Source: Haloplasma contractile
GTDB taxonomy: Bacteria > Bacillota_I > Bacilli_A > Haloplasmatales > Haloplasmataceae
Assembly (NCBI GenBank): GCA_016841945.1
Contig: JAENYC010000007.1
Span: 1 to 64,000, forward strand
Length of the DNA: 64,000 nt
Reading direction: 5' to 3'
Every line of letters begins with the position of its first letter. Positions within the stretch are counted from its first letter, which is position 1. Shown one piece after another: positions 1 to 64,000 of this stretch. Position numbers and translations under genes: made by a program. The notes under the pieces are model-generated. The model did not search any database. It was not told where the DNA came from and saw only the letters and a list, made by a program, of their open reading frames with translations.

Positions 1-300
1 GATAAATCTTAAAGGAACTAAACCATCAAATATGCCTAGACATAGTAAAAAAAGAAGAACTTTTGTCTGGCTCGGACTAAGATAATTGGGAGTTATTCCA
101 TGTAACATACACTGCAAAATGGGATTATAGACAATCTAGAATCTTTATGCTTCTGCATAGGTGAATTAAATCAAAGGGATGATACTCTTTTGGGCAAAAT
201 CTATCCGATAAGTAGATTTAAGTAGGTTTAGGTAGGTTTTGTAGAGCGGCTGTCGTAAATATTGTTTTTTGAACCTAAATTTATCAAGTCCTTAATAAAG
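1..300. other. Non-coding stretch, no intact gene seen
   Basis: No open frame of useful length on either strand and no RNA gene recognised. It lies directly upstream of a strong plus-strand terminator, so it could be the 3' end of a transcript or decayed gene entering from the left. Short coding-like fragments are broken by stops and match nothing I recognise. Confidence 0.4.
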
Positions 301-343
301 AAGCTCGTGAATCACTATGTTAGTGATTTTCACGAGCTTTTTT
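301..343 (+). terminator. Strong intrinsic terminator
   Basis: A 17-bp arm starting AAGCTCGTGA pairs with an arm ending TCACGAGCTT, with a 3-nt loop and a 2-nt bulge, followed by a run of T on the plus strand. The minus strand lacks a T-run after the hairpin, so it serves plus-strand transcription. No intact gene precedes it inside the window. Confidence 0.8.
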
Positions 344-718
344 AGTTGAATGCATTTTTCTTTATTAAAATCAAGTACACTAACAAAAGAATCCTATAAT
401 ATATTATTTTCCTGTGGATAATTTTAATTTCTATGCGATTTTTTCCTTCATATTCAGTTATTATACCTAATTTAAACCGATAATACTTATTTATATTTCG
501 TCCAATTACAAAAACATTAATTCTTAACTATTTTTTGTATGTCAAGTTATATTTAAATTAATCTTCTTTTTGATCAGATGAAGATACTCTATAATAACCT
601 ATACATAATTTTTTTTCATTTTAAATCAAATTAGATATTTTATTTTTATCATATCTTCTGTGTCCGCTCTTGGTACAGAATTTTTTTAACTGTTTCATAC
701 CCCTTGTTTTTAGACCTT
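344..718. other. AT-rich non-coding stretch
   Basis: No gene seen. It contains one isolated DnaA-box-like TGTGGATAA at 413-421 and a short hairpin (TTCTGT/ACAGAA) followed by seven T at about 658-687 that could be a weak plus-strand terminator. Neither is supported by neighbours. It may be decayed sequence, like the transposase fossil further right. Confidence 0.35.
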
Positions 719-985
719 TCACTTTTCTTTATTTTTTAATATAATATATATTGCTAAACTTAAAATCATAATTTGTATAAGGAAAATTATTACTTCAAAA
801 CCAATGATTTTATAAGTTACTTGATTTATTTCAGCTTTTACTAACGGTCTTCTAAAAACTATAATAACCGATTGAAAAAAAACCAATGTCCCCATCATTC
901 TTAACGCTGAGCTTTTTCTAAGATTTTTAAGCAAAATATAATAAAATGCAAATAACACTACTAAAACAATAACAGTAAAATACAA
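719..985 (-). CDS. Small hydrophobic membrane protein, function unknown
   Basis: An 88-residue protein with about three hydrophobic segments (residues 2-20, 30-45 and 58-83) separated by Arg/Lys-rich turns, so probably an integral membrane protein. The start is TTG, chosen because GGGTGG lies about 8 nt upstream. It follows the frameshifted secreted protein by 42 nt on the same strand, so the two may share a transcript. I do not recognise the family. The size is small enough that the call rests on the ribosome binding site and the membrane-like composition. Confidence 0.55.
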   Translation of the reverse strand: MYFTVIVLVVLFAFYYILLKNLRKSSALRMMGTLVFFQSVIIVFRRPLVKAEINQVTYKIIGFEVIIFLIQIMILSLAIYIILKNKEK

Positions 986-1027
986 AATAAAACCACCCTT
1001 TTTATTTATTTTATAAAGAATATCATA

Positions 1028-1488
1028 TCAACACATAACAGGTTGCCAGTAATCTATTATTTCAATATCTCCATTAGGATCACCAATCGATAGATAATCT
1101 ATTTGATGACCCCAATTAGGAAATAATGTAGTCCCTCTATTTATCAGTTCAATATTTTTATCTACTATAACTAATATATTATTATCTTCATCAGCTAAAT
1201 GACTTATTTCAATTCCAACTATTACAGCAAAAGCACTTCCTATGACCGCACCTGTACCATCATCTTTATAATCAAATTCGTAGTACTCAGATCCATCTTC
1301 AGTTTCAACAAAATAAGAATTTGAAACTGTTAAAGTACCTAAATATGAATTACCTCCATCATCAAAAGGTTCTAAAAAACCACTGTCTGGTTCAAAAGTA
1401 AATTCATCTACACTTGTAGCATATACTCGTTCATTGTGATAGATAAAGTAAAAACAAACAAAATAAAAATTCTTTTTAAACATTTCAT
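1028..1488 (-). pseudogene. Secreted acidic protein with a frameshifted signal peptide
   Basis: The longest frame starts at ATG 1483 and gives 151 residues, rich in Asp/Glu and Tyr, ending in Cys. Its first 20 residues are a poor signal peptide. An ATG five bases upstream (1488), better spaced behind AAGGAAAGGGG, opens another frame that begins MKCLKRIFILFVF and reads as a classical signal peptide, but stops after 26 codons. Joining that start to the long frame around residue 20 restores a signal sequence and a plausible cleavage site after VYA. I infer one secreted protein broken by a one-base shift in a T-rich stretch; it may be a true mutation or a sequencing error. The family is not recognised. 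Confidence 0.55.
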
Positions 1489-1764
1489 TTTAAAATCCCC
1501 TTTCCTTAAATATAGTTAAATTATATCACACTTCTACATACAAAGTTAAAATTTATAAATAGTATAGATTTTAGTCTCATATGAACACAAATATCAAACA
1601 TTTTATAAGTATAATTAGGGATGCTGAATTTTAAAATAGTCGATATATATAAAAAAATAGGTATTTTATGGTATAATAGTGTAAGGATATTTATTTTTTT
1701 TCTAAATCTTTGGACTTGGAGGATAATAAGTATCGAATTCATAATAAAACTTTCCTTGCAATCG

Positions 1765-1948
1765 ATGATTTTATATTTTGAAGGTATGTTATCACCTGAA
1801 AACCAGTGGGTGAAAAAAGTAAAAGAAATACTCTTGAAAAAAATGGGAATTCTCAAGAGGATAAAAAGAAGATGAAAACAAAGGGACTATGATAATTGAT
1901 GCGACATGTGTTCCGTCAGATAGACAATATTCAAAGAAACGGAGTTGA
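1765..1948 (+). pseudogene. Fossil of an IS5/IS1182-like transposase
   Basis: Two short coding-like pieces in different frames. The first (1765-1875) contains LSPENQWVKK, resembling the N-terminal ENRWV-type motif of IS5/IS1182-related transposases. The second (1880-1948) reads KGTMIIDATCVPSDRQYS, which matches the LIIDAT-C-P-D block around the first catalytic Asp of these DDE enzymes. The parts between and after are missing and a stop follows. No terminal repeats are seen. I infer a heavily deleted insertion-sequence remnant. The family name is from memory of the motifs. Confidence 0.6.
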
Positions 1949-2012
1949 ATTAAATTTTCTAATTCCTTTTAATGAAAACCGATTTAGTTTAAAAAAACAA
2001 CATCAATATGCA

Positions 2013-2040
2013 AAAAAATAAGGCTTGCGCCTTATTTTTT
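2013..2040 (-). terminator. Terminator behind rsmA
   Basis: AAATAAGGC pairs with GCCTTATTT around a TTGC loop, flanked by A-runs and T-runs that make it work in both directions. The stem overlaps the rsmA stop codon. Confidence 0.75.
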
Positions 2041-2907
2041 ATATTTTAATAGTTCATCACTTAATAATGCAAATTGTTCTATGGTGAGGGCTTCACCTCT
2101 AGTAGATGGATTAATTTGAACCATTTCTAACGCTTTTAAAAGATAATTGGGTTCTATACTTAAAGATTGTTTTAAATTATTATAAATCGTTTTTCTTCTT
2201 TGTATAAAACTACCTCGAACGACTTTAAAGAAAAATTTTTCATCTATAACCTCAACAACTGGCTTTTTTCTCACTTCTAATTTTAGCACTGCACTGCTCA
2301 CATTTGGCTTTGGTATAAATACTGTATGTGGTACATTTATGACGATTTTAGGAACAGTGTAATACTGTATGGCAATTGTTAAGGCATTGTATTCTTTTGT
2401 TTTAGGTCCACCACATAAACGTCTTGCAACTTCCTTTTGCATCATGACACAAAACCTTTCAATGGGGAGTTTTTGCTCTAATAAGTTCATTAAGATTGGC
2501 GTTGTAATATAATATGGCAGGTTAGCACAAACAACAATATCGCGACAATCGTGAGATTCTTCATCAATCATTTTTCTAACATTGACTTTAAGGATATCTT
2601 CATGAATAATCTTTATATTATGGTATTGTTTCAAAGTATCTTGAAGAATGGGAATTAATGATTGATCAATTTCATAAGCGATTACTTTTTTCGCTTTTTT
2701 CGCTAACTGTTCTGTTAAAGATCCAATACCGGGACCTATTTCAATTACCATGGTTTCATCAGTGATTCCCGCATTCTCAATCATCTTATGTAAAATATTT
2801 GTGTCAACGATAAAATTTTGTCCCAATGATTTTTTAATATGAAAATCATATTTTTTTATAATTTCAAGTGTTTTTGATACGGTCGCAATATCTTTATTCA
2901 TCCTCAT
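2032..2907 (-). CDS. rsmA: 16S rRNA adenine dimethyltransferase RsmA/KsgA
   Basis: This protein of 291 residues has the family's normal length. It dimethylates two adjacent adenines in the 3'-terminal hairpin of 16S rRNA, using S-adenosylmethionine, late in 30S assembly. Visible motifs are KSLGQNF near residue 27, the SAM-binding loop EIGPGIGSLT near residue 56, a following acidic residue (YEID), and the catalytic NLPYYITTP near residue 128. The C-terminal part carries the helical KsgA subdomain (GSFIQRRKT). It overlaps the end of rnmV by 14 nt, the order seen in Bacillus, so the two are translated from one message. The exact start (ATG 2907 or ATG 2901) is uncertain. Confidence 0.95.
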   Translation of the reverse strand: MRMNKDIATVSKTLEIIKKYDFHIKKSLGQNFIVDTNILHKMIENAGITDETMVIEIGPGIGSLTEQLAKKAKKVIAYEIDQSLIPILQDTLKQYHNIKIIHEDILKVNVRKMIDEESHDCRDIVVCANLPYYITTPILMNLLEQKLPIERFCVMMQKEVARRLCGGPKTKEYNALTIAIQYYTVPKIVINVPHTVFIPKPNVSSAVLKLEVRKKPVVEVIDEKFFFKVVRGSFIQRRKTIYNNLKQSLSIEPNYLLKALEMVQINPSTRGEALTIEQFALLSDELLKYKK

Positions 2908-3460
2908 TCACCACTGACTTTTTATATTCTCTCACTAATTTTTCTAGTGTTCCCTTCTTAATATTAAACAATTTAACTTTATTATAAAATTGTTTACCAT
3001 TATTATATCCTAAGTGTAAGTGTTCACTCAAATAATCCCTTATTGCTTGACTATTCGCTTTTCCAATAAGATTTAAATCAAACAAATCCTCATATTCTAC
3101 ATCACAGGGTTCTTCTCTTATTTTTGTAATCGAAGATAAAGAAGAGATAATATCTTCACGAAAACAATGTTCAACTCCGACTTTATTTTTCTTCACATCA
3201 ATTGCTTTTTCTTTTTTAATATATGCATTCTGACATCCAGGAACACGTTTATTAATCACACTTCTTATTTTCTCACCTTGATAATCAGGGTCTGTAAATA
3301 TAATGACACCTCTTTTATTTCGTGCTTCCCTTATTAATTGTATCGTTCTCTCGTCTATTGCACTACCTCTAGTCTCTATTGTCTCTATATATGGAAAAAC
3401 CTCTTTTAAACGCCTTGTATCTTCTTTTCCTTCTACAACGATTATTTCTTTTATTTTCAT
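2894..3460 (-). CDS. rnmV: Ribonuclease M5
   Basis: A 188-residue Toprim-domain nuclease that matures the ends of 5S rRNA in low-GC Gram-positive bacteria. The Toprim motifs are visible: the conserved Glu in VVEGKEDT (residues 8-15) and the DPD pair in FTDPDYQGEKI (near residue 55). Length matches the family. The start ATG sits behind GGTGATAAA. It is the first gene of a two-gene operon with rsmA, the standard arrangement in Bacillota. No 5S rRNA gene lies in this window. Confidence 0.93.
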   Translation of the reverse strand: MKIKEIIVVEGKEDTRRLKEVFPYIETIETRGSAIDERTIQLIREARNKRGVIIFTDPDYQGEKIRSVINKRVPGCQNAYIKKEKAIDVKKNKVGVEHCFREDIISSLSSITKIREEPCDVEYEDLFDLNLIGKANSQAIRDYLSEHLHLGYNNGKQFYNKVKLFNIKKGTLEKLVREYKKSVVNEDE

Positions 3461-3560
3461 TTTATCACCAATCTTATTTTATCATAATTATGATAAAGAT
3501 GGACATTTCTTAAAACCTTTTGTATAATTTATTTCGTAAAACATGTTTGTGAGGTAAACT

Positions 3561-4400
3561 ATGGAATACTTATTACTTGCTATATTAGTTAGTTCATTAT
3601 TTCCCATTTCATTTAGAATATTTGAGAATTTTAAATTTGATTCAAAAGCAACCATTATTTTAAACTATTTATTTGGTAGTATTTTTATGTTAATGATTTT
3701 TTTACTATCTTTCAAAGGGTCTATAAATTTTTTTCCCTTTCTAAGTGCTTTTTTATTAGGATTTCCAACAGGTATTATTTTTTATCTATGTCTTATTCTA
3801 TATCAACAAAATATATCTAAAAATGGATTGAGTTTGTCTGCACTTTTTATGAAAATCGCATTAATTATTCCAATCATTTTATCCATTATTATCTTCTTAG
3901 AAAGACCCACCACCTATCAATACATAGGAATCCTTCTTGCATTAATCGCCATCATGATTTTAAATGGTGGATTTAAACAAATAAAAGGTGTCACAAAAGG
4001 TTTATTACTTTTATTCCTGCTTTCTGGTATTGGAGATTTTATAAATAAAATTTATGAAGAATGTTTTGATATGACCTATCAACAAATCTTTATTTCCTCG
4101 ACTTTTCTAACAGCCTGTATATTAGGATACTTTATTGATAAAAAACAGGTGAAAGGAAAATTTAATAAAATCAATATCATCGCTGGTATCTTCATTGGCA
4201 TTTGTAATTCATTATCAACCTTTTTTATCATTAAGACATTTACGGTCATGTATGCATCAACTGCTATGGTATTACTCAATATTTCTATTATTCTATTTAT
4301 CAGTATCGTTGGTATCCTATTTTTTAAAGAAAGATTAAAAAGAAATGAATTCTATGCTTTTATCATTTCTGTTATATCAATTATATTAATAAGTTTATAA
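3561..4400 (+). CDS. EamA-like (DMT superfamily) membrane transporter
   Basis: A 279-residue, very hydrophobic protein with about ten membrane segments and a repeat-like two-half layout, as in EamA/drug-metabolite transporters. The loop between halves is short, and the last segment ends with ILISL at the C-terminus. The substrate cannot be read from the sequence. The start ATG lies behind GTGAGGTAA. It stands alone on the plus strand between rnmV (divergent) and the Dps-like gene (convergent), separated from the latter by a bidirectional terminator. Confidence 0.7.
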   Translation: MEYLLLAILVSSLFPISFRIFENFKFDSKATIILNYLFGSIFMLMIFLLSFKGSINFFPFLSAFLLGFPTGIIFYLCLILYQQNISKNGLSLSALFMKIALIIPIILSIIIFLERPTTYQYIGILLALIAIMILNGGFKQIKGVTKGLLLLFLLSGIGDFINKIYEECFDMTYQQIFISSTFLTACILGYFIDKKQVKGKFNKINIIAGIFIGICNSLSTFFIIKTFTVMYASTAMVLLNISIILFISIVGILFFKERLKRNEFYAFIISVISIILISL

Positions 4401-4407
4401 ATAAAAC

Positions 4408-4431
4408 AAGGTGGGAGACCACCTTATTTTT
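4408..4431. terminator. Bidirectional terminator
   Basis: AAGGTGG pairs with CCACCTT around a GAGA loop, followed by ATTTTTT on the plus strand. It lies between two convergent genes and can serve both. Confidence 0.8.
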
Positions 4432-4435
4432 TGAT

Positions 4436-5128
4436 TTATTCTAATTTATTAGACGGTTTTACATAACCAACATCAGCAATATTACCATTTCTACTTAACA
4501 AATGTTCCATTCCTCTAACAAGCGTATCATCTTCTAAAACACTGTATAGGTGATAACCTAAATCCTCACGGTCTAATAATATTTCTTCTAAGACTTCTAC
4601 AGTACCATAATCATTTAACTCATGTGCTCTAATAATTTGTTTACGCAACATTTCTTGAATCTTTAATTCATGTTCAAGGTCATTACGGATAAAATCCCTC
4701 ATCGTATAACGACCTTCTACCTCATGTTTAATATAAGACAATTCGTGTTGTGCAACTAAATGAGCGGTTGGTACACCACCTAAGCGTGCTACCCTTTCTC
4801 CTATTTTATCTATATGTTCTAGTGTTTTATTACGATGTTCTTCTAATAAATGGTGTAAACTTAGAAATGATTCTGCACCTTCTGTTAACCAATGATGTTT
4901 ATTGTATTGATGCAAAGTAACATTTAAGGCACATTGATGATCATCAAGCATAAGTGCCATTTCTTTTCTTACTTCATAGGGCAATTCAATACCTGAACCT
5001 TCTTTCTTAACTGTTCTTGGTTCTTGTCTAAATATCATGTCATGATTTGATGTATGACCTGGCATATTAGGATTAAATCCTGATTTATTCATGTTAAAAG
5101 TATTTCCAATATTTTGATTTGTTTCCAT
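4436..5128 (-). CDS. Dps-like ferritin with a long N-terminal extension
   Basis: A 230-residue protein. From about residue 50 it follows the Dps fold: a helix containing NKHHWLTEG, then FLSLHHLLEEHRNKTLEHID with the His and acidic residues that form the inter-subunit ferroxidase site, then the GERVARLGGVPT segment typical of Dps. Dps proteins store iron, consume peroxide and in some cases bind DNA. Residues 1-48 are a low-complexity Asn/Met/Pro-rich extension absent from ordinary Dps (about 150-180 residues). It lies alone, divergent from the second EamA gene. In a spore former it could be stationary-phase or spore-specific, but no clear promoter type is visible. Confidence 0.72.
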   Translation of the reverse strand: METNQNIGNTFNMNKSGFNPNMPGHTSNHDMIFRQEPRTVKKEGSGIELPYEVRKEMALMLDDHQCALNVTLHQYNKHHWLTEGAESFLSLHHLLEEHRNKTLEHIDKIGERVARLGGVPTAHLVAQHELSYIKHEVEGRYTMRDFIRNDLEHELKIQEMLRKQIIRAHELNDYGTVEVLEEILLDREDLGYHLYSVLEDDTLVRGMEHLLSRNGNIADVGYVKPSNKLE

Positions 5129-5287
5129 GTCTTTTACTCCTTTTTATATGATTTTCTTTCATATTGTTTTCAAATGACATGGATTGATACTTCTAAAAAA
5201 AATATATTAATAGTAATATTTGGTCAAACACATTGTCGATTATATAAATTTATATTATAATAATTTTATAAACGATTGAGGTGAAAT

Positions 5288-6160
5288 ATGAAGTATAAAT
5301 TATTCATTATATTAGGTGTTTTCTTTGTATCATTTGCGGCGATATTTGTTAAGTTAACTGAGATTAAACCATCTGTTATCGCCATGTACAGACTCGGTAT
5401 TGGTGGTTTATTATTACTACCATTTGCCTTAAGTAATAAGGGTTTTTCAAAACTTAAATTTAAAGACTACAAACTCATTATTTTCGGTGGTTTTATCATC
5501 AGTCTGCATTATTTATCTTGGTTCACATCACTGAGATTTACATCTGTCACGAGCTCTACCCTCATTATCTGCACTGAGCCTTTGGTTGCCTTGGCTTTTG
5601 GTTATGCATTATACAGAGAAAAAATTGCTAAGAATCAATTTATAATCTTAATTATTGCACTGCTTGGTGTCACAATCGTTGCCTGGGGAGATTTATCCCT
5701 GAACCAAGAAGCTATCTTTGGAGATGCACTGACCTTTTTAGCTGTCATTTTTTTTGTTGTGTATTTATTAATAGGAAAAAATGTAGTAAAGAAACATTCT
5801 TTTATCATCTATACATCACTCTTATTTCTTAGTGCATCTATTATTTTATTCCTATATAACCTTATTTTAGGATATAATACCTTTAACTTTCAACTTAAAG
5901 ATTGGTACGTCCTAATTTTAATCAGTATTATACCTAATGCAGGTCAACTCATCTTTAACTATACATTGCGTTATGTTAAATCTTCTTTAATCGCAACGAC
6001 CATTTTATTAGAACCTATCTTTGCAACTATACTAGCTGTCATCATTTTAAAAGACCAGGTACTAATTAATCAAATCGTTGGAGGTATTATCATTATTGCT
6101 AGTGTTTATATTTATATCAAATTAGATAAGGTATCAGGTGGTGAATCTATTGAAAGATAA
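5288..6160 (+). CDS. EamA family transporter (DMT superfamily)
   Basis: A 290-residue protein with ten predicted membrane segments and two EamA repeats. The N-terminal half shows the typical features: FAAIFVKL, a YRLGIGGLLLLP helix, and the end-of-repeat EKIAKNQFIILIIALLGV; the second half ends with a similar block (LKDQVLINQIVGGIIII). These exporters move small metabolites or drugs, and the substrate is not predictable. The start ATG follows GAGGTGAAAT. It overlaps the next gene, an AadE-like enzyme, by 11 nt, so the pair is cotranscribed; this could be a two-gene detoxification unit. Confidence 0.82.
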   Translation: MKYKLFIILGVFFVSFAAIFVKLTEIKPSVIAMYRLGIGGLLLLPFALSNKGFSKLKFKDYKLIIFGGFIISLHYLSWFTSLRFTSVTSSTLIICTEPLVALAFGYALYREKIAKNQFIILIIALLGVTIVAWGDLSLNQEAIFGDALTFLAVIFFVVYLLIGKNVVKKHSFIIYTSLLFLSASIILFLYNLILGYNTFNFQLKDWYVLILISIIPNAGQLIFNYTLRYVKSSLIATTILLEPIFATILAVIILKDQVLINQIVGGIIIIASVYIYIKLDKVSGGESIER

Positions 6161-7013
6161 TCATGTATTAACAAAAATCATAAAATTTGTTGAAGAGAGA
6201 GACGATATAAGAGCTGCCATTTTAAATGGTTCACGCGTGAATCCTAATGCACCAAAAGATGAATTTCAAGATTACGATGTTTGGTTAATCGTTAAGGATC
6301 CTACAAAATATTTACAAGATCAAACTTTTATTAACTATTTTGGAGAATTAATTATTAAACAAGTTAATCCATCACCTGGAGAAAAATTATTCTATGGTGA
6401 AGAGACACAAGGTCTTATTTTCCTAATGTTGTTTAAAGAAGGCTTTAGAATTGATCTTAGTTTTTCATCAATTGAAGAACTTAATAATGAAGACATTGAT
6501 GATACTTTAAGTTTAGTTCTGGTTGATAAAGACCAATTGATTCCTAAATTACCTGAACCAAGTGATAAAAGTTATTGGATAAAAAAACCTCAAAAGGATG
6601 AATACGATTTTGTGGTTAATGAATTCTTTTGGTGTATGACAAATGTAGCAAAAGGACTATGGCGTGAAGAACTGCCTTATGTTAAAGGCATGTATGATAC
6701 AGTTGTTAGACGTGCTTACAATCAAATGATTAAATGGTATATAGGACTACAATATGATTGGAAAGTTAATGTTGGGTCATTTGGTAAATGGTTAAAGTAT
6801 TTTTTACCTAAGGATTTATATGAACTTATGGAACAATCCTATTCAGGTAGTAATTATAATGATATATGGGATTCTTTATTTTATGCTATAAAGCTATTTA
6901 GAATAATTTCAAAACAAATCGCGACTCATTTAAACTTTTATTATCCTATTCAAGATGATGAAAACACAACTCAGTATTTACATCATGTTCGCTCCTTACA
7001 CCAAGAAAAATAA
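6150..7013 (+). CDS. AadE-like aminoglycoside 6-adenylyltransferase family protein
   Basis: A 287-residue protein of the streptomycin adenylyltransferase (AadE/ANT(6)) family, which transfers AMP from ATP to aminoglycosides. The nucleotidyltransferase motif is clear: NGSRVNPNAP followed by the paired acidic residues in DYDVWLIV, and a third Asp in FRIDLSF. The conserved Trp-rich C-terminal part (EFFWCMTNVAKGLWR, NQMIKWYIG) also fits. I chose TTG 6150, 6 nt behind AGGTGGTG; the GTG codons at 6138 and 6141 lie inside that binding site. Chromosomal members are common in Bacillota and many do not give resistance, so activity is uncertain. It is translationally coupled to the EamA exporter. Confidence 0.8.
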   Translation: MKDNHVLTKIIKFVEERDDIRAAILNGSRVNPNAPKDEFQDYDVWLIVKDPTKYLQDQTFINYFGELIIKQVNPSPGEKLFYGEETQGLIFLMLFKEGFRIDLSFSSIEELNNEDIDDTLSLVLVDKDQLIPKLPEPSDKSYWIKKPQKDEYDFVVNEFFWCMTNVAKGLWREELPYVKGMYDTVVRRAYNQMIKWYIGLQYDWKVNVGSFGKWLKYFLPKDLYELMEQSYSGSNYNDIWDSLFYAIKLFRIISKQIATHLNFYYPIQDDENTTQYLHHVRSLHQEK

Positions 7014-7034
7014 AAAAGCGATTATTCGCTTTTT
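7012..7034. terminator. Bidirectional terminator
   Basis: AAAAAGCGA pairs with TCGCTTTTT around a 4-nt loop between the convergent AadE-like gene and the small membrane-protein gene. Confidence 0.75.
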
Positions 7035-7212
7035 ACCAATTTTCAAAAAGAAATAATAAATATATCATGACTGAAAAAATAATGATATAAAATATAGAAC
7101 CTAATAAAATATTAAACCAATACCAATTATCAATGATGTATATAATTGTAAGAACAACGAGTAAGAAAAAAATAAATAGCAAAGCACCACACAATAATAA
7201 AAACCAAAACAT
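7033..7212 (-). CDS. Small two-segment membrane protein, function unknown
   Basis: A 59-residue protein, almost entirely hydrophobic: one segment at about residues 3-28 and another at about 35-54, ending FENW. The start is ATG 7212, 6 nt behind GAGGGAG; an in-frame ATG at 7227 overlaps that binding site and is rejected. Upstream are a TATAAT-like -10 region and the 15-nt motif TTAGATGTGTATCAA (7257-7271, read on the plus strand), which also occurs in the promoter of the 44749-45990 operon. No family recognised. Confidence 0.55.
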   Translation of the reverse strand: MFWFLLLCGALLFIFFLLVVLTIIYIIDNWYWFNILLGSIFYIIIFSVMIYLLFLFENW

Positions 7213-7256
7213 ATCTATCTCCCTCATTTCTTTATTCTATTATATATCATTCATAA

Positions 7257-7271
7257 TTAGATGTGTATCAA
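7257..7271. promoter_or_regulatory. Candidate operator TTAGATGTGTATCAA
   Basis: This 15-nt sequence is identical, in reverse complement, to 46010-46024 in front of the Eis-like/TldD/TldE operon. It lies about 45 nt upstream of the small membrane-protein start at 7212, near its probable -35 region. Its core TTAGAT-GTGT-ATC is one arm plus centre of a perfect inverted repeat seen at 46041-46056. The regulator is unknown. Confidence 0.4.
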
Positions 7272-7336
7272 TATGAATATGGCACAAATTATTATCATTT
7301 AATTTACATTTTTTATTAAATATTCATAAAATCAAC

Positions 7337-7700
7337 TCATATAATCATTCCAATTTCTTGTGATGTTTTTTTCTTATTCAGCTGATTTCTTTGTGCAGAA
7401 TCATACAATCTTAAAGATTCTAGTTGTTGAATGCGTTTAATATTTAATATTCTAATATTAAATCCTGATTAAGCACTCAACATTATCTCTTGAGGTATAT
7501 CGCGGACCAACTTCTGTTGGTGGTACTCCAACAAGAAAAACAACAATCTTATTTAAAATCTTTGCATGCTTAAAAATTCATTCTACAAGCGCATAATATA
7601 TAGCACCTGTTGACATATTTGCATGTTGAATATTCTGAATAGTTTGCGCACATTCTAAAGATATATCATTATTTAATTCATTTATGATTTCTTGTAATGT
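7337..7700 (-). pseudogene. Degraded gene, family not recognised
   Basis: Three coding-like pieces are visible on the minus strand. The 5' piece (from 7700) begins TLQEIINELNNDISLEC and continues, through an in-frame TGA, to a segment containing VVFLVGVPPTEVGPRYTSRD. A later piece (to 7339) contains KRIQQLESLRLYDSAQR and ends at TGA. Between them there are stops and frame changes, and there is no start or binding site. The composition is protein-like, so I infer a once functional gene, now decayed. I cannot assign a family. Confidence 0.5.
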
Positions 7701-7731
7701 TTATTAAATGATATGATATACCTAATAGAGA

Positions 7732-7763
7732 AAAAAACTGCTTTTATAATAAAGCAGTTTTTT
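7732..7763 (-). terminator. Terminator behind the HD-domain gene
   Basis: AAAAAACTGCTTT pairs with AAAGCAGTTTTTT around a 6-nt loop; it works in both directions and ends right at the stop of the HD protein gene. Confidence 0.85.
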
Positions 7764-9071
7764 TTAATTATTAAGTAATAAATCTATTTCTCTTTTATCT
7801 TCTTCTGAAAACCTTTTAATTACCTCTTTAGGATGATATAATTTATAATCGGTTTTAGCACCAACTTCTTTAATCCCTTTAACAACATGTGATAATTCAG
7901 CAATTTCAATTAAATCATCATTTACATACAGTAATATAGGATCATTGTGAAGATTCTTTTCATTATAATATTGATAAGCTTCTTTCATAATAGTATCTTT
8001 GTATAAATAATAATTAATGTCAATTTGATATTTTTTAAAGATATTTGCTATTTTCTCATATTTTTCTTCTAACTCTTCTTTTGTTTGACAACTCACATAC
8101 TTAAATAAATATCGATATAGATATCGATGACATAAATCAGATAGTATTTCATCTTCTTCATATCGCCACTGTTTAATCATATAGATCATCCATGGTTCAT
8201 CTAGTTCTAAATAAGTTGAGATATCTATAGTCTTATGACTAAGGGATTTTATAATTGAACTATCCGATTTAAAAATATACTGATTATTAATCAAATCCTT
8301 TATTCTTCTAAATATATTAATAAGAATAATTTCATAACTAACACCTACAGGATGATAATAAACTTGCCAATACATATGATAACGACTCATTAAATAAGCT
8401 TCTATCGCATGCATCGATGTATATTTAAACGCAATTCTATTTTTTATGACTAAAAAACTTCTAATAATTCGATCTAAATCTATTTCTCCATATGTAGTTC
8501 CTGAATTATAAGCATCTCTTTGTAGATAATCTAAACGATCAGCATCTAATTGACTACTAATAATACTATTCATAATGTGATGGTGACAATTATCACCACT
8601 ACATTTTTCCTTAAAACAAGTCTTTTTTATCACATTAGCAACTTTCCTAGAAAATCCTTTTTTATAATTTTCCAATATATTGTGAACTTCTGTTGTTTCG
8701 TCTAATATAATATGAATAGAATACGCTTCATGTATCGTGTCAAACACTAATTCAAAAGCATGAGAATAAGGACCATGACCAATGTCATGTAAAAGTGCAG
8801 CACATTGTGTAATTAACCGTTCTTCTTTTGTTAGTACAGTTCTAATGGCTTCAACATCATAGATAATTCTTCTAGCAACTTCATACACACCCAAAGAATG
8901 AGAAAACCTTGAATGTTCTGCGGTATGATAAACTACATAGATACCACCTAATTGATGAATTCTTCGAAGCCTTTGAAATTCCTTGGCTTGTATTAAGTTC
9001 CATATTAATTCTTCTTCAACTTTAACATATCCGTAAATAGGGTCTCTAAACACTTTTAATTCTTTCATCAT
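7764..9071 (-). CDS. HD-domain phosphohydrolase (YwfO-like dNTPase family)
   Basis: This 435-residue protein belongs to the dGTPase-like HD family. Seen: an N-terminal DPIYGYVKV, the Arg-rich QRLRRIHQLGG, the first metal His in HSRFSHSLGVYEVARR, the HD pair in LLHDIGHGPYSHAFE (about residue 95), and the distal Asp in QLDADRLDYLQRDA. These residues bind the metal used to remove triphosphate from deoxynucleotides in studied relatives such as B. subtilis YwfO and its Enterococcus homologue. The start is ambiguous among TTG 9074, ATG 9071 and ATG 9068. It is monocistronic with its own terminator, divergent from cwlJ-gerQ. Confidence 0.85.
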   Translation of the reverse strand: MMKELKVFRDPIYGYVKVEEELIWNLIQAKEFQRLRRIHQLGGIYVVYHTAEHSRFSHSLGVYEVARRIIYDVEAIRTVLTKEERLITQCAALLHDIGHGPYSHAFELVFDTIHEAYSIHIILDETTEVHNILENYKKGFSRKVANVIKKTCFKEKCSGDNCHHHIMNSIISSQLDADRLDYLQRDAYNSGTTYGEIDLDRIIRSFLVIKNRIAFKYTSMHAIEAYLMSRYHMYWQVYYHPVGVSYEIILINIFRRIKDLINNQYIFKSDSSIIKSLSHKTIDISTYLELDEPWMIYMIKQWRYEEDEILSDLCHRYLYRYLFKYVSCQTKEELEEKYEKIANIFKKYQIDINYYLYKDTIMKEAYQYYNEKNLHNDPILLYVNDDLIEIAELSHVVKGIKEVGAKTDYKLYHPKEVIKRFSEEDKREIDLLLNN

Positions 9072-9226
9072 CAACCAACTTTCAATTTGACTTAATATTA
9101 TTTTACCAAAAAATAGTATTTTTAGATAGATTATATCTATTATTTACGATATTTAAGGCGTTTTTTCTAATATTTAATCAACTTTTTAAGGAATTTGTCA
9201 TATATTTTAATATTGAGGTGATCATT

Positions 9227-9646
9227 TTGGCTGTTGTTCCTTATACAGAAAAAGATGTAGACTTATTAGCTAGACTCATGCGATCTGAGGCTGAATCTGA
9301 CGGTAAGTTAGGGATGTTACTAGTTGGAAATGTTGGCATCAATCGTGTGTTAGCTCGTTGTCTAGATTTTGAAAATATCCGTTCTATACGTAATATGGTT
9401 TTTCAATCACCTGGTGGTTTTGAGGCCACTCAAAAATCATATTTTTATCAACCTGCTCGAGAAATTGATAGACGTTTAGCTAGACGAGCGATTGCAGGTG
9501 AGCGCTTTGTACCTGCTCAAAGAGCATTATGGTTCTACAATCCTTTCGGCCAAAGTTGTAGAGCCCAATGGTTTGGTCAATGGAACACTGGTGTATTTAA
9601 AAGCCACTGTTTCTATGCGCCATTAGCATCAGAAAATTGTTATTAA
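9227..9646 (+). CDS. cwlJ: Spore cortex-lytic cell wall hydrolase CwlJ
   Basis: A 139-residue protein of the SleB/CwlJ hydrolase domain, acting on spore cortex peptidoglycan during germination. It is the domain alone, without the SleB signal peptide and binding repeats, as in CwlJ. Seen: MAVVPYTEKD at the N-terminus, the catalytic-helix region ARLMRSEAESDGKLGMLLVGN, a YFYQ block, RALWFYNP, and KSHCFY near the end. The start is TTG 9227, 6 nt behind GAGGTG, giving the MAVV beginning expected from Bacillus CwlJ; GTG 9218 lies within the binding site. gerQ follows after 11 nt. GerQ is required for CwlJ placement in the Bacillus coat, so the pair is a functional unit. Confidence 0.93.
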   Translation: MAVVPYTEKDVDLLARLMRSEAESDGKLGMLLVGNVGINRVLARCLDFENIRSIRNMVFQSPGGFEATQKSYFYQPAREIDRRLARRAIAGERFVPAQRALWFYNPFGQSCRAQWFGQWNTGVFKSHCFYAPLASENCY

Positions 9647-9657
9647 AGGGGGATTTT

Positions 9658-10200
9658 ATGAGTTCTTATCAAACACCAACCTATCCACAAATGGATAGCA
9701 TTCAACCACAAACACCATCTTCAACAATCGGTTATCCACAACCTGGTTTTCAATCACAACAACCAACATATCCTCAAACACCAGGGTACCAGCAACCTCC
9801 ATATTTACAACCAGGTTTTCAACAACCTACAGGATTTACAGGATATGTGCCATCTTTACACACAGGTTTTATTCCTGAACAAGAATCTTATATTGAAAAC
9901 ATATTAAGATTAAATAAAGATAAAATTGCCACAGTATATATGAATTTTGAAAACTCTCAATGGGGAAGTAAGATTTTTAAGGGAGCTATTGAAGCAGCTG
10001 GTAAAGACCATATTATTTTAAGAGATCCAGTTACCAATATGCGTTATTTATTGTTAATGATATATCTTAACTACATCACTTTTGATGAAGAAATAATTTA
10101 TGAATATCCTTTCGCAGCACCTAATATTCCAACACCTTATCCACAGACTCAATTACGCAAAAAAGATACCAAAGAACAAGATCAATCTAAAAAGAAGTAG
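9658..10200 (+). CDS. gerQ: Spore coat protein GerQ
   Basis: 180 residues. The first 75 are Gln/Pro/Tyr/Thr-rich low complexity. The C-terminal domain carries the GerQ signature: SYIENILRLNKDKIATVY, KIFKGAIEAAGKDHIIL, RDPVTNMRYLLLMIYLNYI and TFDEEI. In Bacillus GerQ is a coat protein cross-linked during spore maturation and needed to hold CwlJ. The start ATG 9658 follows AAAGGGGG; the longer in-frame extension at 9637 lies inside cwlJ and has no binding site. Transcribed with cwlJ and followed by a terminator. Confidence 0.93.
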   Translation: MSSYQTPTYPQMDSIQPQTPSSTIGYPQPGFQSQQPTYPQTPGYQQPPYLQPGFQQPTGFTGYVPSLHTGFIPEQESYIENILRLNKDKIATVYMNFENSQWGSKIFKGAIEAAGKDHIILRDPVTNMRYLLLMIYLNYITFDEEIIYEYPFAAPNIPTPYPQTQLRKKDTKEQDQSKKK

Positions 10201-10219
10201 GCTAAGTTAGCCTACTTTT
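10195..10219. terminator. Bidirectional terminator between gerQ and ung
   Basis: AAGTAGGCT pairs with AGCCTACTT around AAGTT, then TTTT. It spans the gerQ stop and the last codons of ung, which converge here. Confidence 0.75.
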
Positions 10220-10892
10220 CTATTTGCCAATTGATGGGTTCTAAATGATGTTTCTTTAAAAAATCATTGGTTTCTGAGAAATGTTTACATCCAAAAAATC
10301 CTCTATAAGCTGATAAGGGTGATGGATGCACTGATTTTAATATACAATGCTTTTGATTAGTAATTAAACTTTCCTTATTTTTAGCATCATTTCCCCACAA
10401 TAAATAAACAATCGGTTGCCTCTTCTTATTTAATAAACTTATGATTGTATTTGAAAATACTTCCCACCCCTTATTCCTATGAGAGGTAGGTTGACTATCA
10501 CGAACAGTAAAGACAGTATTTAATAATAAAACACCTTGCTTAGCCCAAGATATTAAATTACCATGCTTGGGATATTCAATTCCTATATCATTCACTAATT
10601 CTAAATAGATATTATGCAATGATTTAGGTATTTTAACATCTCTAGGTACAGAAAAACATAATCCATGAGCTTGATTCTCTTGATGATATGGGTCTTGTCC
10701 TAAAATCACGACTTTCACATGATGAAATGGTGTTAGTTTTAATGCACTAAATAACTGATCATAATCAGGATATATTTTGTGATGTCTATATTCATGTTCA
10801 ACAAATTTCATCAGTTTACGAAAATATGGTTTTTCAATTTCTTCTTCTAATAATTGATCCCAATCATTACCAAAATGAATCTTATTCTTCAT
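10212..10892 (-). CDS. ung: Uracil-DNA glycosylase, family 1
   Basis: At 226 residues this is the standard UNG length. It removes uracil from DNA to start base-excision repair. Both active-site motifs are intact: GQDPYH (catalytic Asp at residue 67) and HPSPLSAYRGF with the catalytic His near residue 188. LLNTVFTV and LLWGNDAK, lining the uracil pocket, are also present. It overlaps the upstream Gx-type membrane-protein gene by 11 nt, so the two are one transcript. Confidence 0.96.
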   Translation of the reverse strand: MKNKIHFGNDWDQLLEEEIEKPYFRKLMKFVEHEYRHHKIYPDYDQLFSALKLTPFHHVKVVILGQDPYHQENQAHGLCFSVPRDVKIPKSLHNIYLELVNDIGIEYPKHGNLISWAKQGVLLLNTVFTVRDSQPTSHRNKGWEVFSNTIISLLNKKRQPIVYLLWGNDAKNKESLITNQKHCILKSVHPSPLSAYRGFFGCKHFSETNDFLKKHHLEPINWQIEK

Positions 10893-11454
10893 TGATTAAT
10901 TGCTCCAAGAATATAGATTTTTCATCTTTTTGAGTAATAGTTTTAAATACTTGTCCTTTATCTAAATATTTTCTTAACACAGAGACCACATAACCAACAA
11001 ACATACCCGTTCCTATTCCTATCGGTATTAACCAAAATAAATTAAAAATAGCACCTATTCCATAATAAATCGTTAATACGATGATTTGCCCTATATTATG
11101 AGCAATTCCACCAGCAACACTTATCCCAACCAAACTGACTTTATTTTTCACTGTTGCCAATAATGTGTACATAACTAGAAAACTTAATAACGTACCTGGA
11201 AACCCAATAGTAAAGGTCACCAACCCTCCAATTAATAAGCCTACTAATAAAGATTTCAACACAATTAATAATAAAGATTCAGTAAACCTCAAATAATAAA
11301 GACCAGTTAAAATCACTATATTTGCTAGTCCAATCCTTACACCTTGAGCAGGTGCAAAAGAGGATAAAAATCGATCTATAATACCTAAAACAACACTTAA
11401 TGCCACTAAAAGAGCTATAAATACCAATTTTTCTGTTGTTTTTCGATTGCCCAT
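10882..11454 (-). CDS. Gx transporter family protein (Hpre_diP_synt_I type)
   Basis: 190 residues with five to six membrane segments: KLVFIALLVALSVVLGIIDRF at the start, then RIGLANIVILTGLYYL, SLLVGLLIGGLVTF, GFPGTLLSFLVMY, VSVAGGIAHNIGQ and a C-terminal segment. This matches the family annotated as Gx transporter or heptaprenyl diphosphate synthase component I, a fold close to ECF-type S components; the substrate is unknown. I chose ATG 11454, 8 nt behind AAAGGA; ATG 11463 overlaps the binding site. The C-terminal 30 residues are a polar tail. Operonic with ung. Confidence 0.8.
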   Translation of the reverse strand: MGNRKTTEKLVFIALLVALSVVLGIIDRFLSSFAPAQGVRIGLANIVILTGLYYLRFTESLLLIVLKSLLVGLLIGGLVTFTIGFPGTLLSFLVMYTLLATVKNKVSLVGISVAGGIAHNIGQIIVLTIYYGIGAIFNLFWLIPIGIGTGMFVGYVVSVLRKYLDKGQVFKTITQKDEKSIFLEQLINEE

Positions 11455-11561
11455 AGCTCTCATCCTTTCTATTTTTATACCTTTTCCATTATATCATATT
11501 TTATTTAAAAATAATATTTGTTATAATATAGTAAAGAAATCCAATTATAAGGAGGAATAAA

Positions 11562-11984
11562 ATGAATGATTGTATTTTTTGTAAAATTATCAATAAGGAA
11601 ATTCCTAGTGTCACGATATATGAAGATGATATTATCATTGGTTTTTTAGATATCTCACAAACAACCAAAGGACATACACTTATTATCCCTAAAAAACATT
11701 ATGAAAATATTTATGAAATCGATGAGGATACCTTAGCCTATATTTATAAAAAAGTACCAAAAATTGCATGTGCACTTAAAACAGCATTTAAAGCAAAAGG
11801 AATGAATGTCGTGAATAACAATGGTGAATTGGCAGGACAAACCGTCTTTCACTTTCATGTGCACTTAATTCCACGTTACAATGAAAAAGATGGTTTTAGA
11901 GCGATTTATACGAATCATATGGATAAATATTCTAAGGAAGACTTAGAAAAGATAGCAGTTCAAATTCGAGAAAACTTTAATTAA
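11562..11984 (+). CDS. HIT family nucleotide hydrolase
   Basis: 140 residues. The histidine-triad motif HFHVHL is at residues 97-102 and forms the nucleotidyl-phosphate hydrolysis site of Hint/HIT enzymes, which act on AMP- or GMP-linked substrates. A CIFC pair at residues 4-7, typical of zinc-binding Bacillota members such as Hit of B. subtilis, is present. The start ATG follows GGAGGAAT. Monocistronic, with a strong terminator behind it. Confidence 0.93.
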   Translation: MNDCIFCKIINKEIPSVTIYEDDIIIGFLDISQTTKGHTLIIPKKHYENIYEIDEDTLAYIYKKVPKIACALKTAFKAKGMNVVNNNGELAGQTVFHFHVHLIPRYNEKDGFRAIYTNHMDKYSKEDLEKIAVQIRENFN

Positions 11985-11990
11985 CAATTT

Positions 11991-12024
11991 AAAGGTCTAA
12001 GATTATAAACTTAGACCTTTTTAT
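11991..12024 (+). terminator. Terminator behind the HIT gene
   Basis: AAAGGTCTAAG pairs with CTTAGACCTTT around an 8-nt loop, then TTTTA. The 118 nt between here and the next gene hold nothing else I can identify. Confidence 0.85.
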
Positions 12025-12142
12025 ATTCAACACTTAAAGTTACTAAAATTATACTCCTCATTCAATATCCATATATTAGTTCTTCGTCTGGTTTCTTTAA
12101 AATCACTTTTTATTGCAGTAATAGCAACATATTATTGTACAT

Positions 12143-13561
12143 CTATTCAAATAAATTCGCTAGAGTACGAACCATCACACCTGTTGCACCTTTTGGTCCT
12201 AATAAATGAGGTGATTTTTTACCACAAGTACCAGCAATATCTAAATGTACCCAAGGTGTATCCTCTACAAACTCGGCAAGTAAAGCTGCCGCAAATGAAG
12301 CATGTCCATCCCGACCCGGAGAATTATTATAATCTGCGACAATACTTTCTTTACATCTTTCTCTAAAAACATCAACTGGTAATTCCCATATTGCTTCCCC
12401 TGCTTTATCAGATGCTTCTTTTACTTTATGAAATAAGTCTTTATTATTCGTAAAAGCACCCGTTATCTCTGTTCCAAGTGCGGTTACAACACCACCTGTT
12501 AATGTCGCAACATCTATTATTTTTGTGGCATGATTCATTTTTGCAAAGGTAATAGCATCCACTAATGTTAATCGTCCTTCTGCATCAGTATTAAGAATTT
12601 CTATTGTCTTTCCGTTCATGGTTACCACAACATCATCTGGTACAATCGCTTTACTATTAATTAAGTTTTCTGTTGCGGCGATAATTACATCAACATTTAC
12701 TTTTAATTGCTTTCTAGCAATCACTTCAATTGCACCTAATACAGAAGCTGCTCCCCCCATATCAGATTTCATACCAGCCATACCCGTTTTAGGTTTTATT
12801 GAATATCCACCTGAATCATATGTAAGACCTTTTCCTATTAAAGCAGTTATCTCATCACTGTCATCATTTCTATATTTTAAATGAATTAATTTAGCCTCTT
12901 CATCTGAACCTTGATTGACTGCTAAAAAAGCGCCCATTCCAAATGATTCTATTTCTTTTTTATCATATATATGACATTCTATATTAAGACGTTTTGCTAA
13001 ATCTTTTGCATAATTTGCAAGTAACGATGGGGTTAATTTATTCCTCGGTTCATTAACTAAATCCCTCGCATGATTGGTACCTAATGCATTTATTTCTCCA
13101 TATGATATTGCTTGCGTTACATCTTCTTTACTATAAACACTAATATTAAACACTTCATTTTTAATATCTTTTTTATAATTTTTGAACTGATATTTCACGA
13201 GTTCGATGGTCTCAACAGCTTTTTCACAAAGACTATTGAGATTATCTTCTAAACAACTGAAACTATCTAAATCAATGATGGTATCACCATCTATTATGTT
13301 TCCTACTTTTGAAAAAATTGTTTGGATATCTTTGATCAAATACTTATCCTTACAACCCAATCCGATAAAGACAAACTTCTTCACCTTAAACTCACTGACA
13401 GGGTAGTAAATCAATATATTTCCAAATTTATCAACTGGTTCCTTTTCCTTTAATTGATTAATAATAGATTGTAGGTTATTTGATAGAGTATTTTTACTCA
13501 CACCCATCACAACTGTTTTTGTTTCTTCATTTAAATTTAAATCTTTCATATATTTAACCAA
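12143..13561 (-). CDS. Leucyl aminopeptidase, M17 family
   Basis: A 472-residue cytosolic metallo-aminopeptidase that removes N-terminal residues from peptides. The C-terminal catalytic domain has both di-metal motifs: GKGLTYDSGGYSIKP with the catalytic Lys and Asp, and the M17 signature NTDAEGRLTLVDA. The intervening MKSDMGGAA block is also present. The N-terminal macro-like domain is more diverged. I chose TTG 13561, 6 nt behind GAGGTG; ATG 13567 abuts the binding site. Monocistronic. Confidence 0.92.
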   Translation of the reverse strand: MVKYMKDLNLNEETKTVVMGVSKNTLSNNLQSIINQLKEKEPVDKFGNILIYYPVSEFKVKKFVFIGLGCKDKYLIKDIQTIFSKVGNIIDGDTIIDLDSFSCLEDNLNSLCEKAVETIELVKYQFKNYKKDIKNEVFNISVYSKEDVTQAISYGEINALGTNHARDLVNEPRNKLTPSLLANYAKDLAKRLNIECHIYDKKEIESFGMGAFLAVNQGSDEEAKLIHLKYRNDDSDEITALIGKGLTYDSGGYSIKPKTGMAGMKSDMGGAASVLGAIEVIARKQLKVNVDVIIAATENLINSKAIVPDDVVVTMNGKTIEILNTDAEGRLTLVDAITFAKMNHATKIIDVATLTGGVVTALGTEITGAFTNNKDLFHKVKEASDKAGEAIWELPVDVFRERCKESIVADYNNSPGRDGHASFAAALLAEFVEDTPWVHLDIAGTCGKKSPHLLGPKGATGVMVRTLANLFE

Positions 13562-13623
13562 TTTCATCACCTCTATTTCATTATACACAATTCATTTTAG
13601 ATGTAAAGTTTTATTATTTGTTC

Positions 13624-13651
13624 AAAAAAAGAAACGGCATAACCGTTTCTT
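13624..13651 (-). terminator. Terminator behind the ABC exporter operon
   Basis: AAGAAACGG pairs with CCGTTTCTT around CATAA and is followed, on the minus strand, by seven T. Confidence 0.85.
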
Positions 13652-15359
13652 AATCCATTACAACAAGATTCTTATCAAACTGCTTTTCAAGTAGTCGATA
13701 AGTGATATAAGTTAAAATCAATCCCAGAGTAAATAGGAGTACAAACATAATATTTATCGGTAGGAATAACTTAAATACATAACGATATAGAAAATACAAC
13801 GCAGTGACATACCCTATTCCAATTCCCATTAATATTAATACATTCATATTTTGTTTCACTGGTTGTTGTGGATTATCCCATTTTAACATCGGTCTTTTTA
13901 AGTCAATATATATACCAGTAAAGAATAAGGGTATGCTAGCGATAAGTGATACTATTAATGTCACGACACCATAAATGATATTTTCTTCAATAGAAAAACC
14001 TTTATTTATTAAAACAAATACTAACAGGATAATCATTACTATATTAAGTGTAAGTTGAGTAAAAAATGGTGTCCAAAAGCGACCAAGTATATGTTCTTTT
14101 GAACTAACTGGTAAAGTTCTCATAATCCAATTCGTTTTTCCTTCACGAGAAAATGTTGTGGATGAAATTGGCATAAGCGCAGCTGTAACAATCAAGAATA
14201 ATGATACTGCTAACCATAATTCATTTTTATATTGTTCATACATATTGATAAATTGATTCAACTGTTCAGCATCACCTGCACTTTGCATGACGGTTGTCAT
14301 CACAATAAACAGTACAGGTAATAAAACAACAAGTAATAAGGAATTAAACGCATATATAGGTACTTTAAGTAGTGTCACAAAATCAATTTTCGCAAAGGAT
14401 AAACTAACATCCCCTAAACCTTTTCTATTATCTAAATTTTGATGCTTAACTTTCTTCTTACGAGATGGATTGTTTTGTTCTTTCATATAACTATTGATAA
14501 AAATAGATTGTAAAACCTGAGATAATAAATATATAAACGCCAAGGATATAAGGATAAACAATATTAAACTGAATACAGCTTGAAAAATACTACCTGTGAT
14601 GGTATATTCAATCAATTGACTAATTGGATAATATATTGAAAACTGACTGATGAAGTATTCTATGTTCGATACGATTTCAATATAAAACTGATTGATATCT
14701 TGTGCTTCAGTAGGCATAAATGTTTGAAACATTAACATTTGGAAACCTAGTAATCCAAACAATAGGACCATATATCCAATCATTCTTAAAGCATCTTTAC
14801 TCTTAAAAACATTGGTTAAGCTCATAAGGAGTACTGTAAGGATAGAAATAATAACTAATGGTATAATGGGTAATAAAACGAAACTACCTATCATTGTAAT
14901 CCATTGATAAATATATAGATTACTATAAATACCATAAATGATAAAAAATGGTAAGATTATAAATGCACTAAGTATTAATTCCCATAAATATATCACAAAG
15001 AATTTGCTTATTAGAAAATGACTTGGTTTAATTGGCATCGGTGTTAGAACTTTCACATCATTTGAGAAATAGAAAAATGATATTATTTGAAACATTCCAA
15101 AAAACACAATCAAAACAACAGATGCTATAATAGCTAATACAATAAACAAATAAGATACTCCTAAAGCTTGAAAACCTTTAAATAAATTGGTGAAAGTCTT
15201 CATAAAATAGATATAACTTGGTGCACACATAATAAGGACAACGAACAATAAAATAAACATATTTCGGTATTTTTTATTAGATTTTATCTTATGTATACTG
15301 TGACGGAGTGAAAGACTTTGTTTTAGAAGAAATCGAAAAGTGATTAAGAAATCTTTCAT
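13650..15359 (-). CDS. Large ABC exporter permease
   Basis: 569 residues with about twelve hydrophobic segments in two halves joined by a basic cytoplasmic loop (PSRKKKVKHQN, near residue 300). The arrangement and the FSNDVKVLTPMPIKPSHFLISKF segment match the family annotated as putative ABC transporter permease subunits of ABC-2-type exporters. The cargo is unknown. Its start directly abuts the stop of the ATPase gene upstream, so the two make one transporter. Confidence 0.75.
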   Translation of the reverse strand: MKDFLITFRFLLKQSLSLRHSIHKIKSNKKYRNMFILLFVVLIMCAPSYIYFMKTFTNLFKGFQALGVSYLFIVLAIIASVVLIVFFGMFQIISFFYFSNDVKVLTPMPIKPSHFLISKFFVIYLWELILSAFIILPFFIIYGIYSNLYIYQWITMIGSFVLLPIIPLVIISILTVLLMSLTNVFKSKDALRMIGYMVLLFGLLGFQMLMFQTFMPTEAQDINQFYIEIVSNIEYFISQFSIYYPISQLIEYTITGSIFQAVFSLILFILISLAFIYLLSQVLQSIFINSYMKEQNNPSRKKKVKHQNLDNRKGLGDVSLSFAKIDFVTLLKVPIYAFNSLLLVVLLPVLFIVMTTVMQSAGDAEQLNQFINMYEQYKNELWLAVSLFLIVTAALMPISSTTFSREGKTNWIMRTLPVSSKEHILGRFWTPFFTQLTLNIVMIILLVFVLINKGFSIEENIIYGVVTLIVSLIASIPLFFTGIYIDLKRPMLKWDNPQQPVKQNMNVLILMGIGIGYVTALYFLYRYVFKLFLPINIMFVLLFTLGLILTYITYRLLEKQFDKNLVVMD

Positions 15360-16075
15360 TATTCAGTCAACTCCAAGAAGATACTTTCAAGTGATGCTTC
15401 TTTACCAATTTTAGTACGGATTTCTTCTAAAGTACCTAATTCTATGATTTCACCCTTATTGATAATGGCCACTCTATCACAAACTTTTTCAGCAATTTCT
15501 AAAACGTGAGTCGAAAAAAACACACTATTTCCTTTATCACAATGCTCTCTTAATAATTCTTTCACTGTGTGCTGTGCTTTTGGATCAAGTCCTACTAGTG
15601 GTTCATCTAATATCATAATTTTTGCGTTAGCGATTAACGCACCGATTAAAACAATTTTTTGTTTCATCCCATGTGAGTAACCGGATATATATCCATGTAC
15701 ATCATCTTTTAAAACTAATTTTTCTAAATAATAATTCATTTTATCCATTCTTTTTTCATTTGGAACTTTAAAAACATCACAGATAAATTGCAAATAATCA
15801 AAACCTGTAATTTTTTCAAATACTTCTGGGTTATCAGGTACATATGAGAATTGACGTTTTGATTCTAAAATATCAACTTGATTGTCTACACCATTAATAA
15901 GTATTTGTCCTTCATCTGGTTTTAGCAATCCTACAATGGATTTAATCGTGGTTGTCTTTCCTGCACCGTTAGGACCTAAAAATCCAAATATTTCGCCTGC
16001 ATTAACTGAAAAGTTAATTTTGTTAACGGCGACTTTGTTTCCATAACGTTTTGTTAGATTCTTAATTTTTAACAT
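15359..16075 (-). CDS. ABC transporter ATPase (exporter)
   Basis: 238 residues. Walker A is GPNGAGKTTT near residue 33, the signature is SGYSHGMKQK near residue 131, and Walker B is IMILDEPLVGLDP. The Q-loop region (SYVPDNPEVFEK) is as in CcmA/DrrA-type exporters. I chose ATG 16075, after AAAGGTGAG; ATG 16090 includes that binding site. First gene of a two-gene exporter operon whose cargo is not apparent. Confidence 0.88.
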   Translation of the reverse strand: MLKIKNLTKRYGNKVAVNKINFSVNAGEIFGFLGPNGAGKTTTIKSIVGLLKPDEGQILINGVDNQVDILESKRQFSYVPDNPEVFEKITGFDYLQFICDVFKVPNEKRMDKMNYYLEKLVLKDDVHGYISGYSHGMKQKIVLIGALIANAKIMILDEPLVGLDPKAQHTVKELLREHCDKGNSVFFSTHVLEIAEKVCDRVAIINKGEIIELGTLEEIRTKIGKEASLESIFLELTE

Positions 16076-16198
16076 TTTCTCACCTTTCATTCTTTTAGTT
16101 TACATTTATTATATAACCTATCCTTCTCATATTTTCAATTGATTTGAATAAAACACTATTTTTTATAATTAATATAAACATTTATAAAGAATATTCAA

Positions 16199-16912
16199 TT
16201 ATATCCATTTACACCATCTCTTCTCTAATATATCAATCCCAATAAAGAGTAGATAACCAATTAAGCTCAGTTCAAATATACCCGTAAACATGTTTAAGTT
16301 ATTCACTACCACATGACTATCAATGTAATATCCTAATCCGCTTCCAATACCGCGTGTTTCACTTAAATACAATACCGCAATAGATGTTCCAATACTGATT
16401 CTTAATGTTGATAATAAATTGGGTAAAATCGCAGGAAAGAGTATTTCTTTATACATTTCTTTTTTATTGAGTGATAAACTTTTAGCATGATAGAACACTT
16501 CTTTTGGAATTGTCTTGACGGCATCTTTAACCGTGATAATAACTGGAAATACAACTATAATGAAAATTAGTGTTGTTTTCATCCAAAACATAGAAGCAAA
16601 AATCACAATAAGAACTTGAACCAAAGCCGATTTTGGTATCGGATAAATGGAATAGACAATTGGGTCAATGATTTGGTTCACACGGCTAGATAGTCCCATA
16701 TACATCCCAATATGTATTCCTACCAAAACAGATAGAATTAAACCCGTTAATAAAAGGGAAAGAGATTCTAAAGTGGGTTCTAACAATTGTTCAGGAAAAA
16801 TATTGAAAAAATTTATGATGACATCATGAGGATAAGGGATTTGTTGATGGTAGATGAATGAAATGAAATACCATATGATAAAAATGATGATAAAACCTAA
16901 AATCTTTTTCAT
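16199..16912 (-). CDS. ABC importer permease, SsuC/TauC/ThiX type
   Basis: 237 residues with six membrane segments. The EAA-type loop is visible as VFYHAKSLSLNKKEMYKEILFPAILPNL, the site that meets the ATPase. This is the COG0600 family (nitrate, sulfonate, taurine, hydroxymethylpyrimidine importers). I chose ATG 16912, 8 nt behind GGAG, instead of ATG 16948, which lies inside the ATPase gene. Third gene of the importer operon; the ATPase stop is 5 nt upstream. Confidence 0.88.
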   Translation of the reverse strand: MKKILGFIIIFIIWYFISFIYHQQIPYPHDVIINFFNIFPEQLLEPTLESLSLLLTGLILSVLVGIHIGMYMGLSSRVNQIIDPIVYSIYPIPKSALVQVLIVIFASMFWMKTTLIFIIVVFPVIITVKDAVKTIPKEVFYHAKSLSLNKKEMYKEILFPAILPNLLSTLRISIGTSIAVLYLSETRGIGSGLGYYIDSHVVVNNLNMFTGIFELSLIGYLLFIGIDILEKRWCKWI

Positions 16913-16917
16913 AACCA

Positions 16918-17643
16918 TTACTCCAATCTTTTTCTTACTTCTATACATTTTTCATAAAAAGCAATTGATTTTTTGGCTGATTTATCTCCAAATAATTTTT
17001 TATTATCAATTATCTCATCCATTTTCCCATCTTTCATCACAATAATTTTTTGGCCTAGATATACCGCTTCTTCAATATCATGTGTCACCACAATAGAACA
17101 TAATGGATATTTTTCATAGATACTCAATAATAAATCTTGAAAATTCTCTTTTGTAAATGCATCTAGTGAGGCAGAAGGTTCATCAAATAATAAAACATCA
17201 GAATCTAATACAAGTGTTCTCGCAATTGCCACACGTTGTTTTTGTCCACCACTAATATTTTTTATATATTGAGCTTTAAGGTGTTTTATTTCAAGATTAT
17301 CAAGTACTTGATCAATCTTATGATCCATTTCTTTTTTAGGAGTATGACGAGCTTTTAATCCCAAACTACAGTTCCCATATACCGTCTTCCATGGAAATAA
17401 TCCTCCATTTTGAAATATCATCCCCGTTTGACGCCTTACATCTAATAATAACTGATTGTTAATTAAAATTTCTCCACTAACAGGTTTTAACAGACCAGCA
17501 AGCAGTAATAATATTGTTGTTTTTCCACAACCAGAACGACCGATTATACTGATTTTTTCATCCTTATCTAATTCCAAATTAATATGGCGTATAACTGGTT
17601 TATTTTCTTCATATGAGAAATTTAAGTTGTTCATTTTTATCAT
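16918..17643 (-). CDS. ABC importer ATPase, SsuB/TauB/ThiZ type
   Basis: 241 residues. Walker A is GRSGCGKTT, the Q-loop is FQNGGLFPWKTV, the signature is NISGGQKQRVAIART, Walker B is VLLFDEPSASLD and the switch His is in VVTHDIEEA, all intact. The FPWKTV motif is typical of the nitrate/sulfonate/taurine group. It lies between the binding-protein gene and the permease gene. A hairpin with a T-run separates it from the binding-protein gene and probably lowers its expression relative to that gene. Confidence 0.92.
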   Translation of the reverse strand: MIKMNNLNFSYEENKPVIRHINLELDKDEKISIIGRSGCGKTTILLLLAGLLKPVSGEILINNQLLLDVRRQTGMIFQNGGLFPWKTVYGNCSLGLKARHTPKKEMDHKIDQVLDNLEIKHLKAQYIKNISGGQKQRVAIARTLVLDSDVLLFDEPSASLDAFTKENFQDLLLSIYEKYPLCSIVVTHDIEEAVYLGQKIIVMKDGKMDEIIDNKKLFGDKSAKKSIAFYEKCIEVRKRLE

Positions 17644-17662
17644 GATTTCACCTCTATGTTTT

Positions 17663-17688
17663 TAAAAAATGCCATCTTTAGATGGCAT
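17663..17688 (-). terminator. Intra-operon attenuating terminator
   Basis: ATGCCATC pairs with GATGGCAT around a 4-nt loop containing the binding-protein stop codon, followed on the minus strand by six T. It lies between the binding-protein gene and the ATPase gene, where partial termination gives more binding protein than transporter. Confidence 0.75.
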
Positions 17689-18649
17689 CTAACTGATAAG
17701 GAAATAATATATCTGTTAATTGATAATCATTTGTGATTAGCTTTTTGTCCTTACACCAATTGAGTACATCTAAAAATGTCTCTTCACTTGGATTCTCTAA
17801 TGGATGAAAAATCTGTTCGTCAATTAAATCTATACTATCTTCAGGTATAATAACATGTTCAGAATTTGTAATAATATGTTTATAATCTTCATAATGACCT
17901 GTCATCATTTCACTAATGGCTTCATTTATCGCTAAGTTCATGTTTTTAATCATTTTATAATTTCTTTCAGCGAATGTTTTTTCTACTACGAAACAGGTCA
18001 CAAATACATCTGAATCTATATTATTCCATAATTCTAAACCACCCTCATTTACCATCAAAGATGGAAAGGGTTCAGGCATAATAGCCATATCAATCTCATC
18101 TTGTTTTAACAAAATATAACGGTCAGGAACAGAAGGAATCCCTACTTTTGTATAGATTTTATCTTGATTACTATTATTATAAACATTTTCTTCCACATAA
18201 GTCATGTTGTTTTCTTTCATCACTTGGTCAACCAAATAATCAACCACTGTATTTTCAGACACACCAATCTTTACTTTATTTATTTCGCTCAGATTTGAAT
18301 AGGGATAATTCGCTCTTGTGACTAAACGAAATTCTTCTTCTGTTTGTGATGTCACAACGATTTCTTTTCCAGAATTCAAATACAATAAAGCTGCAACTAA
18401 ATCGGTACTTACCGCATTTATTTTATTTCCTTGAAACGCTGTATCCCTATCTTTTGCGCTACTATATAATTCTAATTTAACATTCACACCATATTTTTCA
18501 AATATTTTATTTTCCTCCGCATAATAATAGGGGACAGATAATAAACTCTTCATTAAACCAATGTGAAGCGTCTCTTCTTTTTCTTTTTTACAACCTGTAA
18601 AAACAAATAATAATCCAAATAGTACTACTAATGTGAAAACCTTTTTCAT
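17678..18649 (-). CDS. Substrate-binding lipoprotein, NMT1/THI5-like
   Basis: 323 residues. A lipoprotein signal ends FVFTGC, with the modified Cys at residue 20 followed by a Lys/Glu-rich spacer. The mature protein has the periplasmic-binding fold of the NMT1/THI5-like or SsuA group: HIGLMKSLLSVPYYYAEE, FEKYGVNVKLELY, and a middle hinge with VKIGVSENTVVDYLVDQV. First gene of the importer operon. The gene faces ubiD-ubiA-ubiX across a 113-nt divergent region. No TPP riboswitch precedes it, which speaks against pyrimidine uptake for thiamin. A link to quinone precursor uptake is an inference from position only. Confidence 0.8.
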   Translation of the reverse strand: MKKVFTLVVLFGLLFVFTGCKKEKEETLHIGLMKSLLSVPYYYAEENKIFEKYGVNVKLELYSSAKDRDTAFQGNKINAVSTDLVAALLYLNSGKEIVVTSQTEEEFRLVTRANYPYSNLSEINKVKIGVSENTVVDYLVDQVMKENNMTYVEENVYNNSNQDKIYTKVGIPSVPDRYILLKQDEIDMAIMPEPFPSLMVNEGGLELWNNIDSDVFVTCFVVEKTFAERNYKMIKNMNLAINEAISEMMTGHYEDYKHIITNSEHVIIPEDSIDLIDEQIFHPLENPSEETFLDVLNWCKDKKLITNDYQLTDILFPYQLDAI

Positions 18650-18762
18650 TTTTTACCGCTCCTTTTTAATACATACTGAATTATATCATAAATGAAGAAA
18701 AATGTTTATAGATATTATACGTTTTATGTTATAATCAAATAGAAAAACGGAGGTAGAATAAG

Positions 18763-20628
18763 ATGGCTTATAAAAATTTACATACATTTATTAAAAAACT
18801 AAAAGAATTAGATGAACTTATTGAAGTTCATGAAGAAGTAGACCGTGATTTAGAAATTACAGAGATTGCCAATCGGATTATGAAATCAAAAACAGAAAAT
18901 AAAGCATTACTTTTTCAAAATATTAAAGATTCACCCTATCCACTTCTCATTAATTCCTATGGTTCTTTAAAAAGAATGGCGTTATCACTAGAAGTAGATT
19001 CCCTTGAATCAATCGCAAATGATATAAAAGATTTTATGGATATATCTAATTATAAAAGCTTACCGAAACAAATAAAAGCTTTACCAAAATTATTGAGATT
19101 ATACTTCTCTTTTCCACATAAAGTAAGAAAAGCACCCTGTCAAGAAGTAATAGAAGAACCCGATTTAGATACCATTCCCATCATTAAGTGTTGGCCAGAA
19201 GATGGTGGACGTTTTTTCACACTCCCACTTGTTATCACAAAAGATCCTGAAACAAATCAACAAAACATGGGGATGTACCGGATGCAAGTCTATGATAAAA
19301 AAACAACAGGTATGCATTGGCATTGGCATAAGGATGGTAGAGAGATTTACGATAAATATCGTAAATTAGGCATCACGAAAATGCCGGTTAGTGTAGTCGT
19401 TGGTTCTGACCCAGCAACAGTCTATGCCTCAACTGCTCCACTTCCAAAAATGGTAGATGAAATGATGTTTGCATCCTTTCTAAGAAGAAAATCCTTACCC
19501 ATTGTAAAATGTGTGACCAATGATTTATATGTACCAGCAAACAGTGAATTTGTGTTTGAGGGTTATGTTGATATTAATGAAGATTACCGTTTAGAAGGAC
19601 CTTTTGGAGACCATACCGGATATTACTCTTTACCTGATATGTATCCTGTTTTTCATATTGAAAAGGTTACAAGAAAGAAAAACCCTATTTATCATGCCAC
19701 AATTGTCGGTATTCCACCGATGGAAGATTGTTATATGGCACTGGCAACAGAAGAGATTTTTTTACCTCTTATGCAAATGCCAGTACCAGAAATCGTTGAC
19801 CTACACATGCCATTTGAAGGCGTTTTCCACAACTGCGCGGTTACATCTATTAAAAAACAATTTCCAAAACATGCCCATAAAGTCATGAACTCATTTTGGG
19901 GGACTGGGCAAATGATGTATCAAAAAATGGTATGTACCGTAGACGAAGAAAAAAACATCAAAGACTATCATGATATATTTTGGACAGTCATTGATACTGT
20001 AAACCCAGCTGAAGATATCCTCATCACAGAAGGACCTTTAGATGCTTTAGACCATTCATCTAAAAAACCTTTCTTTGGTTCTAGATTAGGAATTGATGCC
20101 ACAACTAAATTTAAAGAAGAAACAAACTATGATTTACATAAGGAAAGAGAGTTATTATATTATAAAAATATCAATAAAGAAAAATTAGTTAAAACCATAA
20201 AAGAACAATTTAATGCCATATTAGATATCCGTTTACCACAAAATGATAAATTCTATAAAGTACTTCTTGTAAAAATAGATAAAAAAACAGACCAAGATGT
20301 TAAACTATTAAATAATTTATTACGTCAAAATAAACATTTTAAGCATTTTAAATGGATTGGGTTATTTGATCAATATACCGATATTTATAATAGTAGTCAA
20401 ACCTTCTGGCGATTATTTAACAACATAGATGCCAAAAGAGATTTACATTTTCATCAAATACAAATTGAAAAAAATGAGTTCACCGTTCTTACCATAGATG
20501 CAACAAGAAAACTACCGAGTGAAAATGGTAACCGAGAGTGGCCTAATGATATTGTAATGACAGAAGAAATAAAAAATAAAGTCAGTAAGAAGTGGTTAAA
20601 ATATGGTTTTAATAACGAAAATATTTAA
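18763..20628 (+). CDS. UbiD family decarboxylase, MqnL-like (menaquinone)
   Basis: 621 residues, of the longer UbiD type (E. coli UbiD is near 497) annotated as menaquinone biosynthesis decarboxylase. UbiD enzymes use prenylated FMN, made by UbiX, to decarboxylate aromatic acids. Seen: the metal/prFMN region GMYRMQVYDKKTTGMHWHWHKDG, GSDPATVYASTAPLP, and the catalytic acidic block EDYRLEGPFGDHTGYY. With ubiA and ubiX behind it, the likely substrate is a prenylated dihydroxynaphthoate, as for MqnL. The start ATG follows CGGAGGTAG. The ubiA frame overlaps its end by 26 nt. Confidence 0.88.
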   Translation: MAYKNLHTFIKKLKELDELIEVHEEVDRDLEITEIANRIMKSKTENKALLFQNIKDSPYPLLINSYGSLKRMALSLEVDSLESIANDIKDFMDISNYKSLPKQIKALPKLLRLYFSFPHKVRKAPCQEVIEEPDLDTIPIIKCWPEDGGRFFTLPLVITKDPETNQQNMGMYRMQVYDKKTTGMHWHWHKDGREIYDKYRKLGITKMPVSVVVGSDPATVYASTAPLPKMVDEMMFASFLRRKSLPIVKCVTNDLYVPANSEFVFEGYVDINEDYRLEGPFGDHTGYYSLPDMYPVFHIEKVTRKKNPIYHATIVGIPPMEDCYMALATEEIFLPLMQMPVPEIVDLHMPFEGVFHNCAVTSIKKQFPKHAHKVMNSFWGTGQMMYQKMVCTVDEEKNIKDYHDIFWTVIDTVNPAEDILITEGPLDALDHSSKKPFFGSRLGIDATTKFKEETNYDLHKERELLYYKNINKEKLVKTIKEQFNAILDIRLPQNDKFYKVLLVKIDKKTDQDVKLLNNLLRQNKHFKHFKWIGLFDQYTDIYNSSQTFWRLFNNIDAKRDLHFHQIQIEKNEFTVLTIDATRKLPSENGNREWPNDIVMTEEIKNKVSKKWLKYGFNNENI

Positions 20629-21523
20629 ACGAATATATTTATATGGGGAGATGGTGATGTTTAGCCATACCCTGTTTTCACTTCCATTTGCGTTAATCAC
20701 GATGTTTATCGCAGCAAATGGCCTACCAAATCAAACAATCTTACTATTTGGATTAATTGCTTTAATAGGTGCGAGGACTGGTGCTAATGCATTTAATCGT
20801 TATGCAGATAGATTAATAGACGCTAAAAATCCTCGTACAAAGACGAGGCATCTTCCGACTGGTAAATTAAAAAGTATTGAGCCACTATTAATAACCCTCA
20901 TATCATATAGTGTTTATATATATGCTGCATACCATATTAATGAACTTTGTTTTTTTCTTTCACCTATCCCTATTATCATTTTTACCCTTTATCCCTATAC
21001 GAAACGGTTTACATCGCTCTGTCATCTCATTCTTGGCATAGCTTGTGCCTTTGCTGTACTAGGGGCATGGATGGCAGTTAGAAATGAATTATTATTCATA
21101 ACGATAGAAAACAATCAACTCAAGTTTATTCAAATCAATTATATCCCCGTCATACTTTTTATTGCTGTTGCTTTATGGAATGCTGGTTTTGACACAATCT
21201 ACGGTACACAAGATATTGAATTCGATAGGAAACATAACATTCATTCAATCCCTGCAAAATTTGGATTTAAGAATGGACTAACAATCGCAAAATTATTTCA
21301 TTTTACGATGATACTACTCTTAATGACACTTTATTTTATTGTACCTGAATTTTCATTCGTCTATCTTATTGGGATAGCGATTAGTTCACTATTATTTTTA
21401 TTAGAACATAAAATTGTAAAACCTCATAACCCCATTCTGATGAAACTTGCTTCTTATAAACTGAATCAACTTATCAGCTTATCCATTTTTACCTTTGCTT
21501 TCCTTGATCTATTTGTATTTTAG
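20603..21523 (+). CDS. UbiA family prenyltransferase, MqnP-like
   Basis: 306 residues with eight to nine membrane segments. The first Asp-rich motif is NRYADRLID (NxxxDxxxD) followed by KNPRTKTRHLPTGKL, and the second is YGTQDIEFDRKHNIHSIPAKFG; these bind Mg2+ and the prenyl diphosphate. It attaches a polyprenyl chain to an aromatic ring at the membrane. The N-terminus including FSHTLFSLPFALI fits the putative 4-hydroxybenzoate/1,4-dihydroxy-6-naphthoate group. ATG 20603 is kept since the extra N-terminal residues match the family. Middle gene of ubiD-ubiA-ubiX. Confidence 0.88.
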   Translation: MVLITKIFKRIYLYGEMVMFSHTLFSLPFALITMFIAANGLPNQTILLFGLIALIGARTGANAFNRYADRLIDAKNPRTKTRHLPTGKLKSIEPLLITLISYSVYIYAAYHINELCFFLSPIPIIIFTLYPYTKRFTSLCHLILGIACAFAVLGAWMAVRNELLFITIENNQLKFIQINYIPVILFIAVALWNAGFDTIYGTQDIEFDRKHNIHSIPAKFGFKNGLTIAKLFHFTMILLLMTLYFIVPEFSFVYLIGIAISSLLFLLEHKIVKPHNPILMKLASYKLNQLISLSIFTFAFLDLFVF

Positions 21524-21537
21524 AAAGGACCATTCAT

Positions 21538-22110
21538 ATGAAAAAGTTTATTGTTGGATTAACCGGTGCATCGGGTACCATCTATTTTAAAAGATTAATA
21601 GAGACATTAAAGTTTATAAAATGTGAATTATATGTAGTTGCGACTCAAACAGGTGAAGAAGTCTTTGAGTTTGAGTTAAAACAAAATTTTAAAACCTATC
21701 TACAATCCCTAAACTACAAATACTTACATCTTTGTAAAATAGACGATATGTTTCATAAAATCGCAAGTGGTTCTTTTCAAGTAGATGGTATGATTATATT
21801 ACCATGTAGTATGGGGACCATAGGAAAAATAGCACATGGAACAAGTGATCATTTATTAATAAGAGCTTGCGATGTTCAACTAAAGGAACAAAAAAAGACG
21901 CTCATAGCTTTTCGAGAAGCGCCCTTATCACTGATTCATCTCAATAATTTAACCTTATTAAAACAAGCAGGAGCAATTATTTATCCCCTTGTTCCCGCTT
22001 TTTATCATCACCCAAAATCACTTGATGAAATCATCAGTCAAATAATCGGTCGTATCCTAAGTTATTTTGATATAGAAATTGATGAACATATAAAATGGCA
22101 AGGTATTTAA
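21538..22110 (+). CDS. Flavin prenyltransferase UbiX (MqnM-like)
   Basis: 190 residues. It makes prenylated FMN from FMN and dimethylallyl phosphate, the cofactor of the UbiD enzyme encoded two genes upstream. Seen: the GLTGASGTIY flavin-binding loop at residues 8-17, ILPCSMGTIGKIAHGTSDHLLIRACDV and the REAPLSLIHLNNL segment, all canonical. The start follows GAAAGGACC by a few bases. Last gene of the operon, followed by a strong terminator. Confidence 0.93.
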   Translation: MKKFIVGLTGASGTIYFKRLIETLKFIKCELYVVATQTGEEVFEFELKQNFKTYLQSLNYKYLHLCKIDDMFHKIASGSFQVDGMIILPCSMGTIGKIAHGTSDHLLIRACDVQLKEQKKTLIAFREAPLSLIHLNNLTLLKQAGAIIYPLVPAFYHHPKSLDEIISQIIGRILSYFDIEIDEHIKWQGI

Positions 22111-22138
22111 AAAGAGCATTAATATGCTCTTTTTATAA
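22109..22138. terminator. Bidirectional terminator behind ubiX
   Basis: AAAAAGAGCAT pairs with ATGCTCTTTTT around a 4-nt loop. It separates the convergent ubiX and the membrane-protein gene at 22148. Confidence 0.85.
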
Positions 22139-22147
22139 TTATACTCA

Positions 22148-22741
22148 TCATATATTATCATTATTTAGTGATAAATTAATAATTTCTAAGATAAAGAAAA
22201 TCTTCATGATAATAATAGAAAATAAAGATAAAATTGATATAAACTTTATAAAAGGACTAAAATTATTCAATATACCAATCCAGGTGATAGTTGTCAAACA
22301 AAACATAATAATTGTTGAAATAATAATTGGATTTTTATAAGATAAATCAACAAAGCAATCAAGAATTAGCATTATAAATGTTGTGACAACTATAAAATAA
22401 AAAATAAAGCTTGCAATCGTTAGAACAGTACTAAATCCTTTACTACCATCTAATAACTTTATTAAAGACGATGAACTCATAAGCATTAAAGTTATAATAT
22501 ACGAGATGATAAAAGTATTAAACACCTGATCATTTAATACATTATCCTTAAAAAAGTATATCATCGCTACTAATAATAAGACATAAAAAAGATAACTATA
22601 TATTGATGTACTCGAATATATAATAATACTTGATGAAAAAATATCCGATAAAGCAGTGTTAATATTACCTAGGCCAAATGGTAATGGATTAACATATATC
22701 ACAGATAAAATCAATAAGCCCATTATAACATACCTTTTCAT
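22148..22741 (-). CDS. Membrane protein of unknown function
   Basis: 197 residues with about six hydrophobic segments and few charges. The start ATG follows GGGAGG. No motif or family recognised. It stands alone between the ubiX terminator and the aminotransferase gene, in the direction of most genes here. The start region MKRYVIMGLLILSVIYV may be a signal anchor. Confidence 0.6.
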   Translation of the reverse strand: MKRYVIMGLLILSVIYVNPLPFGLGNINTALSDIFSSSIIIYSSTSIYSYLFYVLLLVAMIYFFKDNVLNDQVFNTFIISYIITLMLMSSSSLIKLLDGSKGFSTVLTIASFIFYFIVVTTFIMLILDCFVDLSYKNPIIISTIIMFCLTTITWIGILNNFSPFIKFISILSLFSIIIMKIFFILEIINLSLNNDNI

Positions 22742-22809
22742 AAATCCTCCCTAATCAACTATTTTATATTATTTTACAATAAGTCCAGTCATAATACAAT
22801 ATATATTGA

Positions 22810-24081
22810 TTAGATTTCATCTAAAACAATATCTAATTTACCAATCATATCTTCTATATTCTCTTCAGTAATGACAAGTGGGGGTTGAAATGCAAGTACA
22901 TTTCGACCAAATCCATTTTTACCAATCAATATCCCTTTATCCTTCATCTTCTCTAATATAATATCTGTCTTCTCAGTTGCAGGTGAACCATCTTCTTCTC
23001 TTAGTTCGACACCAAGCATAAGACCTTGTCCACGCACTTCTTTAATGCGTGGGTGTTTTTCTTTTAAAGCTTCTAGTTTGTTTTTTAATAATACACCTAG
23101 TTTTTCTGCACGTTGTTTTAACTGATGTCTTTCTATATAATCTAATACAGCTAAAGCTGTTTTTGTTGATACCGCATTTCCTCCAAGGGTAGATGCGGAT
23201 GGTTTGGTAAATACAAAAGCAATATCATCTGTTGTACAAAAGGCACTAATTGGAATACCATTACCTAATGCTTTAGCTACCACTATGATATCAGGTACAA
23301 CATCAAAATGTTCAATCGCAAACATTTTACCCGTTCTTGCAAACCCTGTTTGTACCTCATCAATAATCATTAAGACATTATATTTTTCGCATAATTTTTT
23401 TACCTTTTTAAAATACCATTTAGGTGGCATGATAATCCCACCATTCCCTTGAATAGCCTCAGCGATAAAACCTGCAATTTTATCTCCACATTTTTTTAAT
23501 AAATCCTCTATTTCTTGTACGGATTGTTTAGCGGCTTCTTCGCAATTTAAATTTATATCCCAAGGTCTTTTTACCATATGAAATTTTTCTTTATCTAAAA
23601 ATGGATCTGTTCTCCACATAGAAATTCCAGTTACATTAGTGGTTAAATATGTTCTACCATGTAGTCCACCTTCAAGATAGATAAATTCTTCTTTGTTTGT
23701 ATAGAGTCTAGAAAGTAACATCGCCCCTTCACTTGCTTCACTACCTGAATTACAAAAGAAGCTTCTTTTAATATTACCAGGCATGATGGTTGCTAATTTT
23801 TCAGCTAAATCAAACATCGGTTGTGTTAAATAAATCGTTGTTGTATGCTGTAAAGTTTGAAGTTGTTCAATGGTTCGTTTTGTAATTTCAGGATTACAAT
23901 GTCCACAATTAGCAACAGATACCCCCGCAAAAAAATCTAAATATCGTTTATTATCCTTATCATAATAATATTGCATGTCTCCTCTTACAATTTGAGGAGG
24001 ATTTTTATAAAAATGATATGAGCAAGGCATATAATATTCTTTTTTCTTTTCAACTATTTTTTCAGGGCCAATATAATTCAT
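22810..24081 (-). CDS. Class III aminotransferase (PLP-dependent)
   Basis: 423 residues. The fold-type I class III signature is clear: FFCNSGSEASEGA (cofactor phosphate binding), LHGRTYLT, the Asp in MIIDEVQTGFARTG, and the Schiff-base Lys in VVAKALGNGIPIS. It resembles the 4-aminobutyrate/alanine-glyoxylate 2 group; the amino donor and acceptor cannot be fixed. The gene begins one base after the stop of the U32 gene upstream, whose last codons (GAGGTG) supply its binding site, so translation is coupled. Confidence 0.88.
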   Translation of the reverse strand: MNYIGPEKIVEKKKEYYMPCSYHFYKNPPQIVRGDMQYYYDKDNKRYLDFFAGVSVANCGHCNPEITKRTIEQLQTLQHTTTIYLTQPMFDLAEKLATIMPGNIKRSFFCNSGSEASEGAMLLSRLYTNKEEFIYLEGGLHGRTYLTTNVTGISMWRTDPFLDKEKFHMVKRPWDINLNCEEAAKQSVQEIEDLLKKCGDKIAGFIAEAIQGNGGIIMPPKWYFKKVKKLCEKYNVLMIIDEVQTGFARTGKMFAIEHFDVVPDIIVVAKALGNGIPISAFCTTDDIAFVFTKPSASTLGGNAVSTKTALAVLDYIERHQLKQRAEKLGVLLKNKLEALKEKHPRIKEVRGQGLMLGVELREEDGSPATEKTDIILEKMKDKGILIGKNGFGRNVLAFQPPLVITEENIEDMIGKLDIVLDEI

Positions 24082-24082
24082 T

Positions 24083-26017
24083 CTATTTCACCTCATGATT
24101 GAGTGCACCTAATGTGTACCCTTGATAATTTGGTTTTAATCTTTTAACGGCTTCTTTTAAAGAAATTTCTTTATCCACATATTTTCTATACACCTCTACA
24201 ATTATCTCTAATTGTTTCAATGAATAGGTTTGTGCTTCTATCCTAACACAGTCTAACCCAATTTGAGCCAAATCATCCATCACTTCTATTAAATTAAGCT
24301 CTTTTGTATTATGTAAATGATTCCGACTCCTGTCATCCATATACACAGGGTATTCACCTGTTTCATTTTTTAGTGCTAATATCTGATTATCAATATATTG
24401 ATTATCTTCATACGCTATAACATCAAAAGCTTTGGTATTTTCATATAGGTCATGTTCTAAATGCATAACATCAAGAAGACCATGAACTATGATTTCTGTT
24501 TTCACAGGTGACTGATGAATGGTTTGACATAAATCATCAATTGGCATTTCTATTGATAATGCACTCTGTATTAAATCATATTTTTGATAAAAATATAGCG
24601 CTTTTTCATTATAGATATTTAATGCATAGTCCCCAAACAGTACATAATTAAACTTTTGAAAGAAAGCAAGAGCCCCTAAATTCGATACACTAATACCATC
24701 TAGTTCAAAATGATTTTGACTTAATAAATGGTTGTAGCGTTCAAAATCTAGTTCATCACATATTTTTGGCGTTCCTAAAATAATCTTTGAGTTCCCTTTA
24801 CCACTGCATATTGATTTTATCTCCTCAATACTAAATGGTTTATCTGGTTTAAAAACATTGCCTGATAGAATAACAGCATCAACACCATGATGAATACATA
24901 ATTTAGCTTGTTCTATATTATTTACTTTAACCGATAAACTCAATTGTTTTCTTTTTGATTGGTACTTTTTAATTTTAGTACGAATTTTATTTATTTTATC
25001 GGATGATTTTTCTTTTTCTTCTGTTGGTTTTGAGAACATTTTTCCAGTGCTATAAAAAATACCCGTTCCTTCATATCTTGTATTAATATTTTTCAGCCCT
25101 GGTTTAGAAAATGCATAACACGTAGATAAATCTCTTTTTCTACTTTCAACAATTTTATATAAGTCTTTTTGACGGTCAAAATGAAGGGGATCATTGATGT
25201 ATCTATCAATAGCATCTCCATACCAATTGACTAAATTTACAATAAAATCTTTTTCTCTCATTCTACCTTCTATTTTAAAAGAAGTAACTCCCGCTTCAAT
25301 CATCTCAGGAAGAAATTCATACATACACATATCTTTTGCGGCAAGTGGGAATTTAGGGTCATACACACCCCCATCTTTTTTGGCCTTATACCACCATCTA
25401 CATGGTTTTAAACATCTTCCGCGATTACTACTCATACCAAACAGTAACGAACTAAAATAACATTGTGACCCATGTACACTGCACATATCACCATGGGTAA
25501 AGTATTCATATTCCATATTCGGCACATTCATTTTAAAGTATCTAACAGTATCTAAAGAAAAATCACGTGAAACAACCACTCTTTTAACGCCTATTTTATC
25601 CAATGCTTTAACCGTTTCTAAATTGTGAACATTCATCATGACAGAAGCATGTATATTTAATGATAAATCATATTCCTTAATTAATTCAATAATTGCCATA
25701 TCCTGAACAATGATTGCATCAGGTTTCACAACATCTGATAAAAATCTTAAATATGAAACTGCATCTTCTAAGTCTTTATGACTATTCAAATTATTTATCG
25801 TCACATAGGCTTTTTTATCAAATTGATGCGCTAATTTAACGGCTTCTACTACTTCTTCATCACTTAAATTGTAACCCGGCCTAATCATACGCATATTTAA
25901 AATACGTCCACCAAAATAAATCGCATCACACTTTGTCTTTACTATTTCTTTAAATATTTCAAATGTACCGGCAGGAGCCAATAATTCAATTTTTTTTTGA
26001 TTAAAATATCGTGACAT
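24083..26017 (-). CDS. U32 family protein (peptidase U32 / RNA-hydroxylation type)
   Basis: 644 residues. The N-terminal U32 TIM-barrel region shows IELLAPAGTFEIFKE, DAIYFGG and the cysteine cluster CSVHGSQCYFSS ... SNRGRCLKPCRW, which in studied members (RlhA, TrhP, UbiU) binds an iron-sulfur cluster. Long members like this commonly carry a C-terminal extension. Known roles of the family range from rRNA/tRNA hydroxylation to oxygen-independent quinone hydroxylation, so the role here is open. It is coupled to a class III aminotransferase gene one base downstream. Confidence 0.85.
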   Translation of the reverse strand: MSRYFNQKKIELLAPAGTFEIFKEIVKTKCDAIYFGGRILNMRMIRPGYNLSDEEVVEAVKLAHQFDKKAYVTINNLNSHKDLEDAVSYLRFLSDVVKPDAIIVQDMAIIELIKEYDLSLNIHASVMMNVHNLETVKALDKIGVKRVVVSRDFSLDTVRYFKMNVPNMEYEYFTHGDMCSVHGSQCYFSSLLFGMSSNRGRCLKPCRWWYKAKKDGGVYDPKFPLAAKDMCMYEFLPEMIEAGVTSFKIEGRMREKDFIVNLVNWYGDAIDRYINDPLHFDRQKDLYKIVESRKRDLSTCYAFSKPGLKNINTRYEGTGIFYSTGKMFSKPTEEKEKSSDKINKIRTKIKKYQSKRKQLSLSVKVNNIEQAKLCIHHGVDAVILSGNVFKPDKPFSIEEIKSICSGKGNSKIILGTPKICDELDFERYNHLLSQNHFELDGISVSNLGALAFFQKFNYVLFGDYALNIYNEKALYFYQKYDLIQSALSIEMPIDDLCQTIHQSPVKTEIIVHGLLDVMHLEHDLYENTKAFDVIAYEDNQYIDNQILALKNETGEYPVYMDDRSRNHLHNTKELNLIEVMDDLAQIGLDCVRIEAQTYSLKQLEIIVEVYRKYVDKEISLKEAVKRLKPNYQGYTLGALNHEVK

Positions 26018-26082
26018 TTTACGACCTCCATCACATAACTTCCTATATTATAACATGTATAATTTCTAGGATAAAGAATAAG

Positions 26083-26108
26083 AAAAAAAACTCTATTTCT
26101 AGAGTTTT
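26083..26108 (-). terminator. Terminator behind the histidine kinase
   Basis: AAAACTCTA pairs with TAGAGTTTT around a TTTC loop, followed on the minus strand by T-rich sequence. It abuts the kinase stop codon. Confidence 0.85.
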
Positions 26109-27550
26109 TAATGTGTATTATTTTTTGGTATTTCAATAAAGAAAATAACACCATCTTTAACATTCTTAACACCATAAGACCCTTGATGCAATTCAACAAT
26201 TGATTTAACAATTGCTAGTCCAACACCTGTTCCTATATGGTTTTTATTTGATTCTAATTTATAGAATAAATTCCATAAATGACTGATTTCTTTTTCATCA
26301 ATTTTATCCCCATTATTAAAAATAGATAATTTTATTTTTTCATCACTTTCCTCTAATGTTATTTTAATGACACCATTATCTACTACGTGCTTTATCGCAT
26401 TGCTTAATAGATTATTAACCACTTGTTCCATACGATATTTATCAGCATTTATCATATATGGTTTTGTTGGATCAAATTCAAAATGAATTTTTTTATCTCT
26501 TATGGCTTCACTGAATTTATTTTTAATATTTTCAATCAATTCTACAAAATCAAAACCAGATTTACTTAACATAAAATTACCCGATTCATATAATGATAGA
26601 TTCAACAAATCATTTACAAAACTTCCCATTTTTTTACTTTCATCAATTATAATATCACAATATTCATCTAGTCCTTCTTTTGTTTTTACCACATTATGTT
26701 TAATACCTTCTGCGTATCCTTGAATAATTGTAATAGGTGTTTTAAATTCATGGGAGACTGTTGAAAAGAATTTTATTCTCTTTCTATCGAGTTCTTTCTC
26801 TTTTTCTAAATCATCTTTTAAAATCTCATTTTTCTCATTTAACTCTTTTAATGCGATATCTAATTTTTTAGATATTAAGTTCATATTTTTTGCGAGTTGT
26901 CCGATTTCATCTTGATTAGTAACAGATAATTCATGATTAAACTTTAAATGAGCAATATCATTTGCATAATGATTAATTTTTATAATTGGCTTAGTAATTT
27001 TATTACCTATAATATAAATAGTTAAAGAACCGATAAATAGAACAACTACTCCCATTATTTGTATAAATTGATTAATAATTTGATTCACTTCTTGAATTGA
27101 GTCTAAAGATTTATTGAATATAACATAGCGACCATTTCCAAGATTATACGTATTCACCAATTGATTAACATTGAGAAACTCTAAATCAATGATTCTTGAA
27201 GCATAATCATCTTCTTCTACATAAGGAAAATAGTTAGATATATACGTCGGTATGGTTGGGTTTTCCCCTTGACATATAAATAATGAACTACAGGCTATTA
27301 TTTCTTCATGATCATAAATGACTAATCCTATATCATTTTCATTTGATATATTTTGTATTAAATGGGTATCCACCTGATTTAGATTAAAATATGCTTCGTA
27401 ATCATTGTAGACATTCCTAATTAATACTTTATTAGCGGAAATAATAATATCATCTAAAAATAGGTTTGATAAAAGAAGTAATAAACTTTCTATAATAATT
27501 AATATGATAAAAAATGTTCGAAAAAATTTTTTCTTAATTGATGATTTCAT
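26108..27550 (-). CDS. Membrane sensor histidine kinase
   Basis: 480 residues. A first membrane segment (residues 10-33), an extracytoplasmic domain of about 125 residues, a second membrane segment (about 160-183), a HAMP linker, then the catalytic core. The phosphoacceptor His is in STVSHEFKTPITIIQGY. The N-box is NNLLSNAIKH and the ATP lid carries GTGVGLAIVKSIVELH. The usual DxGxGI box is degenerate (FNNGDKIDE). It overlaps the response-regulator gene by one base, and they share an operon with a secreted DUF5667-like protein that may be part of the signal path. Confidence 0.93.
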   Translation of the reverse strand: MKSSIKKKFFRTFFIILIIIESLLLLLSNLFLDDIIISANKVLIRNVYNDYEAYFNLNQVDTHLIQNISNENDIGLVIYDHEEIIACSSLFICQGENPTIPTYISNYFPYVEEDDYASRIIDLEFLNVNQLVNTYNLGNGRYVIFNKSLDSIQEVNQIINQFIQIMGVVVLFIGSLTIYIIGNKITKPIIKINHYANDIAHLKFNHELSVTNQDEIGQLAKNMNLISKKLDIALKELNEKNEILKDDLEKEKELDRKRIKFFSTVSHEFKTPITIIQGYAEGIKHNVVKTKEGLDEYCDIIIDESKKMGSFVNDLLNLSLYESGNFMLSKSGFDFVELIENIKNKFSEAIRDKKIHFEFDPTKPYMINADKYRMEQVVNNLLSNAIKHVVDNGVIKITLEESDEKIKLSIFNNGDKIDEKEISHLWNLFYKLESNKNHIGTGVGLAIVKSIVELHQGSYGVKNVKDGVIFFIEIPKNNTH

Positions 27551-28215
27551 TATTTCACCTCAAACTTATACCCGTACCCTCTCACTGTCATTACCATATT
27601 TCCTTTGTCTTTTAATTTATTTCTAAGTTGCTTTATATGTGTATCAACCGTTCTTTCATCTCCATAATAATCATATCCCCATACATTATCTAGTATTTGT
27701 TCCCTTGATAAGGCAATGTTTTTATTATTTATTAAGTATAGTAATAATTCATATTCCTTTGGTGTTAAACTAACGTCTTCATTATCTACTTTTACATAGT
27801 GTTCATTTGTATTAACTTCTAACCCATTAAAATGATATGATTTTTTCTTATTCATTCTTTTTAACATTGAGTTGACTCTTGCTACTAAAACGGAATATTC
27901 AAAAGGTTTTGCGATATAATCATCACCACCCGATTCAAAACCTTTTAGTTCATTCTGAATACTACCTAAAGCTGTTAAGAAAATGATGGGTACTTCCGAT
28001 TCTTTTCTGATGATTTTAGCCACATCATACCCATCTCTTTTTGGCATCATAATATCTAAAATAATAAGATCGATATTCTTATGATCAAAGAACTTATCTA
28101 TTGCATCATCACCATCGACTGCTTCAATCACATCATAATTTTCATTTTTTAAATAATCCACAATTAATCTTCTAATATGATGTTCATCATCACACACGAG
28201 AATTTTTGTATTCAT
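27550..28215 (-). CDS. OmpR/PhoB-type response regulator
   Basis: 221 residues. The receiver domain has the acidic pair CDDEHH, the phosphorylated Asp54 in LIILDIMMPKRDG, the Thr in PIIFLTALG and the Lys in YIAKPFEYS. The C-terminal winged helix contains LTPKEYELL and the recognition helix ERTVDTHIKQLRNKLKD. The start follows GGAGGGAAAG. Second gene of a three-gene operon, after the secreted protein and before its kinase. Confidence 0.96.
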   Translation of the reverse strand: MNTKILVCDDEHHIRRLIVDYLKNENYDVIEAVDGDDAIDKFFDHKNIDLIILDIMMPKRDGYDVAKIIRKESEVPIIFLTALGSIQNELKGFESGGDDYIAKPFEYSVLVARVNSMLKRMNKKKSYHFNGLEVNTNEHYVKVDNEDVSLTPKEYELLLYLINNKNIALSREQILDNVWGYDYYGDERTVDTHIKQLRNKLKDKGNMVMTVRGYGYKFEVK

Positions 28216-28226
28216 ATCTTTCCCTC

Positions 28227-29201
28227 CTAATTACCATTTCCTCTGCCATTTCCATTGCCATTATTAATCTTATCTTTTATTTTTTTCTCTATTTCTTCTC
28301 TTCTTTTTTCTGCTTCTTCTTTTCTCTTTTTAGCTTCTTCTTTTATTTCTTCTCTTTCTTCTTCTGATTTTCCTTTATCTTTATCAGCTTTTTCTTGTTC
28401 CTTTTCTGCTTTTCTATTCTGATTTAAAGCCTTGTGATAATCTTTCAAATCCTCAATTAATTGTTCTTTTTCTATTTCTAATACCGTTTCTAATTTGTTG
28501 TAATCAATTTCCATTTCACGAACTTTACTGACTGGGTCATCCGGCATAAATATATCTAACTCCATAATTTCATCAATACTCAAACCTGATAACTGTGATA
28601 ACGACTTTAATTTAATAATATCTTTTCCTTTTATATTCTTATTAATAATACTATCTCGCTCCTCATCTGTTAATTCTTCACTCATCGTCGTGAGATAGGT
28701 CTCTACTTTTAGTTCCTTCACTTTTTCTTTTACTTCTGTATTAATTTTACCTTTTGCTTTGCTGTTTATTAATTCTTCCTTCGTCGTTACTCTTTCAATC
28801 CTTATTTGAAGTTTTTCTAATTTTCCTGCTTTTAATTTTCCTTTAGAAATAACATCTGTTAATAAATCATTGGCCTGTTTTAAACTCATTCCATAATCAT
28901 CATATAATTGATCCATCCACTCTAAATTTTCTTCTGGATTCAACTGGTTTATTTCGGCTAATCGTTCTTCTGCATAACGTACATATTTTTCAATTTTCTT
29001 TTCGTCTTTAAATGAAAGTTTGATTGAAACATCTTCAAAAAAGCGATCAAAAGAATAGAAAAAATCGCCTGGTATTGAACCTGGATTTACAAGATTATCA
29101 TCCTGTAAATCATTATCAGAAATAGTGGTTGTCGTCGCTTTAGAAGTCAGACCTATTAATAAGAAAAGACTAAATATAATCAAAAAACACAATCTTTTCA
29201 T
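28227..29201 (-). CDS. Secreted DUF5667-like coiled-coil protein
   Basis: 324 residues. A signal peptide (residues 1-22) is followed by a segment PGSIPGDFFYSFDRFFEDV and KIEKYVRYAEERLAEI, which resembles the DUF5667 domain of secreted or anti-sigma-linked proteins. The middle is helical. Residues 250-312 are a highly charged Glu/Lys/Arg coiled coil, and the tail is Gly/Asn repeats (GNGNGRGNGN). First gene of the operon with the regulator and kinase, 11 nt ahead of the regulator. I infer an envelope-located partner of the two-component system, perhaps its input or its main target. Confidence 0.65.
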   Translation of the reverse strand: MKRLCFLIIFSLFLLIGLTSKATTTTISDNDLQDDNLVNPGSIPGDFFYSFDRFFEDVSIKLSFKDEKKIEKYVRYAEERLAEINQLNPEENLEWMDQLYDDYGMSLKQANDLLTDVISKGKLKAGKLEKLQIRIERVTTKEELINSKAKGKINTEVKEKVKELKVETYLTTMSEELTDEERDSIINKNIKGKDIIKLKSLSQLSGLSIDEIMELDIFMPDDPVSKVREMEIDYNKLETVLEIEKEQLIEDLKDYHKALNQNRKAEKEQEKADKDKGKSEEEREEIKEEAKKRKEEAEKRREEIEKKIKDKINNGNGNGRGNGN

Positions 29202-29319
29202 CGTAACAACTCCCTTGTATACACGTATCTTATTCTATTGTATTCTTTTTATGTGATGTTTTTGTGATATATAATTTTATTATACTCAATTTGATATTTA
29301 ATAGCAATCAACCACCATT

Positions 29320-29348
29320 AAAAAAGATTGCCTAACTAGACAATCTTT
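29320..29348 (-). terminator. Terminator behind the NUDIX gene
   Basis: AAAGATTG pairs with CAATCTTT around a 10-nt loop, with a T-run next to it on the minus strand. Confidence 0.75.
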
Positions 29349-29823
29349 CTAATAATGGATTTAAATAATGACGGTCAATGAATTCACCTGATGCTATCAT
29401 TTCCATAAGCTCTTCTTTTTTCACCCATTTCGCATCACTGACTTCTTCATATTGTAGATTTAAATCTTCTATTTTTATATTTTTTTTTATCAACCAAATA
29501 TCTTCAAAGGCATTATGCATTTTAGTGCTAAATATAAATGACTCATTTTTGATATCTAAATCAATACCGAGTTCTTCTTTAACCTCACGAATAGCAGCAT
29601 CCTTACTTTCATCTCCAATAATTGCAGCTCCTGCAGCGGAACAATCCCACAGATTACCTTTATCTTTCCAAGGTTGTCTTTTCTGAATCAATATTTCACC
29701 ATTGTCATTTATAATCCAGACATGTACGACTAAATGATAATCTCCTTTTTCAAGCGGTATTCCTCTCTTATGCGTCCTACCTGTTTTTCTTCTATTTCGG
29801 TCATATACATCCCAAATTTCCAT
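29332..29823 (-). CDS. NUDIX hydrolase, IPP isomerase-like subgroup
   Basis: 163 residues. The Nudix helix is GAAIIGDESKDAAIREVKEELGI; the central REVKEEL core is intact, while the upstream Glu of the consensus is Asp. The N-terminal start EIWDVYDRNRRKTG and the HLVVHVWIIN strand match the YfcD/IDI-like subgroup, which acts on nucleoside or other diphosphates. It begins two bases after the pepT stop codon. Last gene of the Fe-alcohol dehydrogenase-pepT-NUDIX operon. Confidence 0.88.
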   Translation of the reverse strand: MEIWDVYDRNRRKTGRTHKRGIPLEKGDYHLVVHVWIINDNGEILIQKRQPWKDKGNLWDCSAAGAAIIGDESKDAAIREVKEELGIDLDIKNESFIFSTKMHNAFEDIWLIKKNIKIEDLNLQYEEVSDAKWVKKEELMEMIASGEFIDRHYLNPLLERLSS

Positions 29824-29825
29824 TT

Positions 29826-31040
29826 TTATCGTGATACTTTCTCAATTATTTTTAAAATCACTTGTACTGCTTTTTCCATTGATTTCACTGGAATGTATTC
29901 ATATTTTCCATGAAAGTTATGACCACCTGCGAAAATATTTGGGGTAAGTAATCCCATATAGGATAATCTAGCACCGTCAGTTCCACCTCTAATTGGTACT
30001 ATCCGAGGTTTGACACCAACATCAATCATCGCTTCTTTTGCGATATCAATGATATCCATTCTATCTATAAATTTTTCCTTCATATTATAATATGAATCCG
30101 TTAAATTTAATTTAACAATTGGCTCATTAAATAGTTGATTGACCTCTTCTACAATTTTTTTCACCATATCTTTACGTCTTATAAAATTGGCTTTATCAAA
30201 ATCTCTAATGATATAAATGAAATTAGCTTTTTCTTCACTTCCATGAAGAGAAGTTAAATGATAAAAGCCTTCATAACCGGACGTCTTTTCCGGTACTTCG
30301 TCTTTTGGAAATTTATTTATGACTTTTGCTGCGACTAAACTAGCATTAATCATTTTATCTTTTGCTTGGCCAGGATGAACACTTTTACCTTGAATCTCAA
30401 ATATAGCACTTGCCGCATTAAAATTCTCATATTGTAATTCTCCTATCGGACCACCATCCATCGTATAAGCAAAATCAGCATCAAAGAAATCAACATCAAA
30501 TAAGTTTGCACCACGTCCTATTTCTTCATCTGGTGTAAATGCGATTTTAATTGTTCCATGTTTGATATCATGAGTTAATAAGTATTCAACAGCAGTGATG
30601 ATTTCAGCTACACCAGCCTTATCATCTGCTCCTAATAATGTAGTACCATCAGTCGTAATTAACTCTTCACCAACATATTGATTTAAATCAGGAAACTCCT
30701 TACTAGATAACACAATGTTTAACGCTTCATTTAATAAAATATCTCCACCTTCATATTTTACGACTTTAGGTTTTACATTCTTTCCTGTTAAAGCAGGGCT
30801 AGTATCTAGATGAGCGATGAATCCTACAGTAGGTACTGATTTTTCCATATTACTAGGAATACTTGCATAAACATAACCATTATCATCTAGGGTAACATCT
30901 TTTACCCCTATTCGTTTTAATTCCTCTACGAGATATTTCGCTATTGCTAATTCTCCACTAAAACTGGGACATTCTTTTGATTCCGGATTAGCGGTTGTGT
31001 CAAATCCAACATATTTTAAAAACCGTTCTTTAACGTTCAT
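29826..31040 (-). CDS. pepT: Tripeptidase T (M20 family)
   Basis: 404 residues, normal for PepT, a cytosolic dizinc enzyme removing the N-terminal residue of tripeptides. Metal and catalytic motifs: GFIAHLDTSP near residue 73, LLGADDKAGVAEI near residue 136, FTPDEEIGRGA near residue 170, and the DGGPIG and GGTDGARLS blocks. The start ATG follows AAGGAGGA. Middle gene of a three-gene operon. Confidence 0.95.
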   Translation of the reverse strand: MNVKERFLKYVGFDTTANPESKECPSFSGELAIAKYLVEELKRIGVKDVTLDDNGYVYASIPSNMEKSVPTVGFIAHLDTSPALTGKNVKPKVVKYEGGDILLNEALNIVLSSKEFPDLNQYVGEELITTDGTTLLGADDKAGVAEIITAVEYLLTHDIKHGTIKIAFTPDEEIGRGANLFDVDFFDADFAYTMDGGPIGELQYENFNAASAIFEIQGKSVHPGQAKDKMINASLVAAKVINKFPKDEVPEKTSGYEGFYHLTSLHGSEEKANFIYIIRDFDKANFIRRKDMVKKIVEEVNQLFNEPIVKLNLTDSYYNMKEKFIDRMDIIDIAKEAMIDVGVKPRIVPIRGGTDGARLSYMGLLTPNIFAGGHNFHGKYEYIPVKSMEKAVQVILKIIEKVSR

Positions 31041-31049
31041 TTTTCCTCC

Positions 31050-32225
31050 TTAAAATACTTGACTTATAATTTCTTTTACATCATCACGACTAAGTGGTAT
31101 GTATCTGCCTATTTCTTTGCTTCCAAGCATTGTTTTGTCCACTAAATCATCCAAATCATAATCCTTTATTCCATAATGCTTCATCGATAATGGCGCTCCA
31201 ATGCTTTTTAGAAATTGTCTGTACCGCTTAATACCTTCAAAAGCAACTTCTTTATCTGTTTTATTTTCAATACTAACATTAAATAAAGCAACAGCAAACT
31301 TTACAAATTGGGAAGGGTCTTTTTTAGCACAAAATTCCATCCATTGTGGTGTAATGATGGCAAGTCCTTCACCATGGGCAATATCATATACAGCGGATAA
31401 AGCATGCTCCATACGATGACACGCCCAATCTCCTTTATTGTTTAAGCCTCTTAACATCCCATTCCAAGCAAGGGTCCCACATATCATCATCGTCTCTCGT
31501 AATTTATAATTCTCTAAGTCATGAATTAATTTAGGTCCAATTTCAATCATAGTTTTCAGAATGGATTCTGCCATCTGTTCTCCTAAAATATTATTTTCAT
31601 TTCTACTAAAATATTGTTCTAAGACATGAGACATTATATCAATAATGCCATTTATTGTATGATTTTTAGGAACTGTTAATGTGTAGGTCGGGTCACATAT
31701 AGAAAAATTAGGAAAAGTTGCATCAACTTCCCAATTTCCTAATCCCAGTTTTAAGTTATTTTCTGTATCACTGATAACACTTCGTGGATTCATTTCAGTT
31801 CCTGTTGCTGATAAGGTTAAAATCGTACCTATTGGGATTCCCTTTTCCTGTACATATTTATTTAACAATAAATCTAATACATCATGTTCTGAAACAGCAC
31901 CAATTGCGATTGCTTTTGCTGAATCAATCGTACTTCCTCCACCAGCTGCGAGGATTAAATCAATATGATTCTCTTTTACTAATTCGATACCTTTTCTCAC
32001 CATTTGTAATCGTGGATTGGGTTCAATACCAGATAATTCCACATAGAACTTATTTTCTTTCTTCAAAATATCAATGACCTCATCATAAAGTCCAATTTTC
32101 TTGATACTCCCTCCGCCATAGACCAGTAATATTTTATCATACTGTTTTAATTCATTATTGAGTTTATTAATTTGTCCTTTTCCAAAATATAATTTGGTTG
32201 GATTATACCAGATAAATTTTTCCAA
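31050..32225 (-). CDS. Iron-containing alcohol dehydrogenase (butanol dehydrogenase-like)
   Basis: 391 residues of the group III Fe-dependent alcohol dehydrogenases. It begins FIWYNPTKLYFGKGQI. The NAD(P)-binding loop is AAGGGSTIDSAKAIA, and metal ligands lie in DIMSHVLEQYF and HRMEHALSAVYDIAHGEGLAI. It resembles YugJ/BdhA enzymes that reduce aldehydes to alcohols with NAD(P)H. The start is TTG 32225 behind AAGGTGGTC. First gene of the operon with pepT and a NUDIX hydrolase; a functional link is not evident. Confidence 0.9.
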   Translation of the reverse strand: MEKFIWYNPTKLYFGKGQINKLNNELKQYDKILLVYGGGSIKKIGLYDEVIDILKKENKFYVELSGIEPNPRLQMVRKGIELVKENHIDLILAAGGGSTIDSAKAIAIGAVSEHDVLDLLLNKYVQEKGIPIGTILTLSATGTEMNPRSVISDTENNLKLGLGNWEVDATFPNFSICDPTYTLTVPKNHTINGIIDIMSHVLEQYFSRNENNILGEQMAESILKTMIEIGPKLIHDLENYKLRETMMICGTLAWNGMLRGLNNKGDWACHRMEHALSAVYDIAHGEGLAIITPQWMEFCAKKDPSQFVKFAVALFNVSIENKTDKEVAFEGIKRYRQFLKSIGAPLSMKHYGIKDYDLDDLVDKTMLGSKEIGRYIPLSRDDVKEIISQVF

Positions 32226-32278
32226 TTATATGACCACCTTTTACTATATTACAATACAAATCAATTATAGCATAATCC

Positions 32279-32310
32279 AAAAAAATCCCCAATAGAATAA
32301 TTGGAGATTT
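32279..32310 (-). terminator. Terminator behind the P-loop gene
   Basis: AAATCCCCAAT pairs with ATTGGAGATTT with one mismatch, followed on the minus strand by seven T. Confidence 0.75.
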
Positions 32311-32317
32311 AAACCTT

Positions 32318-33415
32318 TTACTTCTTATATTTTAATATTTTATCCATTATCTTATCAACGAGTTTATCTACTTCTTCAAAATTCATATTAGGAACATAAA
32401 ACCCTTCTAATTTATCATGTACACTCTTCGCTTGATTGATAAAATGCAATCCTCTATATAATAATACTTCAAATAATTCTTTATCTTCATTTATCTCTTC
32501 AATTAGTTCTTTTTGATTGTCTTTATTTAATAAGTTCAATAAATTATATTCTTTATGATATTCAAACTCAATATGATTATATTGATTATCAACTGATACA
32601 GAAAAGTTCAGTTCAGGAATTAAAATATCTTCAATTTTATTCACTTTAATTGGTGAATGATAACACTCAACATATAACCCCCTTATAATCGCTGCATTTA
32701 CTATATCATTCATCAACGTTTCACTAGATGCTCCAACAGATTCTTTTATCACATATCGTGTTTCATAATTACAGATAAGTGTATCACGATATTGTGTAAT
32801 GCCAATTGGAGTTAAAGCGTATCCAAATAAATGCCGCTCTTTTCCTAATTTTTGATTAATTGGAATTTTTTCAAATAAATCTCTTATTACGGCGGCTTTA
32901 AGCAGATTAAATTCATTCTGATTAAAGCTTTTTTTCTCTGTTAACTCATAAGAATCATATACACTTTTAGCAGCTTTAAAATAATCATAAGCTTTTTCAA
33001 ACAATCTTTTTATTTCTTTATTTGTTTTAATAACATCCTGTTTATGACGTTTCATACCAACTTCATCCCAAAATTGACCTAGGTTTAAGATTTCATCAAC
33101 AGCACCTGGGTTTTTCGGATCAACAATATGAGGGCTGGTACCATCAATTAAAGCTATTTTCAATGATGGGATTACCAAAGCATCTAAGGAATTAGGATCC
33201 GAAGAACAATGATGATACTCCACAAAATAATTTAAATCCGTCATTTTTTTGCCGACCTTCTTCATTAATGAGGATTTTCCTACACCAGGTCCGCCTTTAA
33301 TACAATATATATGATTGGCTTCTTCTTGAGGTAGTATTTGATCATAAAACGAATAAAAACCAAGCGTTGTATTTCCTCCTGGAAAGACATGTTTTACCTT
33401 ACATGTATTCTTCAT
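32318..33415 (-). CDS. PRK06851-type P-loop ATPase/kinase-like protein
   Basis: 365 residues. The N-terminus HVFPGGNTTLGFYSFYD leads to a Walker A GGPGVGKSS near residue 41, as in the uncharacterised PRK06851 family, which carries two P-loop halves. Here the second half is recognisable (HLFGYALTPIGITQY, then YVIKESVGASSETL), but its Walker A has lost the GKS residues, so only the first site should bind nucleotide. The biochemical function is unknown. It is divergent from the cotJ operon. Confidence 0.72.
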   Translation of the reverse strand: MKNTCKVKHVFPGGNTTLGFYSFYDQILPQEEANHIYCIKGGPGVGKSSLMKKVGKKMTDLNYFVEYHHCSSDPNSLDALVIPSLKIALIDGTSPHIVDPKNPGAVDEILNLGQFWDEVGMKRHKQDVIKTNKEIKRLFEKAYDYFKAAKSVYDSYELTEKKSFNQNEFNLLKAAVIRDLFEKIPINQKLGKERHLFGYALTPIGITQYRDTLICNYETRYVIKESVGASSETLMNDIVNAAIIRGLYVECYHSPIKVNKIEDILIPELNFSVSVDNQYNHIEFEYHKEYNLLNLLNKDNQKELIEEINEDKELFEVLLYRGLHFINQAKSVHDKLEGFYVPNMNFEEVDKLVDKIMDKILKYKK

Positions 33416-33555
33416 TTTTACCTCCTATTTTGATAGTCGTTATTATTATATTATCTAAATTAGACAAAAATACTAATTTATTTATCATAAGTAACTAATG
33501 CCCTAATCAACACATATCATATATCGAAATAATAATGGAGGCGGTGCATTAAGAA

Positions 33556-33729
33556 ATGATAAATCCTGTATATGAACAAAAAATGGGAATTCCTAATGAG
33601 ATTAAATTAGGTCAAGCATATATTCCTTATCAACAATACAAAAATTTGTTTAATGTTAATGAAGCCTTATATAAAGGAACCATATTTAAAGATTTATATC
33701 GACCATATAAACCATATAAAGGTTATTAA
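33556..33729 (+). CDS. cotJA: Spore coat associated protein CotJA
   Basis: 57 residues. It shows the CotJA pattern LGQAYIPYQQYKNLFN followed by ALYKGTIFKDLYRPY, close to that of Bacillus CotJA. The start ATG lies 9 nt behind GGAGGCGGTG. It heads the cotJA-cotJB-cotJC operon; in B. subtilis this operon is transcribed in the mother cell under sigma-E, and CotJA and CotJC depend on each other for coat assembly. I could not pick out a convincing sigma-E promoter. Confidence 0.9.
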   Translation: MINPVYEQKMGIPNEIKLGQAYIPYQQYKNLFNVNEALYKGTIFKDLYRPYKPYKGY

Positions 33730-33752
33730 TTATTAGGGGGATAGTATATACA

Positions 33753-34031
33753 ATGGAGAACACACTAAGCAGAAAAGACTTAATGAGAAAAATACAAGAA
33801 TTAAGTTTTTGCGCTGTTGATTTAAACTTGTTTCTAAATACACATCCTTATGATGCGCAAGCATTACAGGATTATCAATATGTCCTTAATTCTTTAAGAC
33901 AATTGAAAGATTTGTATAATCAAAATTATGGTCCATTAATGAACTTTGGTGAAGCTTATGTCACAGGTAATAGTTGGAAATGGGTAGCTGAAGACGAAAA
34001 ATGGCCATGGGAAGGAGACATGGTGATATAA
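33753..34031 (+). CDS. cotJB: Spore coat protein CotJB
   Basis: 92 residues, the usual CotJB size. Typical segments are ELSFCAVDLNLFLNTHP, a helical YQYVLNSLRQLKDLY, and the Trp-rich end SWKWVAEDEKWPWEGD. The start follows TTAGGGGGATAG. It is 23 nt after cotJA and one base before cotJC begins, so all three are one operon. Confidence 0.93.
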   Translation: MENTLSRKDLMRKIQELSFCAVDLNLFLNTHPYDAQALQDYQYVLNSLRQLKDLYNQNYGPLMNFGEAYVTGNSWKWVAEDEKWPWEGDMVI

Positions 34032-34032
34032 C

Positions 34033-34620
34033 ATGTGGGTGTATGAGAAGAAACTACAATTTCCTGTTAATATTAAAAAACCAAATTTAAAATACGCCAA
34101 TGCGGTATTAACGCAATTTGGAGGACCTAATGGAGAATTAGCAGCTGCACTGAGATATTTAACACAACGTATCAACATGCCTACGAGTAAATCAAAAGCC
34201 GTATTAAATGATATTGGCACAGAAGAGTTGGCACATCTAGAAATGATACAAGCCATTGTTTATCAGCTTACAAGAGATGCATCACCAGAAGATTTCTTAA
34301 AAGAAGGACTTCAAGGTTATTATGCCGTTTGGGATAACCATATCTTTCCTTCAAGTCCAACCGGTGAGCCATTTATGGCAGCCTATATCAATAACACGGG
34401 AGACCCAATATCTAATCTACATGAAGATTTAGCAGCAGAGGCTAAAGCCAGAGCGACATATGAACAACTTTTAAATTTAATAGATGACCCTGATGTAACA
34501 AAACCTCTTAGTTTCTTAAGAGAAAGAGAAGTCGTCCATTTCCAAAGATTTGGAGAAACGCTTGATGATTTACAATTACATGAAGGGATGAAAACACAGT
34601 TCGTTGTTAAAAAACCTTAA
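34033..34620 (+). CDS. cotJC: Spore coat protein CotJC (manganese catalase family)
   Basis: 195 residues with the manganese-catalase fold. The N-terminus MWVYEKKLQFPVNI is typical of CotJC. Metal-ligand regions are GGPNGELAAALRYLTQR and IGTEELAHLEMIQAIVYQL in the first half, and DLAAEAKARATYEQL plus REREVVHFQRFGE in the second. All expected Glu/His ligands appear present, so catalase activity is plausible. Last gene of the cotJ operon, followed by a strong terminator. Confidence 0.93.
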   Translation: MWVYEKKLQFPVNIKKPNLKYANAVLTQFGGPNGELAAALRYLTQRINMPTSKSKAVLNDIGTEELAHLEMIQAIVYQLTRDASPEDFLKEGLQGYYAVWDNHIFPSSPTGEPFMAAYINNTGDPISNLHEDLAAEAKARATYEQLLNLIDDPDVTKPLSFLREREVVHFQRFGETLDDLQLHEGMKTQFVVKKP

Positions 34621-34631
34621 TGAGATTATAG

Positions 34632-34665
34632 AGTTTATAATGAGCAATCATTATAAACTTTTTTT
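34632..34665 (+). terminator. Terminator behind cotJC
   Basis: AGTTTATAATGA pairs perfectly with TCATTATAAACT around GCAA, then seven T. Confidence 0.88.
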
Positions 34666-35638
34666 ATCTCTTTAAAGAACAAGTATCTCCCATTATCTCA
34701 ACCCCACCGTTGTTACTTACGCCTTGAAATAAAATTCTTTCTCTATACAAATCAATTAACTCAACACGGACATCACTTATTATACTTTCTTTTATATCAC
34801 GTGCCATTTTCCCATGAATTGGACCTTTTATAATCACAAAATCATCAAGATGACATCTCGTCTCTATATTTAATTGATAATCATCTTTTTCAAATGTAAG
34901 TACTACATTATTTTTATTAAATGATATATTCATTTTACTTCGATTGATTGATGTAAACTTATAGACCTTTCCATTCAAAACAAAGGCTGTTAAAAAGCCG
35001 TTGAAGTGATAAAACCACAATGGAACCCGACCTAATGACACTGATACAGCCACTTCTTCATTTAAGAAATTATTGGCTTGTACCCAAACATAACTTTCAG
35101 GAAAGCGACTTCCCCAATTTTTTTCAATATATACTTTTCCACCTGTAAAATCTATCTCTTCATCATTCACCATCAATTTACCAATTAAATTACCTGTTAA
35201 ACAACAAACCTGACTATAACATTCCATAAATATTAAATAATTATAAAAACCCATACTGCCAGGATTAAAAATTGAATCAGGCCATTTTATGCCATCCACA
35301 ATTCTCAATGTTCCCACTAATTGTATATTTTCATCATAATGATTCAAACTAATTTCTTTTAATGAAAAATGATTATGGTTAATCTTTATACAAAACGGTT
35401 TATGTTGAAACTTAAAACTATCTTTTGTAAACTTTAAATATAGAGGTTTGTTATTTCCATTTAATACTTGTATAAATGATTCTCCTTCTTCAACAATATG
35501 ACCTTTAATAATACCAGGAATAAACGCTAATACATATTTGTTATCTTTATCTTGTATTTTATAATACCAACCTTCAAAATAGTTTTTCTTTTTTCTTTCT
35601 CCATGGTATAAATCTGGATTTAATATCTTCTTTAACAT
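34664..35638 (-). CDS. Tocopherol cyclase-like protein
   Basis: 324 residues. The family pattern of tocopherol cyclase-like proteins is visible: NYFEGWYYKIQDKD near residue 19, FNPGSMGFYNYLIFMECY in the middle, EKNWGSRFPESYVWVQAN near residue 170 and a beta-rich C-terminal half. Plant members cyclise tocopherol precursors; bacterial members are uncharacterised and there is no tocopherol pathway here, so the substrate is unknown. The start ATG follows GGGAGGTAAAGG. It converges with the cotJ operon, with no partner gene. Confidence 0.75.
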   Translation of the reverse strand: MLKKILNPDLYHGERKKKNYFEGWYYKIQDKDNKYVLAFIPGIIKGHIVEEGESFIQVLNGNNKPLYLKFTKDSFKFQHKPFCIKINHNHFSLKEISLNHYDENIQLVGTLRIVDGIKWPDSIFNPGSMGFYNYLIFMECYSQVCCLTGNLIGKLMVNDEEIDFTGGKVYIEKNWGSRFPESYVWVQANNFLNEEVAVSVSLGRVPLWFYHFNGFLTAFVLNGKVYKFTSINRSKMNISFNKNNVVLTFEKDDYQLNIETRCHLDDFVIIKGPIHGKMARDIKESIISDVRVELIDLYRERILFQGVSNNGGVEIMGDTCSLKR

Positions 35639-35748
35639 CCTTTACCTCCCTCATCATTTACTATATTTTATTATTTTGAGAGGTAAAAAATGATTGAAAT
35701 CTAAGACCTAACTCAATTTCTCATCATTTAATATCTTATTAATAATAA

Positions 35749-35787
35749 AAACATTCTTCTAATAAATATTTATAAGAAGAACGTTTA
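35749..35787 (-). terminator. Terminator behind the 313-residue membrane protein
   Basis: AAAC-x-TTCTTCT pairs with AGAAGAA-x-GTTT around an AT-rich loop, with a T-run on the minus strand. Confidence 0.65.
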
Positions 35788-35792
35788 TTTTT

Positions 35793-36734
35793 TTAATGAT
35801 TCTCACAATCTATGACAATATACCTATGCCAGTTATAATTAATTATAAATTGCACAATTATTATAACAATTAATATAATAGACAAAATAATATAAGGTAT
35901 AAAAATAGCAATTAAACCTTGTACTAGAAGTAAAAATAAAAAGAGGATACTAAAAGTAGTCAAAGTAAAATTTAGCATTATAAATAAATATGAAACTTTT
36001 TTATTGGTTTTCTTTTTTAAGCAATTAAATATCAATAAAAATACCGGTAAAAAAATTAAAGAAAATAACAATATGGTGCTCATGATAAAGCCACCTAAAT
36101 TATAAGTATGGTCATTTATCAAATCCGAATAAGCATTAAAATAACTCATAGGACTCATAAATTTATCAAATTCAAACTCTATAATAAATATTGATATATA
36201 TGAAAATATTATAATTAAAAATACCGAAACAGTGTTTAGCAGCTTATTTTTATTGATTATATAATTAAACCTTTTATTCATTTTCATTACATCTTTATTT
36301 AAATTTAGATACAACGATACAAAGATAATTATGAATAGTATTGCACTTATTATTTTATAAGAGATTAAATCGTTACTAAATCCTGATATAAAAATAAAGA
36401 ACTCAAAGATACTGCTTAAAAATATTAAGATAAATAATACGATCATTTTTCTTTTTTGAAAAATAGAGATGAGAAATAAATATATCACTAATAACATATG
36501 TGCTAGAATTCCTAAGGCTTGTAAAATAAAGAAAAACCATCTTACAAAATCAAGGTCATTTTTTTTAATAATCTCATATTTTATTGTTTGATAAATAGTA
36601 TGAGACATACTCATATACCCATCACAACCATAATCCACTTCTACAATAACATAGACATAATAAAACAATACAGCTATTACAATTGCGGCAATGAAATTAT
36701 AAACTCTAATTGGATTTATATTATATTTTTTCAA
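35793..36734 (-). CDS. Multi-pass membrane protein, function unknown
   Basis: 313 residues with about eight hydrophobic segments and short basic loops, and a small extracytoplasmic loop between segments 1 and 2 (VDYGCDGYMSMSH). The start is TTG 36734 behind GAGGAGGGA. No family recognised. It is flanked by terminators, so it is transcribed alone. Its low-complexity Ile/Leu/Phe composition matches the AT-rich genome and gives no clue to function. Confidence 0.62.
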   Translation of the reverse strand: MKKYNINPIRVYNFIAAIVIAVLFYYVYVIVEVDYGCDGYMSMSHTIYQTIKYEIIKKNDLDFVRWFFFILQALGILAHMLLVIYLFLISIFQKRKMIVLFILIFLSSIFEFFIFISGFSNDLISYKIISAILFIIIFVSLYLNLNKDVMKMNKRFNYIINKNKLLNTVSVFLIIIFSYISIFIIEFEFDKFMSPMSYFNAYSDLINDHTYNLGGFIMSTILLFSLIFLPVFLLIFNCLKKKTNKKVSYLFIMLNFTLTTFSILFLFLLLVQGLIAIFIPYIILSIILIVIIIVQFIINYNWHRYIVIDCENH

Positions 36735-36806
36735 ACCAATCCCTCCTCATTCAACACTATTTTCATTATAACCATAATATTGGATATTTGTAAATAAAAT
36801 GTAATT

Positions 36807-36836
36807 AAAAAGCTAAAGATTTACCTTTAGCTTTTT
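36807..36836. terminator. Bidirectional terminator at the end of the TetR gene
   Basis: AAAAAGCTAAAG pairs with CTTTAGCTTTTT around a 6-nt loop and overlaps the last codons of the TetR gene. Confidence 0.85.
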
Positions 36837-37429
36837 GTTATACCTGTTTTTATAAATTTAATCAAATATTGAGCAACATTTTCAAAATCTTCAATATGTT
36901 CTGAATTTGTAAAATCAGTTAGATGGACAAAGAGATAATTAATAATATTCTTTATAAAATCTTTTGGAATATCTTCTCTTATTTCATTTTTTTGATAGGC
37001 TGTTTCAATGAATACATCTAAAAAATTACTACTTTGTGTCTCAACTTCTAAACGACTAAAAATCTTTTGAACCACTTTACTGTTTCGTTCTTTTAGAAAC
37101 TGTTCAGAGAACTGACTGATATTGGGTTTTTGTTTAGCAAATTTTAATCCTAATTGTATTAAGGTCTCTAATACGGTAAAAAAATCCTTTGTGAATATAT
37201 CTTTATCCAAATGAGAGGTAAAGAAATTTTTCTTTGCTTCTATTATCATACTGATTAAGTAAGCATACATATCTTCTTTATTTTTAAAATGATAATAAAA
37301 TGTCCCTTTACTTATCCCCACATCTTTTAAAATATTATTTAAAGATGCTTTTTCATATCCCTTATTTCCAAACTCCTTTAATGCTGCATCAAATAACTCT
37401 TTGCTTTTTTCAAATTGCTTTACATCCAT
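36827..37429 (-). CDS. TetR family transcriptional regulator
   Basis: 200 residues. The N-terminal helix-turn-helix is canonical: FDAALKEFGNKGYEKASLNNILKDVGISKGTFYYHFKNKEDMY in residues 13-55 (only key positions matter: ...KGTFYYHF). The C-terminal ligand domain is unassigned. It is the last gene of an ABC exporter operon. A 28-bp inverted repeat overlaps the operon's start site, so I infer that it represses its own operon and releases DNA when it binds the exported compound. Confidence 0.93.
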   Translation of the reverse strand: MDVKQFEKSKELFDAALKEFGNKGYEKASLNNILKDVGISKGTFYYHFKNKEDMYAYLISMIIEAKKNFFTSHLDKDIFTKDFFTVLETLIQLGLKFAKQKPNISQFSEQFLKERNSKVVQKIFSRLEVETQSSNFLDVFIETAYQKNEIREDIPKDFIKNIINYLFVHLTDFTNSEHIEDFENVAQYLIKFIKTGITKS

Positions 37430-37469
37430 TTCTTACACCTCTATATATTTTAACTCGCGTACTATTATA

Positions 37470-38186
37470 TCATACTTTTGTTCTTTTTAGAAAAAGATAA
37501 TAAACAAGAATATTTAGAATCAATATATAAATTAACCCTATAAAATAATACTGATAGTATGATAATAATAAAACATTTTCACCCCTTATTAAACTACTGA
37601 TTGCCTTAGCTGGCCAGAATCCTGGTATGAAGGAGAAGAAAAATTCTTTATAATCAACAAAGAATAACGATACAAAAGGAATAATAATAATCATTGCTGT
37701 TCCTTTCATTACCGCGAATCCTTCAATTTTATTACTTGCTAAAGCATTAATGAGTAAACCTGTCATTGGTGCTGCAAGAGCTGTTAAAATAGAAATCGAA
37801 AGTATAGCGCCAAATGGTAAGTCTCCAATATCAGAGAACCACATCACAAAGACACAAGTTATAAATGACATGATCACAGATACAATGAGACGAAATGATA
37901 GAAACTTATGAATGCTTAATGGTGTTGTACGAATTGAAGTTAAAATATTATCATCACGGTCATCTAATATTGAGAAAGCAATGATGGCGCCAAAGATTAT
38001 CGGTGTCATCAATGTTAAAATCACAACAATAAAATCAGAAGAACGACTCAAATTCTCTGGACTCATGATTTCTGGAATAACAAACCGACCGATAATCGCA
38101 AATATTAATGGGTATAGCAACATGAACTTCATCATAGGGTCTCTTGTCCATTTTTTTAATTCACTCATTAAGAAATTTTTATACAT
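37470..38186 (-). CDS. ABC-2 type exporter permease
   Basis: 238 residues with six membrane segments. It begins YKNFLMSELKKWTRDPMMKFM, typical of ABC-2 permeases, with the FGAIIAFSILDDRDDNILTS segment in the middle. I chose ATG 38186, shortly behind AGTGGTGT, rather than GTG 38198. It makes a heterodimeric channel with the product of the gene upstream, whose stop codon is adjacent. Confidence 0.82.
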   Translation of the reverse strand: MYKNFLMSELKKWTRDPMMKFMLLYPLIFAIIGRFVIPEIMSPENLSRSSDFIVVILTLMTPIIFGAIIAFSILDDRDDNILTSIRTTPLSIHKFLSFRLIVSVIMSFITCVFVMWFSDIGDLPFGAILSISILTALAAPMTGLLINALASNKIEGFAVMKGTAMIIIIPFVSLFFVDYKEFFFSFIPGFWPAKAISSLIRGENVLLLSYYQYYFIGLIYILILNILVYYLFLKRTKV

Positions 38187-38187
38187 T

Positions 38188-38922
38188 CTACACACCACTT
38201 TCTTTTATCGCAAATTCATCAAATTTTTTAACCACAAGTAGATATATTAAACCTGATGCAAGAATTAAATAAAAGATAGATATGATGATTTCCCATACTT
38301 CGATTCCTCCTGATGATGATTGTAATAATAACATCGACGCTTTTGTGGGCACGAAATATAAGATAACAGATAAAATATCACCAAACTTACCTTTTAGAAT
38401 ATTTACTGTTTCAAGAACAACTGGTAATGTAAATATGAAAGCATACTTCATGATTCCCATTAACATATCAGTAAACGTCTTTGAGTAATACGTAATAATG
38501 AATCCAAACAAAGAATGAAATATCGCAATTAATATAACTGCAAATAATAATACAAAAATATTGACATTGACAGTTTTAAATATTTTAGCATATGCGTATA
38601 ATAAAGCTAATGTTAATACATTTGATGTAATGTTCGCAAATGTTTTTGAAAGAATATATTCTACCTTATTGATAGGAGAAACAAACAATGTTTTTAAAAC
38701 ACCCTCTTGTTTTTCAAAAAACATGGTAACTCCAATCAAAAGCATTGACATCGAAGTTGCATCGATAAATATGAATAAAGGAAATAAATCGGTCAGATCT
38801 TCAATTTCTATAAAGTGAAGAATACCCATCCATAACAATGCAGCTACAATGCTAGCAGCTAAAATATGATATTTTTTCATTCTCTGAATTTCACCCGTAA
38901 ATAAATGTAGAAAATTACTCAT
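38188..38922 (-). CDS. ABC-2 type exporter permease
   Basis: 244 residues with six membrane segments. The FEKQEGVLKTLFVSPINKVEYILSKT stretch near residue 70 is the cytoplasmic coupling element typical of ABC-2 permeases. It overlaps the ATPase gene by 8 nt and precedes the second permease, so the operon encodes ATPase, two permeases and a TetR regulator. Cargo unknown. Confidence 0.82.
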   Translation of the reverse strand: MSNFLHLFTGEIQRMKKYHILAASIVAALLWMGILHFIEIEDLTDLFPLFIFIDATSMSMLLIGVTMFFEKQEGVLKTLFVSPINKVEYILSKTFANITSNVLTLALLYAYAKIFKTVNVNIFVLLFAVILIAIFHSLFGFIITYYSKTFTDMLMGIMKYAFIFTLPVVLETVNILKGKFGDILSVILYFVPTKASMLLLQSSSGGIEVWEIIISIFYLILASGLIYLLVVKKFDEFAIKESGV

Positions 38923-39769
38923 GGTGTGTCACCCCAGTTATCTTAATAAAGATATCATCTAATGTGGTTTCTTTACTATGAATGGTGATTATTTTTTTGG
39001 TTTTAATTATATTTATAAATTCATCATCATTTGCCAGAGTATCTAAAGAATATGTTTTCTTCGAAACATCTTTGTTATCCTTATATTCTACTTCAACTTC
39101 TCTTTTTCCATGTTTTAATTTTAAATCTTTAGGTGTACTAATTTCAGCAATCTTACCATCATTCATAAATGCGACACGATCACATAATTCATCTACATCA
39201 TTCATTAGATGCGTGGTTAATAAAACTGTTCCACCATTTTCTTTAAATTCCTTAATCATATCTTTTATGATTCTAGCATTTTTAGGATCTAATCCACTGG
39301 TTGGTTCATCTAAGAATAAAATTTTAGGGTTATTTAGTAACGCTCTAACAAAGTTTAATCTCACTTTCATCCCCTTAGAAAATTCACTGACTTTCTTATT
39401 TTTATCTTCATATAATCCAACCCTCTTTAATAATTCATCAGTATCCTTATTTTCATGATACAGTTTTTTAAAAAAGTTTAAATTTTCTAAAGCTGTTAAT
39501 TTTGAAAAATGTACAGGCATTTCAAAACCAACACCTATTTCTTGATAGAACTCTCTTTTACATAATTTTAGATCTTGATTTTTATACATAACACTACCCG
39601 AATAATCAGTTAACAATTTTGTCAAGATTTTTTGTGTTGTACTTTTTCCTACTCCACTCGGTCCTAATAGACCAAATATTTCACCTTTCTTAATTTCAAA
39701 ACTAATTCCTTTAATCGTGTTTTCTTTATTTTGGGGATATTTAAACCCTAAATCCTTTACAATAAACAC
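38915..39769 (-). CDS. ABC exporter ATPase
   Basis: 284 residues. Walker A is GPSGVGKST near residue 36, the signature is VSEFSKGMKVRLNFVRAL, Walker B is ILFLDEPTSGLDP, and the switch His is in LLTTHLMNDVDEL. A C-terminal regulatory extension of about 70 residues is present. The start is GTG 39769, 8 nt behind GGAGG. First gene of the TetR-controlled exporter operon, immediately downstream of a consensus promoter and operator. Confidence 0.92.
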   Translation of the reverse strand: MFIVKDLGFKYPQNKENTIKGISFEIKKGEIFGLLGPSGVGKSTTQKILTKLLTDYSGSVMYKNQDLKLCKREFYQEIGVGFEMPVHFSKLTALENLNFFKKLYHENKDTDELLKRVGLYEDKNKKVSEFSKGMKVRLNFVRALLNNPKILFLDEPTSGLDPKNARIIKDMIKEFKENGGTVLLTTHLMNDVDELCDRVAFMNDGKIAEISTPKDLKLKHGKREVEVEYKDNKDVSKKTYSLDTLANDDEFINIIKTKKIITIHSKETTLDDIFIKITGVTHHE

Positions 39770-39790
39770 TTATAATTCCTCCATTCTAAT

Positions 39791-39818
39791 AGACTAGGTG
39801 GTCTAGACCACTAAGTCT
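39791..39818 (-). promoter_or_regulatory. TetR-type operator
   Basis: A 28-bp inverted repeat: AGACTAGGTGGTCT followed by AGACCACTAAGTCT, matching at 12 of 14 positions per arm. It begins right after the -10 box and covers the likely transcription start, so bound repressor would block the promoter. The TetR gene at the end of the operon is the obvious binder. Confidence 0.8.
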
Positions 39819-39847
39819 ATTATATGCAGAAACCAATATTTTGTCAA
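39819..39847 (-). promoter_or_regulatory. Consensus sigma-A promoter of the exporter operon
   Basis: TTGACA (39842-39847) and TATAAT (39819-39824) with a 17-nt spacer, reading on the minus strand toward the ATPase gene. Confidence 0.9.
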
Positions 39848-39894
39848 TACTGTTTCCTCATTTTTTTTATGTTATAATAAATTGAGGTGATTAA

Positions 39895-40383
39895 ATGAAA
39901 AAATTAATCTTAGTTGGTGGGCCCATGGGTATAGGCAAAACAACCATTAGTAACGTTTTACAAACAAGTCTAAAACCTTCTGTATGGTTAGATGGAGATT
40001 GGTGTTGGCAAATGAATCCTTGGGATTTTAGTCATGAAAACAAAATGATGGTAATAGATAATATTACTCACATTTTAACAAATTATATTAATCACACCTA
40101 TTTTAAATATATTATCTTTTCATGGGTTATGCATAAGCAATCCATCATTGATCAATTATTAGAACAACTACCTACAGAAAAAATAGATGTCATCTCTCTA
40201 TCTCTGATATGTAGTAAAGAGGAGTTAAAACAGAGAATGTTAAAAGATCTAAGAACAAACGAATTAATACAAACTAGTATAGAAAGACTACCTCTATATA
40301 AACAATTAGATACTATTTTGATTGATACAGATAAAAAGGACATAGAAATAGTCGTAAAACAAATTAAAAAAATAGTGATATAA
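39895..40383 (+). CDS. Small P-loop nucleotide/shikimate-kinase-like protein
   Basis: 162 residues. Walker A is GGPMGIGKTT at residues 8-17, followed by the WLDGDWCWQ segment (an Asp at the acceptor site, as in AAA_33/chloramphenicol phosphotransferase-like kinases) and a lid-like region around KEELKQRMLKDLRTNE. The acceptor substrate is unknown. The start ATG follows GAGGTGATTA. Monocistronic, divergent from the ABC exporter operon. Confidence 0.75.
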   Translation: MKKLILVGGPMGIGKTTISNVLQTSLKPSVWLDGDWCWQMNPWDFSHENKMMVIDNITHILTNYINHTYFKYIIFSWVMHKQSIIDQLLEQLPTEKIDVISLSLICSKEELKQRMLKDLRTNELIQTSIERLPLYKQLDTILIDTDKKDIEIVVKQIKKIVI

Positions 40384-40400
40384 AAATCTTATGATTTTTT
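40382..40400. terminator. Short bidirectional terminator
   Basis: AAAAATC pairs with GATTTTT around TTAT, between the convergent kinase-like and ferritin-like genes. Confidence 0.6.
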
Positions 40401-40811
40401 ATCACTTTTTTTAATTCCCAATATTCTTTTTAAGTTTAAAATATGTTGTTGTTCTTCTTTCACAAATTCTTTTATTCTATTACTTATATCATAAAGTCCA
40501 ATCGATTCTAGTTGTTTAATTCTATATAAAAACCTAGTCATTGTCACATACTCAAATTGTAAATCCTCCTTCAACATTTCAGATGTGTTTATAGAAGTTC
40601 CACGTGTAAATACAGATACCGTTGGAATCCCACCTAAATAAACAATTAAATCATTTAAAGTCTTGGCATGTTTAAATTTGGTCTTTGACTGATTCATTAA
40701 TATTGTTTCAACGTTTCCACTTAAAAAACTAGCATGTTGTAAATACTGTATGCCAGCACCATATTCTCCCTTTAAATCTTCATTTAAACCTTTGATAACC
40801 TGTTCAAACAC
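40389..40811 (-). CDS. Ferritin-like di-iron protein
   Basis: 140 residues forming a four-helix ferritin-like bundle. Ligand-type residues are seen in LNEDLKGEYGAGIQYLQHASFL (Glu and Tyr/His), FKHAKTLNDL, EDLQFEYVTMTRF and KEEQQHILNLKRIL, the usual ExxH pattern of bacterioferritin and rubrerythrin relatives. I chose GTG 40811, 6 nt behind GAGGAGG; the longer frame from 40826 includes the binding site. Probably binds iron or handles peroxide. Monocistronic. Confidence 0.78.
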   Translation of the reverse strand: MFEQVIKGLNEDLKGEYGAGIQYLQHASFLSGNVETILMNQSKTKFKHAKTLNDLIVYLGGIPTVSVFTRGTSINTSEMLKEDLQFEYVTMTRFLYRIKQLESIGLYDISNRIKEFVKEEQQHILNLKRILGIKKSDKKS

Positions 40812-40881
40812 ATTTTGCCTCCTCACAAATGACCTCTACTTTATTATATTTGCCCAATCTGAATTTGTGAGTAAAAGCAAA

Positions 40882-41946
40882 TTAATCTTTTGTAAACAAT
40901 GTTAATGAATTATACATCTTTTCCTTTAGATTTTTCCCTAACAAATAATAATAGATACGTTGATCCTTTCTTTTACAATCTACAATATTTAAATCCTGTA
41001 ACTTACTAAGATGATATGATATTGTAGCTGTACTTATATTTAATTTCTCTGCTAACTCATTTACATAATAAGGTCTATCTTTTAATAAGTATAAAATCGC
41101 TAATCGACTCTTATCAGATATAGTATTTAAGAAGTAAAAAATTTTATCTTTTTTAGGGATACTTTTAGGAAATATACCTGCTTGTACTCCAAGGATGATT
41201 AAATCTGCTCCTTTTTGTTTAGGCCAATATTCAAATCCTATATTCCAAAAATAACTAATCGATACATATACTTTATCTCGAAAAACATCATATTCAGTTT
41301 TTAAATAATTCCTAGTAAAATCACCTGGGTTTTGCTGAAACCGTTTTTCATAATCACTAATTTTATCCTCAATCATCGTTTTGATTTCTTTTTCATAATT
41401 AACATATATCTTATGATAAATTGATTTTAATAATAAACAATATCGTTGTTTTGATTCTTGGGAATTTTCTAAACACTCTATTACTTTATTTTTAATTTCA
41501 TCTTGCTCATAACTAGATTTACTAACAATATTCAATATATCTATATGGGTATGATTTCTTATATTATTTAAATCCACTTTTTGATTGGTTAGTATGCTGT
41601 GAAATAATAAGATTGCTCTATCAAATATAACTGAATCACTTTCTTCAATAACATCAATTAAATCATCAATTGTTTTAACCTGTTCATTATTTAAAATGTA
41701 ATACATGTAAATCATTCTACCGATACTATAAAGCATAAAATCGCCCATATTAAAAAAGTAATTCAATTCCCATTTTTGATACATTGTGAGTTTTTTACTC
41801 ATCTTTTTAATATAATCATCTACTAATGGAAAAAATTTTAAATTATCTTCTTCTAAAAATTGATAAAAGTAGTCTTGAGCATTTAAAGCGATTAATACAT
41901 TTTGAAATTCAATTGCTTGATTATAATCAAATTTAAAATCTTTCAT
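40882..41946 (-). CDS. ArsR-type winged-helix regulator with a long N-terminal domain
   Basis: 354 residues. The C-terminal 90 residues are an ArsR winged helix: ISDKSRLAILYLLKDRPYYVNELAEKLNISTATISYHLSKLQDL, with recognition helix STATISYHLSKL. The first 260 residues are mostly helical and of unknown function, probably a ligand or dimer domain. The start follows TAAGGAG. It lies 54 nt after tldE, separated by a perfect hairpin with no T-run on this strand, so partial read-through is possible. It is a candidate regulator for the tldD/tldE operon, but that is inference. Confidence 0.82.
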   Translation of the reverse strand: MKDFKFDYNQAIEFQNVLIALNAQDYFYQFLEEDNLKFFPLVDDYIKKMSKKLTMYQKWELNYFFNMGDFMLYSIGRMIYMYYILNNEQVKTIDDLIDVIEESDSVIFDRAILLFHSILTNQKVDLNNIRNHTHIDILNIVSKSSYEQDEIKNKVIECLENSQESKQRYCLLLKSIYHKIYVNYEKEIKTMIEDKISDYEKRFQQNPGDFTRNYLKTEYDVFRDKVYVSISYFWNIGFEYWPKQKGADLIILGVQAGIFPKSIPKKDKIFYFLNTISDKSRLAILYLLKDRPYYVNELAEKLNISTATISYHLSKLQDLNIVDCKRKDQRIYYYLLGKNLKEKMYNSLTLFTKD

Positions 41947-41963
41947 CTTATTACTCCTTAGAC

Positions 41964-41993
41964 AAGAAGGTTATTCAACTGAATAACCTTCTT
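41964..41993 (-). terminator. Perfect hairpin between tldE and the ArsR gene
   Basis: AAGAAGGTTATTC pairs perfectly with GAATAACCTTCTT around a 4-nt loop. On the minus strand the following sequence (GTCTAAGG) lacks a T-run, so termination may be weak; on the plus strand it is AT-rich. Confidence 0.55.
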
Positions 41994-41999
41994 TATAAT

Positions 42000-43304
42000 T
42001 TAATTACCTGCAACTACTATATCATTAAACACAATATGTTTAGGCCCAAAGTAGTCATTAATTGATATCATCTCTTTAGATAAATACAATTCATTTTGTT
42101 TTTCTTTTATATTACCTGATATAGAACCTCCTGAAACAGGTATGGTTTTATTTCCATCATAATACCAGCCTAATCTTATTTCACCACCAAAATCACCAGT
42201 GAATTCATCCATTTGGAAACTAGAAAATGAGACAACCTCTAAATATGGTGTTTCTTTCAGTTTTTCAATTGAATGCATTCCATGCGTTACCTCATAATTA
42301 TTAATTTCTCCAGTCGGTTCCATTTTTAAATAATATGAGTATCGTTGATTACCCCAATATTGATTTAAAATCCCGTCCTTTATAATATTGATATCTTTCA
42401 ATATGACACCATCATTATCAAAAATTGATTGAAATGAAGACCCTTTTAAATGGGGTTTTAACGTCATATTTATTTTATCACCTATTATCTTTTCTCCTTG
42501 AATACTTTTACCTATTGATGCATTAGAATATTTTTCATAAACAAAAGCTGCATTTGATTGAGAATAATAATATTTCAACAATTGCTTCACTGATTCACCT
42601 GTTAAAATCACGCGGTGTACGCCTAAAGCTGGTGTTGGCTTAGATAACGCTCTTGCTTTACTCATTTCAAACATTTCTTGAACTTCTTTTGTCAACTTAT
42701 CCCCGTCAAACTCTCCCATATCAATATGACGGAATAATTCAATTTCTTCCTTGTCCTCATTCCAATTGGTAATGAACTCAACTTCAGCCATATATTTTTC
42801 AACTGAATAATCAATTCCTAGAGAATTTATTAATCTTGTATTTATTTTACTTAAGAAAACTTCTGTTGAATTAATCAATCCTTTTTTATAATCGTCTGCC
42901 TTAAAGATTGCTTCTACCATTAAAGATAAATACTCCTCTAAAGATTTATCCTTAAAATTACTAGCTAATTCTTTCTTGTCTAAATGTTCGGGTTTTACAA
43001 GCGGATAATATTCTACTTTTGCATATCGTGATGCATAAGTTGCCTCATCTATCGCTTTTATGACTTCTGATTTTGTCATGGTCGGATGTATTGTTGTTGT
43101 TGAACTCCCTTTAAATTGCGACCCTTCTTCATAAAAATCTTTGTATACCGTTAAATATATATCTTCAATATTTTTAGCTCTATTCATTTCTAAATCCCGT
43201 TTAATATAATATTGTTCATATGTTTCTCTATTTGTTTGTTTTAATTTCCATCCATTTATATCAATTCTTTTATTTAATATATCTATAATTCGATCTATTT
43301 TCAT
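42000..43304 (-). CDS. tldE: TldE/PmbA-like metalloprotease subunit
   Basis: 434 residues. TldE is the non-catalytic partner in the TldD/TldE heterodimer, which degrades or trims small peptides, including modified ones such as microcin precursors in E. coli. Seen: TTIHPTMTKSEVIKAIDEA, the C-terminal GGSISGNIKE and the absence of the HExxxH motif found in TldD, as expected. Its ATG overlaps the tldD stop (ATGA), so the two are made together. Confidence 0.88.
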   Translation of the reverse strand: MKIDRIIDILNKRIDINGWKLKQTNRETYEQYYIKRDLEMNRAKNIEDIYLTVYKDFYEEGSQFKGSSTTTIHPTMTKSEVIKAIDEATYASRYAKVEYYPLVKPEHLDKKELASNFKDKSLEEYLSLMVEAIFKADDYKKGLINSTEVFLSKINTRLINSLGIDYSVEKYMAEVEFITNWNEDKEEIELFRHIDMGEFDGDKLTKEVQEMFEMSKARALSKPTPALGVHRVILTGESVKQLLKYYYSQSNAAFVYEKYSNASIGKSIQGEKIIGDKINMTLKPHLKGSSFQSIFDNDGVILKDINIIKDGILNQYWGNQRYSYYLKMEPTGEINNYEVTHGMHSIEKLKETPYLEVVSFSSFQMDEFTGDFGGEIRLGWYYDGNKTIPVSGGSISGNIKEKQNELYLSKEMISINDYFGPKHIVFNDIVVAGN

Positions 43305-44728
43305 CCCAATCTCACCTTCGCTTTTATATAAGGTCCACCATCAGATGCTTTCACTAATTCTTTATGTCCTTTTCCACAAACCCCTGTTCCAAATAATTCT
43401 ACTTTTTCAGACATCATGGTAATTGACTTTAATAAATCTGGAACATATCCCGTCATAATCACTGGCGTCACAATGTTCCCTGTTAACTTACCATCTTTTA
43501 TTTCTTCTCCAATCATCGCGACACATTGAATTCCCCAATTTTTAGGGTCTTCCATTCCACTCATCATTCCTGTCAGTAGATACCCAAATTCAATGGATTT
43601 TATCATATCCGATACTTTATCTTTTCCTCCATCAAAGAATGTATTTGTCATTCTCGAATATGCTTTTCGATCATAAGATTGACGTTTACCGTTACCAGTC
43701 GGTTTGGTATTTAATCTTAAGGCAGAAATAACATCCGATATTCCCGTTTTTAGTATCCCCTTATCAATCACAATCGTATCTTGAGCAAGTGTTCCTTCAT
43801 CATCAAAAAAGTATGAAGAAACTTCTTCAGCACTCTTAGCACCATCATGCATTGTAACAAGAGTTGAAGCAACCGCCTTATCTAAATATTCAACTGCTTT
43901 GGCTCTATTTTTGACAAACATATCCATTTCTACACCATGGCCAAATGCTTCATGGGCAATTAGTCCTGTAATATCAGGCGCACAAATAACATCATACACA
44001 CCCGGTGTTACTCTTTTAGCATCTAAAAGAGCTGTTGCTTTATCAATTACATCCTCATAAGCTAATTCTACTTGGTCTAATAATTCCATCGGATTTAGAC
44101 TCGAAAAACCTTCATAAAAATACTTATTATTATCCCCTTTTCGCACAACTGGTACAACGGTTGATGTCCCCCAACTATAGGATTGTTCTAAATTTTTCTT
44201 ATTGGATATATAGATTTTCGAGATATTAACTTGTTCAAAACCTACTATTATATTCACCAACAATTCTGATTTTTTTAATGCATTATCTTTAATTTGATTT
44301 AACTTATCCACAATGAGTTGAAGATCTAATACATCGGTATTAATATCTTTATTCTTAACAAAAGAACCATTTATTTCTTCCTCTTCCAATAATGCATATT
44401 TGGTCAATCGAACAAATGAATTATTCTTTATTTTTTCTGATATATTCGTTTTAATAATAATTTCTTGTTCAATTTGGTCTAAGTTCTCATGGGTAATTTC
44501 ATTGAAAGCATACTCACTATACATATTATCTTGATAAACACGGACAACAAACCCTCTTTCTGTCCACATAGAATCTTCTATAGAAGTTCCACTCCGACTG
44601 ACTCGAAAGCTTTTTCCCGTTGTGTCCACACCAAGAATGGACACAAATTTGTACTTGATAGATAATCTATCCACTAACTCTTTAATAATACTTTTTTGTT
44701 GTGTTAAATAATTAGAAGTCATCACCAT
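43301..44728 (-). CDS. tldD: TldD zinc metalloprotease subunit
   Basis: 475 residues. The zinc motif HEAFGHGVEMD (HExxxH) near residue 258 and the conserved Cys in GTGVCGKGHKE near the C-terminus identify the catalytic TldD subunit. The GTLAQDTIVIDKG and MSGMEDP segments also match. I chose ATG 44728, 5 nt behind AGGTGG. It follows the Eis-like acetyltransferase gene by 20 nt and overlaps tldE by 4 nt, making a three-gene operon. No precursor peptide gene is apparent nearby. Confidence 0.92.
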   Translation of the reverse strand: MVMTSNYLTQQKSIIKELVDRLSIKYKFVSILGVDTTGKSFRVSRSGTSIEDSMWTERGFVVRVYQDNMYSEYAFNEITHENLDQIEQEIIIKTNISEKIKNNSFVRLTKYALLEEEEINGSFVKNKDINTDVLDLQLIVDKLNQIKDNALKKSELLVNIIVGFEQVNISKIYISNKKNLEQSYSWGTSTVVPVVRKGDNNKYFYEGFSSLNPMELLDQVELAYEDVIDKATALLDAKRVTPGVYDVICAPDITGLIAHEAFGHGVEMDMFVKNRAKAVEYLDKAVASTLVTMHDGAKSAEEVSSYFFDDEGTLAQDTIVIDKGILKTGISDVISALRLNTKPTGNGKRQSYDRKAYSRMTNTFFDGGKDKVSDMIKSIEFGYLLTGMMSGMEDPKNWGIQCVAMIGEEIKDGKLTGNIVTPVIMTGYVPDLLKSITMMSEKVELFGTGVCGKGHKELVKASDGGPYIKAKVRLG

Positions 44729-44748
44729 AAACACCACCTATCTAAATT

Positions 44749-45990
44749 TTAAAAACTAGTCATACAAATTGGTTTTTCCTCTATAAAAAACAACTGATTA
44801 ATTTCTTCTAAATAATTAATATCTGATATAGAAGCTAGGGAATATTGATACAAAGATTTAAAATTGACAGCACCCATTATTAAAGATGAAAATTCTGCAA
44901 TATTAATTGTCACTTCTACATCATATGAGTCATCATCACTTATATGAGGATACCCCTTTATAAAGTGAATATAAAATGATTGATTGTTTTCTTTAATAAA
45001 ATTATCATGTATCGTTAGTTTTAATCTACAATCAATGTGATTAAACTGATATGATTTTAAATCTTTAAATAATCCATTCACATCAATCACACGATACATT
45101 AATCCTACACCTTGAACATTACTTTCATGATAAACATGTGGAAGTATATGATTTGAACTGTTTAGCGGATTTTGCAACATATAATAAATCGATTCATCTT
45201 GAGTATTTAGAATTATATATCTGATTTGATCTATCTGAGAATTAAAAAATGAAAATATTCCTTTTAATGCTTCTCTTGTATTATATATTAATCGATGCAC
45301 AGTCATATCATTAATTAAGAAATTTGTTTTGTCTGATTTAAAACTAAAAATCACAAACCCCTCTAGTTTACCTTTTGAAAGATAGCCTATGATTTTTCCA
45401 CTTTTGAACAATTTATCTTTTTCGCTATTTGACATTTTAATCATCCCATGATGTTTACTGACATATTCCTCATAACAGTCAATTACTTGTTCTTTATCAT
45501 CTTCTTTCAAAAATCGAACTTGTTTTCGTAAATCACTTTTTGGAAAACTTGAGGGTTTTAACTGATACTGATTCATCTTTGTTCCATATCCAAATCCCAT
45601 ATTCTGATAAAAATCAGGTCTAAATGGATAAAGCAAAGCTATATTGATATTTCTTTTTTTGTAGTGTTCTAAATAAGCTTCAACCAATTCCTTAGCGACT
45701 TTTTCTTTTTTATGAACAAAATCAACTGCAACAGAACCTAATCCCCCTGCATCTATTATCGCCTTTCTATAATTCATTTTGAAATCATGTAACAACATCC
45801 CCCCTAGTAACTTATCATTACGATATAAACCATAAAAGTTTTTATCCTCTTCTTCTTGAATCTTCTTATAGTGATTCAATACTCGTTCACTATCTTCTTT
45901 TGAATTTAATGAAAAACTAGGATATGCATGACCAGAAATCACCACAAAATCCATCATATCTTTTTCAGGTATTTTTTTTATGACACTCAT
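44749..45990 (-). CDS. Eis-like GNAT acetyltransferase
   Basis: 413 residues. The N-terminal GNAT domain shows LLGGMLLHDFKMNYR, GGLGSVAVDFVHKKEKVAKEL (acetyl-CoA loop) and FYQNMGFGYG; a second GNAT-like domain and a C-terminal sterol-carrier-type domain follow, the three-part layout of Eis proteins. Eis enzymes acetylate amines on aminoglycosides, peptides or polyamines. First gene of the operon with tldD and tldE. The start follows GAAAGGATG. A consensus promoter, embedded in the terminator hairpin of the preceding operon and followed by two operator-like repeats, lies just upstream. Confidence 0.83.
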   Translation of the reverse strand: MSVIKKIPEKDMMDFVVISGHAYPSFSLNSKEDSERVLNHYKKIQEEEDKNFYGLYRNDKLLGGMLLHDFKMNYRKAIIDAGGLGSVAVDFVHKKEKVAKELVEAYLEHYKKRNINIALLYPFRPDFYQNMGFGYGTKMNQYQLKPSSFPKSDLRKQVRFLKEDDKEQVIDCYEEYVSKHHGMIKMSNSEKDKLFKSGKIIGYLSKGKLEGFVIFSFKSDKTNFLINDMTVHRLIYNTREALKGIFSFFNSQIDQIRYIILNTQDESIYYMLQNPLNSSNHILPHVYHESNVQGVGLMYRVIDVNGLFKDLKSYQFNHIDCRLKLTIHDNFIKENNQSFYIHFIKGYPHISDDDSYDVEVTINIAEFSSLIMGAVNFKSLYQYSLASISDINYLEEINQLFFIEEKPICMTSF

Positions 45991-46009
45991 CGTATCATCC
46001 TTTCATTAT

Positions 46010-46056
46010 TTGATACACATCTAAATAAAAAACTTTATACTTAGATACACATCTAA
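46010..46056 (-). promoter_or_regulatory. Two operator-like repeats in front of the Eis-TldD-TldE operon
   Basis: TTAGATGTGTATCTAA (reverse complement of 46041-46056; a perfect inverted repeat TTAGAT-GTGT-ATCTAA) lies directly after the -10 box. A second copy, TTAGATGTGTATCAA (46010-46024), lies between it and the start codon. The second copy is identical over 15 nt to 7257-7271. I infer repressor sites. The regulator is unknown. Confidence 0.6.
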
Positions 46057-46071
46057 AGTATAAAGTTTTTT
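46027..46071 (-). terminator. Terminator behind the aldo/keto reductase gene
   Basis: AAAAAACTTTATACTT-AGAT pairs with ATCTAAAGTATAAAGTTTTTT (one-base bulge) around ACAC, with T-runs on both sides. The same bases hold the promoter and first operator of the next operon. Confidence 0.8.
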
Positions 46072-46085
46072 TATTCTATTGTCAA
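46057..46085 (-). promoter_or_regulatory. Consensus sigma-A promoter of the Eis-TldD-TldE operon
   Basis: TTGACA (46080-46085) and TATACT (46057-46062), spacer 17 nt, on the minus strand. The -10 box lies inside the arm of the terminator hairpin that ends the upstream aldo/keto reductase operon. Confidence 0.85.
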
Positions 46086-46092
46086 CACTTTT

Positions 46093-47244
46093 TCAATGAT
46101 ATGAAGTTTTTTGATGTTTTATTATTTCATCTTTAATTTCTTCTAAAAACTCAATAGATATTTGATGCTTATTTTTATAACTGATTAATCGCTTAAATAG
46201 TTTTATTCCTATTTCATAAGGCAAAATACTGTTTTCCATATAGTATTCTAATACACAAACTAAATCATCGAATGCTTTTTGGACACAATGAGATAATGGT
46301 TGATTCAAAATCAATGAAGTATCTTCACTTAATTGTTGAACTAAATCTTGATTTGCCTTATATATAATTTCATCCATCTCTTTTATCATATAAACCGTAC
46401 TCACTTGGTCCATAATTTTAATATTTTCTTTTAAGTGTTCAATTTTTGTTGGTCCAATTAATGAAGAAATAATCCCTTTTTTATTCATGACCCATAATAT
46501 TCCCATCTGAATAGCTGATAAATGATAAATACTACCCAAACTTTCTAGTTGATTGGCTATTTTTATGCCATATAATAATCGATGTTTTTTAAACAAAGGA
46601 TCAATCGCTCTAATATCAGATTTTTCAAACCTTGTATCTTCAGTTATTTTTCCTGATAATACCCCCCTCCCAGTTACACTAAATGCGATAATACCAAAAT
46701 TATATTGAGACAACAATGGTTTTAATTCATGATATCTAAACAAAGAGACAGCACTCATCTCAGCTAAAACAGTTGAAACATTTCCCTTATCTAAATATTC
46801 AACAGTATCGTCTAGCGGTAGATGTCCAATTCCATAATGACGTATTTTTCCATCTTGTTTTAATTTATCAAATCCTAATAAAGTTTCATCAATTGGTGTA
46901 TGTGGGTCCTTATAATGGACTTGGTAGATATCGATGTAATCTGTTCCCAAATTTTTTAAACTTTTTTCACAAGCCTGAATGACTTCTTTTTTTCCTAAAC
47001 TCATTCCGATTTTAGACGAAATTACAACTTGACTTCTTTTATCTTTTAACGCACTTCCTAATATTTGTTCCGTATCATCATAACTACTAGCAGTATCAAA
47101 ATAAGTGATTCCCAAATCACATGCGGTTTGTAATAAATGTGTTTTTTCTTTCCTACTTAATTGATCACCATAGGCGCCACTTAAAGCATAACATCCATAT
47201 CCTATTTTTGATATAGGTAAGTTCAAACAACTACTTCCTTCCAT
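46093..47244 (-). CDS. Aldo/keto reductase
   Basis: 383 residues. The N-terminal barrel is a typical AKR: SKIGYGCYALSGAYG, catalytic Asp and Tyr in ITYFDTASSYDDTEQILGSAL, the Lys in VVISSKIG, and the His region DIYQVHYKDPHTP. The C-terminal 70 residues are an added helical domain not usual in AKRs. NAD(P)H-dependent reduction of aldehydes or ketones is expected. It overlaps the MerR gene by 14 nt and is controlled with it. A TTG at codon 7 is an alternative start. Confidence 0.88.
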   Translation of the reverse strand: MEGSSCLNLPISKIGYGCYALSGAYGDQLSRKEKTHLLQTACDLGITYFDTASSYDDTEQILGSALKDKRSQVVISSKIGMSLGKKEVIQACEKSLKNLGTDYIDIYQVHYKDPHTPIDETLLGFDKLKQDGKIRHYGIGHLPLDDTVEYLDKGNVSTVLAEMSAVSLFRYHELKPLLSQYNFGIIAFSVTGRGVLSGKITEDTRFEKSDIRAIDPLFKKHRLLYGIKIANQLESLGSIYHLSAIQMGILWVMNKKGIISSLIGPTKIEHLKENIKIMDQVSTVYMIKEMDEIIYKANQDLVQQLSEDTSLILNQPLSHCVQKAFDDLVCVLEYYMENSILPYEIGIKLFKRLISYKNKHQISIEFLEEIKDEIIKHQKTSYH

Positions 47245-47632
47245 CTTTTTCCTCTCCTTCTATCACATCATCAACCTTATTTAAAATATGTTGAATTTGA
47301 CATTTAACTTTTTTAATATCTTTTTCTTTTTCTAATATACATTCATACTTATCAATTAAATCCCTATGTAATTCTTCACATAATTTTATATCTAATTTAT
47401 GATTTTTAAGTTGATCATCAATCATTTTGTCAAGTTTTAGAATATCTTTTATCTCTTCTAAACTAAACATCATATTTTTCATCGCAATAATAGATTTGAG
47501 TTTCTCAATATCTTCTTCTGTATAATACCTTATATTATTTTTTCTTTTAGGCGTTAATAAACCTATTTTGTCATAATAACGTAATGTATCAATAGAAACA
47601 TGACATTGTTCTGATACTTTTCTAATTAACAT
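47231..47632 (-). CDS. MerR family regulator
   Basis: 133 residues. The MerR DNA-binding domain is intact: VSIDTLRYYDKIGLLTPKRK and NIRYYTEEDIEKLKSI, followed by a coiled-coil dimer helix. There is a single Cys at about residue 10 and two further Cys later in the protein, so a thiol or electrophile signal is possible. I chose ATG 47632, 6 nt behind GAGGTG. It precedes the aldo/keto reductase gene, and its promoter has the 19-nt spacer with a central palindrome that MerR proteins remodel. Confidence 0.92.
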   Translation of the reverse strand: MLIRKVSEQCHVSIDTLRYYDKIGLLTPKRKNNIRYYTEEDIEKLKSIIAMKNMMFSLEEIKDILKLDKMIDDQLKNHKLDIKLCEELHRDLIDKYECILEKEKDIKKVKCQIQHILNKVDDVIEGEEKDGRK

Positions 47633-47652
47633 ATTAATCACCTCATCTATAG

Positions 47653-47683
47653 TATATTACCTAGAGTTAACTCTAGGTCAAGG
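47653..47683 (-). promoter_or_regulatory. MerR-type promoter with 19-nt spacer and palindromic operator
   Basis: TTGACC (47678-47683) and TATACT (47653-47658) are separated by 19 nt. The perfect palindrome ACCTAGAGTTAACTCTAGGT (47661-47680) sits between them. This is the typical arrangement of MerR-activated promoters; the GAGTTAACTC core resembles operators of the AdhR/NmlR thiol-stress group. Confidence 0.9.
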
Positions 47684-47703
47684 TTTTTTTTAAAAAAGAT
47701 AAT

Positions 47704-47733
47704 AAAAAAAAGATAACATATTAGGTTATCTTT
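47704..47733 (-). terminator. Terminator behind the GNAT gene
   Basis: AAAGATAAC pairs with GTTATCTTT around a 7-nt loop, with seven T next to it on the minus strand. It overlaps the GNAT stop codon. Confidence 0.8.
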
Positions 47734-48587
47734 AATGCTTCAATAGGCATAACAACTTTAAATCCAAGGTTTTTGTATAGTTTAATCGCCCTAGTATTTA
47801 AATCCAAAACATATAATGCGACCGGAATATTCCTATCAATAAGAATATTAGTACATTGTCTTACAATGTCTTTGCCATATCCTTTATTAGTATGCTTCTT
47901 ATCTACAACCACAATATCAAGGAAACTTCCTATTTTCCCAAACCCAACAATCTCTTCTTCATTCATAAAGGTATATAATCCTTCACTATTATCAAGTATT
48001 TCTTGACGTAGATGTTCATCTTTATAATTTTCTTCAGTATATACTAAGTAAGGTTTCATATCATATTGTTTACGTATTTGATAAAAACCTTCGCTATATA
48101 TTCGTAAATATGATTCAAAATCATCATTATTATATGGTCTAACATTAAGAATTAAATTATTAAATTTTGGTCCTCTATATTCCATACGCAGACTATAAAA
48201 TTTAGTTACAAAACCGAGTTGTTTTAGAAATATACTTAATTCTACATGATGATAAGGAAAAGCAATGGTGGTAATGTTTGGGTTTTCTTCTTGAAGATAT
48301 GGTTTAATTTTAATCCATAATTTCTCATATATATCTTGCCACCAGTAATCGGGATGAACAAACATATAAAAATGAACTTGTTTATAAGCTAACCTTTTAT
48401 CTAGTTTATCCATATAGCTAAATCCTTTTATAATACCCTCCTCTTCACAAACAAGCGCTACTTTAGCATTTTCCACATCACTTTTAACTGCTTCATCGGT
48501 TGTTAGCCAAGCCCCCAGATGAGCAGAAGATTCTTTTAGAATTGACAGAATGACCTTTAAATCTTCTTTCTTATATTTTCTTATCAT
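47721..48587 (-). CDS. GNAT family N-acetyltransferase (two-domain)
   Basis: 288 residues with two GNAT halves. The C-terminal half is the better one: FGKIGSFLDIVVVDKKHTNKGYGKDIVRQC, with the acetyl-CoA loop KGYGKD, and LDLNTRAIKLYKNLGF. The N-terminal half resembles a degenerate GNAT fold (HPDYWWQDIYEKLW). Acceptor unknown. It follows the AAC(3)-like gene by 12 nt, so both are cotranscribed. Confidence 0.8.
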   Translation of the reverse strand: MIRKYKKEDLKVILSILKESSAHLGAWLTTDEAVKSDVENAKVALVCEEEGIIKGFSYMDKLDKRLAYKQVHFYMFVHPDYWWQDIYEKLWIKIKPYLQEENPNITTIAFPYHHVELSIFLKQLGFVTKFYSLRMEYRGPKFNNLILNVRPYNNDDFESYLRIYSEGFYQIRKQYDMKPYLVYTEENYKDEHLRQEILDNSEGLYTFMNEEEIVGFGKIGSFLDIVVVDKKHTNKGYGKDIVRQCTNILIDRNIPVALYVLDLNTRAIKLYKNLGFKVVMPIEALKIT

Positions 48588-48599
48588 TTTTAACTCCTC

Positions 48600-49373
48600 T
48601 TATCTATATGATTTCATCCATTTTATACCATACGTAACAAGTTCTCTCATTGGAAATAAGTAACTATCAGCTTCACCAAACTTCCCTTGATTATATTTAC
48701 CACCATTTTGTTGATAACTATCTATAATTGATGGAAAATATTGATTATCATTATCAATATCTTTATAATCAATCCATTGTTCAACTCCATCTTTTATAAT
48801 CTTTGCCTTCCAGTATTTAAGTGACTCAAATAATGTTTTTATACTATATTCAGATAGATGTAGAGCAGTACATGCATCAAAAGGAGAACCTAATAATAAA
48901 ACTTTAGCATCTAAAGAATACAATTTTCCTAACGGTGATAATTCGCCTAAAGCATAATTTAGCTCGTGATTTTTTATTATATACTCTTTTTGGTTCCCCC
49001 ACGCAGCAAAGGATAAATGTGGATGATCACTCCTTAAGACACCATCTTGTTTCCTAAATACCTCTGTAAGAAAACCATTTACTTTATCAACAGGTGTCAA
49101 ATCTTTATAATAAATCGGCATATTTTGACGTATAAATTGATTTTCTTCTTGAGTATAATGATTAAATTCTATTGGATCACATAAATGTTCTGTAAAAGTA
49201 GGCATTACAAGCGTACCTCTATCTGTGATAGTATTTTCTATTGATTTTATTATCGCAACAGGTCCACCTACAACAGGTCCAATTTTATTTAATGATGAAT
49301 GTACTAATACAGTATCATTCATTTTTAATCCTAAATTTTTTAATTGATTCATTAACTCTGTTAAACAATACAT
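48600..49373 (-). CDS. Aminoglycoside 3-N-acetyltransferase family protein
   Basis: 257 residues, usual AAC(3) length. Family blocks are visible: DTVLVHSSLNKIG near the start, GTLVMPTFTEHLCDP, LRSDHPHLSFAAWG with the catalytic His, and LLGSPFDACTALHLSE. Members acetylate the 3-amino group of 2-deoxystreptamine aminoglycosides; chromosomal homologues such as YokD-like proteins often have other or unknown substrates. First gene of a two-gene operon with a GNAT protein. Confidence 0.87.
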   Translation of the reverse strand: MYCLTELMNQLKNLGLKMNDTVLVHSSLNKIGPVVGGPVAIIKSIENTITDRGTLVMPTFTEHLCDPIEFNHYTQEENQFIRQNMPIYYKDLTPVDKVNGFLTEVFRKQDGVLRSDHPHLSFAAWGNQKEYIIKNHELNYALGELSPLGKLYSLDAKVLLLGSPFDACTALHLSEYSIKTLFESLKYWKAKIIKDGVEQWIDYKDIDNDNQYFPSIIDSYQQNGGKYNQGKFGEADSYLFPMRELVTYGIKWMKSYR

Positions 49374-49601
49374 ACTTATCTTCTTCCTTTTTTTAATAAC
49401 TCTTTAATTATGTTGGTGCATAGATTCCATTAATTCTATATCATTAGAAATATTCAAATACAGTTGTAACTAGAATCTAAACTAATTTATGAACACTTCA
49501 ATCATATTATAAATATTTCTAAATGATATGTAAAGGATAATATGTATTTATTATTTTTTATGGTATAATTATGTATAAGAAAAAATGAGGGGGTGAATGG
49601 T
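49374..49601. other. Divergent intergenic stretch
   Basis: No gene seen. It holds the divergent promoters of the AAC(3)-like gene and the small membrane-protein gene; a TATAAT-like sequence at about 49563-49569 could be the -10 box of the latter. Confidence 0.35.
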
Positions 49602-49823
49602 ATGAATATTGCAGTAGGAATTGTATTCATAGTACTTGGTATTCTTTTAATTATATTTCCAAAACAAATGATGAAGTTTAATCTCAGATACATCTTTCGA
49701 AATAAGAAACATACAAGTCTACACGTTGCTCGTGCCATTTTTGGTGGTGTTATTTTAATCATATTTGGTATAATTTTCATTTTTAATCCTAATATATTCG
49801 AAATAATTATTAATAGGGATTAA
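49602..49823 (+). CDS. Small two-segment membrane protein
   Basis: 73 residues. Two hydrophobic helices (residues 3-20 and 46-66) flank a basic loop (RYIFRNKKHTS). The start is ATG 49602, behind GAGGGGGTG; the GTG at 49593 is part of that binding site. The pattern GIVFIVLGILLIIFP resembles small uncharacterised membrane proteins of Bacillota. A strong terminator follows. Function unknown. Confidence 0.68.
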   Translation: MNIAVGIVFIVLGILLIIFPKQMMKFNLRYIFRNKKHTSLHVARAIFGGVILIIFGIIFIFNPNIFEIIINRD

Positions 49824-49835
49824 TTCATCATTAAT

Positions 49836-49870
49836 AAAAACTATCTCAAAATACATTTGAGATAGTTTTT
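49836..49870. terminator. Terminator
   Basis: AAAAACTATCTCAAA pairs perfectly with TTTGAGATAGTTTTT around ATACA. Confidence 0.88.
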
Positions 49871-49965
49871 ATTAGTTATTAAATAGTTTAAATCTCTTTT
49901 TTTATTTACATAGATTTGTTTGTAGTGATATAATTATGTTATATATAATTGATAGGAGGGGTTTT

Positions 49966-51693
49966 ATGAGTATTATAATTATTTTTTTACCGTTGTTTTT
50001 TCTTATCTTCTCATCGTATTTATTTAATCGAAACAAGTTAGAGACAACAACAGGTGAAATCAAGATGATATCTTTACTTGAAGGTGTATTTACCTATTTA
50101 ATCATCTTTATTTTCTTCTTACAAGGTTTTATATCAATGTTTGGTTATTTCTTTATAATTGTTTTATTAATGCTCATCATTGGTTATATCACATTTTATG
50201 TTCAAAGAGATCTTGACAGGGAATGGGATTTACAAATAGAAACCATAAAAAATAATCTCGTTCTATTTACCACAACAATCTTACCAATATATTTGTTTTT
50301 GACTATCTTCAGATATCTCGATATCTATCTTCAAATCTCTTTAACCTTACTAATAACTGCCTTAATATTTGTATTATCTCTTATCGCTAAAACATACATT
50401 GCACCCATATTTAGTAAAATTGTTACCTTCATATCAGAATATAATAATATCAAATTTATATACTTATGGGTCTTCATCTGTCTAATTATTACTCTTTACT
50501 TTTTATTTGATTTACCTACAAATAAAATTAGTCATCGTTTAAATTTATCTAATACTGTTCGCTATTATAGTTTTGATAAATTCTCTACAAATTTGAATAA
50601 CCACTTTGATACAAAAGAAATCATTAAAATAGATTCTAAACATACAATTGATTCTAAAATAACAGATTATTACCATGATCAACAACATTTATATCTCTAC
50701 ACTAGCAAGGGTGAATTAATTATATACGATATATTGAGTGAGGAAATAGTAAGTAATATGAACCTTGGTCATCAAGAAAGTTCAGATGATATTATTAGTA
50801 CTGAAATATATAGTAAATTTACATTTTATAACGACTACCTCATCTTATTAGCAACCAATAATATGTATTTAGTAAATCCAAATAACACTGTAATCATATC
50901 TAATAACACCTGTTTTAATACTCATAAGTTTTATAAAGATAATGAGCTATATTATCTCAAAAAACAATCTAAGAATATATATAATATGTATAAATTTAAT
51001 GATGGAGATATCACATTAAATGAAACCATTGATTTATCTACAACACCTTATGAAAATCTGGAAGTTATTTCAGAGAATTTATTCTATAAACAAAATAATG
51101 AATTTGTTCTTTATGATAATCCATCCATCACCTTTAATATAAAAGATGGAATTCCAACATATGATAAGGAAAGACAAATAATGTATTACGCAATATCAAT
51201 TGACTACCCTGAATACTATGAACATAACACGATATATCAAAAAGTAGAAGCTAATGGTACGACAAATTCACTCACATTCAATAAAACACATAATATAAAA
51301 GGTGTTGTTATTGACAATTATATATACTTTTTAGATGATGAAGAAATGAATAATATTGAAATAATGGATAGTAATTTTAAAATGGACGCTATATATAATC
51401 ATCTCGAATTACAGCCATTTTGGATTGGAAATTATTTCGATCAATCCTATATTGGAAATTACAAAAACATCAATAATCAACTAGAATTTATACAAATTGA
51501 TCAAAATAATGAACATCTTGTACTTACTGTACAGCAATTACAAGACCGAAAAGTTGATTTAAAATTACCTTTTTATACATATTTTGGAATTGGTACATTT
51601 ATTCCAATCATTATCGCATTCTTTATTCCAATTACAAATTATCGGAAATCAATTATCACCATAGATTTTAATTCAAAAACAAAGAAGAAATAA
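49966..51693 (+). CDS. Large membrane protein with a predicted beta-propeller-like outer domain
   Basis: 575 residues, family not recognised. Residues 1-190 hold about six membrane segments. Residues 195-530 are a beta-rich, Asn/Tyr/Asp-rich region with repeated patterns of the type YLYTSKGELIIYD, YLILLATNNMYLV and YIYFLDDEEMNNI spaced by about 45-60 residues, which suggests propeller blades outside the cell. Residues 540-560 form a last membrane segment, followed by a short basic tail. The start is ATG 49966 behind GGAGGGG; the upstream in-frame ATG 49936 has no binding site. Monocistronic with its own terminator. Confidence 0.6.
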   Translation: MSIIIIFLPLFFLIFSSYLFNRNKLETTTGEIKMISLLEGVFTYLIIFIFFLQGFISMFGYFFIIVLLMLIIGYITFYVQRDLDREWDLQIETIKNNLVLFTTTILPIYLFLTIFRYLDIYLQISLTLLITALIFVLSLIAKTYIAPIFSKIVTFISEYNNIKFIYLWVFICLIITLYFLFDLPTNKISHRLNLSNTVRYYSFDKFSTNLNNHFDTKEIIKIDSKHTIDSKITDYYHDQQHLYLYTSKGELIIYDILSEEIVSNMNLGHQESSDDIISTEIYSKFTFYNDYLILLATNNMYLVNPNNTVIISNNTCFNTHKFYKDNELYYLKKQSKNIYNMYKFNDGDITLNETIDLSTTPYENLEVISENLFYKQNNEFVLYDNPSITFNIKDGIPTYDKERQIMYYAISIDYPEYYEHNTIYQKVEANGTTNSLTFNKTHNIKGVVIDNYIYFLDDEEMNNIEIMDSNFKMDAIYNHLELQPFWIGNYFDQSYIGNYKNINNQLEFIQIDQNNEHLVLTVQQLQDRKVDLKLPFYTYFGIGTFIPIIIAFFIPITNYRKSIITIDFNSKTKKK

Positions 51694-51698
51694 CTATA

Positions 51699-51730
51699 AA
51701 AAAGGCGAAATACATCATTTCGCCTTTTTT
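51699..51730 (+). terminator. Terminator
   Basis: AAAAGGCGAAAT pairs with ATTTCGCCTTTT around a 5-nt loop, then T-run. Confidence 0.88.
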
Positions 51731-51849
51731 ATTATTTGTGAAAGTTTTATTAAGTTTATTTAAACGACTATTTTTTTGCCTATACAAAAATATATTATCT
51801 TCGTATATTATATAGAACATATAATTATACATTTAGGAGGATTTTATAA

Positions 51850-52086
51850 ATGGAATATGGACAAGTTCCAAATAATTACATAAACAAAGGTCTAGACAAT
51901 CGATTTGGTGGTTTTGGTCGCTTTGGTTTCCCTGGTATCGGTATTGGTGGTTTTGGTCGCTTTGGTTTCCCTGGACTGGGTTTTGGTAGATTTGGGTTTC
52001 CATGGTTTGGATTTGGTCCATTTGGTAGGTTTGGATTCCCTTGGTTCGGTTTAGGTGGATTTAGATTCCCTTGGTTTTTTTGGTAA
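51850..52086 (+). CDS. Gly/Phe-rich repeat protein, possible spore coat component
   Basis: 78 residues. After a polar start (MEYGQVPNNYINK) the protein is built of repeats on the theme GFGRFGFPG/W: GGFGRFGFPGIGIG, GGFGRFGFPGLG, FGRFGFPWFGFG, FGRFGFPWFGLG, FRFPWFFW. About 60% is Gly, Phe, Trp or Pro, with Arg as the only common charge. The start ATG follows AGGAGG with good spacing, and a terminator follows, so it is a real gene. Such Gly/aromatic proteins are common in spore coats, but the role is inferred. The opposite-strand frames are shadows of the repeat. Confidence 0.7.
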   Translation: MEYGQVPNNYINKGLDNRFGGFGRFGFPGIGIGGFGRFGFPGLGFGRFGFPWFGFGPFGRFGFPWFGLGGFRFPWFFW

Positions 52087-52098
52087 TCCATATTATGA

Positions 52099-52142
52099 AC
52101 CATAAAAAAGGCAGAAGAATTCTTCTGTTTTTTTTATGGTTT
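52099..52142 (+). terminator. Terminator behind the Gly/Phe-rich gene
   Basis: A long hairpin: AACCATAAAAAAGGCAGAAGAA pairs with TTCTTCTG and a T-run continuing to TATGGTT. Confidence 0.82.
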
Positions 52143-52211
52143 TATTGAACATGTCTTTATTTACCGTTCATAAAAACATATACAAATGTGTACATGACAT
52201 GTTTTTATTAT

Positions 52212-52433
52212 TTCAATTGCTTGAAAACCATAGATGAACATTAAATCTATGGATTAACGTTAGGAAATCTCACCCTAAAGACAGAACGAATATTAATCAT
52301 CACATAAGTTTATTTTAAACTTAAGGAATGCTCTGAATAGGCTGTTAGCCTCGCTACTTGGTATTTTGATTAATCTTAAGTACGTGCATCATAATCTTTA
52401 CAAGTTATCATGTGGCGTTGCTTAAGATTTTTA
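52212..52433 (-). ncRNA. Putative omega RNA (reRNA) of the IS607 tnpB
   Basis: The 220 nt behind tnpB have no open frame but fold well. On the minus strand: AATCTTAAG (52421-52429) pairs with CTTAAGATT (52372-52380); AGGCT-GTT-AGCCT is at 52339-52351; CCATAGAT pairs with ATCTATGG at 52228-52252; and TTCAA-GCAA-TTGAA is at 52212-52225. TnpB guide RNAs are encoded at exactly this place, with the guide read from DNA past the element's right end. The assignment is by position and structure only. Confidence 0.6.
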
Positions 52434-53174
52434 CTAACTTTTTAATTTTTCTATTCTATCGCTAAATTTATCATTTTTTATTATGTTTGATAAACTAGAC
52501 CAACGTAAATACATTGTCTTTTTATGTTTTAAAAAATTAAAATCTCCTAATGGATTAACATAAGGGAATCTTTCCATTTTATATCCTAATTCTCTTCTTG
52601 CTATCACACACGCTGCACTTCCATGAGAAGATAATCCATATCGTTTCATAAATTTAAATTGTCCTATTATTGATGTATAAGAAGGATTAATTTCTATTAC
52701 TTCTACTCCACATCTACTAGCTTTTGATTTAATCATGTCATAAAACAATTTATAGGCAAATCCTGACAACAACTTAATATTTTTATATTTCTTTACTAGT
52801 TTAGTTAATCTTTCATCCTTTGGATTCTTTTTCAGATTCTCCATTAATCTTTGATGTAGGTTGATTTTTGAATTAGTTTGTTTTTGTATAGCTATTTTAA
52901 TAGACTCTATTTTATCTTTTAATTGATTGATTTGATATCTTCTACATTCAATAAATGATTTTATTTTACCATCAATTTCATTATATAAAGAATTGAATTG
53001 TCTTGCACTTATCTTAAATGTTTTTATATAAGTCTTCTTTAAACTATTCCTTTTTATCTTTCTTACTATAATATCAACAAACAGCTTCCTTTCAATTGAA
53101 CCGAAAAAGGAAGCTGCTTCATCTAAATACTGTGTATATTGATTTTTAATTTTCGTCTGGTAAGTTCGCAACAT
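52434..53174 (-). pseudogene. tnpB: IS607-type TnpB with an internal deletion
   Basis: 246 residues in one frame, against roughly 400-500 for relatives. The N-terminal 110 residues (SIERKLFVDIIVRKIKRNS, KTFKISARQFNSLYNEIDGKIKS) and the C-terminal part (SGFAYKLFYDMIKSKA, VEVIEINPSYTSIIGQFKFMKRYGLSSHGSAACVIARRELG) match TnpB of this group. The middle, including the first RuvC segment with its catalytic Asp, is absent, and the two ends are fused in frame near residue 120-140. It should not cut DNA. It starts inside tnpA (29-nt overlap). Confidence 0.75.
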
Positions 53175-53805
53175 CTTCTATCGCCACCTTTACCTTCTCC
53201 TTTAGAACCTTATTTTTACCACTTCTTAGTCCATACAATTTTCCTGAAAAACTAGTCACTATCGATAATAAATCATCAGTTAATTCTTCATATATTGTTC
53301 TTTCATTAGGTTTATCATCTATTACTTGTATGTTTACATTGTGACTCTTAAAATAAACTTCTAAATAATTAAATCCAAATCGTGTTAATCGGTCTTTATA
53401 TCTTATCGCTAGTGTTGATATTTCCCCATTTCTAGCTCGTTTCATTATTTTGATTAAACCTTTTCTTTTATCATTTAGTCCCGATCCAACATCAGTAATT
53501 ATCTCTATATTATTATACGTTCTTAAATCAAGTTTTTCTTTGATATAATTTACTTGTCTATCTAAATCTCCTTTCCTTTTTTGTTCAAGGGATGCTACCC
53601 TAGCATATATCACAAGGTTTCTTTCAGGTGACAACATATTACTTTCACCTAATAAACGTTCGATTTCACTTCTTGGAAATCTTCGTCTATTAGTAGGTGT
53701 CCTAACTACTTTAATCTTTCCAGATCTATCCCATCTTTGAAGTGTTAGAACAGAAACACCTAAAATTTTCGCTGCTTCTTTTGGAGTATATAATTCTTTT
53801 ATCAT
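53146..53805 (-). CDS. tnpA: IS607-type serine recombinase TnpA
   Basis: 219 residues. An N-terminal MerR-like helix-turn-helix (YTPKEAAKILGVSVLTLQRWDRSGKI) is followed by the serine-recombinase domain: VIYARVASLEQKRKGDLDRQV, DVGSGLNDKRKGL, RYKDRLTRFGF and LLSIVTSFSGKLYG, all typical of IS607 TnpA. At the position of the catalytic Ser after ARV there is Ala, with Ser next to it, so the enzyme may be dead or shifted. The start is ATG 53805, with TTG 53820 as an alternative; no strong binding site is visible. Confidence 0.88.
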   Translation of the reverse strand: MIKELYTPKEAAKILGVSVLTLQRWDRSGKIKVVRTPTNRRRFPRSEIERLLGESNMLSPERNLVIYARVASLEQKRKGDLDRQVNYIKEKLDLRTYNNIEIITDVGSGLNDKRKGLIKIMKRARNGEISTLAIRYKDRLTRFGFNYLEVYFKSHNVNIQVIDDKPNERTIYEELTDDLLSIVTSFSGKLYGLRSGKNKVLKEKVKVAIEDVANLPDEN

Positions 53806-53826
53806 AGGTTTATTATACAATATTTT

Positions 53827-53858
53827 CTAATTTTGTTTATAATTGATTATAAAATTAG
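53827..53858. repeat. Inverted repeat at the IS607 left end
   Basis: CTAATTTT (53827-53834) pairs with AAAATTAG (53851-53858), and the inner TTATAA/TTATAA extends the symmetry. It lies just in front of tnpA and may be a TnpA binding site or part of its promoter. Confidence 0.45.
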
Positions 53859-53883
53859 ATGACAGTTGATAACCCTAACTAAT

Positions 53884-54846
53884 TTAATTAATATTATCCT
53901 TAAAAAAATCTACTAAGTCGTCTAACATTTTATTATTAACTTCATGTCTGACTCCTTCATACATAATCATTTGTGCATTAACATCTAATTGTTTATATAC
54001 CAATTTAGATTTTTTCCAACGTCTTATCATATCTTCGCTAAGTATTTTAATTATTAATTGTCGTTCTTCATCATTAAAAGCATCATCATAATGTAATGTA
54101 TCATTATCATCAAGGTTTCCCATATAAATATATTGTGGAACCTTTTTATAATCATCTATATTGAACTCTATATCCGCTATATCTTTGATATCATATACTC
54201 CAATTGGATATATTAAGTTCTTTCCTTCTAAAGTAGGAACAGGTAAAATTGGCATACAATTGATTCCACCAGAAGCTACCGCTTTTACTTTGTTAGGATG
54301 TAATACTGTATATCGATTTACAAAGCTTCCAGAGGCTGAAAATCCATTCAATAACACTTTGTCATCAACCATCATTTTCATTTTTTTCAATCGTTTTTGA
54401 GCATCATAAATCATACTATTTAGTTGCAAATCTATTCTTGCAAATTTTCCATTATTCTTCATTAAAGTATCTCTATCTAGTGCATGGGTATACATTCTCC
54501 ATTCACTTCTAGGTCTATCAAAAACAGGAACTAATAATGGAAGTTTTAACTTATCAGCAATCTTTCTTGTTTTACCAATTTTAATTAATCTTAATGCATC
54601 CTTATCATGTTCTTCATGTTCATCACTTACTCTACCTGCGTTATTAGGTTCAACTAATAAGTATTTTATTTTATGTTTATCAATATTCTTTGGAATATAT
54701 AAATAGTAGTTAAAATTAAAACCTTTTTTGGGATTTGCTTCGATATTTAGTAGACGAGATTTATTTTTAAAATAATAATATAAAACAATTACAACAAAAA
54801 TAACTATTATTAGTATTATTCTATGTTTTATAATTATTTCTATCAT
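53884..54846 (-). CDS. Membrane-anchored alpha/beta hydrolase
   Basis: 320 residues. One N-terminal membrane segment (residues 8-26) is followed by an alpha/beta-hydrolase-like domain. The nucleophile elbow is LLNGFSASGSF (Ser near residue 174), and a catalytic His is likely in YEGVRHEVN near the C-terminus. PNNAGRVSDEHEEHD and FDRPRSEWRMYTHALDRD are conserved-looking blocks of unknown role. The substrate is unknown. It lies next to the IS607 element and is followed by rlmH upstream in transcription. Confidence 0.72.
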   Translation of the reverse strand: MIEIIIKHRIILIIVIFVVIVLYYYFKNKSRLLNIEANPKKGFNFNYYLYIPKNIDKHKIKYLLVEPNNAGRVSDEHEEHDKDALRLIKIGKTRKIADKLKLPLLVPVFDRPRSEWRMYTHALDRDTLMKNNGKFARIDLQLNSMIYDAQKRLKKMKMMVDDKVLLNGFSASGSFVNRYTVLHPNKVKAVASGGINCMPILPVPTLEGKNLIYPIGVYDIKDIADIEFNIDDYKKVPQYIYMGNLDDNDTLHYDDAFNDEERQLIIKILSEDMIRRWKKSKLVYKQLDVNAQMIMYEGVRHEVNNKMLDDLVDFFKDNIN

Positions 54847-54910
54847 TCAGTCACCTCTATATATACTTATAAATATTTTTTTATAATATTAACTGTTAAA
54901 AGTAATTTTT

Positions 54911-55390
54911 TCATTTATGATACGGTTCATTTTTTATAATTTTAAAAGAACGATATATTTGTTCAAGTAAAATTAATCTCATGAGCTGGTGAGGAAATGT
55001 AAAATTAGAAAAGGAAAGCAATTCATTTGAACGATCAATGACTTCTTTACTCAAACCGTTAGAACCCCCTATCACAAAGACAATGTCCCGCCCATTGTAT
55101 ATCATATGCTTATTAAAAAAATCAGCTAATTGTTCACTGTTTTTTTCTTTGCCCTTAATAGCTAGTGAAATGACATAATCATTTTGTGCGATTTTAGACA
55201 TTATTTTACTTCCTTCTATAGTTAAAACTTGTCGTAATTCATTAACAGTTAAATTCTCTGGTGCTTTTTCATCAGGTACTTCTATTAACTTAAGTTTTAT
55301 ATAGGGTGTTAATCGTTTTATATATTCATTGATTCCACCTTCTAGATACTTTTCTTTTATCTTTCCAACACTAATGATTTTTATCTTCAT
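54911..55390 (-). CDS. rlmH: 23S rRNA pseudouridine1915 N3-methyltransferase RlmH
   Basis: 159 residues, exactly the family length. It begins MKIKIISVGKIKEKY. The SPOUT knot region shows VFVIGGSNGLSKEV and the C-terminal FTFPHQLMRLILLEQIYRSFKI ending in YHK, all diagnostic. It methylates pseudouridine 1915 of 23S rRNA on the 70S ribosome. It follows walJ by 15 nt, the same neighbourhood as in Bacillus (yycJ ... rlmH). Confidence 0.97.
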   Translation of the reverse strand: MKIKIISVGKIKEKYLEGGINEYIKRLTPYIKLKLIEVPDEKAPENLTVNELRQVLTIEGSKIMSKIAQNDYVISLAIKGKEKNSEQLADFFNKHMIYNGRDIVFVIGGSNGLSKEVIDRSNELLSFSNFTFPHQLMRLILLEQIYRSFKIIKNEPYHK

Positions 55391-55405
55391 TCAATCACCA
55401 ACTTA

Positions 55406-56191
55406 TTATAAAAGGGTTGATTCACTTAGTTCATATTGTTTAGCAACAATGAATTTAATATCATTCTGATGAATGCATTGAGAGAATACTTCTTTTACTG
55501 TAAGTAATAATATATCCTCATTATTTGCTTCTTCGCTAATATGCGCTAAATAGATAACTTTAGTTCGCTTACTAACAACACGCAACAATGTATGTAATGC
55601 ATCTTCATTACATAAATGTCCATTATCACCAAGTATTCGTTTTTTAAGACTCCACGGTCTTTTCGTACACATCAGCATCTCTATATTATGATTCGTTTCC
55701 ATAATGTATACATCAGCATCTTTAATCTTTTCTTCGTTCTCCTGGCTAATATAACCTGAATCCGTTAAATAAACAATCTTTTTACCTTCACCTCTAATCA
55801 CATAGCCAAAAGGTTCTAAAGCATCATGTGATACAAGAAAAGGAATAATGCTTGTATCATTTAAATAAACTTCTTCTTCTGTATCTATCACATTATAGTA
55901 TTCATAAGTAATACCTATTTTCTTTCTTGACACTATAGCTTTATAGGTACCATGACTTAATATAATATAAATTGAATGTCTTTTAATTAATACCGCTAAT
56001 CCTTTTATATGGTCTGTATGCTCATGTGTAATAAAAATAGCATCGATTTCATCAATCGTCACATTTACTTCATTCAATCTATTTTTTAAAGCTTTATACG
56101 TTATACCAACATCAATTAAAAATTTATTTTGTTTTGTTTCTATTAACGTACAATTACCCTTACTACCACTTGCAAGCATTGTTATTTTCAT
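55406..56191 (-). CDS. walJ: WalJ/YycJ metallo-beta-lactamase-fold protein
   Basis: 261 residues. It begins TMLASGSKGNCTLIE and carries the zinc motif THEHTDHIKG near residue 55, a second His in VSHDALEPFGY and DSGYIS, the YycJ pattern. The protein is linked to the WalRK cell-wall system and to DNA repair in relatives and has nuclease-type fold; its exact reaction is unsettled. The walRKHI genes are not in this window, so here walJ is separated from them. In tandem with rlmH. Confidence 0.92.
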   Translation of the reverse strand: MKITMLASGSKGNCTLIETKQNKFLIDVGITYKALKNRLNEVNVTIDEIDAIFITHEHTDHIKGLAVLIKRHSIYIILSHGTYKAIVSRKKIGITYEYYNVIDTEEEVYLNDTSIIPFLVSHDALEPFGYVIRGEGKKIVYLTDSGYISQENEEKIKDADVYIMETNHNIEMLMCTKRPWSLKKRILGDNGHLCNEDALHTLLRVVSKRTKVIYLAHISEEANNEDILLLTVKEVFSQCIHQNDIKFIVAKQYELSESTLL

Positions 56192-56244
56192 CTTACCACA
56201 TCCTCACATCAACCTATTGTACCATAAACGATGTGTATTTTCTA

Positions 56245-57360
56245 TTATAATATTCCTTTCAAACATTCTTTTTTTATCCATCCAAATTCAGTCTTGGATT
56301 TTACTAATGCGTAATCCTGATGAGATAGAACATATTTTACTATAGAACCTTTCTTTATTCTTAAAAACCTTGAAACATAGTCTATTTTATAAGGATTAAA
56401 TAGACACGAATCATTATCTTTAATGATAAAGTCATTAAAGATATACCCCACTTTTTTCGTATCCAAATTCTTAACTAAAGAGAATATTTGATCTTCCTCA
56501 ATGACTTTCACCTTATTAAGTTTCCAATCAATTTTCACAAGACGTTCATCAAATGGTATACAATCTTTAATCACTTCAAATGTCAGATGTTTATCTTCAT
56601 CAACTTGTTTATAATAATATTTTTCTTTAATTTTTGTGATGACCAATGCATTTAATTGCTTGTTTCCTTTTATAGTTCCACCATCGATACATATAATATT
56701 CTTATCCTTTAAATGAATGATATCGTTATTGATGCTTAAAGGACGAATATTTTGGGTTGGCCAATGCCCAACAACGACAGTTTTACCTGAGATATTTTTC
56801 TTTTGATAATATGCATCTGTTCTTAAGATAGAATTTACACTACTATCTCTCCAATCTTTTACTTCATCAATTCCTGAATGAACAAAAATATGACCATTTA
56901 ATTCTAAACCATAAGGCAAATTACATAAGAACAAAATATCATCTTTAACATAATCTAATAAAATTTCCTTTAATTCTTTACCAGACCTAATCGAATGAAT
57001 ATCAACTTTATATTTTATCAACCATTCTTTCAGCAAACCATTTCTTTTTGATTTTTTTAGTGCATCTAATAAAACATCACTCATATCATCGTTCATAAGG
57101 TATTTTTGAAAAATATATTCATGATTACCACTAACGATATAGGTTCTCTTTCTATCATTCAATTTTCTAATTAATTTAAGTGTTTCGATATTTTGATCAC
57201 CTTTATTAATAAAATCACCTAAAATAATCAGATAATCTTCTTCATTAATTTTAATTTTCTTTAATAAAGAGGTTAGATATTCAAAGTAACCATGTACATC
57301 GCTGATTACTATAATTTTATATTCTCCACTATCTTTTAATGTCAATAATCGATTTTCCAT
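56245..57360 (-). CDS. Metallophosphoesterase (PPP-like)
   Basis: 371 residues. The dimetal motifs are in order: VISDVHGYFEYL (residues 18-29), LGDFINKGDQ, SGNHEY, then GHWPTQNIRPL and a His in HVHSGID-like FVHSGID. This is the bis(5'-nucleosyl)-tetraphosphatase/serine-threonine phosphatase group. The last 120 residues are an added domain of unknown function. Its gene lies between serS and walJ, behind the serS terminator. Confidence 0.85.
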   Translation of the reverse strand: MENRLLTLKDSGEYKIIVISDVHGYFEYLTSLLKKIKINEEDYLIILGDFINKGDQNIETLKLIRKLNDRKRTYIVSGNHEYIFQKYLMNDDMSDVLLDALKKSKRNGLLKEWLIKYKVDIHSIRSGKELKEILLDYVKDDILFLCNLPYGLELNGHIFVHSGIDEVKDWRDSSVNSILRTDAYYQKKNISGKTVVVGHWPTQNIRPLSINNDIIHLKDKNIICIDGGTIKGNKQLNALVITKIKEKYYYKQVDEDKHLTFEVIKDCIPFDERLVKIDWKLNKVKVIEEDQIFSLVKNLDTKKVGYIFNDFIIKDNDSCLFNPYKIDYVSRFLRIKKGSIVKYVLSHQDYALVKSKTEFGWIKKECLKGIL

Positions 57361-57379
57361 CTACTCACACCTACTTCTA

Positions 57380-57405
57380 AAAGGCCTATCTTTCAATAGG
57401 CCTTT
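57380..57405 (-). terminator. Terminator behind serS
   Basis: AAAGGCCTAT pairs perfectly with ATAGGCCTTT around CTTTCA; the T-run on the minus strand is short. Confidence 0.7.
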
Positions 57406-57409
57406 ATAA

Positions 57410-58687
57410 TTATTTTATAACTTTTACTCCACTCATATAAGGTTGTAACACATCCGGTATTAATACTGTACCATCTTCCTGCTGATAGTTTTCAATGATT
57501 GCAGCCCATGTACGACCAACGGCCAATCCAGAACCATTTAGCGTATGAACAAACTCAGGTTTTCCTTTTGGAGTACGTCTAAATTTTATATTTGCTCTAC
57601 GCGCCTGATAATCTTCAAAATTACTACAAGATGAGATCTCTTTATAGTTTTGGTAAGACGGCATCCAAACTTCAAGGTCATATGTTTTGGCAGCACTAAA
57701 TCCTAAATCACCCCCGCATAGATTCACTACTCGATATGGTAATTCTAACAATTTTAATATTTTTTCAGCTTCTTCTGTTAATTGTTCTAATATTTTATAT
57801 GAATCTTCTGGTTTACAAAATTTAACTAACTCAACTTTATTAAATTGATGTAGTCTAATTATTCCTCTTGTATCTCTTCCTGCAGAACCTGCTTCTGATC
57901 TAAAACAAGGTGTGTAGGCGCAATAAGAAATTGGCAAACTCTCTAAGTTTAATATTTCATCACGATGATAGTTAGTAACTGGTACTTCAGCCGTAGGTAC
58001 TAAGAAATAATTTTGATTGTCATGTAATTTAAACGCATCTTCTTCAAACTTAGGAAGTTGTCCTGTTCCCGTCATGCTTTCTCGGTTTACAATAGCAGGT
58101 GGCATCAATTCTTCATAATGATGTTTGTTTATATGTACATCCAACATAAAACTTATTAAGGCACGTTCTAATTTCGCACCAAGACCTCTGTATATAACAA
58201 AGCGAGAACCAGTTATCTTTCCTGCTCGATTAAAGTCAACCAAGTTGAGATCTTCTGCTAGTTCCCAATGAGGTTTACTTTTAAAACTAAACTTAGGTGG
58301 TTGACCTACTTTCTTAAGTTCTACGTTATCTTTTTCAGATGTTCCACGTGGAACATTTTTATTAGGTAAATTGGGTGTCATCAACAAAATTCGTTGTATT
58401 TCATCATCGATTTGTCTTAATTTGTCATCTAATTCTTTAATCTTCTCTGTATCTAAATTCATTTCATCAAGTAAAGGTTGAATATCTTTCTTTTCTCTTT
58501 TGTATTGTCCTATTTTTTTAGAAACAGTATTTTTTTGTGCTTTTAATTTTTCTACCTCTATAATAATGTCTCTTCTTTTTTTATCCAATTCTTTAAACTG
58601 ATCTAAATAATCAAAATCACCATTCCTTAAACTTAAACGCTTTTTTACTTCATCATAGTTATCTCTTAAATATTTTGTGTCTAACAT
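57410..58687 (-). CDS. serS: Seryl-tRNA synthetase
   Basis: 425 residues, normal length. The N-terminal coiled-coil arm (residues 30-100) that binds the tRNA-Ser variable arm is visible. Class II motifs follow: [39 protein letters not shown] (motif 2) and [17 protein letters not shown] (motif 3). Expression is under a serine T-box leader. The codons for NVPRGTS at about residue 113 create a perfect parS palindrome (58340-58355). Start behind AAAGGAGG. Confidence 0.97.
58340..58355. promoter_or_regulatory. parS site inside serS
   Basis: TGTTCCACGTGGAACA is a perfect 16-bp palindrome and matches the ParB/Spo0J site (TGTTNCACGTGAAACA in Bacillus) except for the A/G exchange that makes it symmetric. 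It lies in the serS coding region, about 6 kb from gyrB, where origin-proximal centromere sites are expected. Confidence 0.88.
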
Positions 58688-58712
58688 TTTTTCCTCCTTT
58701 TAAATTATGTAA

Positions 58713-58930
58713 TAAAAAAACTCGTCCCACTGTAAGGGACGAGTTAACCCGCGTTGCCACCCTAGTTAGAGTCTTCACTCTCAACTTTATAAAGATAACG
58801 GTTTAGCCGAAAATGTTTTAACATTTTACTCAAAGGGAGATTCATAATAGTATTACATCAGTTCACACCACCACTGACTCTCTTAAGTAATAATCTATTA
58901 TTACTAATCCTTATCATCGCTTTCATATTA
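58713..58930 (-). promoter_or_regulatory. T-box riboswitch (serine) upstream of serS
   Basis: The T-box core AGGGTGGCAACGCGGG (58748-58763) is followed by a terminator (AACTCGTCCC pairing with GGGACGAGTT, then seven T). Upstream on the transcript is a Stem I region with a candidate specifier TCT (58838-58840) in GAATCTCCC, a Ser codon, which fits the gene behind it. Uncharged tRNA-Ser would pair with both elements and prevent termination. Confidence 0.95.
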
Positions 58931-58936
58931 TTTTCT

Positions 58937-58965
58937 ATTTTATTCACCTTTTATATATTTGTCAA
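58937..58965 (-). promoter_or_regulatory. Sigma-A promoter of the serS T-box transcript
   Basis: TTGACA (58960-58965) and TAAAAT (58937-58942) with a 17-nt spacer. The -35 box is inside the last codons of pdxT and the -10 box overlaps its stop codon. Confidence 0.8.
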
Positions 58966-59512
58966 CCAAATTAATAAAATATTTTCCAATTTTATAATCT
59001 TCTGTTAGTTCCGGATGGAATGATGTTGCTAAGATGTTATTTTGTTTAACAGCTACTATGGCATCTTTATGTTTACCTAACACATCAACTTCATCTCCAG
59101 CCACTTCAACATACGGTGCTCGAATATATATACCTTCTACATCTCCTATGTCCTTTAAATGAACAGTTTCTTCAAAACTATGAACTTGTCTACCGAACGC
59201 ATTACGTTTTAATCGAACATTCAGTACACCAATATGCGTGGGGTATCCTATGTTTTCTTTTGCGAGAAGTATCATTCCTGCACATGTTCCAAACACTGGT
59301 TTACTCGAACAAAAAGATTTTAAATCTTTCATAAAATGATATCTATCTATAAGACGTCTAATCGCTGTACTTTCACCACCTGGTATAATCAAACCATCTA
59401 TTTCATCTAATTGTTCTGGCTTCTTTACTAGAAGTGTTTCAACACCAATCTGTTCAAAATAATGTTTGTGATTATAATAAGAACCCTGCAAAGCTAATAT
59501 ACCTATTTTCAT
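58940..59512 (-). CDS. pdxT: Pyridoxal 5'-phosphate synthase glutaminase subunit
   Basis: 190 residues. Class I glutaminase with catalytic Cys77 in FGTCAGMI, the PGGESTAIRR oxyanion loop near residue 45, and the His-Glu pair in TSFHPELTED. It supplies ammonia to PdxS, which builds PLP from ribose 5-phosphate, glyceraldehyde 3-phosphate and glutamine. Unlike the usual adjacent pair, it is 965 nt from pdxS. Start ATG after AGAGAGTGATC. Confidence 0.96.
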   Translation of the reverse strand: MKIGILALQGSYYNHKHYFEQIGVETLLVKKPEQLDEIDGLIIPGGESTAIRRLIDRYHFMKDLKSFCSSKPVFGTCAGMILLAKENIGYPTHIGVLNVRLKRNAFGRQVHSFEETVHLKDIGDVEGIYIRAPYVEVAGDEVDVLGKHKDAIVAVKQNNILATSFHPELTEDYKIGKYFINLVDKYIKGE

Positions 59513-59601
59513 ATGATCACTCTCTCTTTTTATTATTCCATATCTATTGTATATTATAATACCTAAAAGTCAATATCTAATTGAAACCTTTTTTTTAATT
59601 T

Positions 59602-59633
59602 CTACAAAAGGTTCCACGTAGAACATTTTGTAG
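59602..59633. repeat. 32-nt palindrome with a parS-like centre
   Basis: CTACAAAAGGTTCCAC is followed by GTAGAACATTTTGTAG; the arms match at 14 of 16 positions. The central 16 nt GGTTCCACGTAGAACA (59610-59625) differ from the serS parS site at two positions. It lies in non-coding DNA between pdxT and pdxS. Confidence 0.7.
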
Positions 59634-59982
59634 AAAATCATCATGAATCTTCTTTAAAAACTAATGCATTTTCTTATCATCTTATTTTAAAAAAGTAAAC
59701 TTAATTTTATATGTTGTTTATTTATTCATTAACTTTAAATTCACATTTTGTGATGATTATATAGATGATACTAATGTAAAAGTTTAATATCTACATTATT
59801 GATAATTACTGTTCAGATGAAATAATTAAGCATGATACGTCCTCATATTCATGTTTTAATAAGATAACTCATAAACATATATTTAACATTGACAAAGGTT
59901 CCTGATATGAATACTAACTAGTTTCTAAAATAGATAATAAACTACAAAAGAATGTTGAAAATTTCAACTCTTTTATTTTATA
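59634..59982. other. AT-rich non-coding stretch
   Basis: No gene, no strong hairpin and no recognisable RNA. It is the part of the pdxT-pdxS gap between the palindrome and the plus-strand promoter. Confidence 0.4.
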
Positions 59983-60011
59983 TTGATTAAATATTATTTT
60001 TCGTCTATACT
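59983..60011 (+). promoter_or_regulatory. Sigma-A promoter of the orphan structured RNA
   Basis: TTGATT (59983-59988) and TATACT (60006-60011) with a 17-nt spacer. The predicted start is near 60018, reading away from gyrA on the plus strand and against the local genes. Confidence 0.7.
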
Positions 60012-60017
60012 TAGGAG

Positions 60018-60144
60018 TGAATACGATATGGTATTTACACATCCATTTCGTATGGGCTAGACTATTGGCTTTATAAGCCATCAATCACCAATCCGATATA
60101 ATAGTCGCTTGACAAATTTATTATATCGGATTGGTGATTTTTTG
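60018..60144 (+). ncRNA. Orphan structured RNA, small RNA or riboswitch-like
   Basis: About 125 nt from a promoter to a terminator. Hairpin 1: ATACGA-x-ATGG (60021-60031) with CCAT-x-TCGTAT (60043-60053). A small hairpin GGCTT/AAGCC lies at 60067-60079. The terminator has a perfect 21-bp stem (60083-60103 with 60119-60139) and six T. GACTATT (60060-60066) can also pair with AATAGTC (60100-60106), which would break the terminator stem, as in a switch. No known riboswitch consensus is recognised and no plus-strand gene follows. Confidence 0.65.
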
Positions 60145-60426
60145 TATAACTTATTTTTCACCACCCGCACACCAGGTGGTTTATTATTTTGCAAAAGTTA
60201 AAAGATCTAAAGGCTAAAGTTAATAATTAAAGGAAACATGTAAACTTGGTCTTATCATAGTAACAAGACTAAAAACATTGATAACTTCAACCATATACTA
60301 ATTAGCATTGAAGAAAGAACACTTAATACGATGCGTATAAAAAATCATTAATAATCTTGTAAAGTGAATAAAACATTCTGTTTTGATATCCTAATTCAAA
60401 ACTAGAATCATTATTATTAAATTACA
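60145..60426. other. Non-coding stretch behind the structured RNA
   Basis: It contains a second hairpin (ACCACC/GGTGGT, about 60160-60180, followed by a T-rich run), a 13-codon frame starting TTG at 60190 (LQKLKDLKAKVNN) without a binding site, and a weak hairpin TTGGTCTT/AAGACTAA at about 60246-60272. No gene is supported; it may be the remains of one. Confidence 0.35.
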
Positions 60427-60457
60427 TAAAAAACGGTTAAGCACAAAGTGCTTAACC
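60427..60457 (-). terminator. Terminator behind pdxS
   Basis: GGTTAAGCAC pairs perfectly with GTGCTTAACC around AAA, with a T-run on the minus strand. Confidence 0.88.
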
Positions 60458-60477
60458 ACTATATCTTTTTTTATCAA

Positions 60478-61362
60478 CTACCATCCACGTTCTGACATTC
60501 TATCTTTAGATTGTAACGTAGATAACTCTATCCCTTTCATTGGCTCTCCAAGGCCTTTTGATAATTCTGCAATTTTATCATAATCTTGGTATGAGTATGT
60601 TGCTTCCACAATAGCTTTAGCGAACTTCTCTGGATTGTTTGATTTAAATATACCCGAGCCTACAAATACACCATCGGCACCTAATTGCATCATTAATGCG
60701 GCATCAGCTGGTGTTGCAACACCTCCTGCAGCAAAATTAATAACTGGTAATTTTCCTTGTTTTTTAATTTCTAAAAGAACATGATATGGTGCACCTAGTT
60801 CTTTAGCATAGGTCATCAATTCATCTTCACTCATATTAACTACTTTTCGTACTTGACTCATTACGATTCTCATGTGTCTAACTGCTTCGACAATGTTACC
60901 TGTTCCAGGTTCACCTTTCGTACGAAGCATAGAAGCACCTTCTCCAATACGACGAGCAGCCTCACCTAAATCTTTAGCACCACATACAAATGGTACGGTG
61001 TATTCATTTTTGTTGATATGGAACATTTCATCCGCTGGTGTTAATACTTCTGATTCATCGATATAATCAACACCTAAAGCTTCTAATGTTCTTGCTTCAA
61101 CAATGTGTCCAATACGACATTTCGCCATAACAGGAATTGATACTGCATTCATAACCTCTTCGATGATTGTTGGGTCAGCCATTCTTGCAACTCCACCTGC
61201 TGCGCGTATGTCAGCAGGTACTCTTTCTAAGGCCATTACCGCAACCGCACCAGCATCTTCTGCGATTTTAGCTTGTTCTGCATTTATGACATCCATGATG
61301 ACGCCACGTTGTTGCATCACAGCCATACCTGTTTTGACTTTAATTGTACCAGTATTTTTCAT
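60478..61362 (-). CDS. pdxS: Pyridoxal 5'-phosphate synthase subunit PdxS
   Basis: 294 residues, very conserved. The Schiff-base Lys81 is in VMAKCRIGH, and [28 protein letters not shown] and [33 protein letters not shown] are all intact. It forms a dodecamer that makes PLP with ammonia from PdxT. It starts 18 nt after the gyrA stop behind AAGGAGG, so it may also be read from the gyrA message. pdxT is downstream but separated by a terminator and 965 nt. Confidence 0.98.
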
Positions 61363-61380
61363 TTACATAAACCTCCTTAT

Positions 61381-63855
61381 TTATTCCTTATCATCTACAA
61401 TATCTTCTTCTTCATCCTGGCCACTAGGTACAATTGCAGCACTCGCAACTGTTTGTTCTCCTTTTAAATTAATTAATTTTACTCCTAGTGTTGCTCTACC
61501 TGTAATGGAGATTTGAGATATTGGTAATCTTATGACCATTCCTTTATTGGTGACTATGATTAAATCTTGATCACCTCTTATTACGGTTCTAACCGAAATG
61601 AGTTTTCCATTTTTATTTGTGACATTTAGTGTCTTAACACCTTTACCACCACGATTTGTTAGACGATATTCATTTATAGAAGTTAATTTTCCATATCCGT
61701 TTTCACTGATTGATAAAACATATTCTTCTTCAGTTTCTACAACATCCATCCCTACTGCAGTCTCACTTGCCTCTAAGTTAATTCCTTTTACTCCCATTGC
61801 GGTTCTTCCCATAGAACGAACATCAGTCTCAATAAATCGGACTAACTTACCATTAGATGATCCGATGATAACTTCTTTTTGACCATTTGTTAATCTTACT
61901 GTTAACAACTCATCACCTTCATTAAAGTTGATGGCTCTAATTCCATTAATCCTAATATTCGCAAACAAATCAAGTTGAGTACGTTTAACTATACCATTTT
62001 TTGTCGCAAAAATTAAAAACATGTCCGGATCATAGTCTTTTATAGCGATGATACTATTTAGTCTTTCACCATCTTCAAAATTTAATAGATTGACAATTGG
62101 CATACCTTTAGCGCTTCGTCCGTATTCTGGGAAAGTAAATCCGCGTAGTTTATATACTTTACCATAATTTGTAAACACCAGTATAGTATGATGGGTAGAT
62201 GTATAAATCATATGTTCAACAAAATCTTCATCATAAGTTGACATACCTCTTATTCCAACGCCCCCACGGTTTTGTGATTTGTATGTATCAACTGGAATAC
62301 GTTTTACATAACCTCTATTAGTTACTGTAATTATAATGTCTTGAACTGGAATTAAATCCTCATCTTCAATATCAAATTCATCCGATGGAATTAATTCTGT
62401 TCTTCTTTCGTCTTGAAACTTATTTTTATTTTCTATTAATTCTGTTTTTACTATATCAACTACTTTTGTATCATCAGCAAGTATTGCCTGATATTCTGAA
62501 ATTTGAACAAGTAAGCCTTGATATTCATTTTCTATTTTGTCTTTTTCTAGGTTTGTTAAACGTTTTAAACGCATATCAACAATAGCTTTTGCTTGTTTTT
62601 CTGATAATTCAAAGGTTTTCATTAGATTCTCTACAGCACTATTTTCATCATCTGATGCTCTAATAATTTTAATGATTTGGTCAATATTATCTAAAGCAAT
62701 ACGGTACCCTTCTAAAATATGTGCTCTAGCTTGTGCTTTATCTAATTCATATTTTGTTCTTCTGACAACAATCTCTTTTTGATGATTTAAGTAATGTACA
62801 AGTGTTTGCTTTAAGTTCAATACCTTGGGTTGATTATCTACTAGCGCTAACATATTAACGCTAAAGGTATTTTGTAAAGCAGTATGTTTAAACAAGTTGT
62901 TCATTAAGACTTCTGGATTTGTATCTCTTTTAATCTCAATTACAATACGCATACCGTTTCGACTTGTCTCATCACGTAAGTCAGTAATACCTTCTATTCG
63001 TTTTTCCTTTGCCAAATCGGCAATACGATCAATGAGTCGTGATTTATTAACTTGATATGGAATTTCAGTAATAATAATACTCTTCTTATTATGATGTTCC
63101 AAAATATCATATTTAGCACGAACAACAATAGAACCTCTACCAAATTCATAAGCTCTTCTAATTCCATTTTTACCTAAAATGATGCCTCCAGTTGGAAAAT
63201 CCGGACCTTTAATATAGTCCATTAATTCCGCTACTGATATCTCAGGGTCTTCAGCTACTGCTAATACACCATCGATAACTTCTCCTAAATTGTGTGGCGG
63301 AATATTAGTCGCCATACCAACAGCGATTCCTGTTGAACCATTAACTAATAAATTTGGGAAGCGAGCTGGTAATACAACTGGCTCTCTTTCTGAACCATCA
63401 TAGTTATCTCGATAATCAATGGTATTCTTATTAATATCACGTAATATCTCCATAGAGATTTTAGACATACGTGCTTCTGTATAACGCATTGCGGCAGCGC
63501 CATCACCATCGATTGAACCAAAATTCCCATGTCCATCTACTAACATATTACGATAAGTAAAGTTTTGCGCCATTCTTACCATTGTTTCATAAATCGCTGA
63601 ATCACCATGTGGATGATATTTCCCCATTACTTCACCAACGATACGCGCTGATTTTTTATAAGCCTTATCTGAATGCATACCTAATTCATACATCGCATAT
63701 AATATACGCCTATGAACAGGTTTTAAACCATCTCTAACATCAGGTAACGCTCGAGAAACTATAACACTCATTGCATAATCAAGAAATGAATTTTTCATTT
63801 CTCGACTAATGTTGATGTTTTTAATGGTTTCACCTACATTATTTTCTCTATCCAT
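61381..63855 (-). CDS. gyrA: DNA gyrase subunit A
   Basis: 824 residues. The catalytic Tyr125 is in [10 protein letters not shown]. The quinolone-resistance region [10 protein letters not shown] has Ser86 and Glu90, the usual sensitive-type residues of Bacillota. The C-terminal beta-pinwheel has its six blades and the GyrA-box [10 protein letters not shown] (QRRGG-type), then an acidic tail ([10 protein letters not shown]). It cuts and rejoins DNA with GyrB to introduce negative supercoils. Start after GGAGTGG, 27 nt from the gyrB stop. Confidence 0.98.
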
Positions 63856-63882
63856 ATTTCCACTCCTTCAAAATGTTCAAAA

Positions 63883-64000
63883 CTATATATCAAGATTTTG
63901 AACATATCGGGCATTTTGTTGAATGAACTCTCGTCTTGGTTCTACATCATCACCCATTAAACGCTCGAACACTTGTTCTGCCTCATATGCATCTTCTACT
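63883..64000 (-). CDS. gyrB: DNA gyrase subunit B, C-terminal end (partial)
   Basis: Only the last 38 residues are inside the window. They read [20 protein letters not shown] and then ARYVQNLDI before the stop, the standard GyrB C-terminus that contacts GyrA. The gene continues past the right edge. gyrA follows after 27 nt, the usual operon, and oriC with dnaA-dnaN-recF is expected further right. Confidence 0.97.

Follow-up and report, generated by a model that had tools for sequence, protein, structure and literature searches.

The window analysed here, 64,000 nucleotides from the start of Haloplasma contractile contig JAENYC010000007.1, contains an ABC importer (16199-18649, minus strand) that is divergent from mqnL-mqnP-mqnM-like genes (18763-22110, plus strand), and this arrangement raises the question of what the importer carries and whether the neighbouring enzymes use it. 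A 2016 genome survey calls, in the portion of its text available to us, for the prediction and subsequent validation of menaquinone-precursor transporters (PMC4746308). Gut bacteria that depend on quinones were the subject of a 2017 study, which states that no such transporter had been described (PMC5738691), and the literature searched yielded no pump for menaquinone ring precursors.

Gene content of the locus

Gene identities were checked with Pfam and NCBIfam models (Table 1). The coordinates of all six genes and of the 113-nt divergent region given in an earlier, sequence-only reading were confirmed, and the domains agree with it.

Table 1. Features of the importer-mqn block and its surroundings (window positions).
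Feature	Position	Strand	Evidence or remark
Importer permease	16199-16948	-	BPD_transp_1, 60 bits (Pfam)
Importer ATPase	16918-17643	-	ABC_tran, 120 bits (Pfam)
Substrate-binding lipoprotein, NMT1/SsuA class, own subfamily	17678-18649	-	NMT1_2, 32.9 bits (cut-off 24.7)
Divergent control region, 113 nt	18650-18762		outward -10 elements on both strands
MqnL (UbiD family decarboxylase), 621 aa	18763-20628	+	TIGR03701, 618.8 bits (cut-off 495.9)
MqnP-like prenyltransferase (UbiA family)	20603-21523	+	TIGR01475, 269 bits (cut-off 180.8)
MqnM (UbiX, flavin prenyltransferase)	21538-22110	+	TIGR00421, 185 bits (cut-off 108.9)
Class III aminotransferase	22810-24081	-	neighbour; association only
U32 family protein	24083-26017	-	neighbour; association only
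Hpre_diP_synt_I (PF07456) membrane protein	10882-11463	-	possible link to polyprenyl synthesis genes

The same reading had equated the UbiD, UbiA and UbiX proteins with MqnL, MqnP and MqnM, and this held for the first and the last. The UbiD protein passes TIGR03701, the "menaquinone biosynthesis decarboxylase" model, at full length, and it matches the solved UbiD structure 2idb (5.1e-100) with the EGPFGDHTGYY region aligned; a second, partial UbiD match lies at its C-terminus. The UbiX protein also passes NF004685 (196 bits, cut-off 188) and matches PDB UbiX 6m8v (1.6e-39). The UbiA protein, whose gene overlaps mqnL by 26 nt, fell short of the MqnP-specific models (239, 212 and 198 bits against cut-offs of 430, 420 and 375) and is called MqnP-like by context, because only the subfamily model TIGR01475 was passed. 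On the other strand, the lipoprotein, which has a type II binding fold, and the permease and ATPase together have the make-up by which binding-protein-dependent ABC importers of the NMT1/SsuA class are recognised.

Predicted -10 elements at 18680-18685 (minus strand) and 18730-18735 (plus strand) face outward and are conserved in four species with the divergent block, the former being recovered by a consensus scan as well; we infer that the block is regulated. Genes for a class III aminotransferase and a U32 family protein also occur at or near importer loci of other lineages, and a PF07456 family member adjoins a polyprenyl synthase at another locus (L020).

Early quinone genes in the genome

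If the cell only finishes an imported precursor, as had been proposed, the early pathway genes should be missing, and this expectation was largely borne out. Throughout the Haloplasma contractile genome (3.43 Mb, 99% complete), MqnA/D (PF02621) gave no match, and the best scores for MqnC (TIGR03699, 46 bits) and MenB (137 bits) lay below the respective cut-offs of 428 and 342.7. The genome thus seems to have neither a complete futalosine pathway, judged by MqnA/D and MqnC, nor a complete classical Men pathway, judged by MenB. The other half of that proposal, the presence of menaquinone-dependent enzymes, did not gain from the search, since cytochrome bd (PF01654), the sole quinone-dependent enzyme searched for, is absent from this genome. 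A literature search on Haloplasma physiology returned nothing on Haloplasma contractile among the matches listed.

A distinct family of binding proteins

The predicted structure of the binding protein (pLDDT 91) resembles solved folds of its class (2x26, E 1.1e-17; CmpA, Z 28; PqqT 9b1u, Z 25), with 9-15% identity in structural alignments; its PDB neighbours include the PQQ-binding PqqT and MqnD. Arg177 and Trp298 are found in all 57 sampled family members and Arg68 in 56 (the truncated L065 being excluded), and all three are absent from eight outgroup proteins. A lipobox-like motif, by a loose pattern, is present in 48 of the 57. On the tree, the binding proteins of these importers form a branch of their own save for one stray. 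L074, which joins the clade on a long branch and scores only 108 bits, was left out of the family counts. Four loci (L037, L066, L067 and L068) were tagged "men" for the tree, and the genome of L067 has an MqnL match below the cut-off (203 bits). The partner type, Mqn or Men genes, switches at least three times on this tree.

Linkage to terminal quinone genes

A scan with two peptide patterns, which is not a census, left 80 of 92 loci, among which 51 are counted as family members: 49 qualify by score, and L062 and L076 are added to them. MqnL- or MqnP-like genes stand at 27 of these 51 and at none of the 29 non-family loci; the remaining 24 family loci, several of them short contigs, show neither at the set thresholds. 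Members occur in Bacillota and their relatives, Bacteroidota, Deferribacterota, Spirochaetota and Chloroflexota, and they adjoin MqnL or MqnP in Haloplasmataceae, Clostridia, Spirochaetes and Chloroflexi. Several gene orders are seen among these loci, and at L061 and L071, both whole loci from Spirochaetes, the genes are interleaved (binding protein-MqnL-MqnP-ATPase-permease). All four MqnL-bearing genomes of the Haloplasmataceae, that of Haloplasma contractile included, share the divergent block, so the arrangement reflects more than chance. The pattern is not uniform: one genome (G058) has MqnL and no importer within the 18 kb covered, and another (G082) has the binding protein and no ATPase or permease within the 19 kb covered.

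We then considered 42 importer or MqnL genomes, 34 of them reached via the 80 scanned loci, with the genomes of the remaining family loci lying outside the set. MqnC exceeded its cut-off in none and MenB in one; MenB-like matches that stayed under the cut-off, with 31 to 208 bits, are probably other crotonase-family proteins. Of 41 importer or MqnL genomes, five gave PF02621 matches, at 25-41 bits and with four above the Pfam cut-off of 26. We take these for binding proteins of other kinds rather than MqnA/D, since in the control full-length MqnA/D proteins score 174-271 bits and two fragments 86 and 95 bits. The one match of the five that was inspected (L154:7584-8630) matches SsuA-type models.

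Ten of the 42 genomes have MenA but no MqnL over the cut-off, and MenB exceeds its cut-off in none of the ten. In Bacteroidota, including a Porphyromonas species and Dysgonomonas, the importer family likewise occurs alongside MenA without MenB, and a Tissierellales locus reads polyprenyl synthase-binding protein-ATPase-permease-MenA-like-MenG.

The control comprised the first 80 of 105 MqnL genomes by handle order. The family is present in 26 of the 27 genomes without MqnA/D and MqnC (25 of 26 without G101, the centre of the control, which was picked for having the importer and which contributes its binding protein, L028, to the profile), compared with 25 of the 53 that have them (Fisher p 5.6e-6). 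It lies within 12 kb of MqnL in 18 of the former and next to MqnL in 7 of the latter; among the former, eight carry it more than 12 kb away or on another contig, and one lacks it. The expected co-occurrence of importer and terminal quinone genes extends across phyla, and the presence of the family in 25 of the 53 genomes with early genes means that it is not solely a mark of auxotrophy.

Discussion

These observations support the sequence-only reading and suggest, with a probability that we put at about 0.7, that the block serves the salvage of a quinone precursor, with an importer that would take up dihydroxynaphthoate for prenylation and decarboxylation. The lipoprotein would capture external dihydroxynaphthoate, which the permease and ATPase would bring inside; MqnP would add the polyprenyl tail, MqnM would make the prenylated flavin used by MqnL, and MqnL would strip the remaining carboxylate to give demethylmenaquinone. 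The putative substrate in Haloplasma contractile is probably 1,4-dihydroxy-6-naphthoate, since MqnL is needed only when the carboxylate persists after prenylation; the literature searched held no report of this compound outside cells. Relatives with MenA instead would import 1,4-dihydroxy-2-naphthoate.

The importer could instead meet some other need close to quinone metabolism, its cargo being a precursor of flavin or thiamine, a sulfonate or an intermediate from earlier in the futalosine route. Ligands of the nearest solved folds range from sulfonates and bicarbonate or nitrate to PQQ and thiamine precursors, so the ligand is not fixed by the fold alone, and the retention of the family in control genomes that have early mqn genes would fit such a cargo. 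We nevertheless consider it unlikely: the residues that mark the family are unlike those of the outgroup, a flavin role for UbiD and UbiX does not match the MenA-type genomes without MqnL, and uptake of a flavin or thiamine precursor leaves those MenA-type members unexplained. Upstream futalosine intermediates would require MqnC or MqnD, neither of which gave a convincing match in the 42-genome set, and we set their import aside.

Quite unlikely, in our view, is a role in which the importer feeds 1,4-dihydroxy-2-naphthoate, a growth factor in the accessible text of PMC9704088, to a MenA-like prenyltransferase encoded elsewhere in the Haloplasma contractile genome (G000:C66, L153:9134-10147), while mqnL-mqnP-mqnM do something else or use the same compound. 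That protein scores 189 bits, under the cut-off of 289; given its presence, 2-naphthoate could serve too. Genome G028 encodes a MenA-family protein over the cut-off (333 bits). Against this, many genomes link the importer with MqnL-MqnP genes, often in one gene run. Chance or housekeeping proximity, in which an ordinary importer happens to neighbour mqn genes in a handful of lineages, is far less probable still. The sequence-only reading had named importers in unrelated contexts as evidence against salvage, and in some relatives the importer does lie at a distance from mqn genes, some members having as neighbours what look by eye like mutL and miaA, or genes of other unrelated kinds; yet all 42 genomes searched hold some MqnL, MqnP or MenA candidate, be it full, partial or sub-threshold. 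Adjacency recurs across differing gene orders and phyla, the importer is within 12 kb of MqnL in 25 of the 51 family-bearing control genomes, and the partner changes on the tree also speak against coincidence, which we set aside on the control counts and the locus linkage.

The salvage module resembles several known systems in part. It has the same three terminal enzyme families as the futalosine pathway, whose terminal steps MqnP-MqnL-MqnM are named in the available text of PMC4746308; unlike the full pathway, Haloplasma contractile has no MqnA/D and an MqnC match under the cut-off, and its importer adjoins the terminal genes. Porphyromonas and Lactiplantibacillus depend on dihydroxynaphthoate (PMC9704088, PMC10746273). 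As far as the accessible parts of these papers go, they similarly keep late quinone genes, lack early ones and need an outside quinone or precursor for growth or electron transfer, but they use MenA and 2-naphthoate whereas Haloplasma contractile has the 6-naphthoate enzymes, and those parts name no importer for dihydroxynaphthoate.

The importers of SsuA, TauA, CmpA/NrtA, PqqT and ThiY, the last of which we take to be the thiamine-precursor member of the NMT1/SsuA-class binding proteins, share the fold and three-gene make-up of the Haloplasma contractile importer; the latter differs in its own branch, its family-specific Arg68, Arg177 and Trp298, and its quinone genes as genomic partners. Flavin-based extracellular electron transfer loci of the Listeria type offer a further likeness, which rests on G082 and Atopobacter phocae rather than on Haloplasma contractile, with PplA and oxidoreductase matches below NCBIfam cut-offs. 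In G082, the MqnL/binding-protein region encodes an FMN_bind lipoprotein and a polyprenyl synthase, together with a pyridine-nucleotide oxidoreductase which in our reading is Ndh2-like. Atopobacter phocae has the importer, two MenA/DmkA-type prenyltransferases over the cut-off, a pyridine-nucleotide oxidoreductase and a protein resembling PplA (175 bits against a cut-off of 325).

In summary, the importer family is a concrete candidate for the missing menaquinone-precursor transporter. There is an even chance, in our estimate, that it imports the ring precursors of menaquinone and is the first family recognised to do so, feeding either MqnP-MqnL-MqnM with 6-naphthoate or MenA with 2-naphthoate, and that it implies an unnoticed trade in 1,4-dihydroxy-6-naphthoate among anaerobes, an exchange predicted in addition to that of the already studied 2-naphthoate. 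The family may flag likely quinone auxotrophs from sequence, and it predicts growth factors for anaerobes that are hard to grow.

Results

The divergent block in the window comprises six genes, three on each strand, and the starts of the two runs are separated by 113 nt (see table). Four genomes of the family to which the window belongs carry MqnL, and their alignment shows two outward-facing -10 elements kept in this gap; the one at 18680-18685 was also picked up by a consensus promoter scan, which is weak alone (in the scanned region it called 50 promoter-like sites where 38.9 were expected). MqnL in the window and in the compared genomes G028, G050, G102 and G104 is about 610-640 aa long and matches UbiD a second time, in part, at its C-terminus, whereas in most control genomes (described below) it is roughly 480-530 aa.

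Features of the window and of compared loci (L numbers)
Feature	Coordinates	Strand	Remarks
Importer permease	16199-16948	-	
Importer ATPase	16918-17643	-	
Substrate-binding lipoprotein	17678-18649	-	NMT1_2 by Pfam
-10 element	18680-18685		
-10 element	18730-18735		
UbiD (MqnL)	18763-20628	+	curated menaquinone decarboxylase model TIGR03701, 618.8 bits, cut-off 495.9
UbiA	20603-21523	+	over cut-off for a subfamily model only
UbiX	21538-22110	+	over cut-off for flavin prenyltransferase models
GerQ; cell-wall hydrolase	9218-10200		GerQ 129 bits, cut-off 89; SleB model 40 bits, under cut-off
Tocopherol-cyclase-family protein	34664-35638		PF14249, 87 bits, cut-off 26.6
U32 and/or class III aminotransferase	22810-26017		window
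U32 and/or class III aminotransferase	2609-5818		L023
U32 and/or class III aminotransferase	12497-15716		L033; U32 by search, aminotransferase by eye
U32 and/or class III aminotransferase	11531-14946		L034; by eye
U32 and/or class III aminotransferase	6833-8719		L061; by eye
U32 and/or class III aminotransferase	5037-6323		L028; by eye
PF21758 protein	4414-4782		L018; over cut-off
PF21758 protein	4069-4461		L019; over cut-off
PF21758 protein	6441-6821		L028; by similarity

The sequence-only reading had proposed that the cell imports dihydroxynaphthoate or a related acid and only finishes the quinone. In keeping with this, profile searches of the draft genome (3.43 Mb, 73 contigs, completeness rated 99%) gave no match to MqnA/D (PF02621), and the best matches to MqnC (46 bits, cut-off 428) and MenB (137 bits, cut-off 343) fell below threshold; judged by these searches, the menaquinone pathway is truncated. 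A MenA/DmkA-like prenyltransferase is encoded elsewhere in the genome (contig C66; 189 bits to NF004752, cut-off 289), and cytochrome bd, searched for as a candidate quinone user, is absent from the draft. The window also encodes the spore coat protein GerQ, here in a Haloplasmataceae-type genome, and a tocopherol-cyclase-family protein.

A search of 100 genomes, counting the window's own, found MqnL over cut-off in 8; the four of these that belong to the window's family all have the importer in the same divergent arrangement. In two genomes of a second family (G028, G050) the genes lie on one strand in the order MqnL-MqnP-MqnM-SBP-ATPase-permease, SBP being the substrate-binding protein, and a PF21758 protein comes next. 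In G082 a divergent binding protein lies near MqnL, but the visible 19 kb shows neither an ATPase nor a permease, and no importer was found in the 18 kb around MqnL in G058. The small, proteasome-assembly-chaperone-like PF21758 protein adjoins MqnL at three loci and is possibly a UbiD helper of the LpdD kind.

Species genomes were then scanned with two peptide patterns from the binding-protein alignment, and 80 of 92 loci were kept. Scoring against a profile of 28 members, with L062 and L076 taken in without a scored full ORF, assigns 51 of the 80 to the binding protein's own family. The expected co-occurrence with terminal quinone genes was borne out: MqnL- or MqnP-like genes are present at 27 of the 51 family loci and at none of the 29 others; two further loci, L072 and L081, hold shorter UbiD pieces under the threshold used for this count. 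Many Clostridium have the order MqnL-P-M-SBP-ATPase-permease, Spirochaetes have SBP-MqnL-MqnP-ATPase-permease, and Chloroflexi have SBP-ATPase-permease with MqnL and MqnP upstream. A MAG labelled Calditrichales (L034) has MqnL-MqnP-SBP-ATPase, then U32 and aminotransferase genes (by eye), with the permease last; on the binding-protein tree it clusters with Clostridia, which may reflect mislabelling, contamination or transfer. In a Tissierellales MAG the importer has a polyprenyl synthase on one side and, on the other, a prenyltransferase resembling MenA (204 bits, cut-off 277); the locus also holds a demethylmenaquinone methyltransferase (334 bits, cut-off 235), a reductive dehalogenase (205 bits, cut-off 160) and, by eye, a TatC-like gene. 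A U32-family protein and/or class III aminotransferase adjoins the importer/mqn locus in Haloplasmataceae, Clostridia, this Calditrichales-labelled MAG and a Spirochaete; the window's U32 protein is under cut-off for TrhP and UbiU.

The set of genomes with the importer or MqnL numbered 42, of which 34 were reached via the 80 scanned loci, and covers part of the family loci's genomes. Within it, MqnC was over cut-off in none and MenB in one (G116). MqnL was over cut-off in 24 (8 from the 100-genome search and 16 from a later one) and MenA (TIGR00751) in 13, three of which also carry MqnL over cut-off. In each of the remaining eight (G100, G105, G109, G116, G118, G121, G129, G131) the candidate for a terminal step is below threshold, split, broken or adjacent, or passes the cut-off of a different MenA-type model (G105, G129). 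MenA without MenB was found in Dysgonomonas-type Bacteroidota, a Porphyromonas species and a Deferribacteraceae MAG, and a porin-like gene follows the permease in three of eight Dysgonomonas-type loci inspected. Atopobacter phocae has, besides the importer and a cytochrome bd gene, two prenyltransferases of the MenA type over cut-off; its PplA-like and oxidoreductase genes are both under cut-off. G116, Clostridium sp. OS1-26 (L044, L160), scores 437 bits for MenB, a full score, and L160 holds further men-like genes (by eye), while a stop breaks the MqnL frame of this genome.

As a control, the phylum of C. gasigenes was searched (398 genomes, completeness of at least 90 requested); MqnL was over cut-off in 105, the first 80 of which were sampled. 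MqnA/D (E 1e-12) was found in 53 of these, and MqnC was over cut-off in the identical 53. The importer profile splits the sample cleanly: 51 genomes reach at least 270 bits, and the range from 125 to 270 is empty. Where MqnA/D and MqnC are lacking, 26 of 27 genomes have the importer (18 of them within 12 kb of MqnL), against 25 of the 53 that have both (7 of them within 12 kb), giving an odds ratio of 29 and a Fisher p of 5.6e-6, which is a guide only as species are not independent. The first count becomes 25/26 without G101, the control's centre, which is also in the importer profile. Almost every genome lacking the early steps thus has the importer, but so do many that keep them. A single PF02621 gene (E 1e-12) was found in 45 of the 53 MqnC-bearing genomes, most of which therefore appear to lack MqnA or MqnD or to have it in diverged form; in L135 and L137 the lone gene sits between MqnE- and MqnC-like genes.

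Discussion

On a tree of 67 binding proteins (quick method, 15 open forks), the family lies on a starred branch apart from the outgroup, the one exception being L074, a stray on a long branch; within the family, starred branches require the MenA-linked label to change three times or more. Arg177 and Trp298 are present in 57/57 sampled members and Arg68 in 56/57; all three are common to the MqnL- and MenA-partner types, and none occurs in eight outgroup proteins. A carboxylate ligand would fit a positively charged site. The predicted model of the binding protein (pLDDT 91) has as its nearest PDB structures SsuA, CmpA/NrtA, TauA, Thi5 and PqqT, which binds PQQ; MqnD is a further match (Z 20.1). 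The modelled fold does not single out a ligand.

No menaquinone-precursor importer of this kind is named in the literature searched (open-licence PMC papers, by title, start of abstract and selected passages), nor is one mentioned in the part of PMC13386864 available. Precursor transporters are described as still to be found in the available parts of PMC4746308 and PMC5738691, and unidentified uptake routes are expected in Lactiplantibacillus (PMC10746273, in part).

As the most likely mechanism, we propose that the lipoprotein would capture a dihydroxynaphthoate from outside and the permease and ATPase would bring it into the cell, where MqnP would prenylate it and MqnL, using prenylated flavin from MqnM, would decarboxylate the product to demethylmenaquinone. 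Because a decarboxylase is needed, the importer substrate in H. contractile is probably 1,4-dihydroxy-6-naphthoate; it is the substrate assigned to these terminal enzymes in the available text of PMC4746308, which leaves the order of prenylation and decarboxylation open. Relatives of the MenA type would use 1,4-dihydroxy-2-naphthoate instead, the compound that Porphyromonas pasteri requires for growth (PMC9704088, in part).
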